Shown here: one piece after another, positions 1 through 64,000 of the stretch
How the letters are laid out: every line of letters starts with the position of its first letter
How positions within the stretch are numbered: position 1 is the stretch's first letter
From: Trichobilharzia regenti
Lineage: Eukaryota; Platyhelminthes; Trematoda; Strigeidida; Schistosomatidae
DNA length: 64,000 nucleotides
NCBI GenBank assembly: GCA_944472135.2
Contig: OX235263.1
Location: 26,155,379-26,219,378 of the forward strand
Direction of reading: 5' to 3'
Translations under genes and position numbers: made by a program
Notes under the pieces: generated by a model
What the model saw: only the letters and a program-made list of their open reading frames with translations
Told to the model about the DNA's origin: nothing
Databases searched by the model: none

Positions 1-479
1 TAAAAGAAAAGCGAGGGCCTAGTAATATGTTTTTCTGAAGTATACAGTTCGGTGTCCTTCTGAAGTAGCGGACTCATACCATTTACTTTCATTCGAGAGT
101 TTGCGTCTAAACTTCGGCTCTAGGCAATTTTCAACTTCTATTTCTTTTTTCATTATTTAAAAACATTTTTTTTAGTTTTTATTTATTCTCATTTTGCAGA
201 AGCCATCCGAACTCAGGAGCCATAGCAATAGAGTGCTGTCCCACAGATAAGGGTGGTTCACATATGTCCCCACCATCATATCCGCTGACTAGCAGTCACC
301 ACCCTCCCACCTTCCCACGTATGACGACCAACATCGTTCCTACACAATTAAACTTACGTACAGTTAGTAGTTAAAGTCCTAGATAGCACCGGTCTAGCAT
401 GCCGTGCTCAAAAAGGGAACACATGAATTGAACGACAAGATTTACATAAAAATTTTATTTTAATTATGATACAAATTTA
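1..479. other. No gene recognised
   Basis: AT-rich sequence with no long reading frame, RNA gene or repeat that I recognise. It may include the 3' flank or terminal inverted repeat of the Mutator-like relic that follows, but no terminal repeat could be matched inside the window. Confidence 0.4.
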
Positions 480-1990
480 TTTTATTTACATATTAAGAAC
501 ACGATTGATTCCTGCGATTACTCCGTCTGCATAAGTATTGGCAAACGCTTCTCCAAATTTGTCACTATTTCTCGTAATGCCCGCATTGATAATACTCTTT
601 TTGGTTTTCAATATGTCACGTTGATTTCGAGGGACAGTTGTTGACGTACTTTGAGATGCGGACGAGTTGCGTGACCACGTCCATTGTTTACAATTCGGCA
701 TCACATGGTTAACCACAAAAGATGGAACAAAAAACGTTAAGATAACTATGAACTGAATATTACAGGTCCAATGATGGTAGTGCTTGTGGCCTGTTTCCAG
801 TTAAGGCATTGTACACACGAATACGATAATGAAAATTACAACTTTCCGTATATAAGAACATTAATTAATTAAGTTTCGGTTGACATACATTAAAAACGGA
901 GTCATAAAAACTCAAATATACCTGTAAAATGTGGCTTTCTGAAATGGACCAAAAGTAAGTGTCGGCAGGGGTACCGACAAGTCTGAAAGGTAACACACGT
1001 GCAGGCGCAAGCACTCAGATCAACCTCCACTGTATTCCCACTGTCTTGGAAGAATACATAATCGAAGGATTCAACCTCAACAACAGCCCATCGTCGCCTA
1101 TCGTATTCACGGATAACCTTCCTCGCAGCGTATGGCGTCAGCAATCTTATAATTGGGATTAAACGTTGTGAACAGGGGTAGGTGAAGCATCGCGACTGAG
1201 CAATAATCGCCTCCTGCTGTATTCTTGAAAAACTTTGCTGATACCATTTGTACACCTTCAGCATACTACATCACGTTTGAATTCTTTTCTAGTCCACGCT
1301 AATAAAAGTGGTCTTCCGCGACCAAAATTATCCGTCACAAGTAATTGGAACAAAGAATACCTGCACGTTGATTAATGAATTGGTAAACTTACTTCCCTTT
1401 ATTGGTGTTATACGTCGAATCGATGCCAACAACTTCAGGAAACTGTTTATACAATTCCATTTGCTCATAAGTTGCAAAACAAATTCTTGTTAGTGAATTC
1501 CTAATCGGTTCATCGGAATAATACTCCATTAACTTCCCACGGGATTTTAGGAATTCAAAAATGTCACGACGACTCGAAATACCTTAAGTATTTAACAAGC
1601 ACGTCAACGTTAACTTTATTAACTGTTGCTTTCATATTTTTAGCGTCGATGCGAGTTATATCCTTCTGGTACTTCTCCTTAACATGCATTATTATTTCAT
1701 CGGATGAGTGGGATTACTGAAGAAGTGGTTCCACATTTTCTTTCTCTTCAACTGTTAGTCGTCTATACCATGGGTCATTCTGCATGTACACCCTGCTGCA
1801 TGGATGGTTATGTACCATATTGTGGGAAGCAATTATGTATTCACTATAACAGAATACCACGCGAAATGAAGACGAGCAGTTGCAACATTTAGACCTGAAA
1901 TATTCATGAAATCATACTACACTTCTTCTTACGACTTATTTTTCAATTTCAATCCAGGTCTTGTACGATTCACTCCAAAAGTGCATTTAA
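480..1990 (-). pseudogene. Mutator-like (MULE) transposase relic
   Basis: Translating the minus strand in pieces gives a decayed Mutator-like transposase. In order: an HNHP motif near 1800 resembling the end of a FAR1/FLYWCH-type zinc-binding region; a YMQNDPWYRRLTVEEKE block near 1750; the DDE-core block VVGIDSTYNT near 1420; after a short intron, the block LLVTDNFGRGRP near 1330; and a SWIM zinc finger (CxC-x9-CxH) in the frame at 902-1264. The intron (about 1347-1385) has GTAAGT and CAG ends, and removing it keeps the frame. Frameshifts and stops elsewhere show the gene is dead. Schistosome Mutator-like transposons (Curupira) are known; assignment to that family is inference. A second relic at 13.9-14.5 kb aligns to the same protein. 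Confidence 0.72.
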
Positions 1991-2505
1991 AACCAACAAA
2001 AGCGTACTTAAATCTGTCATCCGGTATCGTTTTGCTATAATTATGAACATAGTGAGTGCAGGACAACTATATTGTTAGCATTAAATGACTTCCTCACTTT
2101 TTGGAATTCTGCTAATGACTTCTCAAATTCACCCCAGCTGAAGAAACGCCTTCCAAGTATTAATTCACCAAAAATTCCACTTAAGCCTGTGCGCCTTTCA
2201 CTCGAATTGACTACCTGCAACGGACTAAAATAAAATTATCAATTAGTATCCATCTATGTCACAACTATTCCAAGATAAATCGTAAAAAAACAACATTGAA
2301 ATACAGGGATGATCAATAACCATCAAGAAAATACAGCACGTATAACCTAAATTACAGAAAAACACAAGAACCCACCGGTTCCTTGACATCGCAAGCAACC
2401 GATAGACCAAACAACGAATTGTACGACACACAAAGCCTAGTACATGCACAAACAAAGAAAAGCAAACCGTTACAATACTCTAATTCACGTTTATAGTCAT
2501 CACAT
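1991..2505. other. No gene recognised
   Basis: Only short frames without recognisable motifs. The minus-strand frames running into this stretch look like shadows. Confidence 0.35.
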
Positions 2506-2663
2506 ATGCTGGCAAACGAAGCAAACACAACCACGCCAAGACAGCACCCGACAGCACGCACCCAAGGACAATTCAAACTCCAATTGACCGCCACTGTTCT
2601 AGCCAATGAAAGACGAAAAAACCTGAGTCGCGGAAAATATAACACATTACAACGTATATCCTC

Positions 2664-2945
2664 ACCCGACTGTACTCGTAAGTTGAGTAAAGTGTTGAAA
2701 AACTGTTTGAAAACCAGTTGCTTCTTCATTTCACATCATGAATACTCATTAACAGCATGTTAGCCAGCGTCTTCAAATTGTAGAATTGGATCGTTCATGG
2801 AATTTGAGTGATTATGAGATAAATGGTTTGGAATTAATCATAGCAGTTAGAATAGAGTTTAACATGCAGAGAAGCACTTTTGATTCAGCAACCGGTGATT
2901 TTTTTCTTCATTTCCATCTGGTACCAGAATAACTGCGAACCATTG
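2664..2945 (+). pseudogene. Spliced host-gene fragment, copy A
   Basis: A GT-AG intron (GTAAGTTGAG at 2674 to ACAG before 2757) precedes an open block reading HVSQRLQIVELDRSWNLSDY and continuing through a hydrophobic NGLELIIAVR segment to RSTFDSATG, where a GTGATT donor could end the exon in phase 1. Without that splice the frame runs on to a TAA near 2932. The same protein block, about 90% alike, lies inverted at 59.5-59.7 kb. I do not recognise the family. The matching upstream exon of copy B is not present here. It could be an exon of a live gene whose last exons are at 7.4-7.7 kb (the phase fits), or a duplicated fragment. Confidence 0.35.
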
Positions 2946-3610
2946 CATTCAATATGTCGAATAAGGCATGCAGGAGCTGATCATTAACATCGAATCAATA
3001 AACTTGATCTGAAATGCAGCTTTCAGCATGTTTTCGTTATATCATAGATATCCAGGTTTATTGGCGCTGCATAGGCAGTGATTTGGATTATGACGTATTC
3101 CAAAGAGAGTCTCCGTGTCCATGTGAAGTATACATGTGCTTTGAAAGGATTACTTTGTTGGCTCCTACCCCCACTGATTGTTAACAACAGCAGCTGTGGA
3201 TTTATGTATTTCCTCACCATTTTGGATAAATCATCGCCGCATTCTTTTTGGGAAGGAGACCAGTGGGTGGATTATAAATGATGTCCAAGTAACTTTTATC
3301 TTTTCATGTGGTGTTGCGGTAAGTTTCAACCTTGTTTTCTCATATTTCGTTCGTATATTGGTTATGATTCGCCCTTTGTATCAGGTGGACATAGTTTGAT
3401 CGACTCTTGGTTGAATGGGTGTTATTGCCATGACTGCTGCTTTTTTGTCTGGAATTATAAATAGAGACAAAACAAACAACAGGTGTAGTCTCTGAGTTCA
3501 TACATTAAATGGGCCTATGATTTCTGAAACTCTTACATGGGAATTACCATTGGTATCAATTACAAACTCACTTAGTGTGTCATTAAGTGACTTTTCAAAG
3601 GAGGCCAATG
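2664..3610 (+). repeat. Inverted segmental duplicate, copy A
   Basis: This block is the reverse complement of 58560-59735, with scattered substitutions. It holds the host-gene fragment, an unannotated middle part and the 3' end of a CR1-like element facing it. Copy B is interrupted by a SINE that is absent here, so this copy shows the empty site near 3045. Confidence 0.8.
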
Positions 3611-4190
3611 TGCTTGCTAGTCGTATTTTCTCAGGTAGTTTGTTCCATATTTGAGCATACCTAATCAAGAAAAACTTTTGCCTGGTGGCTGTTTTACATG
3701 GTTCTATAGCCACTGTACCTTTAGTGTGCCTAAGGTTGTATCCTGTGTTACCTGAGGACCGAGTATAGTTAGCAGGGGTATAAACTATTTGGTTAAGAAG
3801 CTTATAGAAGAGTAACATATTTAGTCGCAGTCTCCTTAACCATAATTTTTCTAGTCCTAGGATCTCACATCTAGTTGAGTAGTTTGTGCCGTTATCGGTC
3901 CCGAGTACTTTTCGCGTGAAGTACCTCTGTACTCCTTCTACTTTCAGTTTGTCTTCTATGCGTGTACTACTGAATATGAATGAGCAGTAATCTAGGAGTG
4001 GGCGCACACAAACCTTGTACAGTAGTATTCTGAATTCGTTTCTGTAGAAGTTCCTGAGTAGGAAACCAATAAGCCTGCGTGATTTCGATACTTGTTTCGA
4101 GATATGCTCTGAAAATGATAGATTGTGTGAATATTTCAGTCCTATACACAGCATATATAGAATCGGCCAAAAGCCTGTCCCTACAGTAAG
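3480..4190 (-). pseudogene. CR1/Jockey-like reverse transcriptase, C-terminal fragment
   Basis: An open frame of 218 codons (3498-4154, minus) encodes the post-polymerase thumb and C-terminal region of a non-LTR retrotransposon ORF2. Visible blocks are YKVCVRPLLDYCS, EGVQRYFTRKVLG, LGLEKLWLRRLRLNMLLFYK and WNKLPEKIRLA, typical of CR1/Jockey-group tails. The catalytic region is missing, so this is a 5'-truncated insertion. Its 3' end near 3480 reads into the shared duplicated block, and the matching 3' end recurs at 58560-58700 on the plus strand. The family differs from the full-length element at 7.7-11.6 kb. Confidence 0.82.
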
Positions 4191-4194
4191 TCAG

Positions 4195-7100
4195 TCTGTA
4201 CGTCTCTTCGAAGTCGTACTAAACTCGAAAGAAGAGAGGGGTGCCATTCTAAGCAACTCATATTCTTAAGGGGTCAGGCATATTCTTAGCGCCGACTTAA
4301 TCCTAGCGGACCGTGCCAAAAGACAGTCTGCGGCCCTAGAGTTAAGTGCACGACGCCGAAACTTCGAAAAGGACTTTAAGATTAAGGGCTTTCGGGCTGT
4401 CCGAGTTCGCAGTTTAATGATCCTGAAACCTCTGTGGGTAGGCCGGGGAAGCACCGAACTGAATTGACAGTTTGCTACACAATCGCCCCCGGCCTGTTGA
4501 ACAAACGGACTGAGTTGGTTAACATGACAAACTCCGGAAACCCGGATGTAATTATCATCACAGAGGTATGGCTCACATCCAATATAACTGACAACTAACA
4601 ACCTGACAAAATTCGAAGTGCATAGGATGGACCGACTAAACCGCAAAGGAGATGGTGTAATCACTAACCGCATGACATGCTAAACCGTGCGTAGCGTCGG
4701 AGCACTCGCTCACGAAAGTGAGCCGTGCGAACTTCTACGCTGCAGACTTAAATGCATAGGCCAAGACATTGACCTCATTGTTATGTACCGCAATCCTGAC
4801 TGCAGTCCAAATGAATTTCCGATAGAGAAGCTAGGATCCTGGACTTCGAAATGTCGAAGTCTCGTAGTCGGTGACTTCAATGCCCAACAGTGGACTGGAC
4901 GAGCCTTAGAACTCTATCTTCAGTCAACTCCTTTGATCACAAACTGCTGGAATCTAGTATATCGCTAGCCCAAGTTCAACATATCATGAAGCCCACGCCC
5001 CATGACTCACAGCGCTCCTCCTCAACTTTGGACCTAGTGTTCTCACACAGTGTGGAAGTGGATCTCATACAACGTCTTCCTCCTTTAGGAAGAAGTGACC
5101 ATGCTGTGCTCATTTTCAAGTTCACTGAACAGGCAGCAAGGATCAAAACCTCAGCTCGACCAAACGTTTGGAAAGCTGATATAAATGCGATCGTCTCGGC
5201 AGCCAACTCAGTAAACTGATACATCAACTCAGATTCCCAAGTAGAAGGCACATGTAGTCAATATAAACAACTTTACGCCTAAGTAACTGAACGTTTCATC
5301 CCTAGATTTGTCCAAAGGGTCGAAAACTTTGCCCCCTTTGGATAAATCGAGAGATTAGTAAGTTACTCAGACGTAAACACAATTAGTGGAACCTGATTGC
5401 CACACTTGAGACTTCTGAGACCAGATAATTATATAGCACTGCTAGAAATGAAGTCATTGTAGAAGTCCGTCAATCAATGATGAAGTTGGAGGCACATCTG
5501 GCTCAGAGTGCAAAGAGACAAACTAAGAAAAATTTCTCGTACATGAACTTCAGGAATAAAACATCCAATGGTGTCCCAAAACTGACTATTGGCAACGATA
5601 CAAACGAAGAAGATCAAGAAAAAGGAGAAGCAATGGCGGATTACTTCTCCCAAGTCTCCACTCAGGAGTCATCACTCCCTGTAGGATCAGCTTTGGCTGC
5701 ATCAGAGGAATACGGGATAGATTCTGTTGACATCGACCAAGGCACCGTGCTCAACTGCTTGATGAAACTAGATGCAGGTAAACAATGGGTCCTGGTAATC
5801 TTCATTCAAGGCTTCTTAAGGAGCTATCAGCTAACATAAGCGGTCCTTTGACCACGATCTTCAAGGTATCTCTCCTAAATGGAGTGTTACCGCGTGACTG
5901 GAAAGACGCCGTAGTGACCCCCATTCACAAAGGAGGATCAAGACAAAGCCCTTCAAATTACAGGTCTATCAGTCTCACCAGCACTTTAATCAAGGCACTG
6001 GAAAGAATCATCAAGAAAAGCATCATGGTATATCTGGAAAACAGCAGCTTGTTATCTAGAGCACAGCATGATTTCTGAAGGAACCTCTCATGCCTGTCAA
6101 ATCTCCTGAGTGCTAGAGAAAGCTGGGTTAGTTCAAGGGACAACAGAAGACCCGTTGACGTCGTCTTCATAGACTTCAGCAAAACATTTGATAAAGTACC
6201 TCACAAAAGACTACTCATGAAGTTTGAAAGTTTTGGTATCAAAGGCAGATTACTAAAGTGGCTCGGGGAATTCCTCGTAGATAGGAGTCAGAGGGTTAGG
6301 ATCAACTCGAAACTCTCCTTTCGGACAACAGTACGTAGCAGAGTGCTACAAGGCACGGTACTCGGACCTCTCCTAATTATTTTGTATACCAATGTGTTGT
6401 CTCTGCTCACCGACTCCCCTATGGTCCTATACGCAGATGACTTAAAAGCTTGATGAGGGCTGAAGGGCAACAGTGATACGTCCACGTTGCAAGAGGACCT
6501 CAACAAATTAACAGAGTGGTCCATAGAATCGATGCTCCTGATAACTGTGGCAAAATGTGCGAACATGCACATTGGACAAGGAAGCGCGATCTCCTACGAA
6601 TTAGAGGGAATAATACTTCCATCAGTTCCGACTCACTTGGACTTAGGTGTCATAGCCACGACTTCAAAACTACAGCAGACTGTCGCGTGGTGGGTGCACG
6701 TAGCTTCAGGTCCTTGTGGGCAATTCACAGAGATATGTTCACCTACTTAGAAGCATCTCTGGTGAGGTCAAGACTGGAAAACGGCATCCGAGCCTCCAGT
6801 CCTTGTCTAAAAGGGGACTCACACATTCTAGAAAGGGTTCAAACAAAAGCAACATGCATGGTTCACAGCATGACCAACTTATAATACGAGGAAAGACTAG
6901 ACAGTATAAATCTTTTCTCACTGTCATACCGTAGACAGAGAGGAGATTTAATCACAATGTTTAAAATTTTAAATAATAACTTCGTCCTGACCTATTCTCT
7001 CTTTTCCTTCCCACCAGGTCGGAACACCTGAGAGGACATAGCAGGAGAGTTCAAAAGCCAAGAAGAAATCATATTGCTGTTGAGTACTGGTTCTCACACC

Positions 7101-7265
7101 AAGTCATAAACTTTCGGAACCGACACCCAGAAGAAGTGGTGCCTGCTACCTCATCTGGTTCGTTCAAGAAAAGTTAGGAAAAACACAGAAATTTACAAGA
7201 AAAGGATTAACATAGGTTCCAAGCCTTCTATCCTCAACCAATAAATGTGAAATCTGAATCTGAAT
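4195..7265 (+). pseudogene. Decayed CR1-like retrotransposon
   Basis: A plus-strand element broken into many short frames. At 4290-4430 it resembles the ORF1 C-terminus of the intact neighbour (basic helix ending in KGFRAVRVRS). An endonuclease follows, with IIITEVWL near 4560, VGDFNA near 4870 and GRSDHA near 5090. The reverse transcriptase runs 5480-6900, with PRDWKDAVVTPIHKGG, NYRSISLTS, FIDFSKTFDKV and YADDLKA (6429-6449). Stops and frameshifts interrupt every domain. The 3' end near 7250 carries the hexamer-like AATCTG repeat that also ends the 7.7-11.6 kb element, so they belong to related lineages. Confidence 0.85.
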
Positions 7266-7435
7266 AATCAATATGATAAATGACACATACAAGGAGTGAG
7301 AAAATTACAATCGTTCACCTACACAAGATATACATAACGAAAGCTAATGTATTGATACCAATAAGGTCACTTCACACAGGCGAAAGCAATACATGAGATT
7401 GCCATTGAAGAAATTCAGCCAAAATGCATCTTTAG

Positions 7436-7683
7436 GAACCCATACCTCAGAATCAAGAAGTGAGTACGAAGAAATCAAATTGGTTAATACTAGCTCGTAA
7501 AAACGATATTGGATATTGGATATCATATTTGAGGATTGCGTTACTGTGGATGAGTGTAAGGCAAACAAAGCTAATATTGTAACACTAATCAATGTTTTAT
7601 TTTCTCTACTTGCAGGAAGACACCAGGGAGTCAACTGCTTGGACGAGGAATTGCAGAACCTGAACATGAATGAAGCTCAGTAA
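7436..7683 (+). CDS. Candidate terminal exons of a host gene
   Basis: Two exons can be read. The first is a 24-nt exon (7436-7459) between a TTTAG acceptor and a strong A|GTGAGT donor. The second is a terminal exon (7616-7683) after a pyrimidine-rich TTTTCTCTACTTGCAG acceptor. Both fit phase 1, and the join reads THTSESRR then HQGVNCLDEELQNLNMNEAQ and a TAA stop. A very short, symmetric phase-1 exon is the arrangement seen in schistosome micro-exon genes. Upstream exons are not identified; the open block at 2757-2900 ends in the right phase, which would put the CR1 copy at 4.2-7.3 kb inside an intron. The CR1 3' end at 7711 begins only about 30 bp past the stop. This is inference from splice signals. 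Confidence 0.35.
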
Positions 7684-7760
7684 AACTGTACCTAAAACTG
7701 CATCCCGCAGATTCAGATTCAGATTCAGATGATAAGGATAGAAGGCTCTTGTGGCCTGTG

Positions 7761-10535
7761 TTAATCCTTGCAAAGTATATCTCTGCAGAGATCTAACTTC
7801 TCTTTGAAAGCGTTCACCGATGGAGCTGATACTACTGAATCAGGTAAGGAGTTCCAATCGTTGACCACTCTGTGAGAGAATCTAAATTCTGCACGTATTT
7901 TAATCGTCCTTGGTTTGAGCACCTTTTTGCGGTGACCCCGTAAATGTATCCTAGAAGGGGAGAAAAGGTTAGAAAGGTCAGTTCCTAAATCACCCTTAAG
8001 TATACGGTATGCTAAAATTAAGTCGCCTCTCTTCCTTCGGTATGATAACGGGAAGAGATTTAAATGCTCCATCCTCTTATCATAAGGAAGGTGTGAGATA
8101 CCACTAACTAATTTTGTTCCTACTCTCTGTACTCTTTCCAGAATATGTGCCTCCTTTTTGAAGCATGGACTCGTCGCTTGTATGCAGTATTCTAGATGAG
8201 GCCTGACATATGTTGCGTAGAGTATTTGGAACATGCCCTCGTCTAATCGTTTGAAAGCCCTTCGAATTGCCCATAGCATTCGAAAAGCTTTAGCTGCGGC
8301 TGCATTGCAATTTGCAGTTGTTTTCAAATCGTTGCTGACAATGATTCCTAGGTCCTTCTGTTCTTTAACATCAGGTAGTTCTGCATCCCCTAGGGAGTAC
8401 GACGTATAAGACTTCTGACCTAAGTGCATTACCGCGCTTTTCCTAGCATTCATTTCCAAACTCCATAGGCTTGACCACTCAGCTAATTTATCTAAGTCAT
8501 TTTGTAGGGCCAACCTATCCTCGTTATTGTTTACAGTTTTCCATACCTTAATGTCATCTGCAAATAATAATGAAGATGAAGAAAGAATCCCTGGTAATTC
8601 GTTAACGTATAATAGGAATAGCAATGGACCTAATACAGTTCCCTGGGGCACTCCACTGGATACTGCTTTCCATCCTGATAGTACACCATTAACTCTAACC
8701 TTCTGCCTTCTATCCATTAAGTAATCTCTAAACCACTCACATAGGCATTGGTCTAGTCCGAAACCTTTCAGTTTACTAAGGAGACCTAAGTGGGATACTT
8801 TGTCGAACGCCTTGCTAAGATCAATAAAAACCACGTCCAACAGATGGTCCCTATCTCTGGCCTCAACCCAGTCTTCCCTAGCCAATAGTAGGTTTGTCAA
8901 GCAGGATCGTCCTGGTCGGAATCCATGCTGTTCCACAGCCAACAAGCCATGTGTTTCAACATAAGCTAATAGTTGATCCCTTATAATAGTTTCCAGTACC
9001 TTTGCAATAATGCATGTCAGACTTACCGGCCTGTAGTTAGATACCAATTGCCTATCCCCGTCCTTGAAGATAGGGCTTATAATGGCATCCTTCCAGTCCC
9101 TGGGTAGCTTAGCCTGCGTCAGAGACATTTGGAAAATCTCCGTAAGCGGAATATATATTATATCCGCCAAGGAAAGTAACAACTTAGGGTGGAGTCCATC
9201 CGGCCCAGGTGATTTACCTGGCTTCAGTTTAGACAGTAGTTTCAGAACCTTTGTGTGCTCTACCACAATTGAGGGCATCTGAGTGGCGATGGCAGTGACC
9301 TCGCCATATCCCTGGGTGGTACTATCAGACGAGAAGACGTCACAGAAGTATTCAGAGAGGTTTTCAGCCTTCCCTTCGTCTGACTCAGCCGCTTCTCCAC
9401 TAATGGTTATGAGTGACGGTATACCACTGCTAGTTTTAGTCCTACGTTTAATATACGAGTAAAACCTTTTTGGGTAATGAACGCAATCTAGTACTAATCG
9501 TCTCTCGTACTCTATACGACTCTTGTTAATCGCATACTTACAGAGGTTTCGAATTTTGCGGTAGTCTTTCTGGAAGTTTTCCCTTCCTGTCATAACAAAT
9601 TGGTCCCATAAGTTCTTTCGCCGTCTTAATAACCTCCTTATTTCACTAGTGATCCAAGGAGGTTCATGCGACGGCTTTCGAGGAGTGTACCAAGGTATAA
9701 AAGGTGAAGTGACACGATCTAGTGTATTCCTAAATCCTACCCAAGCTTCCTCGACAGTCTGACTTGTATCAACTGACCAGTCAACCACAGTTGCTGCGTT
9801 CCGGATTCCTTGTATATCCGCTTTCCAAATGTTTGGACGAGCAGATTTTGGCCTGTGCATGAGAGAATGAATCCTAAACGTAAAAGCAATGACTATGTGG
9901 TCACTGCTGCCAAGCGGCGGGAGGCACCTAATGTTACCAACGTCCTCCTTCTGGTGTGTCAATACCAAGTCTAGAGTAGATGGATCATGTTCAGGGTGAT
10001 ACCGTGTTGGTGCATGCATATGTTGCACGAGTGCACATTCAAGCACTGTCAATGTGAGCTCCCTATTGAAACAGGTATACAAACTAGTGGAGTTTAATTC
10101 CCCCCAATTAATATGTGGAGCGTTAAAGTCGCCAACAATCAGACACCTATTTCTACTACCCCACGCCCTCAAGTGATTTAGAACGAAGTCATCAGCTTGG
10201 CTAGCAGGACTTCTGTAGATAACTCCGATCGTTAAAGTGCCTTTGTTTAAGTTAATGATGCAACTTGCGGCTTCACTGGTGCCGCTGTCATGAGCTTCTG
10301 ACAACGTTGACCTGATCCCTATGTCATCCCGGATGTAAAGAGCAACCCCCCCACCTTTCCGACTACTTACTCTGTCTGCTCGTATGCAGATATACCCAGG
10401 TATGAGTGGAGTTAAGTCTACACCCACTAACAACCACGTCTCAGTGATAGCAATTACATCAGGTTGTAGTCTTTCAGATAACTCTCCTAATTCGGCGAGC
10501 TTATTCCTAAGACTACATGCGTTCGTATAGCACAC
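7761..10535 (-). CDS. CR1-like ORF2: endonuclease-reverse transcriptase
   Basis: This 924-codon protein nicks target DNA and copies the element RNA at the nick. An apurinic-type endonuclease fills about residues 1-235, with NACSLRNK at the start, catalytic Glu in AITETWL (E32), VGDFNAPHINW and GSSDHIV. The reverse transcriptase follows: KPGKSPGPDG, LPRDWKDAIISPIFKDGD, NYRPVSLT, HGFRPGRSC, FIDLSKAFDKV, SSGVPQGTVLGPLLF and the catalytic FADD at residues 658-661. A CR1-type C-terminal region ends with VNDWNSLPDSV. All key residues are present. The annotated start is a GTG; the frame stays open upstream for at least 30 codons into ORF1 without an ATG, so the true start is unclear. Reinitiation or frameshifting from ORF1 is possible. 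Confidence 0.93.
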   Translation of the reverse strand: MCYTNACSLRNKLAELGELSERLQPDVIAITETWLLVGVDLTPLIPGYICIRADRVSSRKGGGVALYIRDDIGIRSTLSEAHDSGTSEAASCIINLNKGTLTIGVIYRSPASQADDFVLNHLRAWGSRNRCLIVGDFNAPHINWGELNSTSLYTCFNRELTLTVLECALVQHMHAPTRYHPEHDPSTLDLVLTHQKEDVGNIRCLPPLGSSDHIVIAFTFRIHSLMHRPKSARPNIWKADIQGIRNAATVVDWSVDTSQTVEEAWVGFRNTLDRVTSPFIPWYTPRKPSHEPPWITSEIRRLLRRRKNLWDQFVMTGRENFQKDYRKIRNLCKYAINKSRIEYERRLVLDCVHYPKRFYSYIKRRTKTSSGIPSLITISGEAAESDEGKAENLSEYFCDVFSSDSTTQGYGEVTAIATQMPSIVVEHTKVLKLLSKLKPGKSPGPDGLHPKLLLSLADIIYIPLTEIFQMSLTQAKLPRDWKDAIISPIFKDGDRQLVSNYRPVSLTCIIAKVLETIIRDQLLAYVETHGLLAVEQHGFRPGRSCLTNLLLAREDWVEARDRDHLLDVVFIDLSKAFDKVSHLGLLSKLKGFGLDQCLCEWFRDYLMDRRQKVRVNGVLSGWKAVSSGVPQGTVLGPLLFLLYVNELPGILSSSSLLFADDIKVWKTVNNNEDRLALQNDLDKLAEWSSLWSLEMNARKSAVMHLGQKSYTSYSLGDAELPDVKEQKDLGIIVSNDLKTTANCNAAAAKAFRMLWAIRRAFKRLDEGMFQILYATYVRPHLEYCIQATSPCFKKEAHILERVQRVGTKLVSGISHLPYDKRMEHLNLFPLSYRRKRGDLILAYRILKGDLGTDLSNLFSPSRIHLRGHRKKVLKPRTIKIRAEFRFSHRVVNDWNSLPDSVVSAPSVNAFKEKLDLCRDILCKD

Positions 10536-10543
10536 CGAAACAC

Positions 10544-11632
10544 CTACGTGTTCACCCGGCTTATGAAGAGAGGTCTCGGCAGCATCGGTTTCCGAGACCT
10601 CACCACCCGAAAACCCAATAGTTTGAGGTCCTTCTCGCCTTTCTCTAGCCTGGCCTTTAGTTCAGCCACGGCTTCTCTTCTTTTGATTCTATCTTCCAAA
10701 GGCCAATCAGGCCTTATTTTTAGACTTTTGTCGTTGACTTTGAACGCGTTGTCGAGGATGGTCCTCCTCTCTGTTTCGTTCCCTAAAACTACCTTAAGTA
10801 GTCGTCGAGGAGTTCCTGTAGCATCAGGGTTTCGTTTTCCGATCCTGATAGCCTTTCGTACGTGTACTCCAGTTGTTTTTTCGGGAAGTATTTCCCGGAA
10901 TATGGAGCTGATCGCCTTCAGATCATCTGCATGTCGGGCAGCTGGATCTGTGTTCTTAGATTCCTCCAAGTTCCAGATGATAATACTGTAACTAGAGTCC
11001 GTGGGTTTCTGAGTTTTGCTGGAACTAACAGTCGTCGAGACCTTGTTGGTAAACTCGGCTACTGTTTCTTTCCTAGTTTTGTTTAGCTTCTTACCTTTCG
11101 GCAGCAACCAAGTGGAGTCCGTTTCTCCCACTCTGTTTTCGCCGCGACTAGAAGCCATTCGTGCACTAGACACGCTGCGCTTTGGCGTTGCTATTTCACA
11201 GGCTGGTTTTGCCATGCTGGCACTACTTGCCCTTCTGGATTTCCGTTGCCTTTTGCGCTTTGCAGCAACAGATGTCTGGGCATTTTGTGCTTCTTTCGCT
11301 TCTGAGACTTCAGGAGGTGATGCACCCTGAATCTTACAACTATGTCCTGAACCGCCATCCTTGGCGAAGGTTTCTGGTACAGGCTTTTCAACTATGTCTT
11401 TCGACAATTTCTTGGACATCAAGAGTCCTACTGCCTCTTGGATGAGGACATCTAACGGGTTGCTGCAAAATTTGCACAGCCATGGAGATGATGGCTTGCA
11501 ACATCTCTTATAGGCTACTGGTGTTAAACCAGTGCAAACTTTGTGGAACCAAAGGCTGCAGTTGTCACACTGCATCCCATCATCCACCGGAAAGTGGCAG
11601 TCCGGTCGACCACAATTGTTAGTTGGGGCCAT
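10544..11632 (-). CDS. CR1-like ORF1: PHD-finger RNA-binding protein
   Basis: This 362-codon protein is the ORF1 (gag-like) product that should bind element RNA. Near the N-terminus it has a Cys4-His-Cys3 PHD-type zinc finger: C7, C12, C22, C25, H30, C33, C53, C56. A Lys/Arg/Ser-rich middle (about residues 120-215) could bind nucleic acid. A region starting IIIWNLEESKN (about residue 218) and running to the basic C-terminus resembles the folded RNA-binding part of CR1 ORF1 proteins. It starts with an ATG at 11632 and ends at a TAG at 10544-10546; ORF2 is in the -1 frame relative to it, overlapping its end. PHD-bearing ORF1 proteins are known in CR1-type elements. Confidence 0.88.
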   Translation of the reverse strand: MAPTNNCGRPDCHFPVDDGMQCDNCSLWFHKVCTGLTPVAYKRCCKPSSPWLCKFCSNPLDVLIQEAVGLLMSKKLSKDIVEKPVPETFAKDGGSGHSCKIQGASPPEVSEAKEAQNAQTSVAAKRKRQRKSRRASSASMAKPACEIATPKRSVSSARMASSRGENRVGETDSTWLLPKGKKLNKTRKETVAEFTNKVSTTVSSSKTQKPTDSSYSIIIWNLEESKNTDPAARHADDLKAISSIFREILPEKTTGVHVRKAIRIGKRNPDATGTPRRLLKVVLGNETERRTILDNAFKVNDKSLKIRPDWPLEDRIKRREAVAELKARLEKGEKDLKLLGFRVVRSRKPMLPRPLFISRVNT

Positions 11633-11644
11633 AATTTTAATTTG

Positions 11645-13900
11645 TTACAACTATACAGTTATATATACGTCAAAACAGTGAGGTTAATGCCAAACAAATA
11701 CACACTTATATATACGTGTGACAGCTAGGTAAATACCAACCAAAACACAAAATGTGAATAAAACAGACAACACTTGAACTAAATAAATCAGTTAAAGTGA
11801 ACTAAAAGCTTCTGATGTGGTTTAAACAACAAAAGCAGAATTTACTTCACAACGTAAAAAATGCCACTCTCCTTTTTCAAAGCGCGCGCGCACTTTCTAA
11901 AAAGTTCATTCTCGCTGAATAAACTCTTTCCTGTGCAGTTGGTGTTCTGCTTTCATTACGGTGTGCCTGCTGGTTGCCTGTTACATGAGTAAAGTTGGTT
12001 ATTCGTAACGTGATAATATTGTTTGGTAAAACGTTAGTTAGTTCACCGATAATAGTGTTTTTGGCAATAGTAAATAACAGAAACCAACATATTAGAAATA
12101 TATACTCTGTATGATTCATTTTTATTACATGTATATCATATGTACACTTTTCTGTGAATTAAGTACCATTTTTCACCTAGAAGAATCGGATGGCTGTTCA
12201 GGGTTGTCGTAATTTGGTGTCTATTCTTTACTGTTTCTACTTCTGGAACATCGCAGAACTAGGGACAGTGATCTGCAGTCTGCCCGAAACAGTCTGCAGT
12301 TCGCCCGAGGTCAATGCTAGCTGTAAGCCAAAAACGAAGCGACTTAATGAGCAGATTATTGAATTTGAGCAGCCAGTCAGATGATTCCGTAGTGTACATG
12401 TGGGATCATGGATGCTGTACATGAGTAATGCAACAATCCGATCAACCAGAAAGCGCGACAGAACGCTAATATGGACGCCAAAATTAAGAAGCCCAAGGGA
12501 AAGTAAAGGGAAAATCAGGGAGACACTGAAGTGAATCCCTTTTTCTTCCAGGTGACACGTCTTATTTCTAGTATTGTTGGCACGCTTTTGCTATCATTAT
12601 GTCCCCTTTAGTCTTAATTTCATCCCCATTGTCTAATAATTCCTTCTTTCTCTATACTTCCCACTTCAAAAACATTATCCCCTTATTGTTGCCTATATGC
12701 AATCTATCTCCCTCGTTGAAAATGGTATCCCACTTCTTGTCGGGCTTTCCACAAAAGTGCTTCCTTTTTTGTGCGCACAATTTTCCGATTGGGAAATCTC
12801 ATCCAGATTTAGTATGCAAGCACTGCTTAGACAACAGGCTTGCACTATACTCAGAGTGTGGTTAATAATACGGACAGTTTCTTTAATCCTGCCCATGGGA
12901 CCCACATAAATTCCATCGAAAGCTTCTAGTCACCTGAAAAGGAGGATCAGAGCCTTGAGTGAACCAAGAAATACGATGATTTACCGTCGCCTCGACGAAT
13001 TTTCGTACAGAAATTGGTGAAACCTAACTACGAGGACTTCTGAGAGAAACTGGGAGGTTTCCTTGGAACATACAGAACGGAGTTATCCTATGTGGCTACA
13101 GTTTAAGGTTGCATTATTTCTGTATAAACGTCGTTTTGAAATTATGCACTTCTGCTTCAGACGCAATCGTTTGGTCGATAGACATTTGGTAAAACCTTTA
13201 TTAGGCAGTTTCGTTTTGGGGTGCAATAGTTTAGAGTCACCCCGTTTCGGTGGTTATCAATGACTACAATACCATGGGTCTCTATGCATTTCTTGAGTTT
13301 TGGTTATACGTGTAATATTTCTTTCGTTGGTATTTCCCGTTCATGTAGTCTGATATTCTGCGTTTCGACAGACTGTGGCAGTTATGGTCTGGGCTTCATT
13401 TAAAAGTTTGTCGGAGGAGAATATAGCGAGTGAAAGCAGCACGAATGTGATTGAGAATTTTAGTGAAATAATGCTAAGATGATGTTTCCGCCTCTGAGAT
13501 AAATTTGAGAATGCATCAAAGGACTTTAAGAAAGCGAGAACCTTAAAACCGCCAGCAGTGTATACCTCTGAACACAATACGTTCACATTGAGAGAAGAAA
13601 TCGGCGGTGGAGAGATGTTGGATTGCAGTGAGACAATTTTATGGAGCCCTTATCCAGTGTGTATCTTTCTTTTTATTCTTTGGTTCCTGAGACGACTAAC
13701 AAAGTATTATTGAATGTATTCCTGCAGTAGATTCAGTGTCACGATTACTAGGAGTTAGTTAGTGGGACTATATGCACGTAGTTTTCACGAGAATTTTTCG
13801 CACCAGCAATGTGTTTCAAACCTCAGAACAAGTGTAGACTATGATAACTGAATTTACTGACCACTTATGTCTTATTTGACCGTGCCTTTTAATCATGTAT
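11645..13900. other. Mostly unassigned AT-rich DNA
   Basis: No transposon motif or convincing spliced gene was seen. The one frame worth noting is at 12190-12384. The CGCGCGCGC run at 11881-11890 is unusual in this AT-rich DNA. Confidence 0.35.
12190..12384 (+). CDS. Possible small secreted protein ORF
   Basis: A 64-codon frame whose N-terminus (about residues 8-30) is hydrophobic (NLVSILYCFYFW) and is followed by a polar tail with basic KPKTKR. It has five cysteines (residues 6, 15, 29, 36, 45). It could be a secreted or membrane-anchored peptide or a chance frame; no homologue, TATA box or splice context supports it. Confidence 0.15.
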   Translation: MAVQGCRNLVSILYCFYFWNIAELGTVICSLPETVCSSPEVNASCKPKTKRLNEQIIEFEQPVR

Positions 13901-13914
13901 ACGCTTAGTTTATG

Positions 13915-14460
13915 AAAATTGATTATTATTATTTGCTTGTCAATGTCTTGCGAAATAGTGTACGGCGAATTCAATCTGTATTACTCTTAGGAATGTTGAG
14001 TCGTAATGAGATCTCTGCGTTATTTGAATCCGGTGGGAGGTTGATGGAGTTCCATTCGGACGAATACACTCGAAATCCACTAACGAATGTTTTTCGACCG
14101 AATAGATTTGTATAATCATTTGGAGAAATTGATTTTACATACATCAATAACAACAAGAGAGGAAAGTAAGTCAACTCATTCACTAATCACCATAAAGGTA
14201 CTCTTTGTTCGAGTTTGTGGTGCCGGATAACCGTGAATGTGGGCGTCCAGTTGTATTTGCTTGAAATGCAAGAGAGTTTAGATATGTTGCGACTTGGATA
14301 TTGAACATTGTCGGTGAGATAATTGGAGGTGCTTCCCAAACGAAGACTTTCATTTTGGACTATGCCAGTCCATATATGTAGGAAAACTTTATCGGTGTTG
14401 CATTGAAATATAACGTTTGCTTCAATATTTTTGTGTTCCATTCGGTATGCTTGTGGTCGG
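13915..14460 (+). pseudogene. Second Mutator-like transposase relic
   Basis: Plus-strand translation matches the relic at 0.5-2.0 kb block for block: LFESGGRLMEFHSDEYTRNP here against a similar block there, then INNNKRGK, a short intron, and YSLFEFVVPDN with a CGRPVVFAW motif. The intron (about 14167-14197) again begins GTAAGT, ends AAAG, and sits at the same codon. After it comes TKTFILDYASPYM-like sequence in a shifted frame. Stops and frameshifts show decay. The SWIM region was not found downstream, so the copy is truncated. Confidence 0.62.
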
Positions 14461-15535
14461 CGTGCGGCATGTTAGATCGGTATTCCCTAGGATATGAGCC
14501 TACTTCACGTAGGTACAATTGCTCTGTAACACTATCGATTAATGGTAATAAACACTTATAAGGGCTTTAGTCAAGCCTAAGTGTCTACCAAAAGTTATGC
14601 GATCACTTTTCCTAGTCGTAGCCGAGTGTGTAGGGGTCGATGACGAAAAACCTAACGCATGCATTCGAAATATAAGAACAGGACTTTCGAACTGTAGTAG
14701 ATCATGATTCTGTCATAGAGTAAGTGTATTCGAAAGTAGTGCATTACTATTTTGGTTGAAGCGTGATGTCGACGATATGTTTACGAGTGTTAAGATATTA
14801 TTCAAGAAGATGTTCACATGAGAGGAACAATTGAGTAAGTGGAGCTGTAGTAGCCTCACCACCATTTCACTTGCTCTGAATCGTGCTACCAAGCACTTTT
14901 TCACGTCCAATAATTCAGTCTTTCGTCTCTTCCTGATAGTCGATTTATTTTCACTGACATAGAATAGAGATGATGTGGTAACCGAGATGTGAGGTATATT
15001 TAATGAAAAATAGCAACAAGTAACTGTCTGTACAGATTTGTTTGTCATAATTATTTCGGGAATGATGAATTGCTGTGAACATGTTGACTGACGTTACTGA
15101 AGTTCTGTGAATAAATGAATGAAGTACATTGTGGAATCCGTTGGGAGTAGCAGATGATATGAAAGTTAAACACTTTATATTTGCCTAGCTTTTCTGTCTT
15201 ATTCTGTGGTCATGGGAGCACTCTACTGTGGCCTTGACTATCACATACAACATTGTTTCTCTTGCCAAGTGTAGCACTATGCAAATGATGAATTCATGTC
15301 GTGATGTCATTCCGAATTTCGAAAGATGTCTAACACATCTAAAATATGTGATTATGGAGACTAGAGTAACACTTCTTTCAATCTGCTCAAATTGTTTCCT
15401 TTGACTAGGTTTCTTATAAAAAATCTGTAGCATTGGTATTGATTTTCTAGGAAGCTTAGTGTCTTGTTCATTTTCGTAAACGTTCCTTCACGCATAATAG
15501 CATGCAGTAACTGTATATGCTTATGCATTTGAGTC
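14461..15535. other. No gene recognised
   Basis: AT-rich DNA, possibly the decayed 3' half of the preceding Mutator-like relic. No recognisable domain on either strand. Confidence 0.3.
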
Positions 15536-15554
15536 TGGACATAACAAAGACCGG

Positions 15555-15602
15555 TGGGTGTGCACTGACGAAGAGTCCCACACTAGGACGAAACGGCTGC
15601 CC
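15555..15602 (+). other. Hammerhead-core-like sequence in a dispersed repeat
   Basis: The stretch holds CTGACGA, then a GTCC/GGAC stem with a 7-nt loop, then GAAAC, which is the order of a hammerhead ribozyme core. Three extra bases (AGA) separate CTGACGA from the stem, and I could not draw convincing stems I and III. Schistosome SINE-like Sm-alpha repeats encode hammerheads, so this may be a decayed or unrelated look-alike. Confidence 0.2.
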
Positions 15603-15719
15603 AGTACTCCCTGGTTGCTTTTCCAGTGGTTCTCTAACTGATGTTAGCTCATGATGAAATCCTCCAACGGATGAAACGAAATCCCTACAAAACCACTACT
15701 TGGAAATAACAAAGTCTGT

Positions 15720-17664
15720 CGAGATGAGGCGTTTACTAATAAGTGGTTGAAAAATATGAGTCCGAAGTGGAACGTCCAAATTCTTCCTAGCCATAGATAA
15801 TTCCTTAAGGAGCTCAGAATACCTAAGTGATCTGGAAGCGATTGATTATTAGGACCGGTATAACTTACGTAACAGATGCATTAGTGGTAGGATGTACCTG
15901 CAAGCTACTTTTCGACAAGAAATTGATACTAATTGTAAGCGGTGTTATATTTCAGAAGAATAATGCGTAGTATTCTTCTTGTTCCAGTGCAGACGTTGAT
16001 ATCGAGATAAGCTGATGCCACTTGGTGCAGTAAGTAGTTATGGGCTCGTGACATTCCACTCGTATCACACCTTCAGCTGAACAATTTTAACTGTGAACAT
16101 CGTCGAAATGGGCGTAATCACCACAAAGTTCAGCCATGTGCCTCATTCATAATATTATTTCTTCGGTGTGTTATGAAGGATTTGCCCCATCACGGATGAA
16201 AATGAAAATATATCTAACTTGTGTCTGTGGGTTCATTCTCCATCAAAGGCCTGTTTCTCATGGAATAAATGCTATAACATTAACTGTTGCCTGTAGTCAA
16301 TATACAACCTGAACATCAAAAGCACTCACAAATTTCAAACCCTCAAGGCTGTCAAACAAAAAAAGAAGTAGTTTCTATGCATAATTTCTCTTGGTACATG
16401 CTTGTCTTTGTGATAATCCATCTAGAATATCAAAACAGTTTGATGTATTAATACAAACATAATAATGTGAGAAAATACCGCTTTCTTCGACTTCAGAAAC
16501 CTAGGACTAATGAAATATTTCCTATTTTCACAAGAAAAATCTCTTGTAATCCCTCTGTAGGCAGGAAGACGGTAGCCCATTGTGTGCGCGAAAATGCATT
16601 GCTATAGCCTTTATCTTCACCCAAACAATTCCACATGGCTATGTCCGAAATTCATTTGCATGGGATACATTTCACTGGTGATGCCACCCGACGATGACAT
16701 TATCGAGAAAATGATACGAATATACTACTCATTTTAGATTAGTACACCATCTGACTCTGAATCAAAAATAAGATGCAATGCCGTACACAGCAAAGCTATG
16801 CAGGAGAACTGACCGCAAGCTTTATTATTTTTCCAAGGTATTTGTGATCTGTCCAGTAAAGGCCTGAGTTCTGTTAATGCAAAGACTATATTTCCATATT
16901 TAATAGTGTGCTAATCCACTGAGGGGTTAGCAGATTGTCCCGACTGACTTTAGCTGAAAAGAACAGCAGCCATGTAAATTCACCATAAACCAAATTTATG
17001 TAGCTGAAACGATAAATCATGCATACCTATACAGTTGGTGTGTTCGTGCATAGACAGAAATAAATATACAATAATAACAGTGAAGTGTTCCTTCATCGAA
17101 ACACTTAGCGGCTAGCATACCAACTCGACTTTTGGATGCATGAACGGATTGGAAGGTGAATATAATCGTCTTGGCTAGTGCAGTTCAGAAACAGTACACG
17201 GCTTCTGATATACCCACAACAAATGCCAACCATGAGAAATAAGCTTGGCAGCGTATAAGTGTCACATCATATCAACGGCATGACCAATGAAATACTCAAT
17301 ATGTCGATACAGCATAGGCATAAAATTTAAATGAATACAGTCTTACAAATAAGGAATGACTGTGATGAACACAGAGCTGACAGTGTGATGAAAGCTAGTT
17401 AAAAACACAGGTAGCATCTCTCCTACTTAGTAACATAAGAATAGCTTCTTGGTGCAGAGCTGATGTCACATGTCTCATTAGTGTGGTCTAACTTGTTGGT
17501 GTTAAGCTAAGAATGTAATCAATCATGGTCACAGGAGTGCAGCATACTTTTCCGTGTTAGCATGATGCGACAACCTGAGCATCGATATGAGTATTCTTTG
17601 GTAGAATTTAGAAAGTTAGCTCACGCTGACCGAAATGAAGGTAATGAGATTTACCTTGACGTAC

Positions 17665-17701
<37 letters not shown>

Positions 17702-19100
17702 TTGTAGTCAGGTGATTGTTGAAGGCTTTTCAAATTGCTCAGATGGTATTCTCAGGGATATTCAGAGCACGGAGAATGCTTAGAAGTCATTGTGAGAATT
17801 CCATTGTATCTTGGTTATCCTCGTGAAATGGCGTATTTGTCCTCAGCGTAATTGTGTCTCTGATTCTTTATGGATTGTGTACATGCATGCGTTCATGCTC
17901 ACTGATACTTATGGAACAGGATAAATGTAAGCTAGTCAACAACATAATTGGTCAATTTATGTGTATCAGTTCTAACTAAGGGAAGCATTTCTGCTAGTCA
18001 AGCTTGGATCATGACCATTCGATCACAGAAGAATTTTCTGTGTGATATAATCAAACAGTGATACAGTATTAATCACTGCGTGCTTGTATCGTCAAATGAA
18101 TTTTGTTCTATGATGGAATCACACTGTGCGGATACTGTGTACGCATATGCTTTGTTCTTATATGCATGACGATTGCTTAGTAATGTGATTTGAGAGTTCA
18201 GTGCATTTTGATGCTTGGCTGTCACCTCATGTTGATGAGGACGTTGCAATCAGAAAAGAAAGCCAATAGAATTCATGGATTTGCTGTTGACGAGTAGTCA
18301 AAGCATAATATACAAATATATTGTATGTGGCAGATGCACTACTCGCTCGATGGATGTCTATGTATTTCAGTGAGGATGCAGGTTCGCCAGATATGTGAGG
18401 AATATGAATTCAGGTGAGATGAGATGAGTGTCAGCTCGTTGGTGTCTGTCTGGTGAGAGCACTTAGTTAACTGACACAAGTCAGACAACAGTATGAAGAC
18501 ACCGAGAAGGGTGTAGATGGTGACTGGAGAAGTCATGGAATGGTACGACTGCACTACTATAAGAAAATATTAATAGAGTGAGAGGAGTCTCTCCAGTGTC
18601 GCTGTTGTTGGTGGGAGACGTGTTGATACTTCAGTGCCTCAGATGAGTCGAACCAGAGACCCGTTATCTGTAATATGTTCATTTTTTGTCAACAAAGCCA
18701 CAAGGCATTAATCAGTCAACAGTTGTTCACTAACGAATCATACGTTGTCAAACACAAATCCAGTGTAGGAAGGAGACATATTCATCGGGCCAAAGTTTCG
18801 AAAATACATCTGTTAAATAATTGTGTTGTCTCCACCTTCTGGAGAACTTAGGGAGAAGTAACTGCACTCCGCATGTTAGGTCAATAAAGCATATTCCAAA
18901 GTTGTTAGGAAAACGGATGAAATCCAGAAGATTGATGGCCAAACGCAGTGTCAATTTTTCTTATCATTCTTATTCTCTATTACTTCACATCGATTTGTGT
19001 CTCTTCGTTTGCCTCTAGTCTTCATAAAAATTCACCAGACAAGTAACTGTGTGAAGGATCAGATTGCTCAGAATCTGATAGAGAAGATTTGTAGCTCAGG
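15720..19100. other. No gene recognised
   Basis: Over 3 kb without a convincing exon chain, transposon domain or RNA gene. It contains a TA microsatellite. Confidence 0.35.
17668..17698. repeat. (TA)n microsatellite
   Basis: About 15 uninterrupted TA units. Confidence 0.95.
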
Positions 19101-19107
19101 TGGATAA

Positions 19108-19189
19108 TTTTGATGTGGTTTTGTTCTCTGAGCTGGATAGTTAGTTTGCAAACTAACTATCCAGCTCAGAGAACAAAACCACATCAAAA
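19108..19189. repeat. 82-bp perfect palindrome
   Basis: Two 41-bp arms are exact reverse complements with no spacer; the centre is the TTTGCAAA at 19145-19152. The flanking bases stop matching at 19107/19190. It could extrude as a cruciform, or be an inverted repeat formed during repair. Confidence 0.95.
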
Positions 19190-19795
19190 AAATGCTCAGA
19201 ATCTATTGCACAAAACCATCAAATGTTCCAGATAATCTCCGTCTCCTAAGAACACTATCCAAACTTATAAAAATGACTAATTGTTTCAAATTTTCTATAG
19301 AAGTCTCTCTTCATACATGCAGAGGTTTTGCACTATAACTGTGAACTTCCCTGCATATTTTCATTGCTACAACTATAAAGAGGGAAGATAAAATCTGACA
19401 AGCGTCTGTACACGTTCAACACCTAACATTAGCCTTGTTGTAGTTCACTATTAGGGTGACGCCTGTAAACCGGTGTCCGACATCCACAATGATCTTGGAA
19501 GTTGATGATAGCCAGTCAGTGGAAAAGCCCATGGTCTTCATCGGTGCATGTGATGCTTAAGAATAGCGTCACAGACCGAAGTCCTTGTGATAGTCAGTGA
19601 GGCCTGGAACCGCATTTCGCACACTGTTTTCAGTGTAAACGCACACAGGTTTGTGTGCATTTGGGAGGGTCAGAGAGTGAACGATCATTGTCTGAAAATG
19701 GACAATGAATAGGAATCGCTCGCTCATACGCGTTTGACGATGTCTAAGAAAATGTGAAGACTCAGGGCATGACTACATCTTCAGGAGACACACTT

Positions 19796-20030
19796 ACATT
19801 TAATAAGCTCACTCATCACCTGGCCTTCGTTAATCCTACTTATTTCCGAAATGCTGTCGTCATCACGATTTTCTGTCTCCTCGAGAATCCACACATCTTC
19901 CTTGATCCATGCAAAGATTCCCAAATCTTCCAGCGCTTCACTCAGAGTATCGTCTGCCTATGCATACACGAATGACATTCTAATAGCCAGTTCAAACACA
20001 TCACTGAATTACCTAACTCCATGTTATCTC
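19796..20030 (+). repeat. Dispersed ~230-bp repeat, copy 1
   Basis: Close to identical with 33404-33630 in the palindrome spacer, same orientation, with scattered substitutions. The copy at 33 kb crosses the inner edge of the right arm. I do not recognise the family. Confidence 0.85.
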
Positions 20031-20257
20031 ATATTCTGATTGATCGTACATTCTAAAGGGATTTGGATGACAATCCAATTTCACTGACTATAATTCGACC
20101 TTCCAATTGTACAACAATAAGTAGGTTTACTAATATGGAACCAATCCCAGAAACTGGTTCATACAGGCCGTGTGTGACCGGCCTCCAGCAGTTGTCCCCT
20201 GGGCTCTGCGGTCACTCAACACTATTCCTGTGTCAGGTACACAAAGAATCAATCAAC

Positions 20258-21050
20258 TTTAATAATAATAATGATTTACTTTATTCCAAAAACAGTACTT
20301 GTGATACAGAATGGAATTTTCAGCATTTAATCACAATATTGCGTCTAATTTCCTCAAATTATAAATAAAATTAGTCACACAAATAATCTTCCACATTTAC
20401 AATAAGGGTAATGTCAGAAACATGCAGCATACAAAATGTAAATAGTAATAATGATAACAGCTAAGGTAATAATAATAATACAAGTGAAAATTGCCGTGGG
20501 CTTGTTTCACACAGTATTGTCGATGTGGTATAGAAATCCTAGCATGTTTAAAATTATTGAATGTAATGTTCTCTTTACATGGTATGGTGAGGGGAAAAAC
20601 AAAGATCACAGCAGTCATAGAGATAAGTTGGTGCTTGCAATTATGAGAGTAAAACAAAGAAGCAACAGAACCATAAATATAATAGAAATAATAAAAGTAA
20701 AACTTGAAGGTATATAAGGATGGATGGAGGAAATTGTTTATTTACTAGATGAAAAAAGGTTAGTTAATTGTTGACTGACACTATTTTCATCACATAAAAT
20801 ACTTTCCAAGTATGGTATCATAGAATTTCTATACTTAGACGTGCGAGCATACAGTTTTCTGAAGTTACTTCTTGTTCTACCTGAGGAGATGCAAGGTGGA
20901 AGCTGAGGGTAAAGTGGGTGCTCCAATCAAACAAAATCCCTCTAGCAAATTTATTGCACGAAGTCAGGTGCCTATCGACAACGACGTTAACTATGTGGTC
21001 CACTGGGACACCACTCACCCTACTGACCGTCTTCAGCATTCCTTTTTAAG
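20258..21050 (-). pseudogene. 5'-truncated non-LTR reverse transcriptase fragment
   Basis: The minus strand encodes the C-terminal end of the same family as the 49-52 kb element: HPLYPQLPPCISSGRTR and YARTSKYRNSMIPYL align with HPLYSQLFPCISSGKTR and YARTTKYKNSTVPYL there. Its 3' end carries an (ATT)n tail at 20258-20275, also as in that element. The 5' truncation point near 21050 lies right at the outer edge of the left palindrome arm. Confidence 0.82.
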
Positions 21051-22131
21051 CAAACCAGGAAAAACTAAGGGTGAACAATAAAGAAGAATAGGTAGGATGC
21101 AAGAGTTTATGAACTGTAAGAGGAAGGGTTGAGTTATACTCAGATAGACTCAGATAGACCACGTAGCGATAGGGTATCGTTGGTGAGGGTCAGTAGAAGA
21201 ATTTCACTCCTTCTGAAACACGTGCGTAGACTCTGATCACACTCTGGTTCGCGCACGTTTATGCTTACGACTAAATAGACATAAGAAATTGACGGCAGAG
21301 AAACAGTTACGTCCTCAACTAGATCGAGACACTGAGTCCCTATTTAAGGAAGAAATAACGAAATGAGTATCTGAGTTTGACAGCAGGACTCTCCCTGAGG
21401 TAGCCTGGTACAACATACAGTTAGCTGCAGACACAGCGGTAAAAGTTGATTATAGGCTAAAACCAAAAGTTAGTAAGAGCTATTGGATCTCTACCGCCTC
21501 ATCCGAACTGATTGACGCAAGACGACTGATTCCGGCGAGCTCCGATTATGATGAGGGGCGAAAGGTACTCAAACGAAAACTAACAAGAAGTCTTCGCAAA
21601 GCCCGTGAACAGTGGTCGGCGATAAAAGCGAAAGAGATGGAAAAGGCATCGGAGATTGGTAACACCAGACAACTATTTAGGCTTATCAAGGAAACAGGTG
21701 GTAAAAGGCAAATTATAAGTGAAACAATCTCTGAGAAAAATGGTACCATAATGAGCTCCCAGGATAGACGACTGGAACGCTGGAAAGGACACTATGAGGA
21801 GCAGTTTGACTGGCCTACAGCCAAGCTCAACCTGCCGAACATCCAACACCTCCCTGAATGAGATATAGACACAGATCCCCCTTCCTTAACTGAGGTAACT
21901 AAAGCTGTCACCAATCTCAAACAAGGCAAAGCAGCGAGACCTGATGGAATAACTCCAGAGGTATTTGAGCACGCTGGAGGCAGTTTACTGTCTGCATTAA
22001 AGGAAGTACTAAACAACGTCTGGGAATCAGAGGAAGTCCCGTCGGGCTGTTGAAAGTCACTGATTATCCCCATATACAAGAACGGAGACAAGTCTTCCTG
22101 TGATAATCACAGAGGGACTAACCTGACTTAT

Positions 22132-22670
22132 TGATATATATATATATATATATATATATGGTGGTCTCTCTTTCTGTTTGCTCGCTTAGTCTGTGACCAT
22201 TTCACTTTGATGAACCTGTCTCCTTTAACAATGTATATTCCCCTTATATTATATATAATATGAGTGTTTGTTGACAGTCCGTTGCTTGGTGACATATCCA
22301 TATTATATGTGTGGTTGTTGACATGTCTGCTATATTTTGCTATGTATATATGGATCGACACTCCATTATAATTAGCCATTCATGTTAAGACTGTCTATTG
22401 ATTTGTTTACACACTTTGTCTGGACATTCATATATATTTCGCTCACACAATCTTGTGTGACTTACTTTGGTGTGATACCACTTATTGCGTCTCCTTGTGT
22501 TTGGAAAGTAGAAGTATCATCGCAAACCTAATTGTCTTCTGATTTCCGTCTTTCTTGCGTCAGGACTATTAAATTCTCGACCAGTACATAGCAATAATTT
22601 GGCGACGAGTACATAACAATTTGGCGACGGGGAAAACTACTATTAACCACTCAGCAGCAGCAACATAACA
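22132..22670 (-). mobile_element. LTR-like insertion inside the RTE element
   Basis: A 539-bp block is flanked by the 5-bp direct repeat CTTAT (22127-22131 and 22671-22675). Read on the minus strand it starts TGTTATGT and ends TATCA, the TG...CA ends of an LTR. It holds two TTGGCGACG motifs near its plus-strand end and a TA run at the other. It looks like a solo LTR of a Ty3/Gypsy-type element. The same insertion sits in the mirrored arm, so it predates the arm duplication. Confidence 0.65.
22136..22159. repeat. (TA)n microsatellite differing between arms
   Basis: This TA run is 6 bp longer than its mirror at 44.51-44.53 kb. It is the cause of the change in mirror offset. Confidence 0.9.
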
Positions 22671-24357
22671 CTTATATAGTATCTAAAGTCCTAGGCTCAA
22701 TAATATTGCGTTGACTAAGTGGTGTTCTGGATGCACAAACACGAGAGAGCCAGGCAGGCTTTAGACCAAGAAGAGGGTGTATTGATCATATCTTCACCCT
22801 CCGACAGATTCTAGAACATAGGCATTCCTACTGGCGTCCAACAGTCATTATATTTTTTGACCTGAAGGCGGAATTCAGTTCTGTCAACCGAGAGGTTCTC
22901 TCGCGATGCTTGGCTGTAAAGGGAATGATGAGAAAATACATTGCACTGATCACGGCACTCTACTCGAACTCATGCCATCAGCCAGGTGAGGGCTTACGGC
23001 GAGTTGTCACCTGAAGTGGTAACGACTGGTGGTGTCCATCAGGGATGCCCATTATCCCCATTTCTATTCAATTTCATCATAGATGTACTGATGGACTTAA
23101 CCCTAACTCACTTCAACGACTCAGGGATTGACTTGCCAGCAGGGAATAATCTAGTTGACTTAGAATATGCAGACGATATAGTCCTTCTAGGCAAGGACAC
23201 TGACAAAATGCAGAGTCTTCTGAACACATTGAGCTGCAATCTGGGAATGTTTGGCATGTGATTCGCTCCCCTGAAATGTAAGATGATGTTACAGGACTGG
23301 ACTACTCGGACTCCTAGATTAGAAATAGGAAGTGAAGTGGTAGAGCACGTTGACTGCTTCACTTATTTGGGAAGTATCATCAGCCCCAACGGATTGATCT
23401 CTGACAAAATCTCAGCATGGATACAGAGGGCTAGTTTCGCATATGCCAATTTACGCTGTCTCTGGCGTAGACGTGATATCCGACTATCGACCAAAGGGCG
23501 GGTGTAATTCCCATGAGTCAACTCCGTCCTCCTTTATGGCTGTGAGACCTGGCCATTGACAGTGGAAGACATGAAAAGATTAGTTGTCTTTGATCATAGG
23601 TGCCTGAGCTCTATCTCCCGTGTGAAGTAGTATAATAAGGTGAGCAATACTGAGGTTAGGCGTCAAGTGCTAGGTAAGGAGAAGAAATCGATCGTCAAGG
23701 CTGTGAAATTACAGCGACTGAGATGGTTAGGACATGTGTGACGAATGCCTAGTCATCACCTTACTCTATGGGCAATGTTAGCTGACATAGGGTCAGGCTG
23801 TAAAAGAGCTAGCGGCGGTTAAACCAAAACATGTTACCAGTCAATGAAATCTACAACAATTAGTTTAAGCCTTTTAGAAAAGTGCAGACTTCTTCGGGAC
23901 TGTAAAAACCAATGGTTGAAAACAATTGGTGATATGGCTTAAAATCGTTCTCAATGACAGCGCAGATGCATCCACTCCTTGTGACTTACGATTTTCAATG
24001 AAACTGTCTTGTTCTTCGTTATTACTATTTCTTTGTCTCACACCTCTTTTTACTGTCCCTAATATGCGTTTCTTCTACCTTCTTCTGTTGCTTTGTGTGC
24101 TGCATGGAGTATGGCGACTTGAACTGCTGCCCATCGGTACAAAGTTCTATGTCAAAAACGGAGAGAGAGAGATATAACCATCGCTCTACCCCTACAAACA
24201 TATACTGACTGACTACATTTTTGTTATTACTTATTATCAATATGTCATCATGTTGTTAATTGTGTGATCACCTTGGTTAGTTTATCCATTAGTTACAGAC
24301 TTGATTAGGAGTTACCGAAAGGTTTATTCGATTGAATTGGGTTCTCCAGTTTCAGTA

Positions 24358-24640
24358 ATGCGAGTAGTTGGATTAATACTACTTTGTTTGTATGCTTTGA
24401 GTTCTGCTCTGTCTCGGAACATTCCACCTAATTTTGATTTTCACTCTCTGAGTCGAACTCACAAGTAAGTTCCAAAATACACTTAATTGTTTGTCTGTCA
24501 TAATTTGACTCTACCATTCATTCATAACATGCATAAATTGACTATGTTCTTCGATCTTGTATTTTGTCTCTAGTCACTGCTTATTTCCAAGAGAAATATT
24601 GACTATACTCCCCTCACTTGTCCAATTCTACTGTAAATAG
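24358..24640 (+). CDS. Candidate two-exon small secreted protein (left copy)
   Basis: Exon 1 (24358-24464) starts with an ATG and encodes a textbook signal peptide, MRVVGLILLCLYALSSALS, then a polar RNIPPNFDF segment. It ends in phase 2 at a strong AA|GTAAGT donor. A TTTTGTCTCTAG acceptor opens exon 2 (24574-24640), which stays in frame to a TAG after FYCK. The product would be 57 residues, about 38 of them mature. Two extra cysteines lie in exon 2. No TATA box is seen; a CAG just before the ATG could be a trans-splice acceptor. A family is not recognised. It may be one end of a longer gene if exon 2 uses the internal GTAAAT donor. Confidence 0.4.
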
Positions 24641-24687
24641 TCAGGCTATGTCGAAAACAGACAGACAGACAGACAAATAGTCAGGCT
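24635..24687 (-). mobile_element. 27-bp RTE tail insertion with 13-bp TSD
   Basis: A 27-bp piece (24648-24674) that looks like an RTE 3' terminus with its CAGA-repeat tail is flanked by perfect direct repeats AAATAGTCAGGCT (24635-24647 and 24675-24687). It overlaps the stop codon of the candidate gene without altering it. Confidence 0.75.
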
Positions 24688-25242
24688 TTTAACACTGAAT
24701 AATTTGTCTACTCACATCATCCTCGGAAGTGTTTTGTCTAAACTTTCTATCTATGACTGCAAGTCACCGTGAAAAGTGTGTTCAAGCGTTTTGTCACTTC
24801 TAATCTGATTTAGTTGAGTATGTTCGCATTTGAAGAGAATCCACGAAACTGAGCGAATTCGTATCTGTTAAAGTTAATGATAAGAAATGATTATAAGACA
24901 GGACTAAGTTATAATGCGAGGAAAACTACAGTCACAGGTGAATTTTCCCGTCACGTTACCTCCAATATAACTATAACATTTTCCACACACCGCCATTATT
25001 GAACATTGTAGGGAGAAGTCAAAGTGATGTCAAAATATCATTATTATTGTTATTGTTAGTATTATTTTTACAATTATCACTGCTGATACTATTATTATTA
25101 TTATTACATATCACTACTAAAGTCTAATCAAGTGAAAGAGAAAAGAAGAAGCACGTTGTCTTCAAATGATTCGTGAAGACAGTCGAATACATAGACATGG
25201 ATTACGGTAGTAAACGTCCTGTCAGTGAGTGGTATGCATCCT

Positions 25243-28200
25243 TCAGGGACAGAAGAAATAATTCAAAAAGGATGAATGAATGAATAGTTTAAACAAAACC
25301 GAGGACGATACTGAAGGAATGAAAAACGCTTCATAAAGTGAATCAACCACTAATTTTCGACATTTTCAGTCCCAAATGACTGAATTACTCGAATCAATTG
25401 TACTCCAGTTGATACGCTGGATCATACATGTCCTTCATGCATTCAAACGTGGGCAAGACGTGTACTAAGCACCTCACTTAAAAGCATCATATCAGTTAAC
25501 TGCCACAACAATCAGTCAGAAGGTAGCGGAAGCTTCCCATCTAACTATAATACCGATTCTCGAAATTTTCACTACACAATGTTTAGTTATTCATTAGATG
25601 TGAACATCTCACCTACTTGTCTCTAAACACCAACACAACATTATTCAATAGGACATGAGATGTGTTGAAAGAGACTACACGATAAGTAGACTGATCTTCG
25701 CCAAAAGGATAGTGTGGATTGATTCTGGTACATAAACTCACCCTCATACTCGTCTTAACTTTCTCATAGATTGATCTGGTTTCTATAAAGAGAAGATGGA
25801 GTTTGTAGTCAAAAAAGGTTCACTTGATATGTATACTTAAACAGGCGCATGTGAGAAAACAGATAAAATGTTGTAAGTCCATCGTTTCTAATCATCGAAA
25901 CAAGTATCCGCATAGTACTCGAAAAATCTGAGTGTGAGATGCTAACTCACCTCCGACTCAACCTTTACGACATACTAGACTGTTGGAAGCGCCTTGCAAA
26001 ATACTCGACTCCAAATTTTTCAACTTACCATAAGCTATCACTGACAGGTGTTGCAAATGACTGAGATTTATTACCCGTTGAGTCAATTGGTTTATTTCTG
26101 GAAAGGAAGGCAAAGTGCAAGCACATATCATGGATAGGCATGGTGATTTGTGGACAAATGAGGATGGGAAGAAGCATTGCTTATTCGGAAGACGGGAATA
26201 TTGAGCGAAACAGTGTACAATTCTCAATTCAACCCCACTCAGGAGACTGAAAACATATATACATATATAGGCCACAGCTTTCCCAGTAGGCAGTGGACGG
26301 TTTTCAATATCTCGCATCGTTACCTACATATTGAAGATCAATCAAATGGTCAGAGACAATTAGCGACAAGAAACTCGAGGAACAAACCAACCACCCAGGA
26401 ACCTACTGATCAAGAAATATGCTGGAGGAAATGGAGATGCATCAGACAAACGTTGAGGAGGCCATCGGTTGACATCGCTCACCAGGCCATCTCTCGGACA
26501 GGACATGAGTGGACATCGACGAGTAGGGTGTGTCCCTGAGGGTAGTGACATTGAGGAGGTCATGTTGAGGGCTGATGAGAACCCATAGGCAATCTTGACG
26601 CCAGCTGAAAAGGACCGCAGAGAATAGGAAGAAGTGGAGATGTGGAGCGGCTGAAGCCCTATGTCCCACTTGAAACTCAAGGGAACAATAATATTAGCAG
26701 TAATACAATCCTAGAAATACGGTCAGTGGAAAGTTCTCTGAAAGAAGAATTATCATGGTATTTATAAGTAAGTAGACAAACTGGTCGAAGAAGCAGCCAG
26801 AGAAGACAGGACTCCAGGTAAACATAGACAAGACGGAGGTTATGAAAATAACCAACCAACAACAGCAACAACATCCAGCGTCAATCACCATCAACGGGAG
26901 GGATTTGAAAGAGGTTACTTCATTCATTTATCTAGGGAGCATTCTCTCAACTACAGGTAGTCAGAACGGACGAGGATGTCAAATCGAGCGAGAATTGGGA
27001 GGCGAGAAAAACATTCATCAACCTGGAACCAATCTGGAAATCTTCGTCACTCAGCCAACATCAACAACAAAATCCAGTCGGATTTTCAATACAAACGTCA
27101 AGTCAGTCAGTTCTTCTATACGGATCAGGAACTTGGCGGACAGGTCACAAAGAATATTTCCAACAGTCTGTTGCAGACCTCTATTAACAACTGTCTTCGC
27201 TGGATCTATACTGAAGATCAGATGGCCGGGCCGGAAAGAATCACCAACAAGGAACTATGGGAACAAACAAAGCAAGAAACAATCGCCCAAAAAATATGTA
27301 GGAGAAAGTGGAGATGGATCGGACACTCGCTGAGGAGACCGCTGGCTGGCATCGCGCGCCAAGCCCTCGAGTGGAACCTGAAAGGGAGGCCGCGAGTGGG
27401 ACGTCCAAGGGTGATATGAAGGAGATGGTGTGAATAGGAGTTGAAAGAGTATGGACTAAAATGGATGCAGGTGAAAAGTACAGCAGAAGACAGAAGCAAG
27501 TGGAGACGTGCATCACCGTAGGAACCCAAGGGAGCAATAATAATAATAAGACCTTCACTTCGTAGTGAGTAGCTTCACCGTTTACGATAAACGTAGTATG
27601 ACAGTCACTGTCAATTGTTATTTAGCCGAATAATTTGACAAACATCTGTCTGTGAAATAGGAAGGATAAAAGTTGTGGAACATTCTTCCACAAAGCAATG
27701 ACATGTTTCGAATTACCTTCAGTGCGACTAACCGACAGAAGACTATCACATTCACTTAAATCCGGCTGTTGTCCGATACCTATTCAAGAAGAAAGAATAA
27801 TATTGACGGTATTTCGTCGGCTACAATGAACATGGTGTGTTCAGTATTAATGATCACCAGTATTCTGTGATTTGACTTACGGCTTGGACCGGCTGAAATA
27901 CACAGACGTCAACACATACAAACATATTACTCGTTTATCATGACATCGGAAATAATATGTACGTGTAGGTTGTGAATTCCGCCAACCTGTTGTTGGAGTT
28001 AAAGTGATTCTTGGTGGAGAAACAATGACTGAAAGATGTTAAGAGAGAGAAACCTGAAGTTTCGAATCTTCATAGGAACTGACCATGAGTCCATGAGCTG
28101 CTCGTCCTCGGATTAGGCGGTATGCACATTGTTGCCGACTAGGTTTCATTTGCTCCCAATTCACCTCTGAACACTGTGAGCGGCTGGGCATCAACTATTC

Positions 28201-31200
28201 AAAACGACGTGCTCATTCACAAAACGATTTTAGTGAGTAGCATCGGAGAGTAATCACCTGTTTTGTTTTTGACAGTCTCACTAACAAACCGAGTCCCAAC
28301 ACACTGGCACTGGTTCACAAAGTGACAACAGACGTATACAAAATCACTACTGGATATCAATTATTGTGCAGTGACTGACAAATTCATTCAAATATCCAAC
28401 AGATAAACACATCTGTCTTCCAGTCACACACCTGCGCTATCAACGATAACTAAGTTAGCATTTAAATACGTTGACTTGGCCAGAAGAATGAGAAACCGTA
28501 AGCAGAAGTGAAACTAATCTGCCCAACCAATAATATCAGCGCTTACATTCAGATCCATGGCTTAACGATTCCTCCAGAGAGTTCTACTCTGAGGTATGGA
28601 GAAGAAATTCCCTGAATAAAATGCAAAAAGGACAGAATATTTATCGACCAGTAGTTTAAAAATCACGTGTCACGCTGGTCGAATGGCACAAATTCAATGG
28701 ATAATTTCATGTTTGTCTCCCCATCTGGGAAATATTAGTGGCCTATAGTTCAGGCTTTTCAGCGAGTAAATCAACTGAGTCCGTTTCGTCAACATCTTTC
28801 GCCATTACGTATCATTGAGCAGAGATTGGATGAAATGCTAGATACGCTTGTAGTCTCCTATACTGGTTGTATCCAAGTGACTGAAAGTGAAATGTGGGAT
28901 GAGCATCTTAAGCAGCTGAAAGCAGTCTGCCACACTCACACTCATCTTTCAACAGCAGCAGTGTGACACAACTCAATTTCATTCACAAATCAGCCTCGAC
29001 ACTTCGCCGATTGAAATACAAAGCGAACAAGATCAAACAGAATGTGGTATGAATTATGAGAGCGTACTTACCGTATGCCTGCCGCACCCTATTGATGCTC
29101 CGTGAAATGCCTGAGGAAAGAAATGAATACACGACAGATTCAAGATAGACAACAAGTGGGATAATAAAAGGCGATTAATTCTTAACCATGAGATACCCAA
29201 GTTGAATAGGTAGCACTATTCAGACACATTGTTTAAACACCTGAACATCATCCTTCACATGTCTGTGTGATATTCAGTAGTGGCGTTAATTCAAAGTCTA
29301 TTTAACGAGAGATTTCAATAGTCTAGTAAATTTTTTTGCAGGTTAAAGATGAACAACAAACATTTCACGTACTTCTGTAAATATCCGGTTGGTAGTAGTG
29401 TTGAGAAATATTGGATAGACAACTCGCAACTAAAAGAACGATTATTTCTCAATATTGATTAAATTTGTTGACTTACACGCAGTGATACTTTTACCCGTTT
29501 CTCTGGCCTGTCTTTCCAAGCGGGCTGGAGTGAGAAAGAGACAAACAGTTTGTTGCAAGACACTGGAGACAGTGTTGTCAATATTGCTCGTTTCTGAACT
29601 ATTGAAATAAAAGCTGATGAATAAACGGACGGTAGTGTGGCATCACCAGTTCTCTGTCTCCAATGATACCTAGATATTGATGTTTACACACACTTGAACA
29701 GCGTTCGACAATTGTTTACTGCGTGTTCATGTACAAAGTATTTAATATCCTCCAGCGACTAGTAAAGCAAAGCCACACATTCACTTCAAAACACAAAAGC
29801 TTTGTACGAAACATTGCGAAACTGATATTAGTTGTATTGTGACTGTCATCAAATTACTGGATGTAAGTCTACATCACACCACTGACATCCTTAGTAGGGA
29901 GGGTAAATAGAGGCTGTGAACACTCCACGTTTGTTGAAGGATTAAGACAGGGAGAAAGAGAGGGTTACGTGTAAAGCCTAGTTATCTTGTAGTTGCAAGT
30001 GATACCATTGTGATGAATAAATATCACTAGAAACATCATCCGGGGAATAAACCTCTTTCACTCTGTCATATGTCCAACAATCACATTAAATTTCAACTGT
30101 ACACTACCACTAACAGAGAGTTGAAGTAACACGCATACTATCTGTCTGTCTGTCTGTTTTCGACATAGAACTTTGCACAAATGTGCGGAAGTTCAAGTCG
30201 CCACATTCCGTGTAGCAAGCGAAGCAACAGGAGAAAGTACAAGAAAAGCATAATAGAAACAGTGAGCAGACGTCTGAGACAAAGGAGTAATAAAGAAATA
30301 CAAAACAGTTTCATTGAAGATCATAAGTCACAGGAAGTGGATGCAACTGCGCCACGCATACTATTGAGTCGAAGCATCACCGACACAACAAATTAAGAAA
30401 TAACATACAAAATTTCACATGGTAAGTAAAAGCAGGCTTGTAAAAGCACCTTCCAATGTGTTCACTTCTTCTTCCACAGTGGCTTTCCGATTATTGACAT
30501 CCACTATACTGTCTGTAAAACAATTGCAAATGTTCCACAAATGAATTATTAATGACTATAGAAATCATGGTTAATGTCAAAACTGATCATCAGTCACGCT
30601 GAATTCGTCTACATTCACAAAGGGTTTCAGTGTTACACGCTGAATATGCTTCCATCAATCAACTCAAACGCAGATAATTGCAAATTCGGAGAGAATACGA
30701 TAAATCATTCAACAAATAAAAATGAAAATGAACGTAGACTCTATTACTTCATCAAATGTTAGGCGAATGTATGAAATATTGAAGAACATTGAATAGAATT
30801 TGCTTACTTTCAAACATGCTGATGATAATTTCTAAATCGTGTATCTCTCGAGCAAGACGATTCGCATCTTCAAAACAAGAAGGCTAAGCGTCAATTCATT
30901 GCATTAAGCTTGGTCGAATGTTATGACTTGTTCAATTTCAAGAATGAGTGACATAGAGTAAATGTGTGCTGGAATGTTTCCCATTATATGAGGCTGAATA
31001 ATACTGGTTGATATGTTCAATGAGTAACTTATATAAGAGAATATCTCACTCGAGAATACGTAACGATACTGCTTGAAATATCCTCTCACTCACTCCAGAA
31101 GAAGTAACTTTTGTCCTGCTCGAGAATCCTAGTTCTCAAACTGCATTCAGGGGTTAACTGCCACAGATGCAAACTGACTAGCTTCTCACCACAACCACCT

Positions 31201-32475
31201 ACCCAATGTGAGTACATTGAGGATTCATCATTTCACTTTTAGGAAATATGAAATGATGAAGTCGATTCCCGCATATCTACAGCGTGCAGATTCCCAGAGT
31301 TCAACGCTATCGTCCTGCTGGACTAGATGAAGTTGTTTCACTTGCTGCATTTCTTTGCAGGATTTACATGATGTCTCACCACCAGACTATTCGATAATAG
31401 CCTAAAATTAGCTGACAAACTACTAATTGTGGAGAGAAATGTTCAAAAGCTTGACATCTATTATGACTAATCACCACCACTATCTCCCATTTTACAATAT
31501 TTTGTAATCGATTTCAGCCTAGCAAGTTTGTCACACAAATACGACGATTTATTTTGACACCCCATAACTAATCTGTTATTCTACGTTAAAAATGTATCCG
31601 CCACATAACTGGTCTTTATTGTAACGACAACAAATGTTATATTTTATAATTGTAAGAACCTGAAGAGAAATTATTGGAAAGAATATTATCCGTTCAGATT
31701 GGCTTTTAATTCATTGTAGAATCCTTGAATATTCATTCCTGAGTTGGCTGGATATTCGACAAGCAACTTCACATTTCAAAAGAATTTACAAGTCAGAAAC
31801 AATTCGATTACAGCAGACTAATGGCAACATGAATGCTTAAATTACTGTTCAATATGCAATGACTCACTGTAATAATACTGAGGCGGCGGATTAGCTTCAG
31901 AAAAGGAGAAATAATTAATTAATTATATGCGAAACTCAGCATTTTTAATCAAAGGAATCACTAGATCAACAGAGAGGGACAGTCGTTCATCTATTATTTC
32001 GTGGAGAGACCACCTAAATGCTTGTCTTGTACACTCAACCTGCACTGAGTACGTGTTTCAAATTGATGCGACTCAAGATGAGTTTGTAGTCATGAAAATG
32101 AAATCATCAATGTACACAATTCGTGCAACAGAAACGTATGCAATGTATGCGAGTTCGTGTTATCGGTGTGTGTCAGATAAATGAATAGATAGGGTTGTCA
32201 TACCGTACCTCAAATTCATCAGAAAATGATATTCATATCGACGTCTGATAGATCTGATCGAATCGAGTGGTTCATACATTCACACAAATCACTGATTATC
32301 ACATACTCTGAAGGTAGTTGTCAGAAGTGAGTTATCTACTTTTAAGGTAGTTTCAAAATATTTAAAGTGCAATATATACACACAACGAAATTAACTGGCA
32401 CTTACCTGTCAGTGGAGATGAACGCAGGAGAAGGAGGAACACAGTGATTTCTAATGATAGGAAAGCGAAAGCCAT
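25243..32475 (-). CDS. Candidate micro-exon gene, left copy
   Basis: Exact mirror of the gene at 34194-41426, which carries the full description. Exons on the minus strand, 5' to 3': 32406-32475, 31868-31894, 30808-30867, 30450-30512, 29564-29593 (weak), 29495-29524, 29072-29110, 28588-28611, 28165-28194, 27987-28028, 27881-27892, 27717-27779, 26029-26097, 25750-25782 and a possible terminal exon at 25243-25310. I checked the first two and the tenth directly on this strand; splice sites and coding bases match. The TATA box is at 32505-32512. Confidence 0.5.
26340..26697 (+). pseudogene. RTE C-terminal fragment
   Basis: Encodes the final RTE segment (CWRKWRCIRQTLRRP) and the 3' end with the GAAGCCCTATGT motif and GGGAACAATAATATT terminus. 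It lies in an intron of the micro-exon candidate. The mirror copy is at 39972-40329. Confidence 0.75.
26790..27555 (+). pseudogene. RTE (SR3/Perere-like) C-terminal fragment
   Basis: A second, longer RTE piece: after a short polymerase remnant come SITINGRDLKEVTSFIYLGS, a frameshift near 26980, then FQYKRQVSQFFYTDQE, CLRWIYTEDQMAGPER, RRKWRWIGHSLRRPLAG and a GGGAGCAATAATAATAATAA 3' end. The frame change splits it over two overlapping ORFs. It is an intronic insertion. Mirror copy at 39114-39879. Confidence 0.82.
30130..30364 (-). mobile_element. 211-bp RTE 3'-end insertion with TSD
   Basis: 30142-30352 is the 3' UTR of an RTE element in minus orientation, matching the 3' end of the element at 24.0-24.17 kb, with a CAGA-repeat tail. 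Perfect 12-bp direct repeats CACGCATACTAT flank it (30130-30141 and 30353-30364). It sits in an intron of the micro-exon candidate. Mirror copy at 36305-36539. Confidence 0.85.
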
Positions 32476-32504
32476 GATTATGTGTAATTCCGTGAAATCT
32501 GATG

Positions 32505-32512
32505 TATTTATA
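32505..32512 (-). promoter_or_regulatory. TATA box of left micro-exon gene
   Basis: TATAAATA on the minus strand, 30 bp upstream of the exon 1 ATG at 32475. Mirror of 34157-34164. Confidence 0.5.
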
Positions 32513-32766
32513 TGAATTTGTATTCTAGAGATTCAAAGGAACAAATGAAAGACGCGAAGATATCGGACCATTTCCAAGTAACTTTAATTACTTACGTCCA
32601 ATTATTCTTGGCATGATTATCACTACTATAAATAAATTGAACTCTATAACAGAATGTGAACAATTTTCTTCAAAGAAGGTGTAATTATTCAGAAAGAAAA
32701 GGTAAATTTTGGTATTATTTCATATGAGAATTTCTTCACTATAATAACTTATTCTTGTGTTAGAAG

Positions 32767-32958
32767 ATGGTCGGTGTTATAATTGCATTAAAATGTATGA
32801 GAACCGCAGTCACTTTGTTATGTTTGCGCCCACTAATTATTGTTATTACGCTAATGACTATAATGAACTCAACTGGTACGCCAATATGCTTATATGCTTC
32901 TGGTACCTTCCGATTTACTGAGTCACGCAAACATCCGAAGAAAAAGGCTGGCCTGTGA
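32767..32958 (+). CDS. Possible small membrane or secreted ORF (left copy)
   Basis: A 63-codon frame with an N-terminal hydrophobic stretch (about residues 12-34, including LIIVITLMTIM) and a basic tail ending HPKKKAGL. A GTACGC donor after NSTG could make it a first exon instead. It faces away from the micro-exon gene across about 290 bp, which could be a shared regulatory region. Coding status is unproven. The mirror copy is at 33711-33902. Confidence 0.2.
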   Translation: MVGVIIALKCMRTAVTLLCLRPLIIVITLMTIMNSTGTPICLYASGTFRFTESRKHPKKKAGL

Positions 32959-33096
32959 CTGTGAGAAGCTTTATGGTACTGTATATTGTAATACAAATTA
33001 TTAGGAAAACAACACATGGTATTTATACATTTTACAACATAGTGTTAAGTAATTCAGTGATGTGTTTGGACTGGCTATTAGAATGTCATTCGTGTT

Positions 33097-33572
33097 ATAT
33101 ATAAGCTGAGATTTTGTCAATTCTGACTAATTATTACTTTGATAAAGCTAGTAAAATTAATATCAGTAAAAAGTTTGAGCATTATGGACTAGATCAAATA
33201 AAGTATAATTATATTTCAATAGTTTACACACCAATAACAAAAACTTATGATTGTGTGTAAACTATTGAAATATAATTATACTTTATCTAATAAAATTAAG
33301 CAGCAAAATATCAGGAAAAACAACTTTGCTTTGTTTTTAATTCATTTGTAAATGCAAAACTACACTCCTAATATCTCCCTTATCATCTTGAGGAGACTCA
33401 CCTACATTTAATAAGCTCACTCATCACCTGGCCTTCGTTAACCCTGCTTATTTCCGAAGTACTGACGTCATCACGATTTTCCGTCTCCTCAAGAATCCAC
33501 GCATCTTCCTTGATCCATGCAAAGATTCCCAAATCTTCCAGCGCTTCACTCAGGGTATCGTGGACCTATGCA
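33097..33572. other. Palindrome spacer
   Basis: About 476 bp not shared by the arms. It holds a 32-bp inverted repeat (33200-33284) and most of the dispersed repeat that also occurs at 19.8 kb. No gene was seen. Confidence 0.85.
33200..33284. repeat. 32-bp perfect inverted repeat in the spacer
   Basis: 33200-33231 and 33253-33284 are exact reverse complements around a 21-bp loop. It is AT-rich and would form a stable hairpin. Its centre does not coincide with the large palindrome axis. Confidence 0.95.
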
Positions 33573-33630
33573 TATACGAATGACACTCTAATAGCCAGTT
33601 CAAACACATCACTGAATTACTTAACACTAT
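33404..33630 (+). repeat. Dispersed ~230-bp repeat, copy 2
   Basis: Second copy of the 19796-20030 repeat. Its last ~55 bp belong to the right arm and so also occur inverted in the left arm at 33040-33096; the first ~170 bp are spacer only. Confidence 0.85.
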
Positions 33631-33710
33631 GTTGTAAAATGTATAAATACCATGTGTTGTTTTCCTAATAATTTGTATTACAATATACAGTACCATAAAG
33701 CTTCTCACAG

Positions 33711-33902
33711 TCACAGGCCAGCCTTTTTCTTCGGATGTTTGCGTGACTCAGTAAATCGGAAGGTACCAGAAGCATATAAGCATATTGGCGTACCAGTTGA
33801 GTTCATTATAGTCATTAGCGTAATAACAATAATTAGTGGGCGCAAACATAACAAAGTGACTGCGGTTCTCATACATTTTAATGCAATTATAACACCGACC
33901 AT
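33711..33902 (-). CDS. Possible small membrane or secreted ORF (right copy)
   Basis: Mirror of 32767-32958, identical in translation. Same reservations apply. Confidence 0.2.
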   Translation of the reverse strand: MVGVIIALKCMRTAVTLLCLRPLIIVITLMTIMNSTGTPICLYASGTFRFTESRKHPKKKAGL

Positions 33903-34156
33903 CTTCTAACACAAGAATAAGTTATTATAGTGAAGAAATTCTCATATGAAATAATACCAAAATTTACCTTTTCTTTCTGAATAATTACACCTTCTTTGAA
34001 GAAAATTGTTCACATTCTGTTATAGAGTTCAATTTATTTATAGTAGTGATAATCATGCCAAGAATAATTGGACGTAAGTAATTAAAGTTACTTGGAAATG
34101 GTCCGATATCTTCGCGTCTTTCATTTGTTCCTTTGAATCTCTAGAATACAAATTCA

Positions 34157-34164
34157 TATAAATA
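34157..34164 (+). promoter_or_regulatory. TATA box of right micro-exon gene
   Basis: TATAAATA with the exon 1 ATG at 34194. A start about 30 bp downstream of the box would leave a 5' UTR of only a few bases. Confidence 0.5.
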
Positions 34165-34193
34165 CATCAGATTTCACGGAATTACACATAATC

Positions 34194-37100
34194 ATGGCTT
34201 TCGCTTTCCTATCATTAGAAATCACTGTGTTCCTCCTTCTCCTGCGTTCATCTCCACTGACAGGTAAGTGCCAGTTAATTTCGTTGTGTGTATATATTGC
34301 ACTTTAAATATTTTGAAACTACCTTAAAAGTAGATAACTCACTTCTGACAACTACCTTCAGAGTATGTGATAATCAGTGATTTGTGTGAATGTATGAACC
34401 ACTCGATTCGATCAGATCTATCAGACGTCGATATGAATATCATTTTCTGATGAATTTGAGGTACGGTATGACAACCCTATCTATTCATTTATCTGACACA
34501 CACCGATAACACGAACTCGCATACATTGCATACGTTTCTGTTGCACGAATTGTGTACATTGATGATTTCATTTTCATGACTACAAACTCATCTTGAGTCG
34601 CATCAATTTGAAACACGTACTCAGTGCAGGTTGAGTGTACAAGACAAGCATTTAGGTGGTCTCTCCACGAAATAATAGATGAACGACTGTCCCTCTCTGT
34701 TGATCTAGTGATTCCTTTGATTAAAAATGCTGAGTTTCGCATATAATTAATTAATTATTTCTCCTTTTCTGAAGCTAATCCGCCGCCTCAGTATTATTAC
34801 AGTGAGTCATTGCATATTGAACAGTAATTTAAGCATTCATGTTGCCATTAGTCTGCTGTAATCGAATTGTTTCTGACTTGTAAATTCTTTTGAAATGTGA
34901 AGTTGCTTGTCGAATATCCAGCCAACTCAGGAATGAATATTCAAGGATTCTACAATGAATTAAAAGCCAATCTGAACGGATAATATTCTTTCCAATAATT
35001 TCTCTTCAGGTTCTTACAATTATAAAATATAACATTTGTTGTCGTTACAATAAAGACCAGTTATGTGGCGGATACATTTTTAACGTAGAATAACAGATTA
35101 GTTATGGGGTGTCAAAATAAATCGTCGTATTTGTGTGACAAACTTGCTAGGCTGAAATCGATTACAAAATATTGTAAAATGGGAGATAGTGGTGGTGATT
35201 AGTCATAATAGATGTCAAGCTTTTGAACATTTCTCTCCACAATTAGTAGTTTGTCAGCTAATTTTAGGCTATTATCGAATAGTCTGGTGGTGAGACATCA
35301 TGTAAATCCTGCAAAGAAATGCAGCAAGTGAAACAACTTCATCTAGTCCAGCAGGACGATAGCGTTGAACTCTGGGAATCTGCACGCTGTAGATATGCGG
35401 GAATCGACTTCATCATTTCATATTTCCTAAAAGTGAAATGATGAATCCTCAATGTACTCACATTGGGTAGGTGGTTGTGGTGAGAAGCTAGTCAGTTTGC
35501 ATCTGTGGCAGTTAACCCCTGAATGCAGTTTGAGAACTAGGATTCTCGAGCAGGACAAAAGTTACTTCTTCTGGAGTGAGTGAGAGGATATTTCAAGCAG
35601 TATCGTTACGTATTCTCGAGTGAGATATTCTCTTATATAAGTTACTCATTGAACATATCAACCAGTATTATTCAGCCTCATATAATGGGAAACATTCCAG
35701 CACACATTTACTCTATGTCACTCATTCTTGAAATTGAACAAGTCATAACATTCGACCAAGCTTAATGCAATGAATTGACGCTTAGCCTTCTTGTTTTGAA
35801 GATGCGAATCGTCTTGCTCGAGAGATACACGATTTAGAAATTATCATCAGCATGTTTGAAAGTAAGCAAATTCTATTCAATGTTCTTCAATATTTCATAC
35901 ATTCGCCTAACATTTGATGAAGTAATAGAGTCTACGTTCATTTTCATTTTTATTTGTTGAATGATTTATCGTATTCTCTCCGAATTTGCAATTATCTGCG
36001 TTTGAGTTGATTGATGGAAGCATATTCAGCGTGTAACACTGAAACCCTTTGTGAATGTAGACGAATTCAGCGTGACTGATGATCAGTTTTGACATTAACC
36101 ATGATTTCTATAGTCATTAATAATTCATTTGTGGAACATTTGCAATTGTTTTACAGACAGTATAGTGGATGTCAATAATCGGAAAGCCACTGTGGAAGAA
36201 GAAGTGAACACATTGGAAGGTGCTTTTACAAGCCTGCTTTTACTTACCATGTGAAATTTTGTATGTTATTTCTTAATTTGTTGTGTCGGTGATGCTTCGA
36301 CTCAATAGTATGCGTGGCGCAGTTGCATCCACTTCCTGTGACTTATGATCTTCAATGAAACTGTTTTGTATTTCTTTATTACTCCTTTGTCTCAGACGTC
36401 TGCTCACTGTTTCTATTATGCTTTTCTTGTACTTTCTCCTGTTGCTTCGCTTGCTACACGGAATGTGGCGACTTGAACTTCCGCACATTTGTGCAAAGTT
36501 CTATGTCGAAAACAGACAGACAGACAGATAGTATGCGTGTTACTTCAACTCTCTGTTAGTGGTAGTGTACAGTTGAAATTTAATGTGATTGTTGGACATA
36601 TGACAGAGTGAAAGAGGTTTATTCCCCGGATGATGTTTCTAGTGATATTTATTCATCACAATGGTATCACTTGCAACTACAAGATAACTAGGCTTTACAC
36701 GTAACCCTCTCTTTCTCCCTGTCTTAATCCTTCAACAAACGTGGAGTGTTCACAGCCTCTATTTACCCTCCCTACTAAGGATGTCAGTGGTGTGATGTAG
36801 ACTTACATCCAGTAATTTGATGACAGTCACAATACAACTAATATCAGTTTCGCAATGTTTCGTACAAAGCTTTTGTGTTTTGAAGTGAATGTGTGGCTTT
36901 GCTTTACTAGTCGCTGGAGGATATTAAATACTTTGTACATGAACACGCAGTAAACAATTGTCGAACGCTGTTCAAGTGTGTGTAAACATCAATATCTAGG
37001 TATCATTGGAGACAGAGAACTGGTGATGCCACACTACCGTCCGTTTATTCATCAGCTTTTATTTCAATAGTTCAGAAACGAGCAATATTGACAACACTGT

Positions 37101-40100
37101 CTCCAGTGTCTTGCAACAAACTGTTTGTCTCTTTCTCACTCCAGCCCGCTTGGAAAGACAGGCCAGAGAAACGGGTAAAAGTATCACTGCGTGTAAGTCA
37201 ACAAATTTAATCAATATTGAGAAATAATCGTTCTTTTAGTTGCGAGTTGTCTATCCAATATTTCTCAACACTACTACCAACCGGATATTTACAGAAGTAC
37301 GTGAAATGTTTGTTGTTCATCTTTAACCTGCAAAAAAATTTACTAGACTATTGAAATCTCTCGTTAAATAGACTTTGAATTAACGCCACTACTGAATATC
37401 ACACAGACATGTGAAGGATGATGTTCAGGTGTTTAAACAATGTGTCTGAATAGTGCTACCTATTCAACTTGGGTATCTCATGGTTAAGAATTAATCGCCT
37501 TTTATTATCCCACTTGTTGTCTATCTTGAATCTGTCGTGTATTCATTTCTTTCCTCAGGCATTTCACGGAGCATCAATAGGGTGCGGCAGGCATACGGTA
37601 AGTACGCTCTCATAATTCATACCACATTCTGTTTGATCTTGTTCGCTTTGTATTTCAATCGGCGAAGTGTCGAGGCTGATTTGTGAATGAAATTGAGTTG
37701 TGTCACACTGCTGCTGTTGAAAGATGAGTGTGAGTGTGGCAGACTGCTTTCAGCTGCTTAAGATGCTCATCCCACATTTCACTTTCAGTCACTTGGATAC
37801 AACCAGTATAGGAGACTACAAGCGTATCTAGCATTTCATCCAATCTCTGCTCAATGATACGTAATGGCGAAAGATGTTGACGAAACGGACTCAGTTGATT
37901 TACTCGCTGAAAAGCCTGACCTATAGGCCACTAATATTTCCCAGATGGGGAGACAAACATGAAATTATCCATTGAATTTGTGCCATTCGACCAGCGTGAC
38001 ACGTGATTTTTAAACTACTGGTCGATAAATATTCTGTCCTTTTTGCATTTTATTCAGGGAATTTCTTCTCCATACCTCAGAGTAGAACTCTCTGGAGGAA
38101 TCGTTAAGCCATGGATCTGAATGTAAGCGCTGATATTATTGGTTGGGCAGATTAGTTTCACTTCTGCTTACGGTTTCTCATTCTTCTGGCCAAGTCAACG
38201 TATTTAAATGCTAACTTAGTTATCGTTGATAGCGCAGGTGTGTGACTGGAAGACAGATGTGTTTATCTGTTGGATATTTGAATGAATTTGTCAGTCACTG
38301 CACAATAATTGATATCCAGTAGTGATTTTGTATACGTCTGTTGTCACTTTGTGAACCAGTGCCAGTGTGTTGGGACTCGGTTTGTTAGTGAGACTGTCAA
38401 AAACAAAACAGGTGATTACTCTCCGATGCTACTCACTAAAATCGTTTTGTGAATGAGCACGTCGTTTTGAATAGTTGATGCCCAGCCGCTCACAGTGTTC
38501 AGAGGTGAATTGGGAGCAAATGAAACCTAGTCGGCAACAATGTGCATACCGCCTAATCCGAGGACGAGCAGCTCATGGACTCATGGTCAGTTCCTATGAA
38601 GATTCGAAACTTCAGGTTTCTCTCTCTTAACATCTTTCAGTCATTGTTTCTCCACCAAGAATCACTTTAACTCCAACAACAGGTTGGCGGAATTCACAAC
38701 CTACACGTACATATTATTTCCGATGTCATGATAAACGAGTAATATGTTTGTATGTGTTGACGTCTGTGTATTTCAGCCGGTCCAAGCCGTAAGTCAAATC
38801 ACAGAATACTGGTGATCATTAATACTGAACACACCATGTTCATTGTAGCCGACGAAATACCGTCAATATTATTCTTTCTTCTTGAATAGGTATCGGACAA
38901 CAGCCGGATTTAAGTGAATGTGATAGTCTTCTGTCGGTTAGTCGCACTGAAGGTAATTCGAAACATGTCATTGCTTTGTGGAAGAATGTTCCACAACTTT
39001 TATCCTTCCTATTTCACAGACAGATGTTTGTCAAATTATTCGGCTAAATAACAATTGACAGTGACTGTCATACTACGTTTATCGTAAACGGTGAAGCTAC
39101 TCACTACGAAGTGAAGGTCTTATTATTATTATTGCTCCCTTGGGTTCCTACGGTGATGCACGTCTCCACTTGCTTCTGTCTTCTGCTGTACTTTTCACCT
39201 GCATCCATTTTAGTCCATACTCTTTCAACTCCTATTCACACCATCTCCTTCATATCACCCTTGGACGTCCCACTCGCGGCCTCCCTTTCAGGTTCCACTC
39301 GAGGGCTTGGCGCGCGATGCCAGCCAGCGGTCTCCTCAGCGAGTGTCCGATCCATCTCCACTTTCTCCTACATATTTTTTGGGCGATTGTTTCTTGCTTT
39401 GTTTGTTCCCATAGTTCCTTGTTGGTGATTCTTTCCGGCCCGGCCATCTGATCTTCAGTATAGATCCAGCGAAGACAGTTGTTAATAGAGGTCTGCAACA
39501 GACTGTTGGAAATATTCTTTGTGACCTGTCCGCCAAGTTCCTGATCCGTATAGAAGAACTGACTGACTTGACGTTTGTATTGAAAATCCGACTGGATTTT
39601 GTTGTTGATGTTGGCTGAGTGACGAAGATTTCCAGATTGGTTCCAGGTTGATGAATGTTTTTCTCGCCTCCCAATTCTCGCTCGATTTGACATCCTCGTC
39701 CGTTCTGACTACCTGTAGTTGAGAGAATGCTCCCTAGATAAATGAATGAAGTAACCTCTTTCAAATCCCTCCCGTTGATGGTGATTGACGCTGGATGTTG
39801 TTGCTGTTGTTGGTTGGTTATTTTCATAACCTCCGTCTTGTCTATGTTTACCTGGAGTCCTGTCTTCTCTGGCTGCTTCTTCGACCAGTTTGTCTACTTA
39901 CTTATAAATACCATGATAATTCTTCTTTCAGAGAACTTTCCACTGACCGTATTTCTAGGATTGTATTACTGCTAATATTATTGTTCCCTTGAGTTTCAAG
40001 TGGGACATAGGGCTTCAGCCGCTCCACATCTCCACTTCTTCCTATTCTCTGCGGTCCTTTTCAGCTGGCGTCAAGATTGCCTATGGGTTCTCATCAGCCC

Positions 40101-41426
40101 TCAACATGACCTCCTCAATGTCACTACCCTCAGGGACACACCCTACTCGTCGATGTCCACTCATGTCCTGTCCGAGAGATGGCCTGGTGAGCGATGTCAA
40201 CCGATGGCCTCCTCAACGTTTGTCTGATGCATCTCCATTTCCTCCAGCATATTTCTTGATCAGTAGGTTCCTGGGTGGTTGGTTTGTTCCTCGAGTTTCT
40301 TGTCGCTAATTGTCTCTGACCATTTGATTGATCTTCAATATGTAGGTAACGATGCGAGATATTGAAAACCGTCCACTGCCTACTGGGAAAGCTGTGGCCT
40401 ATATATGTATATATGTTTTCAGTCTCCTGAGTGGGGTTGAATTGAGAATTGTACACTGTTTCGCTCAATATTCCCGTCTTCCGAATAAGCAATGCTTCTT
40501 CCCATCCTCATTTGTCCACAAATCACCATGCCTATCCATGATATGTGCTTGCACTTTGCCTTCCTTTCCAGAAATAAACCAATTGACTCAACGGGTAATA
40601 AATCTCAGTCATTTGCAACACCTGTCAGTGATAGCTTATGGTAAGTTGAAAAATTTGGAGTCGAGTATTTTGCAAGGCGCTTCCAACAGTCTAGTATGTC
40701 GTAAAGGTTGAGTCGGAGGTGAGTTAGCATCTCACACTCAGATTTTTCGAGTACTATGCGGATACTTGTTTCGATGATTAGAAACGATGGACTTACAACA
40801 TTTTATCTGTTTTCTCACATGCGCCTGTTTAAGTATACATATCAAGTGAACCTTTTTTGACTACAAACTCCATCTTCTCTTTATAGAAACCAGATCAATC
40901 TATGAGAAAGTTAAGACGAGTATGAGGGTGAGTTTATGTACCAGAATCAATCCACACTATCCTTTTGGCGAAGATCAGTCTACTTATCGTGTAGTCTCTT
41001 TCAACACATCTCATGTCCTATTGAATAATGTTGTGTTGGTGTTTAGAGACAAGTAGGTGAGATGTTCACATCTAATGAATAACTAAACATTGTGTAGTGA
41101 AAATTTCGAGAATCGGTATTATAGTTAGATGGGAAGCTTCCGCTACCTTCTGACTGATTGTTGTGGCAGTTAACTGATATGATGCTTTTAAGTGAGGTGC
41201 TTAGTACACGTCTTGCCCACGTTTGAATGCATGAAGGACATGTATGATCCAGCGTATCAACTGGAGTACAATTGATTCGAGTAATTCAGTCATTTGGGAC
41301 TGAAAATGTCGAAAATTAGTGGTTGATTCACTTTATGAAGCGTTTTTCATTCCTTCAGTATCGTCCTCGGTTTTGTTTAAACTATTCATTCATTCATCCT
41401 TTTTGAATTATTTCTTCTGTCCCTGA
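34194..41426 (+). CDS. Candidate micro-exon gene (MEG-like), secreted product
   Basis: Exon 1 (34194-34263) encodes a signal peptide, MAFAFLSLEITVFLLLLRSS, and ends in phase 1 at G|GTAAGT. Internal exons, all symmetric and phase 1: 34775-34801 (27 nt), 35802-35861 (60), 36157-36219 (63), 37076-37105 (30, weak), 37145-37174 (30), 37559-37597 (39), 38058-38081 (24), 38475-38504 (30), 38641-38682 (42), 38777-38788 (12), 38890-38952 (63), 40572-40640 (69), 40887-40919 (33; a G|GTGAGT donor 8 nt later would break the phase). A possible terminal exon is 41359-41426 (TGA). Joined, the frame stays open for about 220 codons. Exons 3, 4 and 13 encode amphipathic, coiled-coil-like helices; the 27-nt exon is NPPPQYYY. 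Schistosome MEGs are secreted proteins built from short symmetric exons. I picked exons partly by phase, so boundaries, especially the weak ones, may be wrong. Confidence 0.52.
36305..36539 (+). mobile_element. 211-bp RTE 3'-end insertion, mirror copy
   Basis: Mirror of 30130-30364, with the same 12-bp flanking repeats, in an intron of the right micro-exon candidate. Confidence 0.85.
39114..39879 (-). pseudogene. RTE C-terminal fragment, mirror copy
   Basis: Mirror of 26790-27555. It lies in the intron between the 63-nt and 69-nt exons of the micro-exon candidate, in antisense orientation. Confidence 0.82.
39972..40329 (-). pseudogene. RTE C-terminal fragment, mirror copy
   Basis: Mirror of 26340-26697, in the same intron. 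Confidence 0.75.
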
Positions 41427-42028
41427 AGGATGCATACCACTCACTGACAGGACGTTTACTACCGTAATCCATGTCTATGTATTCGACTGTCTTCACGAAT
41501 CATTTGAAGACAACGTGCTTCTTCTTTTCTCTTTCACTTGATTAGACTTTAGTAGTGATATGTAATAATAATAATAATAGTATCAGCAGTGATAATTGTA
41601 AAAATAATACTAACAATAACAATAATAATGATATTTTGACATCACTTTGACTTCTCCCTACAATGTTCAATAATGGCGGTGTGTGGAAAATGTTATAGTT
41701 ATATTGGAGGTAACGTGACGGGAAAATTCACCTGTGACTGTAGTTTTCCTCGCATTATAACTTAGTCCTGTCTTATAATCATTTCTTATCATTAACTTTA
41801 ACAGATACGAATTCGCTCAGTTTCGTGGATTCTCTTCAAATGCGAACATACTCAACTAAATCAGATTAGAAGTGACAAAACGCTTGAACACACTTTTCAC
41901 GGTGACTTGCAGTCATAGATAGAAAGTTTAGACAAAACACTTCCGAGGATGATGTGAGTAGACAAATTATTCAGTGTTAAAAGCCTGACTATTTGTCTGT
42001 CTGTCTGTCTGTTTTCGACATAGCCTGA

Positions 42029-42311
42029 CTATTTACAGTAGAATTGGACAAGTGAGGGGAGTATAGTCAATATTTCTCTTGGAAATAAGCAGTGACTAGA
42101 GACAAAATACAAGATCGAAGAACATAGTCAATTTATGCATGTTATGAATGAATGGTAGAGTCAAATTATGACAGACAAACAATTAAGTGTATTTTGGAAC
42201 TTACTTGTGAGTTCGACTCAGAGAGTGAAAATCAAAATTAGGTGGAATGTTCCGAGACAGAGCAGAACTCAAAGCATACAAACAAAGTAGTATTAATCCA
42301 ACTACTCGCAT
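42029..42311 (-). CDS. Candidate two-exon small secreted protein (right copy)
   Basis: Mirror of 24358-24640: exon 1 at 42205-42311 and exon 2 at 42029-42095, minus strand. The start codon, splice sites and frame are kept; two substitutions lie just upstream of the ATG. It converges tail-to-tail on the micro-exon candidate, with about 600 bp between their stops. Confidence 0.4.
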
Positions 42312-42493
42312 TACTGACACTGGAGAACCCCATTCAATCGAATAAACTTTTCGGTAACTCCTAATCAAGTCTGTAACTAATGGATAAACTAACCAAGGTG
42401 ATCACACAATTAACAACATGATGACATATTGATAATAAGTAATAACAAAAATGTAGTCAGTCAGTATATGTTTGTAGGGGTAGAGCGATGGTT

Positions 42494-45400
42494 ATATCTC
42501 TCTCTCTCCGTTTTTGACATAGAACTTTGTACCGATGGGCAGCAGTTCAAGTCGCCATACTCCATGCAGCACACAAAGCAACAGAAGAAGGTAGAAGAAA
42601 CGCATATTAGGGACAGTAAAAAGAGGTGTGAGCCAAAGAAATAGTAATAACGAAGAACAAGACAGTTTCATTGAAAATCGTAAGTCACAAGGAGTGGATG
42701 CATCTGCGCTGTCATTGAGAACGATTTTAAGCCATATCACCAATTGTTTTCAACCATTGGTTTTTACAGTCCCGAAGAAGTCTGCACTTTTCTAAAAGGC
42801 TTAAACTAATTGTTGTAGATTTCATTGACTGGTAACATGTTTTGGTTTAACCGCCGCTAGCTCTTTTACAGCCTGACCCTATGTCAGCTAACATTGCCCA
42901 TAGAGTAAGGTGATGACTAGGCATTCGTCACACATGTCCTAACCATCTCAGTCGCTGTAATTTCACAGCCTTGACGATCGATTTCTTCTCCTTACCTAGC
43001 ACTTGACGCCTAACCTCAGTATTGCTCACCTTATTATACTACTTCACACGGGAGATAGAGCTCAGGCACCTATGATCAAAGACAACTAATCTTTTCATGT
43101 CTTCCACTGTCAATGGCCAGGTCTCACAGCCATAAAGGAGGACGGAGTTGACTCATGGGAATTACACCCGCCCTTTGGTCGATAGTCGGATATCACGTCT
43201 ACGCCAGAGACAGCGTAAATTGGCATATGCGAAACTAGCCCTCTGTATCCATGCTGAGATTTTGTCAGAGATCAACCCGTTGGGGCTGATGATAATTCCC
43301 AAATAAGTGAAGCAGTCAACGTGCTCTACCACTTCACTTCCTATTTCTAATGTAGTTGTCCGTGTAGTCCAGTCCTGTAACATCATCTTGCAGTTGAGGG
43401 GAGCGAATCGCATGCCAAACATTCGTAGATTGCAGCTCAAAGGGTTCAGAAGACTGTACATTTTGTCAGCGTCCTCGCCTAGAAGGACTGTATCGTCTGC
43501 ATATTCTAAGTCAACTAGATTATTCCCTGCTGGCAAGTCAATCCCTGAGTCGTTGAAGTGAGTTAGGGTTAAGTCCATCAGTACATCTATGATGAAATTG
43601 AATAGAAATGGGGATAATGGGCATCCCTGATGGACACCACCAGTCGTTACCACTTCAGGTGACAACTCGCCGTAAGCCCTCACCTGGCTGATGGCATGAG
43701 TTCGAGTAGAGTGCCGTGATCAGTGAAATGTATTTTCTCATCATTCCCTTTACAGCCAAGCATCGCGAGAGAACCTCTCGGTTGACAGAATTGAATTCCG
43801 CCTTCAGGTCAAAAAATATAATGACTGTTGGACGCCAGTAGGAATGCCTATGTTCTAGAATCTGTCGGAGGGTGAAGATATGATCAATACACCCTCTTCT
43901 TGGTCTAAAGCCTGCCTGGCTCTCTCGTGTTTGTGCATCCAGAACACCACTTAGTCAACGCAATATTATTGAGCCTAGGACTTTAGATACTATATAAGTG
44001 TTATGTTGCTGCTGCTGAGTGGTTAATAGTAGTTTTCCCCGTCGCCAAATTGTTATGTACTCGTCGCCAAATTATTGCTATGTACTGGTCGAGAATTTAA
44101 TAGTCCTGACGCAAGAAAGACGGAAATCAGAAGACCACTAGGTTTGCGATGATACTTCTATTTTCCAAACACAAGGAGACGCAATAAGTGGTATCACACC
44201 AAAGTAAGTCACACAAGATTGTGTGAGCGAAATATATATGAATGTCCAGACAAAGTGTGTGAACAAATCAATAGACAGTCTTAACATGAATGGCTAATTA
44301 TAATGGAGTGTCGATCCATATATACATAGCAAAATATAGCAGACATGTCAACAACCACACATATAATATGGATATGTCACCAAGCAACGGACTGTCAACA
44401 AACACTCATATTATATATAATATAAGGGGAATATACATTGTTAAAGGAGACAGGTTCATCAAAGTGAAATGGTCACAGACTAAGCGAGCAAACAGAAAGA
44501 GAGACCACCATATATATATATATATATATCAATAAGTCAAGCTAGTCCCTCTGTGATTATCACAGGAAGACTTGTCTCCCTTCTCGTATATGGGGATAAT
44601 CAGTGACTTACAACAGCCCGACGGGACTTCTTCTGATTCCCAGACGCTGCCTAGTACTTCAGTTAATGCAGACAGTAAGCTGTCTCCACCGTACTTAAAT
44701 ACCTCTGCAGTTATTCCATCAGGTCCCGCTGCTTTGCCTAGTTTCAGATTGGTGACAGCTTTAGTTACCTCAGTTAAGGAAGGGGGATCTGTGTCTATAT
44801 CTCATTCAGGGAGGTGTTGGATGTTCGGCAGGTTGAGCTTGGCTGTAGGCCAGTCAAACTGCTCCTCATAGTGTCCTTTCCAGCGTTCCAGTCGTCTATC
44901 CTGGGAGCTAAATACGGTACCATTTTTATCAGAGATTGTTTCACTTATCATTTGCCTTTTACCACCTGTTTCCTTGATAAGCCTAAATAGTTGTCTGGTG
45001 TTACCAATTTCCGATGCCTTTTCCATCTCTTTCGCTTTTATCGCCGACCACTGTTCACGGGCTTTGCGAAGACTTCTTGTTAGTTTTCGTTTGAGTACCT
45101 TTCGCCCCTCATCATAATCGGAGCTCGCCGGAATCAGTCGTCTTGCGTCAATCAGTTCGGATGAGGCGGTAAGATCCAATAGCTCTTACTAACTTTTGGT
45201 TTTAGCCTATAATCAACTTTTACCGCTGTGTCTGCAGCTAACTGTATGTTGTACCAGGCTACCTCAGGGAGAGTCCTGCTGTCAAACTCAGATACTCATT
45301 TCGTTATTTCTTCCTTAAATAGGGACTCAGTTCTCGATCTAGTTGAGGACGTAACTGTTTCTCTGCCGTCAATTTCTTATGTCTATTTAGTCGTAAGCAT

Positions 45401-45581
45401 AAACGTGCGCGAACCAGAGTGTGATCAGAGTCTACGCACGTGTTTCAGAAGGAGTGAAATTCTTCTACTGACCCTCACCAACGATACCCTATCGCTACGT
45501 GGTCTATCTGAGTCTATCTGAGTATAACTCAACCCTTCCTCTTACAGTTCATAAACTCTTGCATCCTACCTATTCTTCTTT
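42494..45581 (-). pseudogene. RTE-clade (SR2-like) retrotransposon, mirror copy
   Basis: Mirror of 21082-24175 but less damaged. The 173-codon frame at 43162-43683 runs from GVHQGCPLSPF through YADDTVLLGED to the thumb without the stop of the left copy, and the 125-codon frame at 44802-45179 covers the linker. Substitutions relative to the left arm are dense in two patches, about 43.30-43.51 and 44.58-44.77 kb. It runs into the gap. Confidence 0.88.
43999..44531 (+). mobile_element. LTR-like insertion, mirror copy
   Basis: Mirror of 22132-22670, reading TGTTATGT...TATCA on the plus strand, with flanking copies of the 5-bp duplication (ATAAG here) at 43994-43998 and 44532-44536. It is 6 bp shorter owing to the TA run. 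Confidence 0.65.
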
Positions 45582-45681
45582 NNNNNNNNNNNNNNNNNNN
45601 NNNNNNNNNNNNNNNNNNNNNNNNNNNNNNNNNNNNNNNNNNNNNNNNNNNNNNNNNNNNNNNNNNNNNNNNNNNNNNNNN
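45582..45681. other. Assembly gap (100 N)
   Basis: Exactly 100 Ns, usually a placeholder for a gap of unknown size. The palindrome's right arm enters it on one side and a CR1-like endonuclease on the other. Confidence 0.99.
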
Positions 45682-46370
45682 TGTATTTAGTGGCGAGAAA
45701 GGCAGAGAGCAGAGTACCATTCTATGGTCACTACTGGAAAATCTATTACCAACATAAGTGGATACTGGGATTGTGTCATGACAAAAAACAAGGTCCAACA
45801 TGTTGTCACCACGAGTAGGTGTCTGGACGTGTTGTTGCCATCCATAACAGTCTATAGTGGCAAGTAATTCGTCGAAGCGTTGGGGGCCGGAACTAGTTAG
45901 CCAATTAACTTCTGGAAGATTGAAGTCCCCTGCAATTATTTTGTAATTAGCACTAAACGAGGATGCATGTGCAAACGATTTAGCTAATAACGCATCAGTT
46001 TCTTTTGTTGAGTTGGTGCTCGATAAACACAGCCTATGAGAAGTTTGTACTTATCTCCATGTAAGACAACCCAGAGTGAGTCAGGTACATTATTCATTGT
46101 TTCATCTTCCACCTTACTGACTACAAATGAGCTATGTATATATATGAGACATCCTCCACCACGCTTGCAATCTCTGTTTGCACGGTGTACAGTGTAATCA
46201 TCGATACCTATATGCACATCAAGTACAGAGGATGAGCACCATGACTCAGTAATCAGAGCTACAGTAGGCTTGGCGACTAATAATAATGTCCTTAGTTCAG
46301 ATATCTTATTGATTAAGGAACGTGCATTAATTAGCAATATCGTGAATAAGTCACGGGATACTAAACTGGC
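45682..46370 (-). pseudogene. CR1-like endonuclease, truncated by the gap
   Basis: The minus strand encodes the N-terminal half of an ORF2: MLINARSLINKISELR, ALITESW, KRGGGCLIYI and GCVYRAPT in the frame at 45984-46337. After a frameshift near 45985 come AGDFNLPEVNW, TRGDNMLDLVF and SSSDHRMVL up to the gap. These are the catalytic blocks of an apurinic-type endonuclease. The reverse transcriptase should lie beyond the gap, but the sequence on the other side is palindrome, so it is either missing from the assembly or lost. Confidence 0.82.
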
Positions 46371-46421
46371 CTAAAATGTCACCATAACCTAAATTTATTT
46401 GTGCGTCAGCACCGCAAGAAT

Positions 46422-47889
46422 TTATGAATGAAAAGGAGGTCGGACTGGGTGTCTGTACATCGGAGTTGGTGTGCAATGAGGTGGTCCTTGGTGCCATTGG
46501 TCGTACCAGTGATTCGGGACACCTGGAAAATTTACCATATGTTCCTGGATATAAGGGTAGTAGGGGTTGGGCCTAGGTTGACGGTTAAAAGCCATAGCGT
46601 CAAAAGGTCTACCCATTCAACTCCTATTCGTCATACCGGTATACACCTTCGGGTTGTTTTTATAACTTAAAGGGAATTGTGAAGGAAGGTGCTTTGGCTG
46701 CAAGACTTTAGGAGTCTTGGAGCCTGACTTTCTATAAGGTGGAGCATGTGGAACACCTCCGGATATACTTATGATTCGAGAGGAGTTTTTCGTAACGAGT
46801 GATGGTTTGTTGGCATTCTTACTCTCAGCAGGCTTGTTGAATACAAAGTATTCTTCCCCATCATTAGTCTCAACCCTGCGAAATTTGAGAATCATGGTGA
46901 GGTTACTACGTTTGGGGGAAAATCTCTTAGAACAACTTGCAGAAGTTCTAACTAGTTTAACATCTTTCGATGAGGCTTTATTTACAAGGGTACTGGTATC
47001 TAAATCAGTTCCCAGTTCCATTGGCAGGTGTGGTTGCTGTGTAGTTTGCTGAATGCTAGTTTCAGCACTAGGTGTCTGTTGCTGTGCACGATCCTTTTTT
47101 GGTAAATCAAAGCTAGAGGAGGCGACCAGGTTATTACTACGCATTATTCTGCGCTGACACGGTGTTTTGTCCTGAGCTACGGTTATAGAATTATAACTGC
47201 TATTCAGTCTTAAGTGATCCTGACATTTAGTAAACTTACTAGCATCAAGGGAATTACTGAATTTAAAAATGATGGGACAATTAGCCTGGTTAGACCTTTT
47301 ATGAAGCCTTTTGCATTCACATGGAACACTAGCCATGCCGCAACAAATCAGGATTTTGTGTCTTACAGTTTTCAGGGGCAGAGAATCTGGGACGTTGTAA
47401 ACTATAGCTTGGTGAGAAGAGGTTATACGCTTCATCACCTCTGTAGCCAAGCAGTCAATCAGATTTTCAGCTTTATTTAGGTTGTCTGGAGATATTTTGG
47501 GATGCTGTTTTAACGGGCAGGCTATTGGGTCTAAATCCAAAAGCTTGTTTTGAGTTACATCCAGTAAAGACAAACTGGCCAATATCAGAACGGCTTTCCG
47601 TGGTACTTGAGATTGGCAGTGACATACTATCAAACTGATCTAATTTTTTCTGAATTTCACTTACTTGCCTTTGCATATCTTTCATAAGGAGGTTTAGTTT
47701 ACAGAACTCAGAGTTCTCTAACAGAACATCTTTCACCTGTATCACAGGAGTGAGATCTGCACTCAAACCATTTTGAGAGCTAGTAGTTGATATTGTATTA
47801 CCAGGCGGTAATGCAGTTATAACCGAATTTGAGCCACTATCTAAAACAGCTGTGTTTCTACGAACACGTTTTTTAGATATTTGGACCAT
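46422..47889 (-). pseudogene. CR1-like ORF1, frameshifted
   Basis: ORF1 of the element whose endonuclease follows. It starts with MVQISKKRVRRNT at 47889, has a coiled-coil-like segment (MKDMQRQVSEIQKKLDQF), then after a frameshift near 47550 the block NLIDCLATEVMKRI and AIVYNVPDSLPLKTV, a likely RNA-binding fold, and a Ser/Lys-rich tail. Another break at 46617 separates a Pro/Tyr/His-rich C-terminus (46422-46616). It is homologous to the ORF1 copies at 48.5 and 53.7 kb (AIVYNVPDSL against MIVYNIPDNA) but a distinct subfamily. There is no PHD finger, unlike the 10.5-11.6 kb ORF1. Confidence 0.78.
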
Positions 47890-47974
47890 AATTTCAAGAA
47901 TTCTAAGACAATAAGCAGTAAATAAATTTCAGAGCAAACACGTGCAATTTACGATGTTTTACTCTTCTTTCTGA

Positions 47975-48090
47975 ACAGCGACCGATGAGACGATGACTGT
48001 CGTATTGATGCCTCCGCGAAAATTGGGGAAGTTGATTTTGAGCAAACAACCAAGAATTGATCGTTCAATCTTCAACTCCATTGACAGCAT
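47975..48090 (-). mobile_element. LTR fragment
   Basis: About 110 bp match the 5' part of the LTR at 63045-63306, both starting TGTCAATG on the minus strand. The rest of the LTR is missing here. Confidence 0.65.
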
Positions 48091-48527
48091 CCATGGGTCG
48101 GCATCTGCGTTCATCTACTGGTGATATATGGTTTGCCTTGCAATTTGTGTTGTAATTTGCTGGACCTAGGTACCATGTGTTAAGATTACCCTGGTAGTTG
48201 TACCTCATGGGGCTTTCACAGTCGGATGGATATTGGCTCACATCAGGTGTGTGAGTGAAGTTATTGAGGGGATCAAGTGTCGATCTATACTCATTATGTT
48301 GATGAGGTTCAACATAGATAGTACGAGAGTTTGGACGAGAATTTTCGTTAGTTTGGTGCCTATATGAGTCCCGTTTAGTGCTCCATATATCCTGAGGATC
48401 CATTTTACGTTGCATTCCCAAGCTATGTGCGTTGCTAGGCATGTTACTCCTAGTTGGAGAAAGGGGTGAACAACAAGGACATATTAATAACAAAGCCAGA
48501 CAAAGGAAACGCAACATAGTATTAACA
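48091..48527 (-). pseudogene. Asn/Tyr/Pro-rich ORF1-like C-terminal fragment
   Basis: A minus-strand frame (48065-48535) rich in Asn, Tyr, Pro and His, ending RRCRPMDAV before it enters the LTR fragment. Its composition and the RPMDA/RPFDA match recall the C-terminus of the ORF1 at 46.4 kb, so it is probably a piece of a related element. It joins the inverted copy that follows at 48528. Confidence 0.4.
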
Positions 48528-49035
48528 ACAACCAAAATATATCAACGTGTAGTGCGTGAGAAGAGCATGATTGTGTATAATATACCGGATAATGCGCAGA
48601 TCAACAGGGTCAAAAGCACTCTTCTGAATACATACTCTATGAATAATGTCTCGCGGAGCTGCCATCGACTAAGAAAGTCTCAGAAATATAAATCTTGCCC
48701 ACTTGTGTTGAAATTTGACTCGTCCTCTAATGCTGACATCTTTTACAGTAGGCAAACACTACTGAAAAATACGCGTTACCATATGACTAAGTTAGCTGTG
48801 ACAAAACGCCGATCCAAAGGATGACTTACATGACTGATTCTAAAACCGTGAATCCCAGCTCCTCTACAACACCCCTGAGCACCCACAATTCTTTCGAGGC
48901 AGAGCAAAAGGGTGTGGACCTTTCTATACAAAGCACATTGTATTCGGAAACGAACTTGCGTGAAAATATAAGGTCGAAAAATAGTTCAGTGTATAACCGT
49001 AGACTAAGAAGGAAATCCACCGTAGATCTAGACTC
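48528..49035 (+). pseudogene. CR1-like ORF1 copy 1, 5' part (split)
   Basis: Plus-strand ORF1 beginning within KIYQRVVREKSMIVYNIP, running to RRSKG* and overlapping a second frame (48821-49051) by ATGA. It is cut at 49035 by the inserted element and resumes at 52218. It is nearly identical to copy 2 (minus, 52.6-53.7 kb), which supplies the missing N-terminus. Confidence 0.8.
49032..49035. repeat. Target-site duplication, left (ACTC)
   Basis: ACTC here and at 52214-52217 flank the inserted element. The uninterrupted site TCTAGACTCCTCTGATAACG is preserved in copy 2 near 52.77 kb. Confidence 0.85.
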
Positions 49036-49260
49036 AACGCGGCCTGCTTGAACATAGGGCTACCAAAAATTCCACCTTACAACATTTTTCAAAATTGCTT
49101 TGGTTTGCTCTTTTAATTTTGTTTTAATTTATCAATAATGTGTCCTAATCGTATTATATATAATCGCGCATTTTTAAAATCATTACAGCCTACCGCGTTG
49201 TGTCATCCACAAAAATTGAGAAAAAAGCTTCACTGTGGCTGGCAGCGTGCACTGAAACGT

Positions 49261-49883
49261 ACACAAGTCAATCAAATGACTGTTCCTGAACTCGTTAGCA
49301 CTAATTGTAGATCCCTGTCCAACAAAATGGATTATCTCCAATCCCTAATGTATTCCAATGTTTATCGAAATGCTTGAGTTTTAGCAATACAAGAGACTTA
49401 GCTGCACCAGCATTATGATGATAATTTAGTCTCAATAAATGGGTATAAAGTTTTTCACCAAGATAGAGATAGTTCCAAGAAAAAATATGGAGGAGGGGTA
49501 GCCACATTTATAAACACAAGTTGGTCTACATCAAATCACGTTTGCTTCAATTATTCTAATGACAATATAGATCGCATAACCGTCAGGTGTCGCCCAAAAC
49601 ACTTAAGTAAATATTCTTATATATACATAACAAATATTTACATAACACCCAATTGTAGCCTTTCTAATATAGTTATGTTTGCAGATGAGTTTACTGAATT
49701 CGCTGCTCCTGCATTCGGAAATCGTTATCTATAGTCTGTGGTGATTTCAATTTATGTGATCACAGCTTTCTTACTTCACTTGGTCATGAGAATCTAGTCA
49801 AGTTTAATACACGTCTGGACAAATCACTAGACCTGGTTTTCATAAATGACCGTGATGTATATGAAACCCGAAGGAGAGCTCCT
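49261..49883 (+). pseudogene. Damaged endonuclease half of the inserted element
   Basis: Blocks of an apurinic-type endonuclease can be read in three frames: VSTNCRSLSNKMDYL, then LAIQET followed by a TAG where Trp is expected, INGYKVFHQDRDSS, KKYGGGVATFIN, and after a frameshift near 49730 VCGDFNL and DKSLDLVFIN. They lead into the long frame at 49884. The element has therefore lost its endonuclease reading frame. Confidence 0.78.
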
Positions 49884-51932
49884 TTGTTAAATTCTGACCA
49901 CTGCATTATTCGTATTTTACCGAAAGTGTACGGCAAGTTACAACGAAAATTGTTTAGTCATTTAACAAAGAAGATACATGAACGTTCATATTCCCATGAT
50001 AACATTCTAGCATTAAGAAGCATGTTGCATGATACCAACTGGGAACTATTTACTGATGATAAGTTGGATGCTACTGTCTCTAATATAACCGATTATCTGA
50101 AGTTTTGTTTGGAAATTTGCTGTCCATATGAAACACTGTTTTCGAGATTTGACAGAATCTCTTCTGTGCAACTGAAAAAACTTAGAAGACAAAAAGAGAA
50201 GTTGTATAAGAATTGTGATAATATTGGTGTCCGTAAAATAAACACCCATATAAAAATTGAAATAGAAAGGTTGAACAGACTATATAATGAAAAATTTTTA
50301 TCATGTAAAAATCCTTCAAACATTTGGAAACTTTTCAATAAACTTACAAGTAAAAAACAAATGTCTGTTGATGCTTATTCTGATGTTAATGCTTTAAACA
50401 AATCATTCATCAAGAAACAAATTAATATGGTTGTACCTGATGTACCTATTCAAGAAAATGGTCATTTTCCGGGTTTTAAAGAAAAGGATGTACTATTATG
50501 TTTGAAATCATTAAATCCAACACATAGCCTTGGTCCAGATGGTGTACCAAGCATTCTTCTTCAAAAGTGTGCAGACATCTTGTGTCATCCTCTGACTCAA
50601 ATCTTTAACGCATCATTTAACAGGGAAACGGTACCTGCTGACTGGAAAGAAATCAAGGTTGTACCTGTACAGAAATCATCTTCTGGAACAGGTATAATGT
50701 TTAGACCGGTCGCTATAACATCTCCTTTTTTGAAAACTATGGAGAAACTTCTTTTGAATATTCTTAAACCTTCTTTAAAAGCTTTTAGTGACCCTAAGCA
50801 GTTTGCTTATAAGTGTGGAAGAAGTACATTAGATGCAGCCATTGTACTACACCACAATATTGTTTCCTGCCTTGATAAGGGTGCTAAGTTCGTTCGAACA
50901 GCTTTTTTAGACTATACTGCAGCTTTCGACTCTGTTCATAGGACACTTTTATTAGGAAAGATGATTTCAGCTCAAACAGAGTCCTGGGCAACTAGATGGC
51001 CGTCTTCTTACTTTAAGGACAGGAAACAGCATACTGTTTTGGCTGGAAAGCGCTCCACTTCTCAGCCAACTGAAAGTGGTGTGCCTCAAGGTGCAGTACT
51101 TTCTCCATTTCTTTTCTCTTTCTTTTTGCATGACCTTCCGAACTCACCCAAAGTTAACTTCATTAAGTATGCTGATGATCTGACCGTTTCTGTCCCTGTA
51201 GTTTCAACATCGGATTGTTCCCATATGAATGGCTTCTTAGATGAAGTAAAAGATTGGTCTGGCTCAAATGGTCTTAAACTAAATCCAACTAAATGTAACA
51301 CTGTTGACTTCAGCTTAAGAAGTGAAAAAGACATGCATGGATTGATCCAATCTCATGATTGTTGTAATATTAATGATACCATGATAGAGAGTAAGTCAAG
51401 TGTTTCTTATCTTGGAATTAGTTTCTCTTCAAACCTTTGCTGGTCGTCCCATATCCTTATAGTTTCTAAGAAAGTTTTCCGTCTGACTTATTACACAAAG
51501 AAGTTGAGACACTCAGGTATAACCCAATCTCTTATCATACAATTTATTAATTCATGTGTTTTGCCCATAATTCTTTATTGTTCTCCATTATTCTTCCCTG
51601 GGCTACTCAAGAAAGACCATATAATACTACGAAGAACATTGAGCGCTGTAAGTAGGGTCAGTGCTATCCCTTTGACTCAACTAAATGACACTGTTGTCAA
51701 TAGGCATATGAATTCTTGTAAACACTTAGCTAAAGTTATCTTATCTGATAGTGAACATCCTCTTTATTCACAATTGTTTCCTTGTATCTCTTCGGGTAAG
51801 ACCAGAAGAAATTTTATAAACATTTATGCTCGTACTACAAAATATAAAAATTCGACCGTTCCATATTTGGCACGAGTATTGTGTGAAGAGACAAATATCA
51901 GAAAAGAACTTTTACAACTTTTGAATCAGTAA
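49884..51932 (+). CDS. Non-LTR reverse transcriptase ORF
   Basis: A 682-codon open frame that copies element RNA in target-primed reverse transcription. It opens with the last endonuclease block (NSDHCIIRI) and continues with the polymerase: LNPTHSLGPDGVPSILL, VPADWKEIKVVPVQK, FRPVAITSPFLKTMEK, AYKCGRSTLDAAIVLHH, FLDYTAAFDSVHR, SGVPQGAVLSPFLFS and the catalytic YADD (residues 429-432). The tail holds NSCVLPIILYCSPLFFP and HPLYSQLFPCISSGKTR. All polymerase motifs are intact. The first Met is internal to the original protein, since the endonuclease lies upstream in broken frames. A Jockey/CR1-like placement is likely, but clade is not certain. Confidence 0.88.
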   Translation: MLNSDHCIIRILPKVYGKLQRKLFSHLTKKIHERSYSHDNILALRSMLHDTNWELFTDDKLDATVSNITDYLKFCLEICCPYETLFSRFDRISSVQLKKLRRQKEKLYKNCDNIGVRKINTHIKIEIERLNRLYNEKFLSCKNPSNIWKLFNKLTSKKQMSVDAYSDVNALNKSFIKKQINMVVPDVPIQENGHFPGFKEKDVLLCLKSLNPTHSLGPDGVPSILLQKCADILCHPLTQIFNASFNRETVPADWKEIKVVPVQKSSSGTGIMFRPVAITSPFLKTMEKLLLNILKPSLKAFSDPKQFAYKCGRSTLDAAIVLHHNIVSCLDKGAKFVRTAFLDYTAAFDSVHRTLLLGKMISAQTESWATRWPSSYFKDRKQHTVLAGKRSTSQPTESGVPQGAVLSPFLFSFFLHDLPNSPKVNFIKYADDLTVSVPVVSTSDCSHMNGFLDEVKDWSGSNGLKLNPTKCNTVDFSLRSEKDMHGLIQSHDCCNINDTMIESKSSVSYLGISFSSNLCWSSHILIVSKKVFRLTYYTKKLRHSGITQSLIIQFINSCVLPIILYCSPLFFPGLLKKDHIILRRTLSAVSRVSAIPLTQLNDTVVNRHMNSCKHLAKVILSDSEHPLYSQLFPCISSGKTRRNFINIYARTTKYKNSTVPYLARVLCEETNIRKELLQLLNQ

Positions 51933-52213
51933 CTAAACTATAAAATGAAATGATGCATATTAATGCAAGTGTTATTTGTTATATTATTTATTTATTATTC
52001 ACTATGACCTAGAAATGATGTGATTTTGTTGGGTTTTTTTTATTTTTTTGTTTTGTTTTGTTTTTTCCTATTAACTATCAATATTTTAACATTTTATGCA
52101 TTTATATAATTATAAACAGAGCTAAACCATTGCAATATATAAAAGAAACGCTGAAAATTCCATGCTGTAAATTGTTATTGTTGTGGAATAAAGTGATTAT
52201 TATTATTATTATT

Positions 52214-52617
52214 ACTCCTCTGATAACGATCCCTGTACCCCGGTGACTAACTGCGGTACATCACACCCAGTATTCACCAATCCAAGTAGTCTCAATTCCA
52301 GGAAGTTGAAGAATGGGGCTATCAGTTCGTCCAGAAAGACAATGCAGAATAAGAGACTAATGTCACACACTAATTCAGATGCTCACAGTTTGATAACACA
52401 CCTCTGTCCAGAAAAAAATATTCACAAAACCGACAGGTATAAAAACCGTAAAACACAACCCGAACCTCTCAGCTACCTGTCCAAAAAAGTAAACCCTCTC
52501 ACCACTATAAACCAAAAGATTGATAGACTTAACCATAGGGTGTCGAACAGTTGTGACGTAAATGGAAACAATTCGAGTCAGCTTAGAGGCGTTTTATCAA
52601 ACTGTGAGCATCTGAAT
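52214..52617 (+). pseudogene. CR1-like ORF1 copy 1, 3' part
   Basis: Continuation of the split ORF1 after the target-site duplication: TNCGTSHPVFTNPSS, SSRKTMQNKR, then a tail not found in copy 2, ending in a stop near 52618. From about 52590 the sequence turns into the inverted copy 2. Confidence 0.75.
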
Positions 52618-53756
52618 TAGTGTGTGACATTGGTCTCTTATTCTGCATTGTCATTCTGGACGAACTGACAGCCCCATTATTCAACTTCCTGGAATTGAGA
52701 CTACTTGGATTGGTGAATACTGGGTGTGATGTACCGCAGTTAGTCACCGGGGTACAGGGATCGTTATCAGAGGAGTCTAGATCTACGGTGGATTTCCTTC
52801 TTAGTCTACGGTTATACACTGAACTATTTTTCGACCTTATATTTTCACGCAAGTTCGTTTCCGAATACAATGTGCTTTGTATAGAAAGGTCCACACCCTT
52901 TTGCTCTGCCTCGAAAGAATTGTGGGTGCTCAGGGGTGTTGTAGAGGAGCTGGGATTCACGGTTTTAGAATCAGTCATGTAAGTCATCCTTTGGATCGGC
53001 GTTTTGTCACAGCTAACTTAGTCATATGGTAACGCGTATTTTTCAGTAGTGTTTGCCTACTGTAAAAGATGTCAGCATTAGAGGACGAGTCAAATTTCAA
53101 CACAAGTGGGCAAGATTTATATTTCTGAGACTTTCTTAGTCGATGGCAGCTCCGCGAGACATTATTCATAGAGCATGTATTCAGAAGAGTGCTTTTGATC
53201 CTGTTGATCTGCGCATTATCCGGTATATTATACACAATCATGCTCTTCTCACGCACTACACGTTGATATATTTTAGTTGCAACGTAGTTTATCAGGTTTG
53301 CGGTTTGTGGTAACTTCCTAGGTGAAGTACTACTACTGCCAGTTTCACTAGGTAGTGCCAGTTTTGATATCTTAGCTTCAAGCCCCCTAATGATAGAAAA
53401 TAGTTCTTCGATTTTATCTTCACAACTAGGTGTAGAACAAAAAACTGGATTAGTGATAGGAGTCGAAATGTTTGCCGTGTGATTCATATCGCAAGACGCT
53501 TTGCAGGTGTCTATGAAGCCTAGATCATTACATGTAGTATCACTATGTATACCATCCATGATGTTGTTGACTACGGAAGCAAGTGAGGGGAGTTTAATGT
53601 CCGGACTTAACGTGTCTACTACAGCAAACATGTATTTAGTTGTTAAATCAACGGATGTAGTTCTCTCACTTCCTGCAGGCCTACTTATTCTGTTTGGTTT
53701 GTGTCTTTTACTGGGATTTGGAGAAACAGTGGAGTTAGACGCTTAGTTTGGACCAT
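52592..53756 (-). pseudogene. CR1-like ORF1 copy 2
   Basis: Inverted, uninterrupted copy of the same ORF1. An ATG at 53756 begins MVQTK, like the MVQISKK start of the 47.9 kb ORF1, and a frame change follows at once. The frame at 52984-53631 holds a likely coiled coil (EDKIEELFSIIRGLEAKIS), NLINYVATKIYQRVV and the MIVYNIPDNAQINRI block. It ends RRSKG* at an ATGA overlap with the frame at 52583-52987. The same overlap exists in copy 1. Confidence 0.82.
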
Positions 53757-53939
53757 TGGCATTTAGAACAAAGTTAAAATTCTTAAATATAAGAGAATGA
53801 GCAGTGTCCATAAGGTCTGTTTTAGAGTGTTGAAGACTTAAACTGTCTAGTTCTGTATGCAATTAACAGTTTATATGGATAAAAATATTGAAATAGAGTA
53901 TTACGACACCCCGTACAAATACTGTTAATGCAAAGATGC

Positions 53940-54345
53940 TATCCCAGTCGGTTAATGCACATGGGCAAACGTGGGATAAAAGGGTAATTTTGATCGGCAA
54001 ACACGTGGGCAAAAGATGGTGTAAATGCAACCGATTTTACCCACTTTGGCCACATTTCCCACTTTTTCCCCGTTTTCCCATGTCCAGATAAAATTTGTTT
54101 GTCCCACCTTTTCCCAGTTTTCCCACGTAACCCACGTTTTCACCCATTTATCCCATGTGCAGGAATTCAAAATATACCCACTTTTTCCCCGTTTGCCCAT
54201 GTCATTTTAGAAAACAGCCCACTTATTCCCACTTTGCCCATGTTACAAACGAAAACAGCCCACCTTATCCCACTTTGCCCACATTTAAACGGAAAACTAC
54301 CCACGTTTTTACCCACATATCCCAGGTCCACAAAAAAAGTAACCG
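53940..54345. repeat. Degenerate C/T-rich minisatellite
   Basis: Repeats of CCCACTTT(N)CCC-type words with GTTTTCCCA, CATGT and ACCCACG variants, about 35-50 bp apart, fill the plus strand from 54035. The first 90 bp carry the complementary words (ACATGGGCAAACGTGGG), so the array begins with an inverted portion that could pair with the rest. Confidence 0.8.
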
Positions 54346-54399
54346 ACTGAGATGACAGTAGCACTTAGGTGGGCACTACCTATAACGGATAATTTTAAC

Positions 54400-57300
54400 C
54401 GGAAAAGTTATATTTTATGAAAGAATAGAAATAAATATTTATTACTATCCGTGAGAGACCTATTAAAAGTCGCCTATGCAGTGAAAAAAAAGAATTGAGG
54501 AATAACACGCGAAAAAGTAACGAAGCCTTCGAATAGCCGCTATCTAATTTTGTCGAGTCACATCAAAAAACCATCATAAAAGTGGTATTACGGGATTACT
54601 GATGACAGCTGTTGTTTTAATGACAGGGAAGTCATATAGAAAATTTTTAAATAACGACAGTGATATTAGTAACTAGTATTGTCAGTTAATTGAGGAAGTG
54701 TCACCATAGACTACAAATAGAAGATAGTAAGAGAGACGATTATTTCACCAACAAAATAAGATTACCAGGACCCATTGATTTCCCTCATCTAGTTTCCTTA
54801 GGCAGTTGAGCACTTTGACTTGGTCAACGACAATCGAGTCTGTTCTGTATTACTCGGATGTGGCCAGAGCTGTTGTTATGGTCTGTGAAATTCAAAATGG
54901 GTCGATGTAAAGGAACGGTGATTTTTCTAAAGCCAGTAAAGGACATCTATACTAGATTATAGAGGCGGTTAAAGAGCATTGTTCAGTTTATGGTATTGCT
55001 ATGCACACGAATTGTGTTCATTATGAGGAATTAGTCTAGTAGGTTCCATTGTTGTTAATGCACTATCTGATATACCACTCCCACTGACACTGTATATCTA
55101 ATGTCCATGCTCCAACGTTTTGATCACCAATAATAAGGATATACTTGTCTTGAAACTTCCGTTTACACTGAGCATGGTATCAAGATTGAACGTCTGGACT
55201 ACATGATGTGACATTGTTGTCCTCATTGACGCAATAGATCTGTGTATTTGACGACACTTTAGGTATATCTCTATGCCATTACCGCGGTGCGCAACTTCGT
55301 GGAGTTAAAATCCGATGCAGCTTATGTTTGATGGCTTTGGCTCTCTGAATACTGTAAAATATTTGAGGACTGTTCATGCCTACGGCGTCAACATCGACAT
55401 CAGCCATGGACTGCAAATCATCCGATTGGCGTGGAAATTTGACTTGGTAGAATTAATTAATACAATCAATGTTTCCACTTTGTATACCGAAATACAGAAT
55501 TATCCTTCATAACTTCATATTGTACTAGTCCTTACATATGCTCTATTGTCTCAGGTTTATGGTGGTTGTCGAATATGAAATCAGAGCTAGCGTCAATCGG
55601 TCAAACCAACTCTGATACTTTCCGTTAGAATTTTCTTCTGTAAGTTAATGAAATCTCTAACATGCTCGTAATTTCCACTTCTTCTGGACTACTTCAAAAC
55701 ATCGCTACACTATAGGCTATTATAACGTGCGAGATCGGATCAATGCATGTCAAGCTTTTTTAGGGTGATGGAGACTTGCAGTAGTATTATGAGTGTTACT
55801 TCAGTCATTTGTAGGATTTTGCTTCTGTTTCTATGCAGTAGTACATTGTAAAACTGAGTAGGACTTAACAAGTCGAATAGGGATTCCGTACTTTTTGATC
55901 AACCAGAGTCGCCTTGCTTAGCCAGTTGCATATGGGCACAGTACTAGATGTCAAACGGCTGATACCTGACGTCGTACGAGTAAGCATAACAAATTAGAGT
56001 CAATACATGCTTCATTAATCTGTCAACTTGTAGTGGAATCGTCAGATATAAACTGTTCATTTGGTAATGTGGTGAGGAACAATTTTCGTTTCTGTCTAAC
56101 GTTCGGCTGATATTAATCAATATCTAATGTCTTTGTGATCAATAACTGCAATATTTACATGTCTATCTTGTGGATATTAAATTACTTAACACTTTATGCA
56201 TCTAATTGGAAAGAACAAAGTTTAATGACGCCACTTTTTCCTGCTTGACATGTCCTCCTTGCTTTATCCATGCTAGTAGCCTGTTTTACAGGACTCACCA
56301 CACAGCTTATCAGCATTAAATGTACACCACACATAGGGATGATGTCTATGGGCTAAGTGTGCATACTAAAGTAAACGCTCGTAGTGTAAATTCATCATTT
56401 ATGAGGCTACCTAGTAAAGTATGTAAGAAATACGATTTGACCAGTTATACAACGTTCAGTATGTTTAGACATACTGGACGTACGCTGCTTAGTTCAGTGA
56501 TGCATTGTCTAAAGGCACGTAGTTATCCTAAAATAGAAGTAATCTCCTGTAGCTGCCATATTAATGGGAAACTTAAAGTTGTCATTGAATTACAAAGTAT
56601 AATTGGACGTCCAGAGGACCTTCTTGGTAAGGGGATTGTCTTCTAGTGAAAGAAAGTAAATATATCCACGTCACCACGGATGCGTTGAGAGGTAATAATG
56701 CTACTTCTTTTACACCTGAACTGATTTGCTATTCGTAGTCACTTTCATAATGAGCTTAAATCTGCCCTTTGCAGTATACCTCTAATTTCTCCATTTCGGA
56801 ATGCACCGGGAGGGACATCTTTTGCAGGTTGATGGTATAGACGTTCGTCAACATTTTTGGGTATATTAATGCAAGCTTGTATATAAACTACTTCTAACGT
56901 ATTTGAATCTCGCGTACCAAAGGCAAAGCAAAAGGCTACAATCCGTTATCCGCATTACTATATATATTTCGGAACCAAATTGCGGATTCAAGCGGAAGCT
57001 AAGCTGGCTAGTTATCGTGCATGACAGTGACACGACGGAGTACCAAATTGTGGGGATGCCTTCAGCTAAACAAGTCGACTTAAACTCTAAGGGTCACCAT
57101 CCAATGTTCACCGATGATTCCTATGGTCAATAATTTTGAAGGATTATTTACCGCTACAGCTGATTATCCCGTAAGACAGAATCAGCCGGAAGTGGAAAAA
57201 AATATGATGTGCATTTACTATACAGTAAAATAATGCAAAGTTTAGAACTTCGAAAAAGTATGCATCTAATTTTTTCGGTGCATTTGACATGTACTGTTAA

Positions 57301-57400
57301 AAAAAAATTTACTTGTGTTTAGTGATACTGTATATAAAAGAAATTGATGCATCTGAAAAGAAAAAAATAATTAGTACCACAAACACATGAGTTGGGTGAA
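54400..57400. other. Unidentified, probably a decayed element
   Basis: Three kilobases of short frames. The longest is 108 codons at 56320-56646 (plus), without motifs I recognise. Between 54.75 and 55.5 kb pieces such as LVLKLPFTLSMV suggest a decayed coding sequence on the plus strand, but I cannot name it. Confidence 0.3.
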
Positions 57401-57413
57401 TAGCACCACTTCG

Positions 57414-58330
57414 TTATGTTATATAAGTGTGAAGATATTCTGGGAACCTTACGGTACGTACAGAACGATTTTTCTTATGGGGGTCGACAGAAGATCCGGT
57501 AGCTGTCGCCGTGCTAGTGACTTCATCGAGGACTAAACGATCTTTGGTTACTTGTGGATTATGGGGTGCGTTGAGCTCTATGCTAATAGGATTACCTTCC
57601 AAGTAGGCCCGTTTCAGACGGTCAATGCTAACGGTATCATCGCTGTTTTTTGTCTGAGGCAAAGGGTTTATCCGAACGTTTAATTACTTCATAAAGTCCG
57701 TTGTATGGGATGAGGGAACAAACGCGCGACAAGGCATCTGCCACAGTGTTGTTTACTCCGGATACATGGCGAGTATCTGATGTAAACTGTGAAACGTAAT
57801 CCAGTTGTCGTGATTCTTATCTGAAGGTGAGTTCAGAGAGTACGTCAGAGGTTTGTGATCAGTGGAAACTATGAATTCACGACCCTCCACTGAATGTCGA
57901 AAATGACATATGGCACAGTACATTGCCAGAAGTTCTCTGTCGAATGGGCTGTACTTCGTTTCAGCTAATTGAAGGCGCCTGGAGAAAAAGACGAGTGGTT
58001 GCCACTCTTTGTTAACTAGCTGCTGTAGAACTGCGCCGATTGCAGTGTTTGATGCCTCAACTGCGAATTTTCACGGTGCCGTTGGATCCTGATACATCAG
58101 AAGTGTGGCATTCGCGATGGCTTTTTTAACTTGGGTAAAAGCATTTTGAGCAAACGCGTCAAGTTCTATTGACTTGCTATTCCCTCGAAGAAGTTCTGTC
58201 AATGGCTGAATCAGACAGGCACAATTAGGGATAAAGCGTCGATAATAACTTACCAAGCCGTTAAAAGTGTGCAGACTTTTCACCGCCTGTGGATCTGGAA
58301 AACGCATCCCATTTTTACAGGCACGATCAA
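57414..58330 (-). pseudogene. Ty3/Gypsy pol relic
   Basis: Reading the minus strand: the reverse transcriptase/RNase H connection (FNGLVSYYRRFIPNCA, LTELLRGN, frame 58071-58307), then RNase H pieces (AVLQQLVNKEWQPLVFFS, YSPFDRELLAMYCAICHFRH, STDHKPLTY, 57790-58060). The frame at 57414-57662 then jumps to the integrase C-terminus (VSIDRLKRAYLEG). The integrase catalytic core is deleted between about 57.66 and 57.79 kb, and no LTRs adjoin. The family usually has protease, reverse transcriptase, RNase H and integrase in one polyprotein, so this is a small remnant. Confidence 0.85.
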
Positions 58331-58559
58331 GTATGGTATAATGTCAAATCGTAGATTGTCTACAAGTTAACGTTTCAACAGCTAAATATTTGATATATAT
58401 AAATACACCCATTGTCTGAACCAGGCCATGTAGTTATTGAATTGTACAGTTGTCCTCCAGGTTGTGCGGGAAAATCGACCTCGTTTCGTTTTCATTCTGT
58501 GGTTGTAGGCATACGATAACCAACCAATATTGAGGTAAGTGCAACTTTTACTATGGATT

Positions 58560-59735
58560 GAAAGCTGTTTTATAAGCACATTGGCCTCCTTTGAAAAGGC
58601 ACTTAATGACACACTAAGTGAGTTTGTAATTGATACCAATGGTAATTCCCATGTAAGAGTTTCAGAAATCATAGGCCCATTTAATGTATGAACTCAGAGA
58701 CTACACCTGTTGTTTGTTTTGTCTCTATTTATAATTCCAGACAAAAAAGCATCAGTCATGACAATAACACCCATTTAACCAAGAGTCGATCAAACTATGT
58801 CTACCTGATACAAAGGGCGAACCATAATCAACATACCAATGAAATATGAGAAAACAAGGTCGAAACTTACCGCAACATCTCATGGAAAGATAAAAGTTAC
58901 TTGGACATCATTTATAATCTACCAACTGGTCTCCTACCCAAAAAGAATGCGGCGATGTTTTATCCAAAATGACGAAGAAATACATAAACCCACAGCAGCT
59001 GTTGTTAACACTCAGTGGGGATAGGAGCCAACAAAGTAATCCTTTCAAAGCATATGTATACTTCAAATGGGCACGGAGACTTTGTAGAATACGTTATAAT
59101 CCAAATCACTGCCTAAACAGCGCCAATAAACCTGGATATATATGCGTTGGTGGCACAGTGGTTAGGACTCTCGACGACCATGTACATGGTCCGGGGTTCG
59201 AGCCCACACCGGCGCACACCAGATATCTAAGGTCGGCCTGCGAAATTTGGGCTACCGATATCCATGCTGAAAATTCCATACTTGTACCAAAAATACAATG
59301 TGGAATCAAGCTGTTACCAAAAAAAAATTAAATAAAAAAATAAAATAAAAAAATAATAACGAAAACATGCTGACAGCTGCATCTCAGATCAAGTTGATTC
59401 ATTCGTTGGTAATGATCTACTCCTGCATGTATTATTCGACATTTTGAATGAAATGGTTCGCAGTTATTCTGATAGTAGTAGGTCGAAATGAAGAAAAAAC
59501 TCACCAGTTGCTGAATCAAAAGTGCTTCACTGCATCTTAAAATGTATTCTAACTGCTATGATTAATTCCAAACCATTCATCTCATAATCACTCAAGTTCC
59601 ATGAACGATCCAATTCTACCATTTGAAGACGCTGGCGAACATGCTGTAAAGGAGTATTCATGATCTGAAATGAAGAAGCAACTGGTCTTCAAATAGTTTT
59701 TCAACACTTTACTCAACTTACGAATACAGTCCGCC
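58560..59735 (-). repeat. Inverted segmental duplicate, copy B
   Basis: Reverse complement of 2664-3610, lying some 55 kb away. It starts in the CR1-like 3' end (58560-58700, plus strand) and ends in the host-gene fragment (minus strand). A SINE at 59145-59351 accounts for most of its extra length. Confidence 0.8.
59145..59351 (+). mobile_element. tRNA-derived SINE
   Basis: The tRNA-like head (59144-59216) has an A box (TGGCACAGTGG) and a B box (GGTTCGAGCCC) for RNA polymerase III, and its ends pair as a 7-bp acceptor stem (GCGTTGG/CCGGCGC). CGACCATGTACATGGTC replaces an anticodon arm. A body of about 100 bp and an A-rich tail follow. Copy A of the surrounding duplication lacks it, giving a clean empty site. 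Confidence 0.82.
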
Positions 59736-59788
59736 ATGCAGACACAAGTGGAGCAAATGGAGGATTCTGGAATCGACCTCGGCACCAT
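59527..59788 (-). pseudogene. Spliced host-gene fragment, copy B
   Basis: Minus-strand exon 1 (59722 up to about 59788) reads RGRFQNPPFAPLVSAWRTVF. A 78-bp GT-AG intron (59644-59721) follows, then exon 2 (59527-59643) reads HVRQRLQMVELDRSWNLSDY and ends in a TGA after KMQ. Copy A has Arg instead of this stop and stays open. The open join across a good intron suggests that this was a real gene. The family is not recognised. Confidence 0.4.
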
Positions 59789-59799
59789 TTGATGCAGTA

Positions 59800-60400
59800 A
59801 AACAACCCAACATGACCTTATCTAGTTTTCGCATCCACGATCAAATTTCTTTCCTGTTATAAAACTACGATAAGACTGCTGAAAAAATGGAATAAATATA
59901 TCACTGATCTCAACATAATACATCAATAATCTTTAAGCCAAGAGTGCTGTTCACAACAAAGTTATATAGGAGAATTGACTTCAAGCTTTTTTTCCCAGAT
60001 ATCCGTATTACATTCATGTGATGTCTGGGTTTTTTGTTAATGCGAAGACAATATTTCTATATCTCTTTATGTGCTACACAAACAGACTTTATAGCAGACT
60101 TTTCCGACTGACTTTGATGTCAGAGAGAACAACCAAACTGTAAATTCATCATACATCAAATTATGTGTATCTATATAATAACTTATCCATGCCTGTACAA
60201 TAGGTATTTTCCTGCATAAACAGGAAGGAATATATTGTTATTATTAAAACAATATTTATGCATGCCTATACAATTGGTGTACCCTACATAGCTAGGGAAA
60301 AAAATGTACTTTATTATATTATCTTTACTAAATATGCTTATTAATATTGTGTAAATTATCGAATTGATGATGCCTGTAAACTGGCATCCCTCATATAAAA
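59800..60400. other. No gene recognised
   Basis: AT-rich DNA without frames or repeats that I can name. Confidence 0.3.
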
Positions 60401-60401
60401 A

Positions 60402-60436
60402 ATATATATATTATTATATATATTATTATTATTATA
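60402..60436. repeat. TA/ATT-rich simple repeat
   Basis: Mixed TATATA and ATT units next to the SINE tail. Confidence 0.8.
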
Positions 60437-60463
60437 AAAGTAAAAGTCCTAAAGTGAATCATT

Positions 60464-60697
60464 TTTTTTTCCTTCACGTTCACAGTGGAACATAGGGCTC
60501 CAAGCTATAGGCTTGAAGATTCCGTAGCAGTGTTGATTTTTTTACAGGATGGGGTAGCTAACCTCATGCCCAACCTTTCCTCCTTACGAGTCTCACTACT
60601 GGCTTAGCGAGGTAAAGGTGTGCGCCGGCCGGGGCTCGAACCTCCGACCATGTGCATGGTCGGCGAGCGTCTTAACCGCTGTGCCACCGACGCACAA
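60464..60697 (-). mobile_element. tRNA-derived SINE with TSD
   Basis: The head (60621-60693) reads with A box TGGCACAGCGG and B box GGTTCGAGCCC, an acceptor stem GCGTCGG/CCGGCGC, and a CCGACCATG/CATGGTCGG hairpin in place of the anticodon arm. The body ends GAGCCCTATGTTCCACTGTG and a short A tail. Flanking direct repeats AGTGAATCATT (60453-60463) and AGTAAATCATT (60698-60708) differ at one base. The head is closely related to the SINE at 59.1 kb, but the 3' end differs. Confidence 0.85.
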
Positions 60698-60719
60698 AGT
60701 AAATCATTAAAGTGTAATA

Positions 60720-61780
60720 AAATGAGCAAGTGCGAGATATCATGCAATATACCATACGAAGTTATATTCTGGCTCATTTGATTGATAGTGGTCACCAAGT
60801 GGACAAAAATAGTGCTTTTAAAGTTATTTATCGCATTCCATCGAGTCTTTCGAACGGAATCAGGACCCGTCATTTACACTTATCCGAAGCTATTGGAATT
60901 CGAGAGAACAATCCTAGTCTTTGTATACAAAAGAAATTTGTTCCACCTTTGTCTCTCCCTTGGACTAGGTGAATCCTATTCAAAACTCTCCCACCCTTTC
61001 TTATCATCCACCTCCTTCGAACTTTTATGATATTTATTTAAACTCTGACTATCGTTCCATTTGATTTGACCTAATTCATTTCTTTGTTGAATTGTCTACA
61101 TATATGCATATACCAACTTTGTTACTCTTATCACCTGTATAAGCCTTATTATCGATATTTTGTTATCATCATAACCATCGTTATTAACTTCATTCAAAAC
61201 ATTTACCACATTATTATTATTGCTATTATTATTTGATCCACAAAATCACCGTCATTGGTTAAAATTTTATGTATATAAGTCTATGTAAATCACAGTAAAG
61301 CCTGAAGAAGACCTAATTGAAAAAAATATTGCTCGCTTATATGTCTTGTTCTAATATATCAATAATAAATACATTTATATAGGAAATAGAATGGTAAGGC
61401 AATTAATCCCCAGGCTGACAACGTTCATTTGCAATGTATAATGCTACCCATATAGTTCTTACTATCATGATGTCCACTTTTGGTTTTAATACATTTACCC
61501 TAATGCCGGTTTTTTATTTTATAACTTTTCGTACATTTGATGCACAACCGTACCCTACAGAGAATAGGAATAGAATAAGTCGAATCAGATTCATAAAGAG
61601 CTATAAAAATTGAGGTTTAATGGAATGTAATGAGGATCAAGTAAAGACGTTATTTGAAAATAAATGAGATGAGACATTTTGAAGTGGTATTCAAAGATCC
61701 GACAATGGATATCAAGTTAACTTAAAAGATGCCACATAAATCTGTGCAGAGCCCACGTGGTCGCATCTCAACAATTATTA
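60720..61780. other. No gene recognised
   Basis: AT-rich DNA with ATT/TTA runs near 61210. No motif seen. Confidence 0.3.
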
Positions 61781-61784
61781 TTAT

Positions 61785-63044
61785 ATCCCTTAGTTCCTAG
61801 AGGAACATAGGGCTTCAGCTGCGCACCTCCATTGCCTTCTGTTTTCTGCCAACTTTTTCACCCCGCTTCCAGTCTGTCCACATGCTTACATCTCCTCCTC
61901 ACATGACCTCCTCCAAGTCACCGTTGGACAACCAACTCGCTGCTTCCTTTTCGGGATCCACTTGAGCGGTGGCTTGTCTAGTGATGTCACTTGATGGTTT
62001 CCTCAGAGTATGGCCAATCCATCTTCATTTCTTCCTGCATATTTGTTTCATAATCGGTTCCTGATTGTTTCGCTCCCAGAGATCCCTGTTGCTGGTCTTT
62101 TCTGCCAGGGCATCTGATCTTGAGTATTGTGCGAAGACAATTGTTAATGAAGGTTTGAAGTTTGTTTGAGGTGCTTTTTATGACTCGCCAAGTCTCTGAT
62201 CTGTATAGTAGGTGGCACTGACTTCACATTGAAGTTGAAGATCCGGATCTTGTTTTTGATGCTGAGTGCTGTTGACTTCCACACAGACTTAAGAGTAATG
62301 AAAGCTTGTCTTGCTTTTCCGATTCCAGGTTCGATATCCACGTCAGATCCGTCCACCTATAGTTGAAACGGTACTTCCCAGGTAGGTAGAGGAGGTTGTT
62401 TCTTTCAGATTGCTTCCATTTATGCTGTTTGGTGTCTGTTGTTCCTGCTGTTGGTGTTGGCCAGGAATCTTCATCACCTTTGTTTCATCTATGTTCATCT
62501 GAAGTCCTATCTTTGGTGCTTCTCCTGCCAACTTGCTGCTTTTGACTTGCATATCTTCTAGTTTGTGGGAAATCAGACATATATCACTGGCGAAGTCCAG
62601 ATCCTCCAACCCTCTTTTTGTGTGAGTCCATTTTGTGCCTGTTTCCTCATTTCCCGTTGTCTGTCGCATTATCCAACCTACTACAATCAGAAAGACAATT
62701 GGTGATAGTAAGCAGCCTTGTCTCACTCCCGTCCTCACTTCGAAGGATTCCGTAAGTTTCCTGTTGTGGATTACTTGGCATGCAACATTGTCGTTTAACT
62801 GTTGGATGAGATGTATAATTGTCGATAGGACCCCGTAGTAGTGAAGTAGTTGCAAAAATGACCTCTCGATCGACGCTGTCGAAGGCCTTTTCAAAGTCGA
62901 TGAAGTTGAGATAGAGAGGTGACTGCCATTCCAAGCTTTGTTCAATGATGATCCGTAGTGTGTCAATTTGATCAATACAAAAATTGTGTCAGCCACTTCT
63001 CGTAAGCCGTTAATGCCCAACTCTTGCTACGCTGGGAATCACGC
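61785..63044 (-). pseudogene. RTE (SR3/Perere-like) retrotransposon, interrupted
   Basis: The minus-strand frame 62343-63020 covers the polymerase: GLREVADTIFVLIK, FEKAFDSVDR in a shifted frame, TGVRQGCLLSPIVFLIVVG and LDFASDICLIS, where the catalytic FADD has become FASD. ETKVMKIPGQHQQQEQQTP, GSNLKETTSSTYLGS and a C-terminal tail follow, to a 3' end with GAAGCCCTATGTTCCT near 61800. The N-terminal side is cut at 63045 by the LTR of another element and would continue beyond the window. Confidence 0.82.
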
Positions 63045-63306
63045 TGTTCCTCGAAGCTTCTCAGAAACGCTTAGTAATAACGGACGCAAAAACCAGAACA
63101 CAGATTGGCGACTCGAGAATTCTTTATTCTGACACCAACATATAGTCAACTTTACAACTAGGATTTCTGAAGTTTTTGTACTTGCTTTCTGAATAGCGAT
63201 CGATGAGACGATGACTGGTGTGTTAATGCCTGCGCAAAAAATATAGGGAAGTTGGGTTTGAGCAAACAACCATGAATTCATCGTTCAATCTTCAACTACA
63301 TTGACA
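63045..63306 (-). mobile_element. LTR of a retrotransposon
   Basis: Read on the minus strand it begins TGTCAATG directly after a G-run (GGGGGG, a likely polypurine tract end) and ends GGAACA, giving TG...CA ends and 262 bp. A 110-bp piece of the same LTR is at 47.98-48.09 kb. It lies against broken RTE sequence, so it is the 3' LTR of an element inserted into the RTE copy. Confidence 0.65.
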
Positions 63307-64000
63307 CCCCCCGGCAAAAAAGGGATCCATCCCTTTTTTCCTTCACGACCAATGCACGTTGACTTGGATGCCATTGCGAGAACCTGGGTCACACGGACAG
63401 AGCTGAAATGGAAAACAAACAGAAAAGCCAACACACCACAAGCATACTCACAGCACAATCTCACACATCGCTGACGACCTGCGCCTCCAGACAGAGACGT
63501 CCTCTTGACATCTTGCAACACAATCGCCATTTGCTAGAATGACTCTTGCAGAATGCAACGTGACCACAGCACCACCTCATGATACTCCACGCACGTCCTC
63601 GTATTTACTCACTACCAATTACCACTGCAATCGCTTGTCACTCATTCTGCTTCAGTTCTAGTAACGGTGACGTACGTAAGCCCCAGTCGTCTACACTCCC
63701 GCTCCCCGGCGTGGGGGATCACAGTTAATCATTATCTCCGTATGCATGTCATTCTCAGCAATAGCCTAGCCTCCCCGGCGTATACGACCCATCTGCTATC
63801 ATTAACAACAATCAATTCATTCACGGATGTAGAAGACTCGAAACAACTTCAGAAGTAATCACGACGAAAAGTTTAACAAAATTATGCAATAACAACAAGG
63901 TACGAAAACAACAAGTAAACACAATGAGTCCAAAAAACACCAATTGATATGACACACCACACATATATACAAACAGTACACACAAACTCGCGGATCATGT
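63307..64000 (-). mobile_element. Internal 3' region of the LTR retrotransposon (partial)
   Basis: Sequence upstream of the 3' LTR, including a purine-rich GGAAAAAAGGGATGG tract and the G-run. No pol domain is visible in the 0.7 kb before the window ends, so the element cannot be classified. Confidence 0.4.

What the first reader, a model, noticed from the sequence alone, without database searches (positions are those of the whole stretch)
34194..41426. A candidate micro-exon gene not explained by any transposon
Between the transposons of the right arm lies a chain of 13-14 short exons (12-69 nt), each between AG and GT, each a multiple of 3 and all phase 1. They join into one open frame that starts with a TATA box and a signal peptide. 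Several splice sites are strong without reference to phase (34264, 34802, 35862, 37598, 38789, 40641). Schistosome micro-exon genes have exactly this architecture and make secreted, variable proteins. A further 15-nt exon at 34362-34376 is possible. I searched for symmetric exons, so chance matches are a real risk for the weaker ones.
Basis: partly seen in the sequence, partly recalled or inferred. Interest (0 to 1): 0.88.

Follow-up and report, generated by a model that had tools for sequence, protein, structure and literature searches.

The report
Fast-evolving micro-exon gene family, bird schistosome
The chain of tiny exons is very probably a real gene of a bird blood fluke, one of several dozen copies, some in mirror-image pairs, that keep the same exon pattern while part of the predicted secreted protein changes unusually fast.

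Summary
The window appears to be from Trichobilharzia regenti. The gene belongs to a family with at least 34 matches that begin at exon 1. I aligned 18 copies with the window gene. With first and last exons the model has 12 exons and 588 coding nt: signal-peptide-like exon, nine symmetric micro-exons (12-69 nt), a 41-nt exon and a stop exon. The 15-nt exon at 34362 and the end at 41426 are not; an exon at 37240-37296 is added. 14 of 19 aligned genes are intact. Exons 2-3 diverge more than any of 400 intron windows, exon 3 with dN/dS about 2. It meets a broad micro-exon-gene definition, not the strict 6-36 nt one. It lies in a near-perfect palindrome; two more inverted pairs stand on the same chromosome. 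No RNA evidence was available.

The parts
34157..34162 (+). TATAAA, 37 nt before the ATG
   Evidence: TATAAA 35-38 nt before the ATG in 14 of 19 aligned genes
34194..34263 (+). exon 1 (70 nt): ATG and signal-peptide-like hydrophobic stretch, ends in phase 1
   Evidence: ATG and length kept in 19 of 19, GT in 18 of 19
34775..34801 (+). exon 2 (27 nt), symmetric, phase 1, hypervariable; 24, 27 or 45 nt in relatives, 44 in one with a lost frame
35802..35861 (+). exon 3 (60 nt), symmetric, phase 1, hypervariable
   Evidence: (dN/dS 1.99, dN 3.5 times intron divergence)
36157..36219 (+). exon 4 (63 nt), symmetric, phase 1
37145..37192 (+). exon 5 (48 nt), symmetric, phase 1; amphipathic
37559..37597 (+). 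exon 6 (39 nt), symmetric, phase 1; amphipathic
38777..38788 (+). exon 7 (12 nt), symmetric, phase 1
38890..38952 (+). exon 8 (63 nt), symmetric, phase 1, one Cys in 19 of 19, slow-changing (dN/dS 0.49)
40572..40640 (+). exon 9 (69 nt), symmetric, phase 1
40887..40927 (+). exon 10 (41 nt), phase 1 to phase 0 (dN/dS 0.52), amphipathic
41429..41467 (+). exon 11 (39 nt), preferred last coding exon with stop, read in phase 0
   Evidence: AG in 18 of 18, stop at the same place in 15 of 18; an acceptor at 41359 is a rival
25202..32475 (-). mirror copy of the whole gene in the left arm; one difference from the right copy, in an intron (37920)
21080..33093 (.). left arm of the palindrome
   Evidence: 99.45% over 12,014 columns, 58 mismatches
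33576..45581 (.). right arm of the palindrome; ends at a 100-nt assembly gap (45582-45681)
34958..35211 (.). insertion in intron 2, without counterpart in 16 of 20 fetched relatives (present in L011, L012, L027, L028)
36317..36527 (.). short interspersed repeat in intron 4, without aligned counterpart in 20 of 20 fetched relatives; related copies at 23960-24170 and 42493-42709
39126..39891 (.). retrotransposon fragments in intron 8, cleanly missing from relatives such as L019, L021 and L027, present in the nearest ones L011 and L012

Best explanation
The locus is an intact-looking gene of a large Trichobilharzia regenti family of micro-exon-type genes. Shown: 12 exons (the last less firmly), nine of them consecutive, symmetric and phase 1, kept in a family on three long contigs, with start codon, splice sites and frame maintained in most copies examined. 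Inferred: it makes a precursor of about 195 residues with a signal peptide; the mature part has two constant cysteines (exons 5b and 8, perhaps one disulphide) and several amphipathic helical segments. The part coded by exons 2-3, just after the signal peptide, is the variable face; exon 8 belongs to a slow-changing core. Most likely the worm secretes a set of variants that meet host (bird) molecules or antibodies. Variety comes mainly from gene duplication (tandem arrays, mirror-image pairs, arm-to-arm homogenisation) and possibly from exon skipping, which the uniform phase permits.
For: Family: 83 matching pieces, 34 beginning at query base 1, on C2, C3, C4, C261 and C415 (a lower bound, 40 of 3041 candidates scored). 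Exon model; reverse-strand control 0. 14 of 19 aligned genes intact at every splice site and frame of the model. Indels not a multiple of 3: 2 of 16 in exons (15 of the 16 are in exon 2) against 404 of 560 in introns; 1.6 against 6.7 per kb per sequence. dN/dS 1.99 for exon 3, 0.49 and 0.52 for exons 8 and 10 (76 pairs of 13 genes pooled). On five disjoint pairs exon 3 has pN 0.46 against intron 0.15 (P 1.4e-27) and against its own pS 0.28 (P 0.01); exon 8 pN 0.05 lies below intron (P 2.2e-6); exon 5 pN 0.13 lies below its pS 0.30 (P 0.008). Cys in exons 5b and 8 in 19 of 19. Helical moment above shuffles for exons 3, 5, 6 and 10, not for 1, 2, 4, 5b, 8, 9, 11.
Against: No transcript or peptide evidence. 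Over internal exons (exon 2 left out) the median dN/dS is 0.99, as under neutrality, and 37 of 76 pairs exceed 1; exon dS is also above intron divergence (median 1.39 times), so part of the exon divergence may come from exon exchange between copies or from homogenised introns and not from selection. On the five disjoint pairs pN against pS is not significant for exons 8 (P 0.23) and 10 (P 0.11), and exon 11 has pN above pS (P 0.044). An acceptor at 41359, also kept 18 of 18, has the stronger tract. Five of 19 copies are damaged or incomplete. Secretion and host contact are inferred.
Confidence: 0.85

Rival explanations
1. The sequence is a high-copy transposable element or a passively duplicated segment, and the exons are chance or the relics of a dead gene.
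For: Many copies, transposon debris in and around them, four C3 copies about 14.47 kb apart in one direction, inverted pairs.
Against: Indels keep frame in exons but not in introns; 14 of 19 copies intact; 0 reverse-strand pairs; change differs by exon; transposon pieces are missing from relatives.
Confidence: 0.04
2. A real secreted multigene family with many short exons that is not descended from, and does not work like, the schistosome micro-exon genes; short symmetric exons arose separately.
For: Only 2 of 10 internal exons are 36 nt or less, so the strict definition fails; six motifs published for the S. mansoni MEG clades have 0 matches in the separate exon readings.
Against: Nine consecutive symmetric exons under 70 nt meet the published operational test (PMC7653826); signal peptide, fast evolution, clustering and species-level expansion are all reported for MEGs (PMC4350168).
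Confidence: 0.2
3. The palindrome around the gene is an assembly fold-back, so the mirror copy does not exist; the gene itself stands.
For: The right arm ends exactly at a 100-nt gap. Contig C415 carries the left arm at 99.9-100% next to a right arm only 97.9% alike over 2458 columns and without the 36317-36527 repeat.
Against: The arms differ at 58 sites in all, unevenly: one in the gene, most in the outer arms, which a fold-back of one molecule would not give. Two other inverted pairs on C2 have the same layout, one with another start-to-start distance (1057 against 1719).
Confidence: 0.25

Closest known systems
Schistosome micro-exon genes (MEG superfamily; Schistosoma mansoni families)
   Same: Signal-peptide exon followed by a run of short exons divisible by three with long introns; clustered, species-expanded copies, some families large (MEG-17 with 22, MEG-25 with 15 members in the table of PMC4350168); high dN/dS in the mature part (same paper, sections 3, 9, 12 read).
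   Different: Exons are mostly 39-69 nt, not 6-36 nt; 0 matches to six published clade motifs (PMC10526429, parts 1-2 of 5 read); copies in near-identical head-to-head pairs, which I did not see described in what I read.
T. regenti relatives of MEG-4, MEG-8, MEG-9 and MEG-26 (PMC5825161, passages read)
   Same: Same organism, same gene class; amphipathic helices are described for MEG-26 and others.
Hymenolepis microstoma MEG cluster on chromosome 6 (PMC7653826, section 9 and passages read)
   Same: A single micro-exon gene family expanded by tandem duplication, sharing a motif that looks N-terminal.
   Different: A tapeworm; its printed consensus does not resemble exon 1 here (compared by eye only).

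Membership tests
Micro-exon gene, broad definition (PMC7653826: at least 7 exons, micro-exons under 70 nt and divisible by 3 making at least half of exons, run of at least 4) | exon number, size and run | tested here: met
   12 exons; nine consecutive exons of 12-69 nt divisible by 3; a model from comparison, not from transcripts
Micro-exon gene, strict definition (PMC5825161: about 80% of coding region in symmetric exons of 6-36 nt) | exon size 6-36 nt over most of the coding region | tested here: not met
   only exons 2 (27) and 7 (12) are 36 nt or less: 39 of 588 coding nt; symmetric exons of up to 69 nt make 438 of 588 (coordinates)
Micro-exon gene | signal peptide, secreted or membrane-anchored product | tested here: inconclusive
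   exon 1 codes a short N-terminus with a long hydrophobic core, kept in 19 of 19; no signal-peptide program or experiment
Micro-exon gene | alternative splicing by exon skipping | not testable with these tools
   uniform phase 1 allows it; no RNA data
S. mansoni MEG clades (PMC10526429) | published linear motifs of the two clades | tested here: inconclusive
   six regular expressions, 0 matches in 12 exon readings of 19 genes; exons were kept apart, so motifs across exon joints could not be seen
Named MEG families of S. mansoni or T. regenti | sequence similarity to a named member | not tested
Transposable element | own transposition proteins, or repeats spanning the exons | tested here: not met
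   of the frames of 120 or more residues listed, one on the + strand (121 residues, 40346-40711) covers an exon (exon 9) and was not searched further; the reverse-transcriptase pieces lie in introns and are missing from relatives

The most novel reading that the evidence does not exclude
A bird schistosome runs a variant-protein system in which mirror-image gene pairs are homogenised arm to arm while exon cassettes 2-3 are exchanged or driven to diverge between copies, so that copy number and conversion, more than alternative splicing, make the variety of a micro-exon protein.
Probability: 0.3. Interest if true: 0.78.

Novelty: new member of a known kind. Interest (0 to 1): 0.58.

Why it matters
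Micro-exon genes are hard to find and less known outside Schistosoma. This family gives a dense natural experiment: at least 34 exon-1 matches in one genome, alignable introns as a yardstick, and an exon-by-exon contrast between slow and rapid change. It suggests that the class is expanded in a bird schistosome and points to exons 2-3 as the part that changes fastest. It also shows that reading one sequence by eye recovered most of a micro-exon chain that comparison then supported.

Tried and rejected
Rejected exons: 34362-34376 (AG and GT together in 5 of 19), 38641-38682 (AG in 6 of 19), the short donor at 37175 (GT in 5 of 19). A last exon opening at 41359 and read on towards 41426 keeps no common frame: it stops after 3-6 residues in 14 of 18; I had set its start one base off. 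A single-sequence splice scan was suggestive but weak: at score 8 or more 3 exons in phase 1, 2 in phase 0, 1 in phase 2, 0 on the minus strand (list). Four exon pieces (1, 4, 8, 9) against Pfam: 0 families. Six exon strings in the paper library: 0 papers. tRNA search: none. A mitochondrial species check (PF00115) did not complete, so the species rests on one transposon protein. A second census by the exon 8 region did not complete. Rows dropped: L023 (split by a large insertion) and L028 (partial) were not aligned, so 18 of 20 fetched copies plus the window gene make 19; L016, which lacks exons 9-10, was left out of the scans; one search used 13 of 19 genes and left out pairs with intron difference under 4% (76 of 78 pairs kept); the divergence windows used 11 genes.
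Full report
What the window is. The reverse-transcriptase frame at 7764-10661 (-) is 100% identical, over the 78% of it that aligns, to a protein filed under Trichobilharzia regenti, a bird schistosome (lineage). The assembly has 954 Mb in 548 contigs; the window is C2:26155379-26219378. The species thus rests on one transposon protein, and a close sister species is not excluded; a mitochondrial check did not complete.

The gene is one of a family. The first 1.8 kb of the finding (34194-36000) matches 83 pieces in the genome at 72-100% identity, of which 34 begin at query base 1, that is at exon 1, including the window's two copies and two on contig C415. Only 40 of 3041 candidates were scored, so this is a lower bound. 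I fetched 20 copies; colinear similarity runs through the gene in most of them (about 33895 to 42000) and breaks where the window copy carries insertions: 36317-36527 has no aligned counterpart in 20 of 20, 34958-35211 none in 16 of 20, and 39126-39891 is cleanly missing from several, such as L019, L021 and L027, while the nearest copies L011 and L012 have it. The transposon pieces are therefore guests in introns.

Exon model. I aligned 18 copies with the window gene (L023 and L028 left out). At the proposed coordinates the supported exons keep AG, GT and frame in most rows. It returned 15 entries of pair and phase: 34775-34801, 35802-35861, 36157-36219, 37145-37192, 37240-37296, 37559-37597, 38777-38788, 38890-38952 and 40572-40640, all symmetric and open in phase 1 (37145-37192 and 38777-38788 also in phase 0), the 41-nt exon 40887-40927, and three other unsymmetric pairs (34775-34823, 35250-35301, 38890-38966). 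The reverse strand gave none. Rows are related and some nearly identical, so 16 of 18 is not 16 independent confirmations. The 41-nt exon moves the frame to phase 0, and the acceptor at 41429, kept in 18 of 18, opens a 12-residue end with the stop at the same place in 15 of 18. An acceptor at 41359 is also kept in 18 of 18 and has the better pyrimidine tract, but its reading stops after 3-6 residues in 14 of 18 and runs on in four, the window gene among them; I prefer 41429 with moderate confidence.

It is coding. Exons carry 1.6 indels per kb per sequence against 6.7 in introns; 2 of 16 exon indels are not a multiple of three, against 404 of 560 in introns; 15 of the 16 exon events are in exon 2 (counted against the window gene, so shared events count more than once). 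14 of 19 genes are intact at every exon of the model. The others are L010 (exon 1 donor changed), L018 (exon 2 frame), L021 (exon 5 donor), L027 (exon 3 donor, exon 4 frame and stop, exon 5 stop) and L016 (exons 9-10 absent).

Uneven evolution. Pooled over 76 pairs of 13 genes, dN/dS is 1.24 for exon 2, 1.99 for exon 3, 1.00, 1.00, 0.88 and 1.14 for exons 4, 5, 5b and 6, 1.46 for the tiny exon 7, 0.49 for exon 8, 0.73 for exon 9 and 0.52 for exon 10. dN is about 3.5 times the intron divergence in exons 2 and 3. No intron window out of 400 diverges as much as exon 2 or exon 3, and 387 of 400 diverge at least as much as exon 8. On five pairs that share no sequence, exon 3 has pN 0.46 against intron 0.151 (P 1.4e-27) and against its own pS 0.28 (P 0.01); exon 8 has pN 0.05, below intron (P 2.2e-6), but not significantly below its own pS (P 0.23); exon 5 has pN below pS (P 0.008); exon 11 has pN above pS (P 0.044). 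Against a simple reading: the median dN/dS over internal exons without exon 2 is 0.99, 37 of 76 pairs exceed 1, and exon dS itself is 1.39 times intron divergence. Exchange of exon cassettes between copies, or homogenised introns, would raise both dN and dS and could account for part of the effect.

Product, by inference. The model has 588 coding nt, about 195 residues. Exon 1 is a short N-terminus with a hydrophobic core. Cysteines in exons 5b and 8 are in 19 of 19 (a few copies have more elsewhere); N-glycosylation-type motifs occur in several exons; exons 3, 5, 6 and 10 have helical moments above shuffled controls, the other seven tested do not. I picture a secreted, partly helical protein with one disulphide, a variable front part and a slower-changing back part.

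Surroundings. The gene lies in a palindrome: 21080-33093 and 33576-45581 are 99.45% identical over 12,014 columns, with 58 mismatches. Within the gene the two copies differ at one intron base; most differences lie in the outer arms. Two further inverted pairs on C2 have arms 99.8% alike (1145 nt compared) and 100% alike (2000 nt compared), while copies of different pairs are 93-96% alike; the start-to-start distance is 1719 in the window, in one other pair and on C415, and 1057 in the third. This suggests homogenisation within pairs. Two results count against taking the window's palindrome at face value: the right arm ends exactly at a gap, and C415 has the same left arm beside a right arm only 97.9% alike. 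C415 may be the other allele. On an intron tree the C3 copies group together and the C4 copies group together, and four C3 copies stand about 14.47 kb apart in one direction.

Comparison with the known. By the operational rule of PMC7653826 (passages and section 9 read) it is a micro-exon gene. By the description in PMC5825161 (passages read: symmetric exons of 6-36 nt making about 80% of the coding region) it is not: 39 of 588 nt are in such exons. Six motifs that PMC10526429 (parts 1-2 of 5 read) gives for the two S. mansoni clades have 0 matches in the separate exon readings. PMC5825161 reports MEG-4, -8, -9 and -26 relatives in T. regenti; I had no sequences to compare. The papers listed by my six library searches (the lists were capped, in two of them at 15 of about 350) showed none on this family by title or start of abstract, which is not proof of absence. 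PMC4350168 (abstract and sections 3, 9 and 12 read) reports high dN/dS and species-level expansion for MEGs, with families of 15 and 22 members in S. mansoni, so a large family alone is not new.

Verdict. A real gene, with high probability, and an apparently undescribed large family of the micro-exon kind, well supported by comparison within one genome, without RNA evidence. The most surprising feature is the mirror-image pairing combined with fast change in two exons.

Noticed in passing
45582-45681: 100-nt run of N, an assembly gap, exactly at the end of the right palindrome arm.
   Followed up: partly
7761-11644 (-): Two neighbouring frames of a non-LTR retrotransposon: 966 residues (endonuclease and reverse transcriptase by its relatives) and 366 residues upstream.
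   Followed up: partly
49698-51932 (+) and 48529-53279: A 744-residue frame that looks like a reverse transcriptase (by eye), flanked by an inverted repeat of 507 nt at 99%.
   Followed up: no
23355-23432 (-): Match to Rfam mir-3492 (48.4 bits, gathering score 44) in the left arm; the mirror site in the right arm is not reported. Possibly repeat-derived.
   Followed up: no
19108-19189: Perfect 82-nt self-palindrome.
   Followed up: no
34194-41467 and relatives: Synonymous divergence of exons exceeds intron divergence (median 1.39 times), unexplained; exon exchange between copies is one possibility.
   Followed up: partly
L023; C3:26.37-26.41 Mb: Four copies of the family in one direction about 14.47 kb apart on C3.
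   Followed up: no
L003 and L004 (C415:1-6865): Unplaced contig with the same left arm and spacer as the window but a right arm 97.9% alike and lacking the 36317-36527 repeat: another allele or the true right side.
   Followed up: partly
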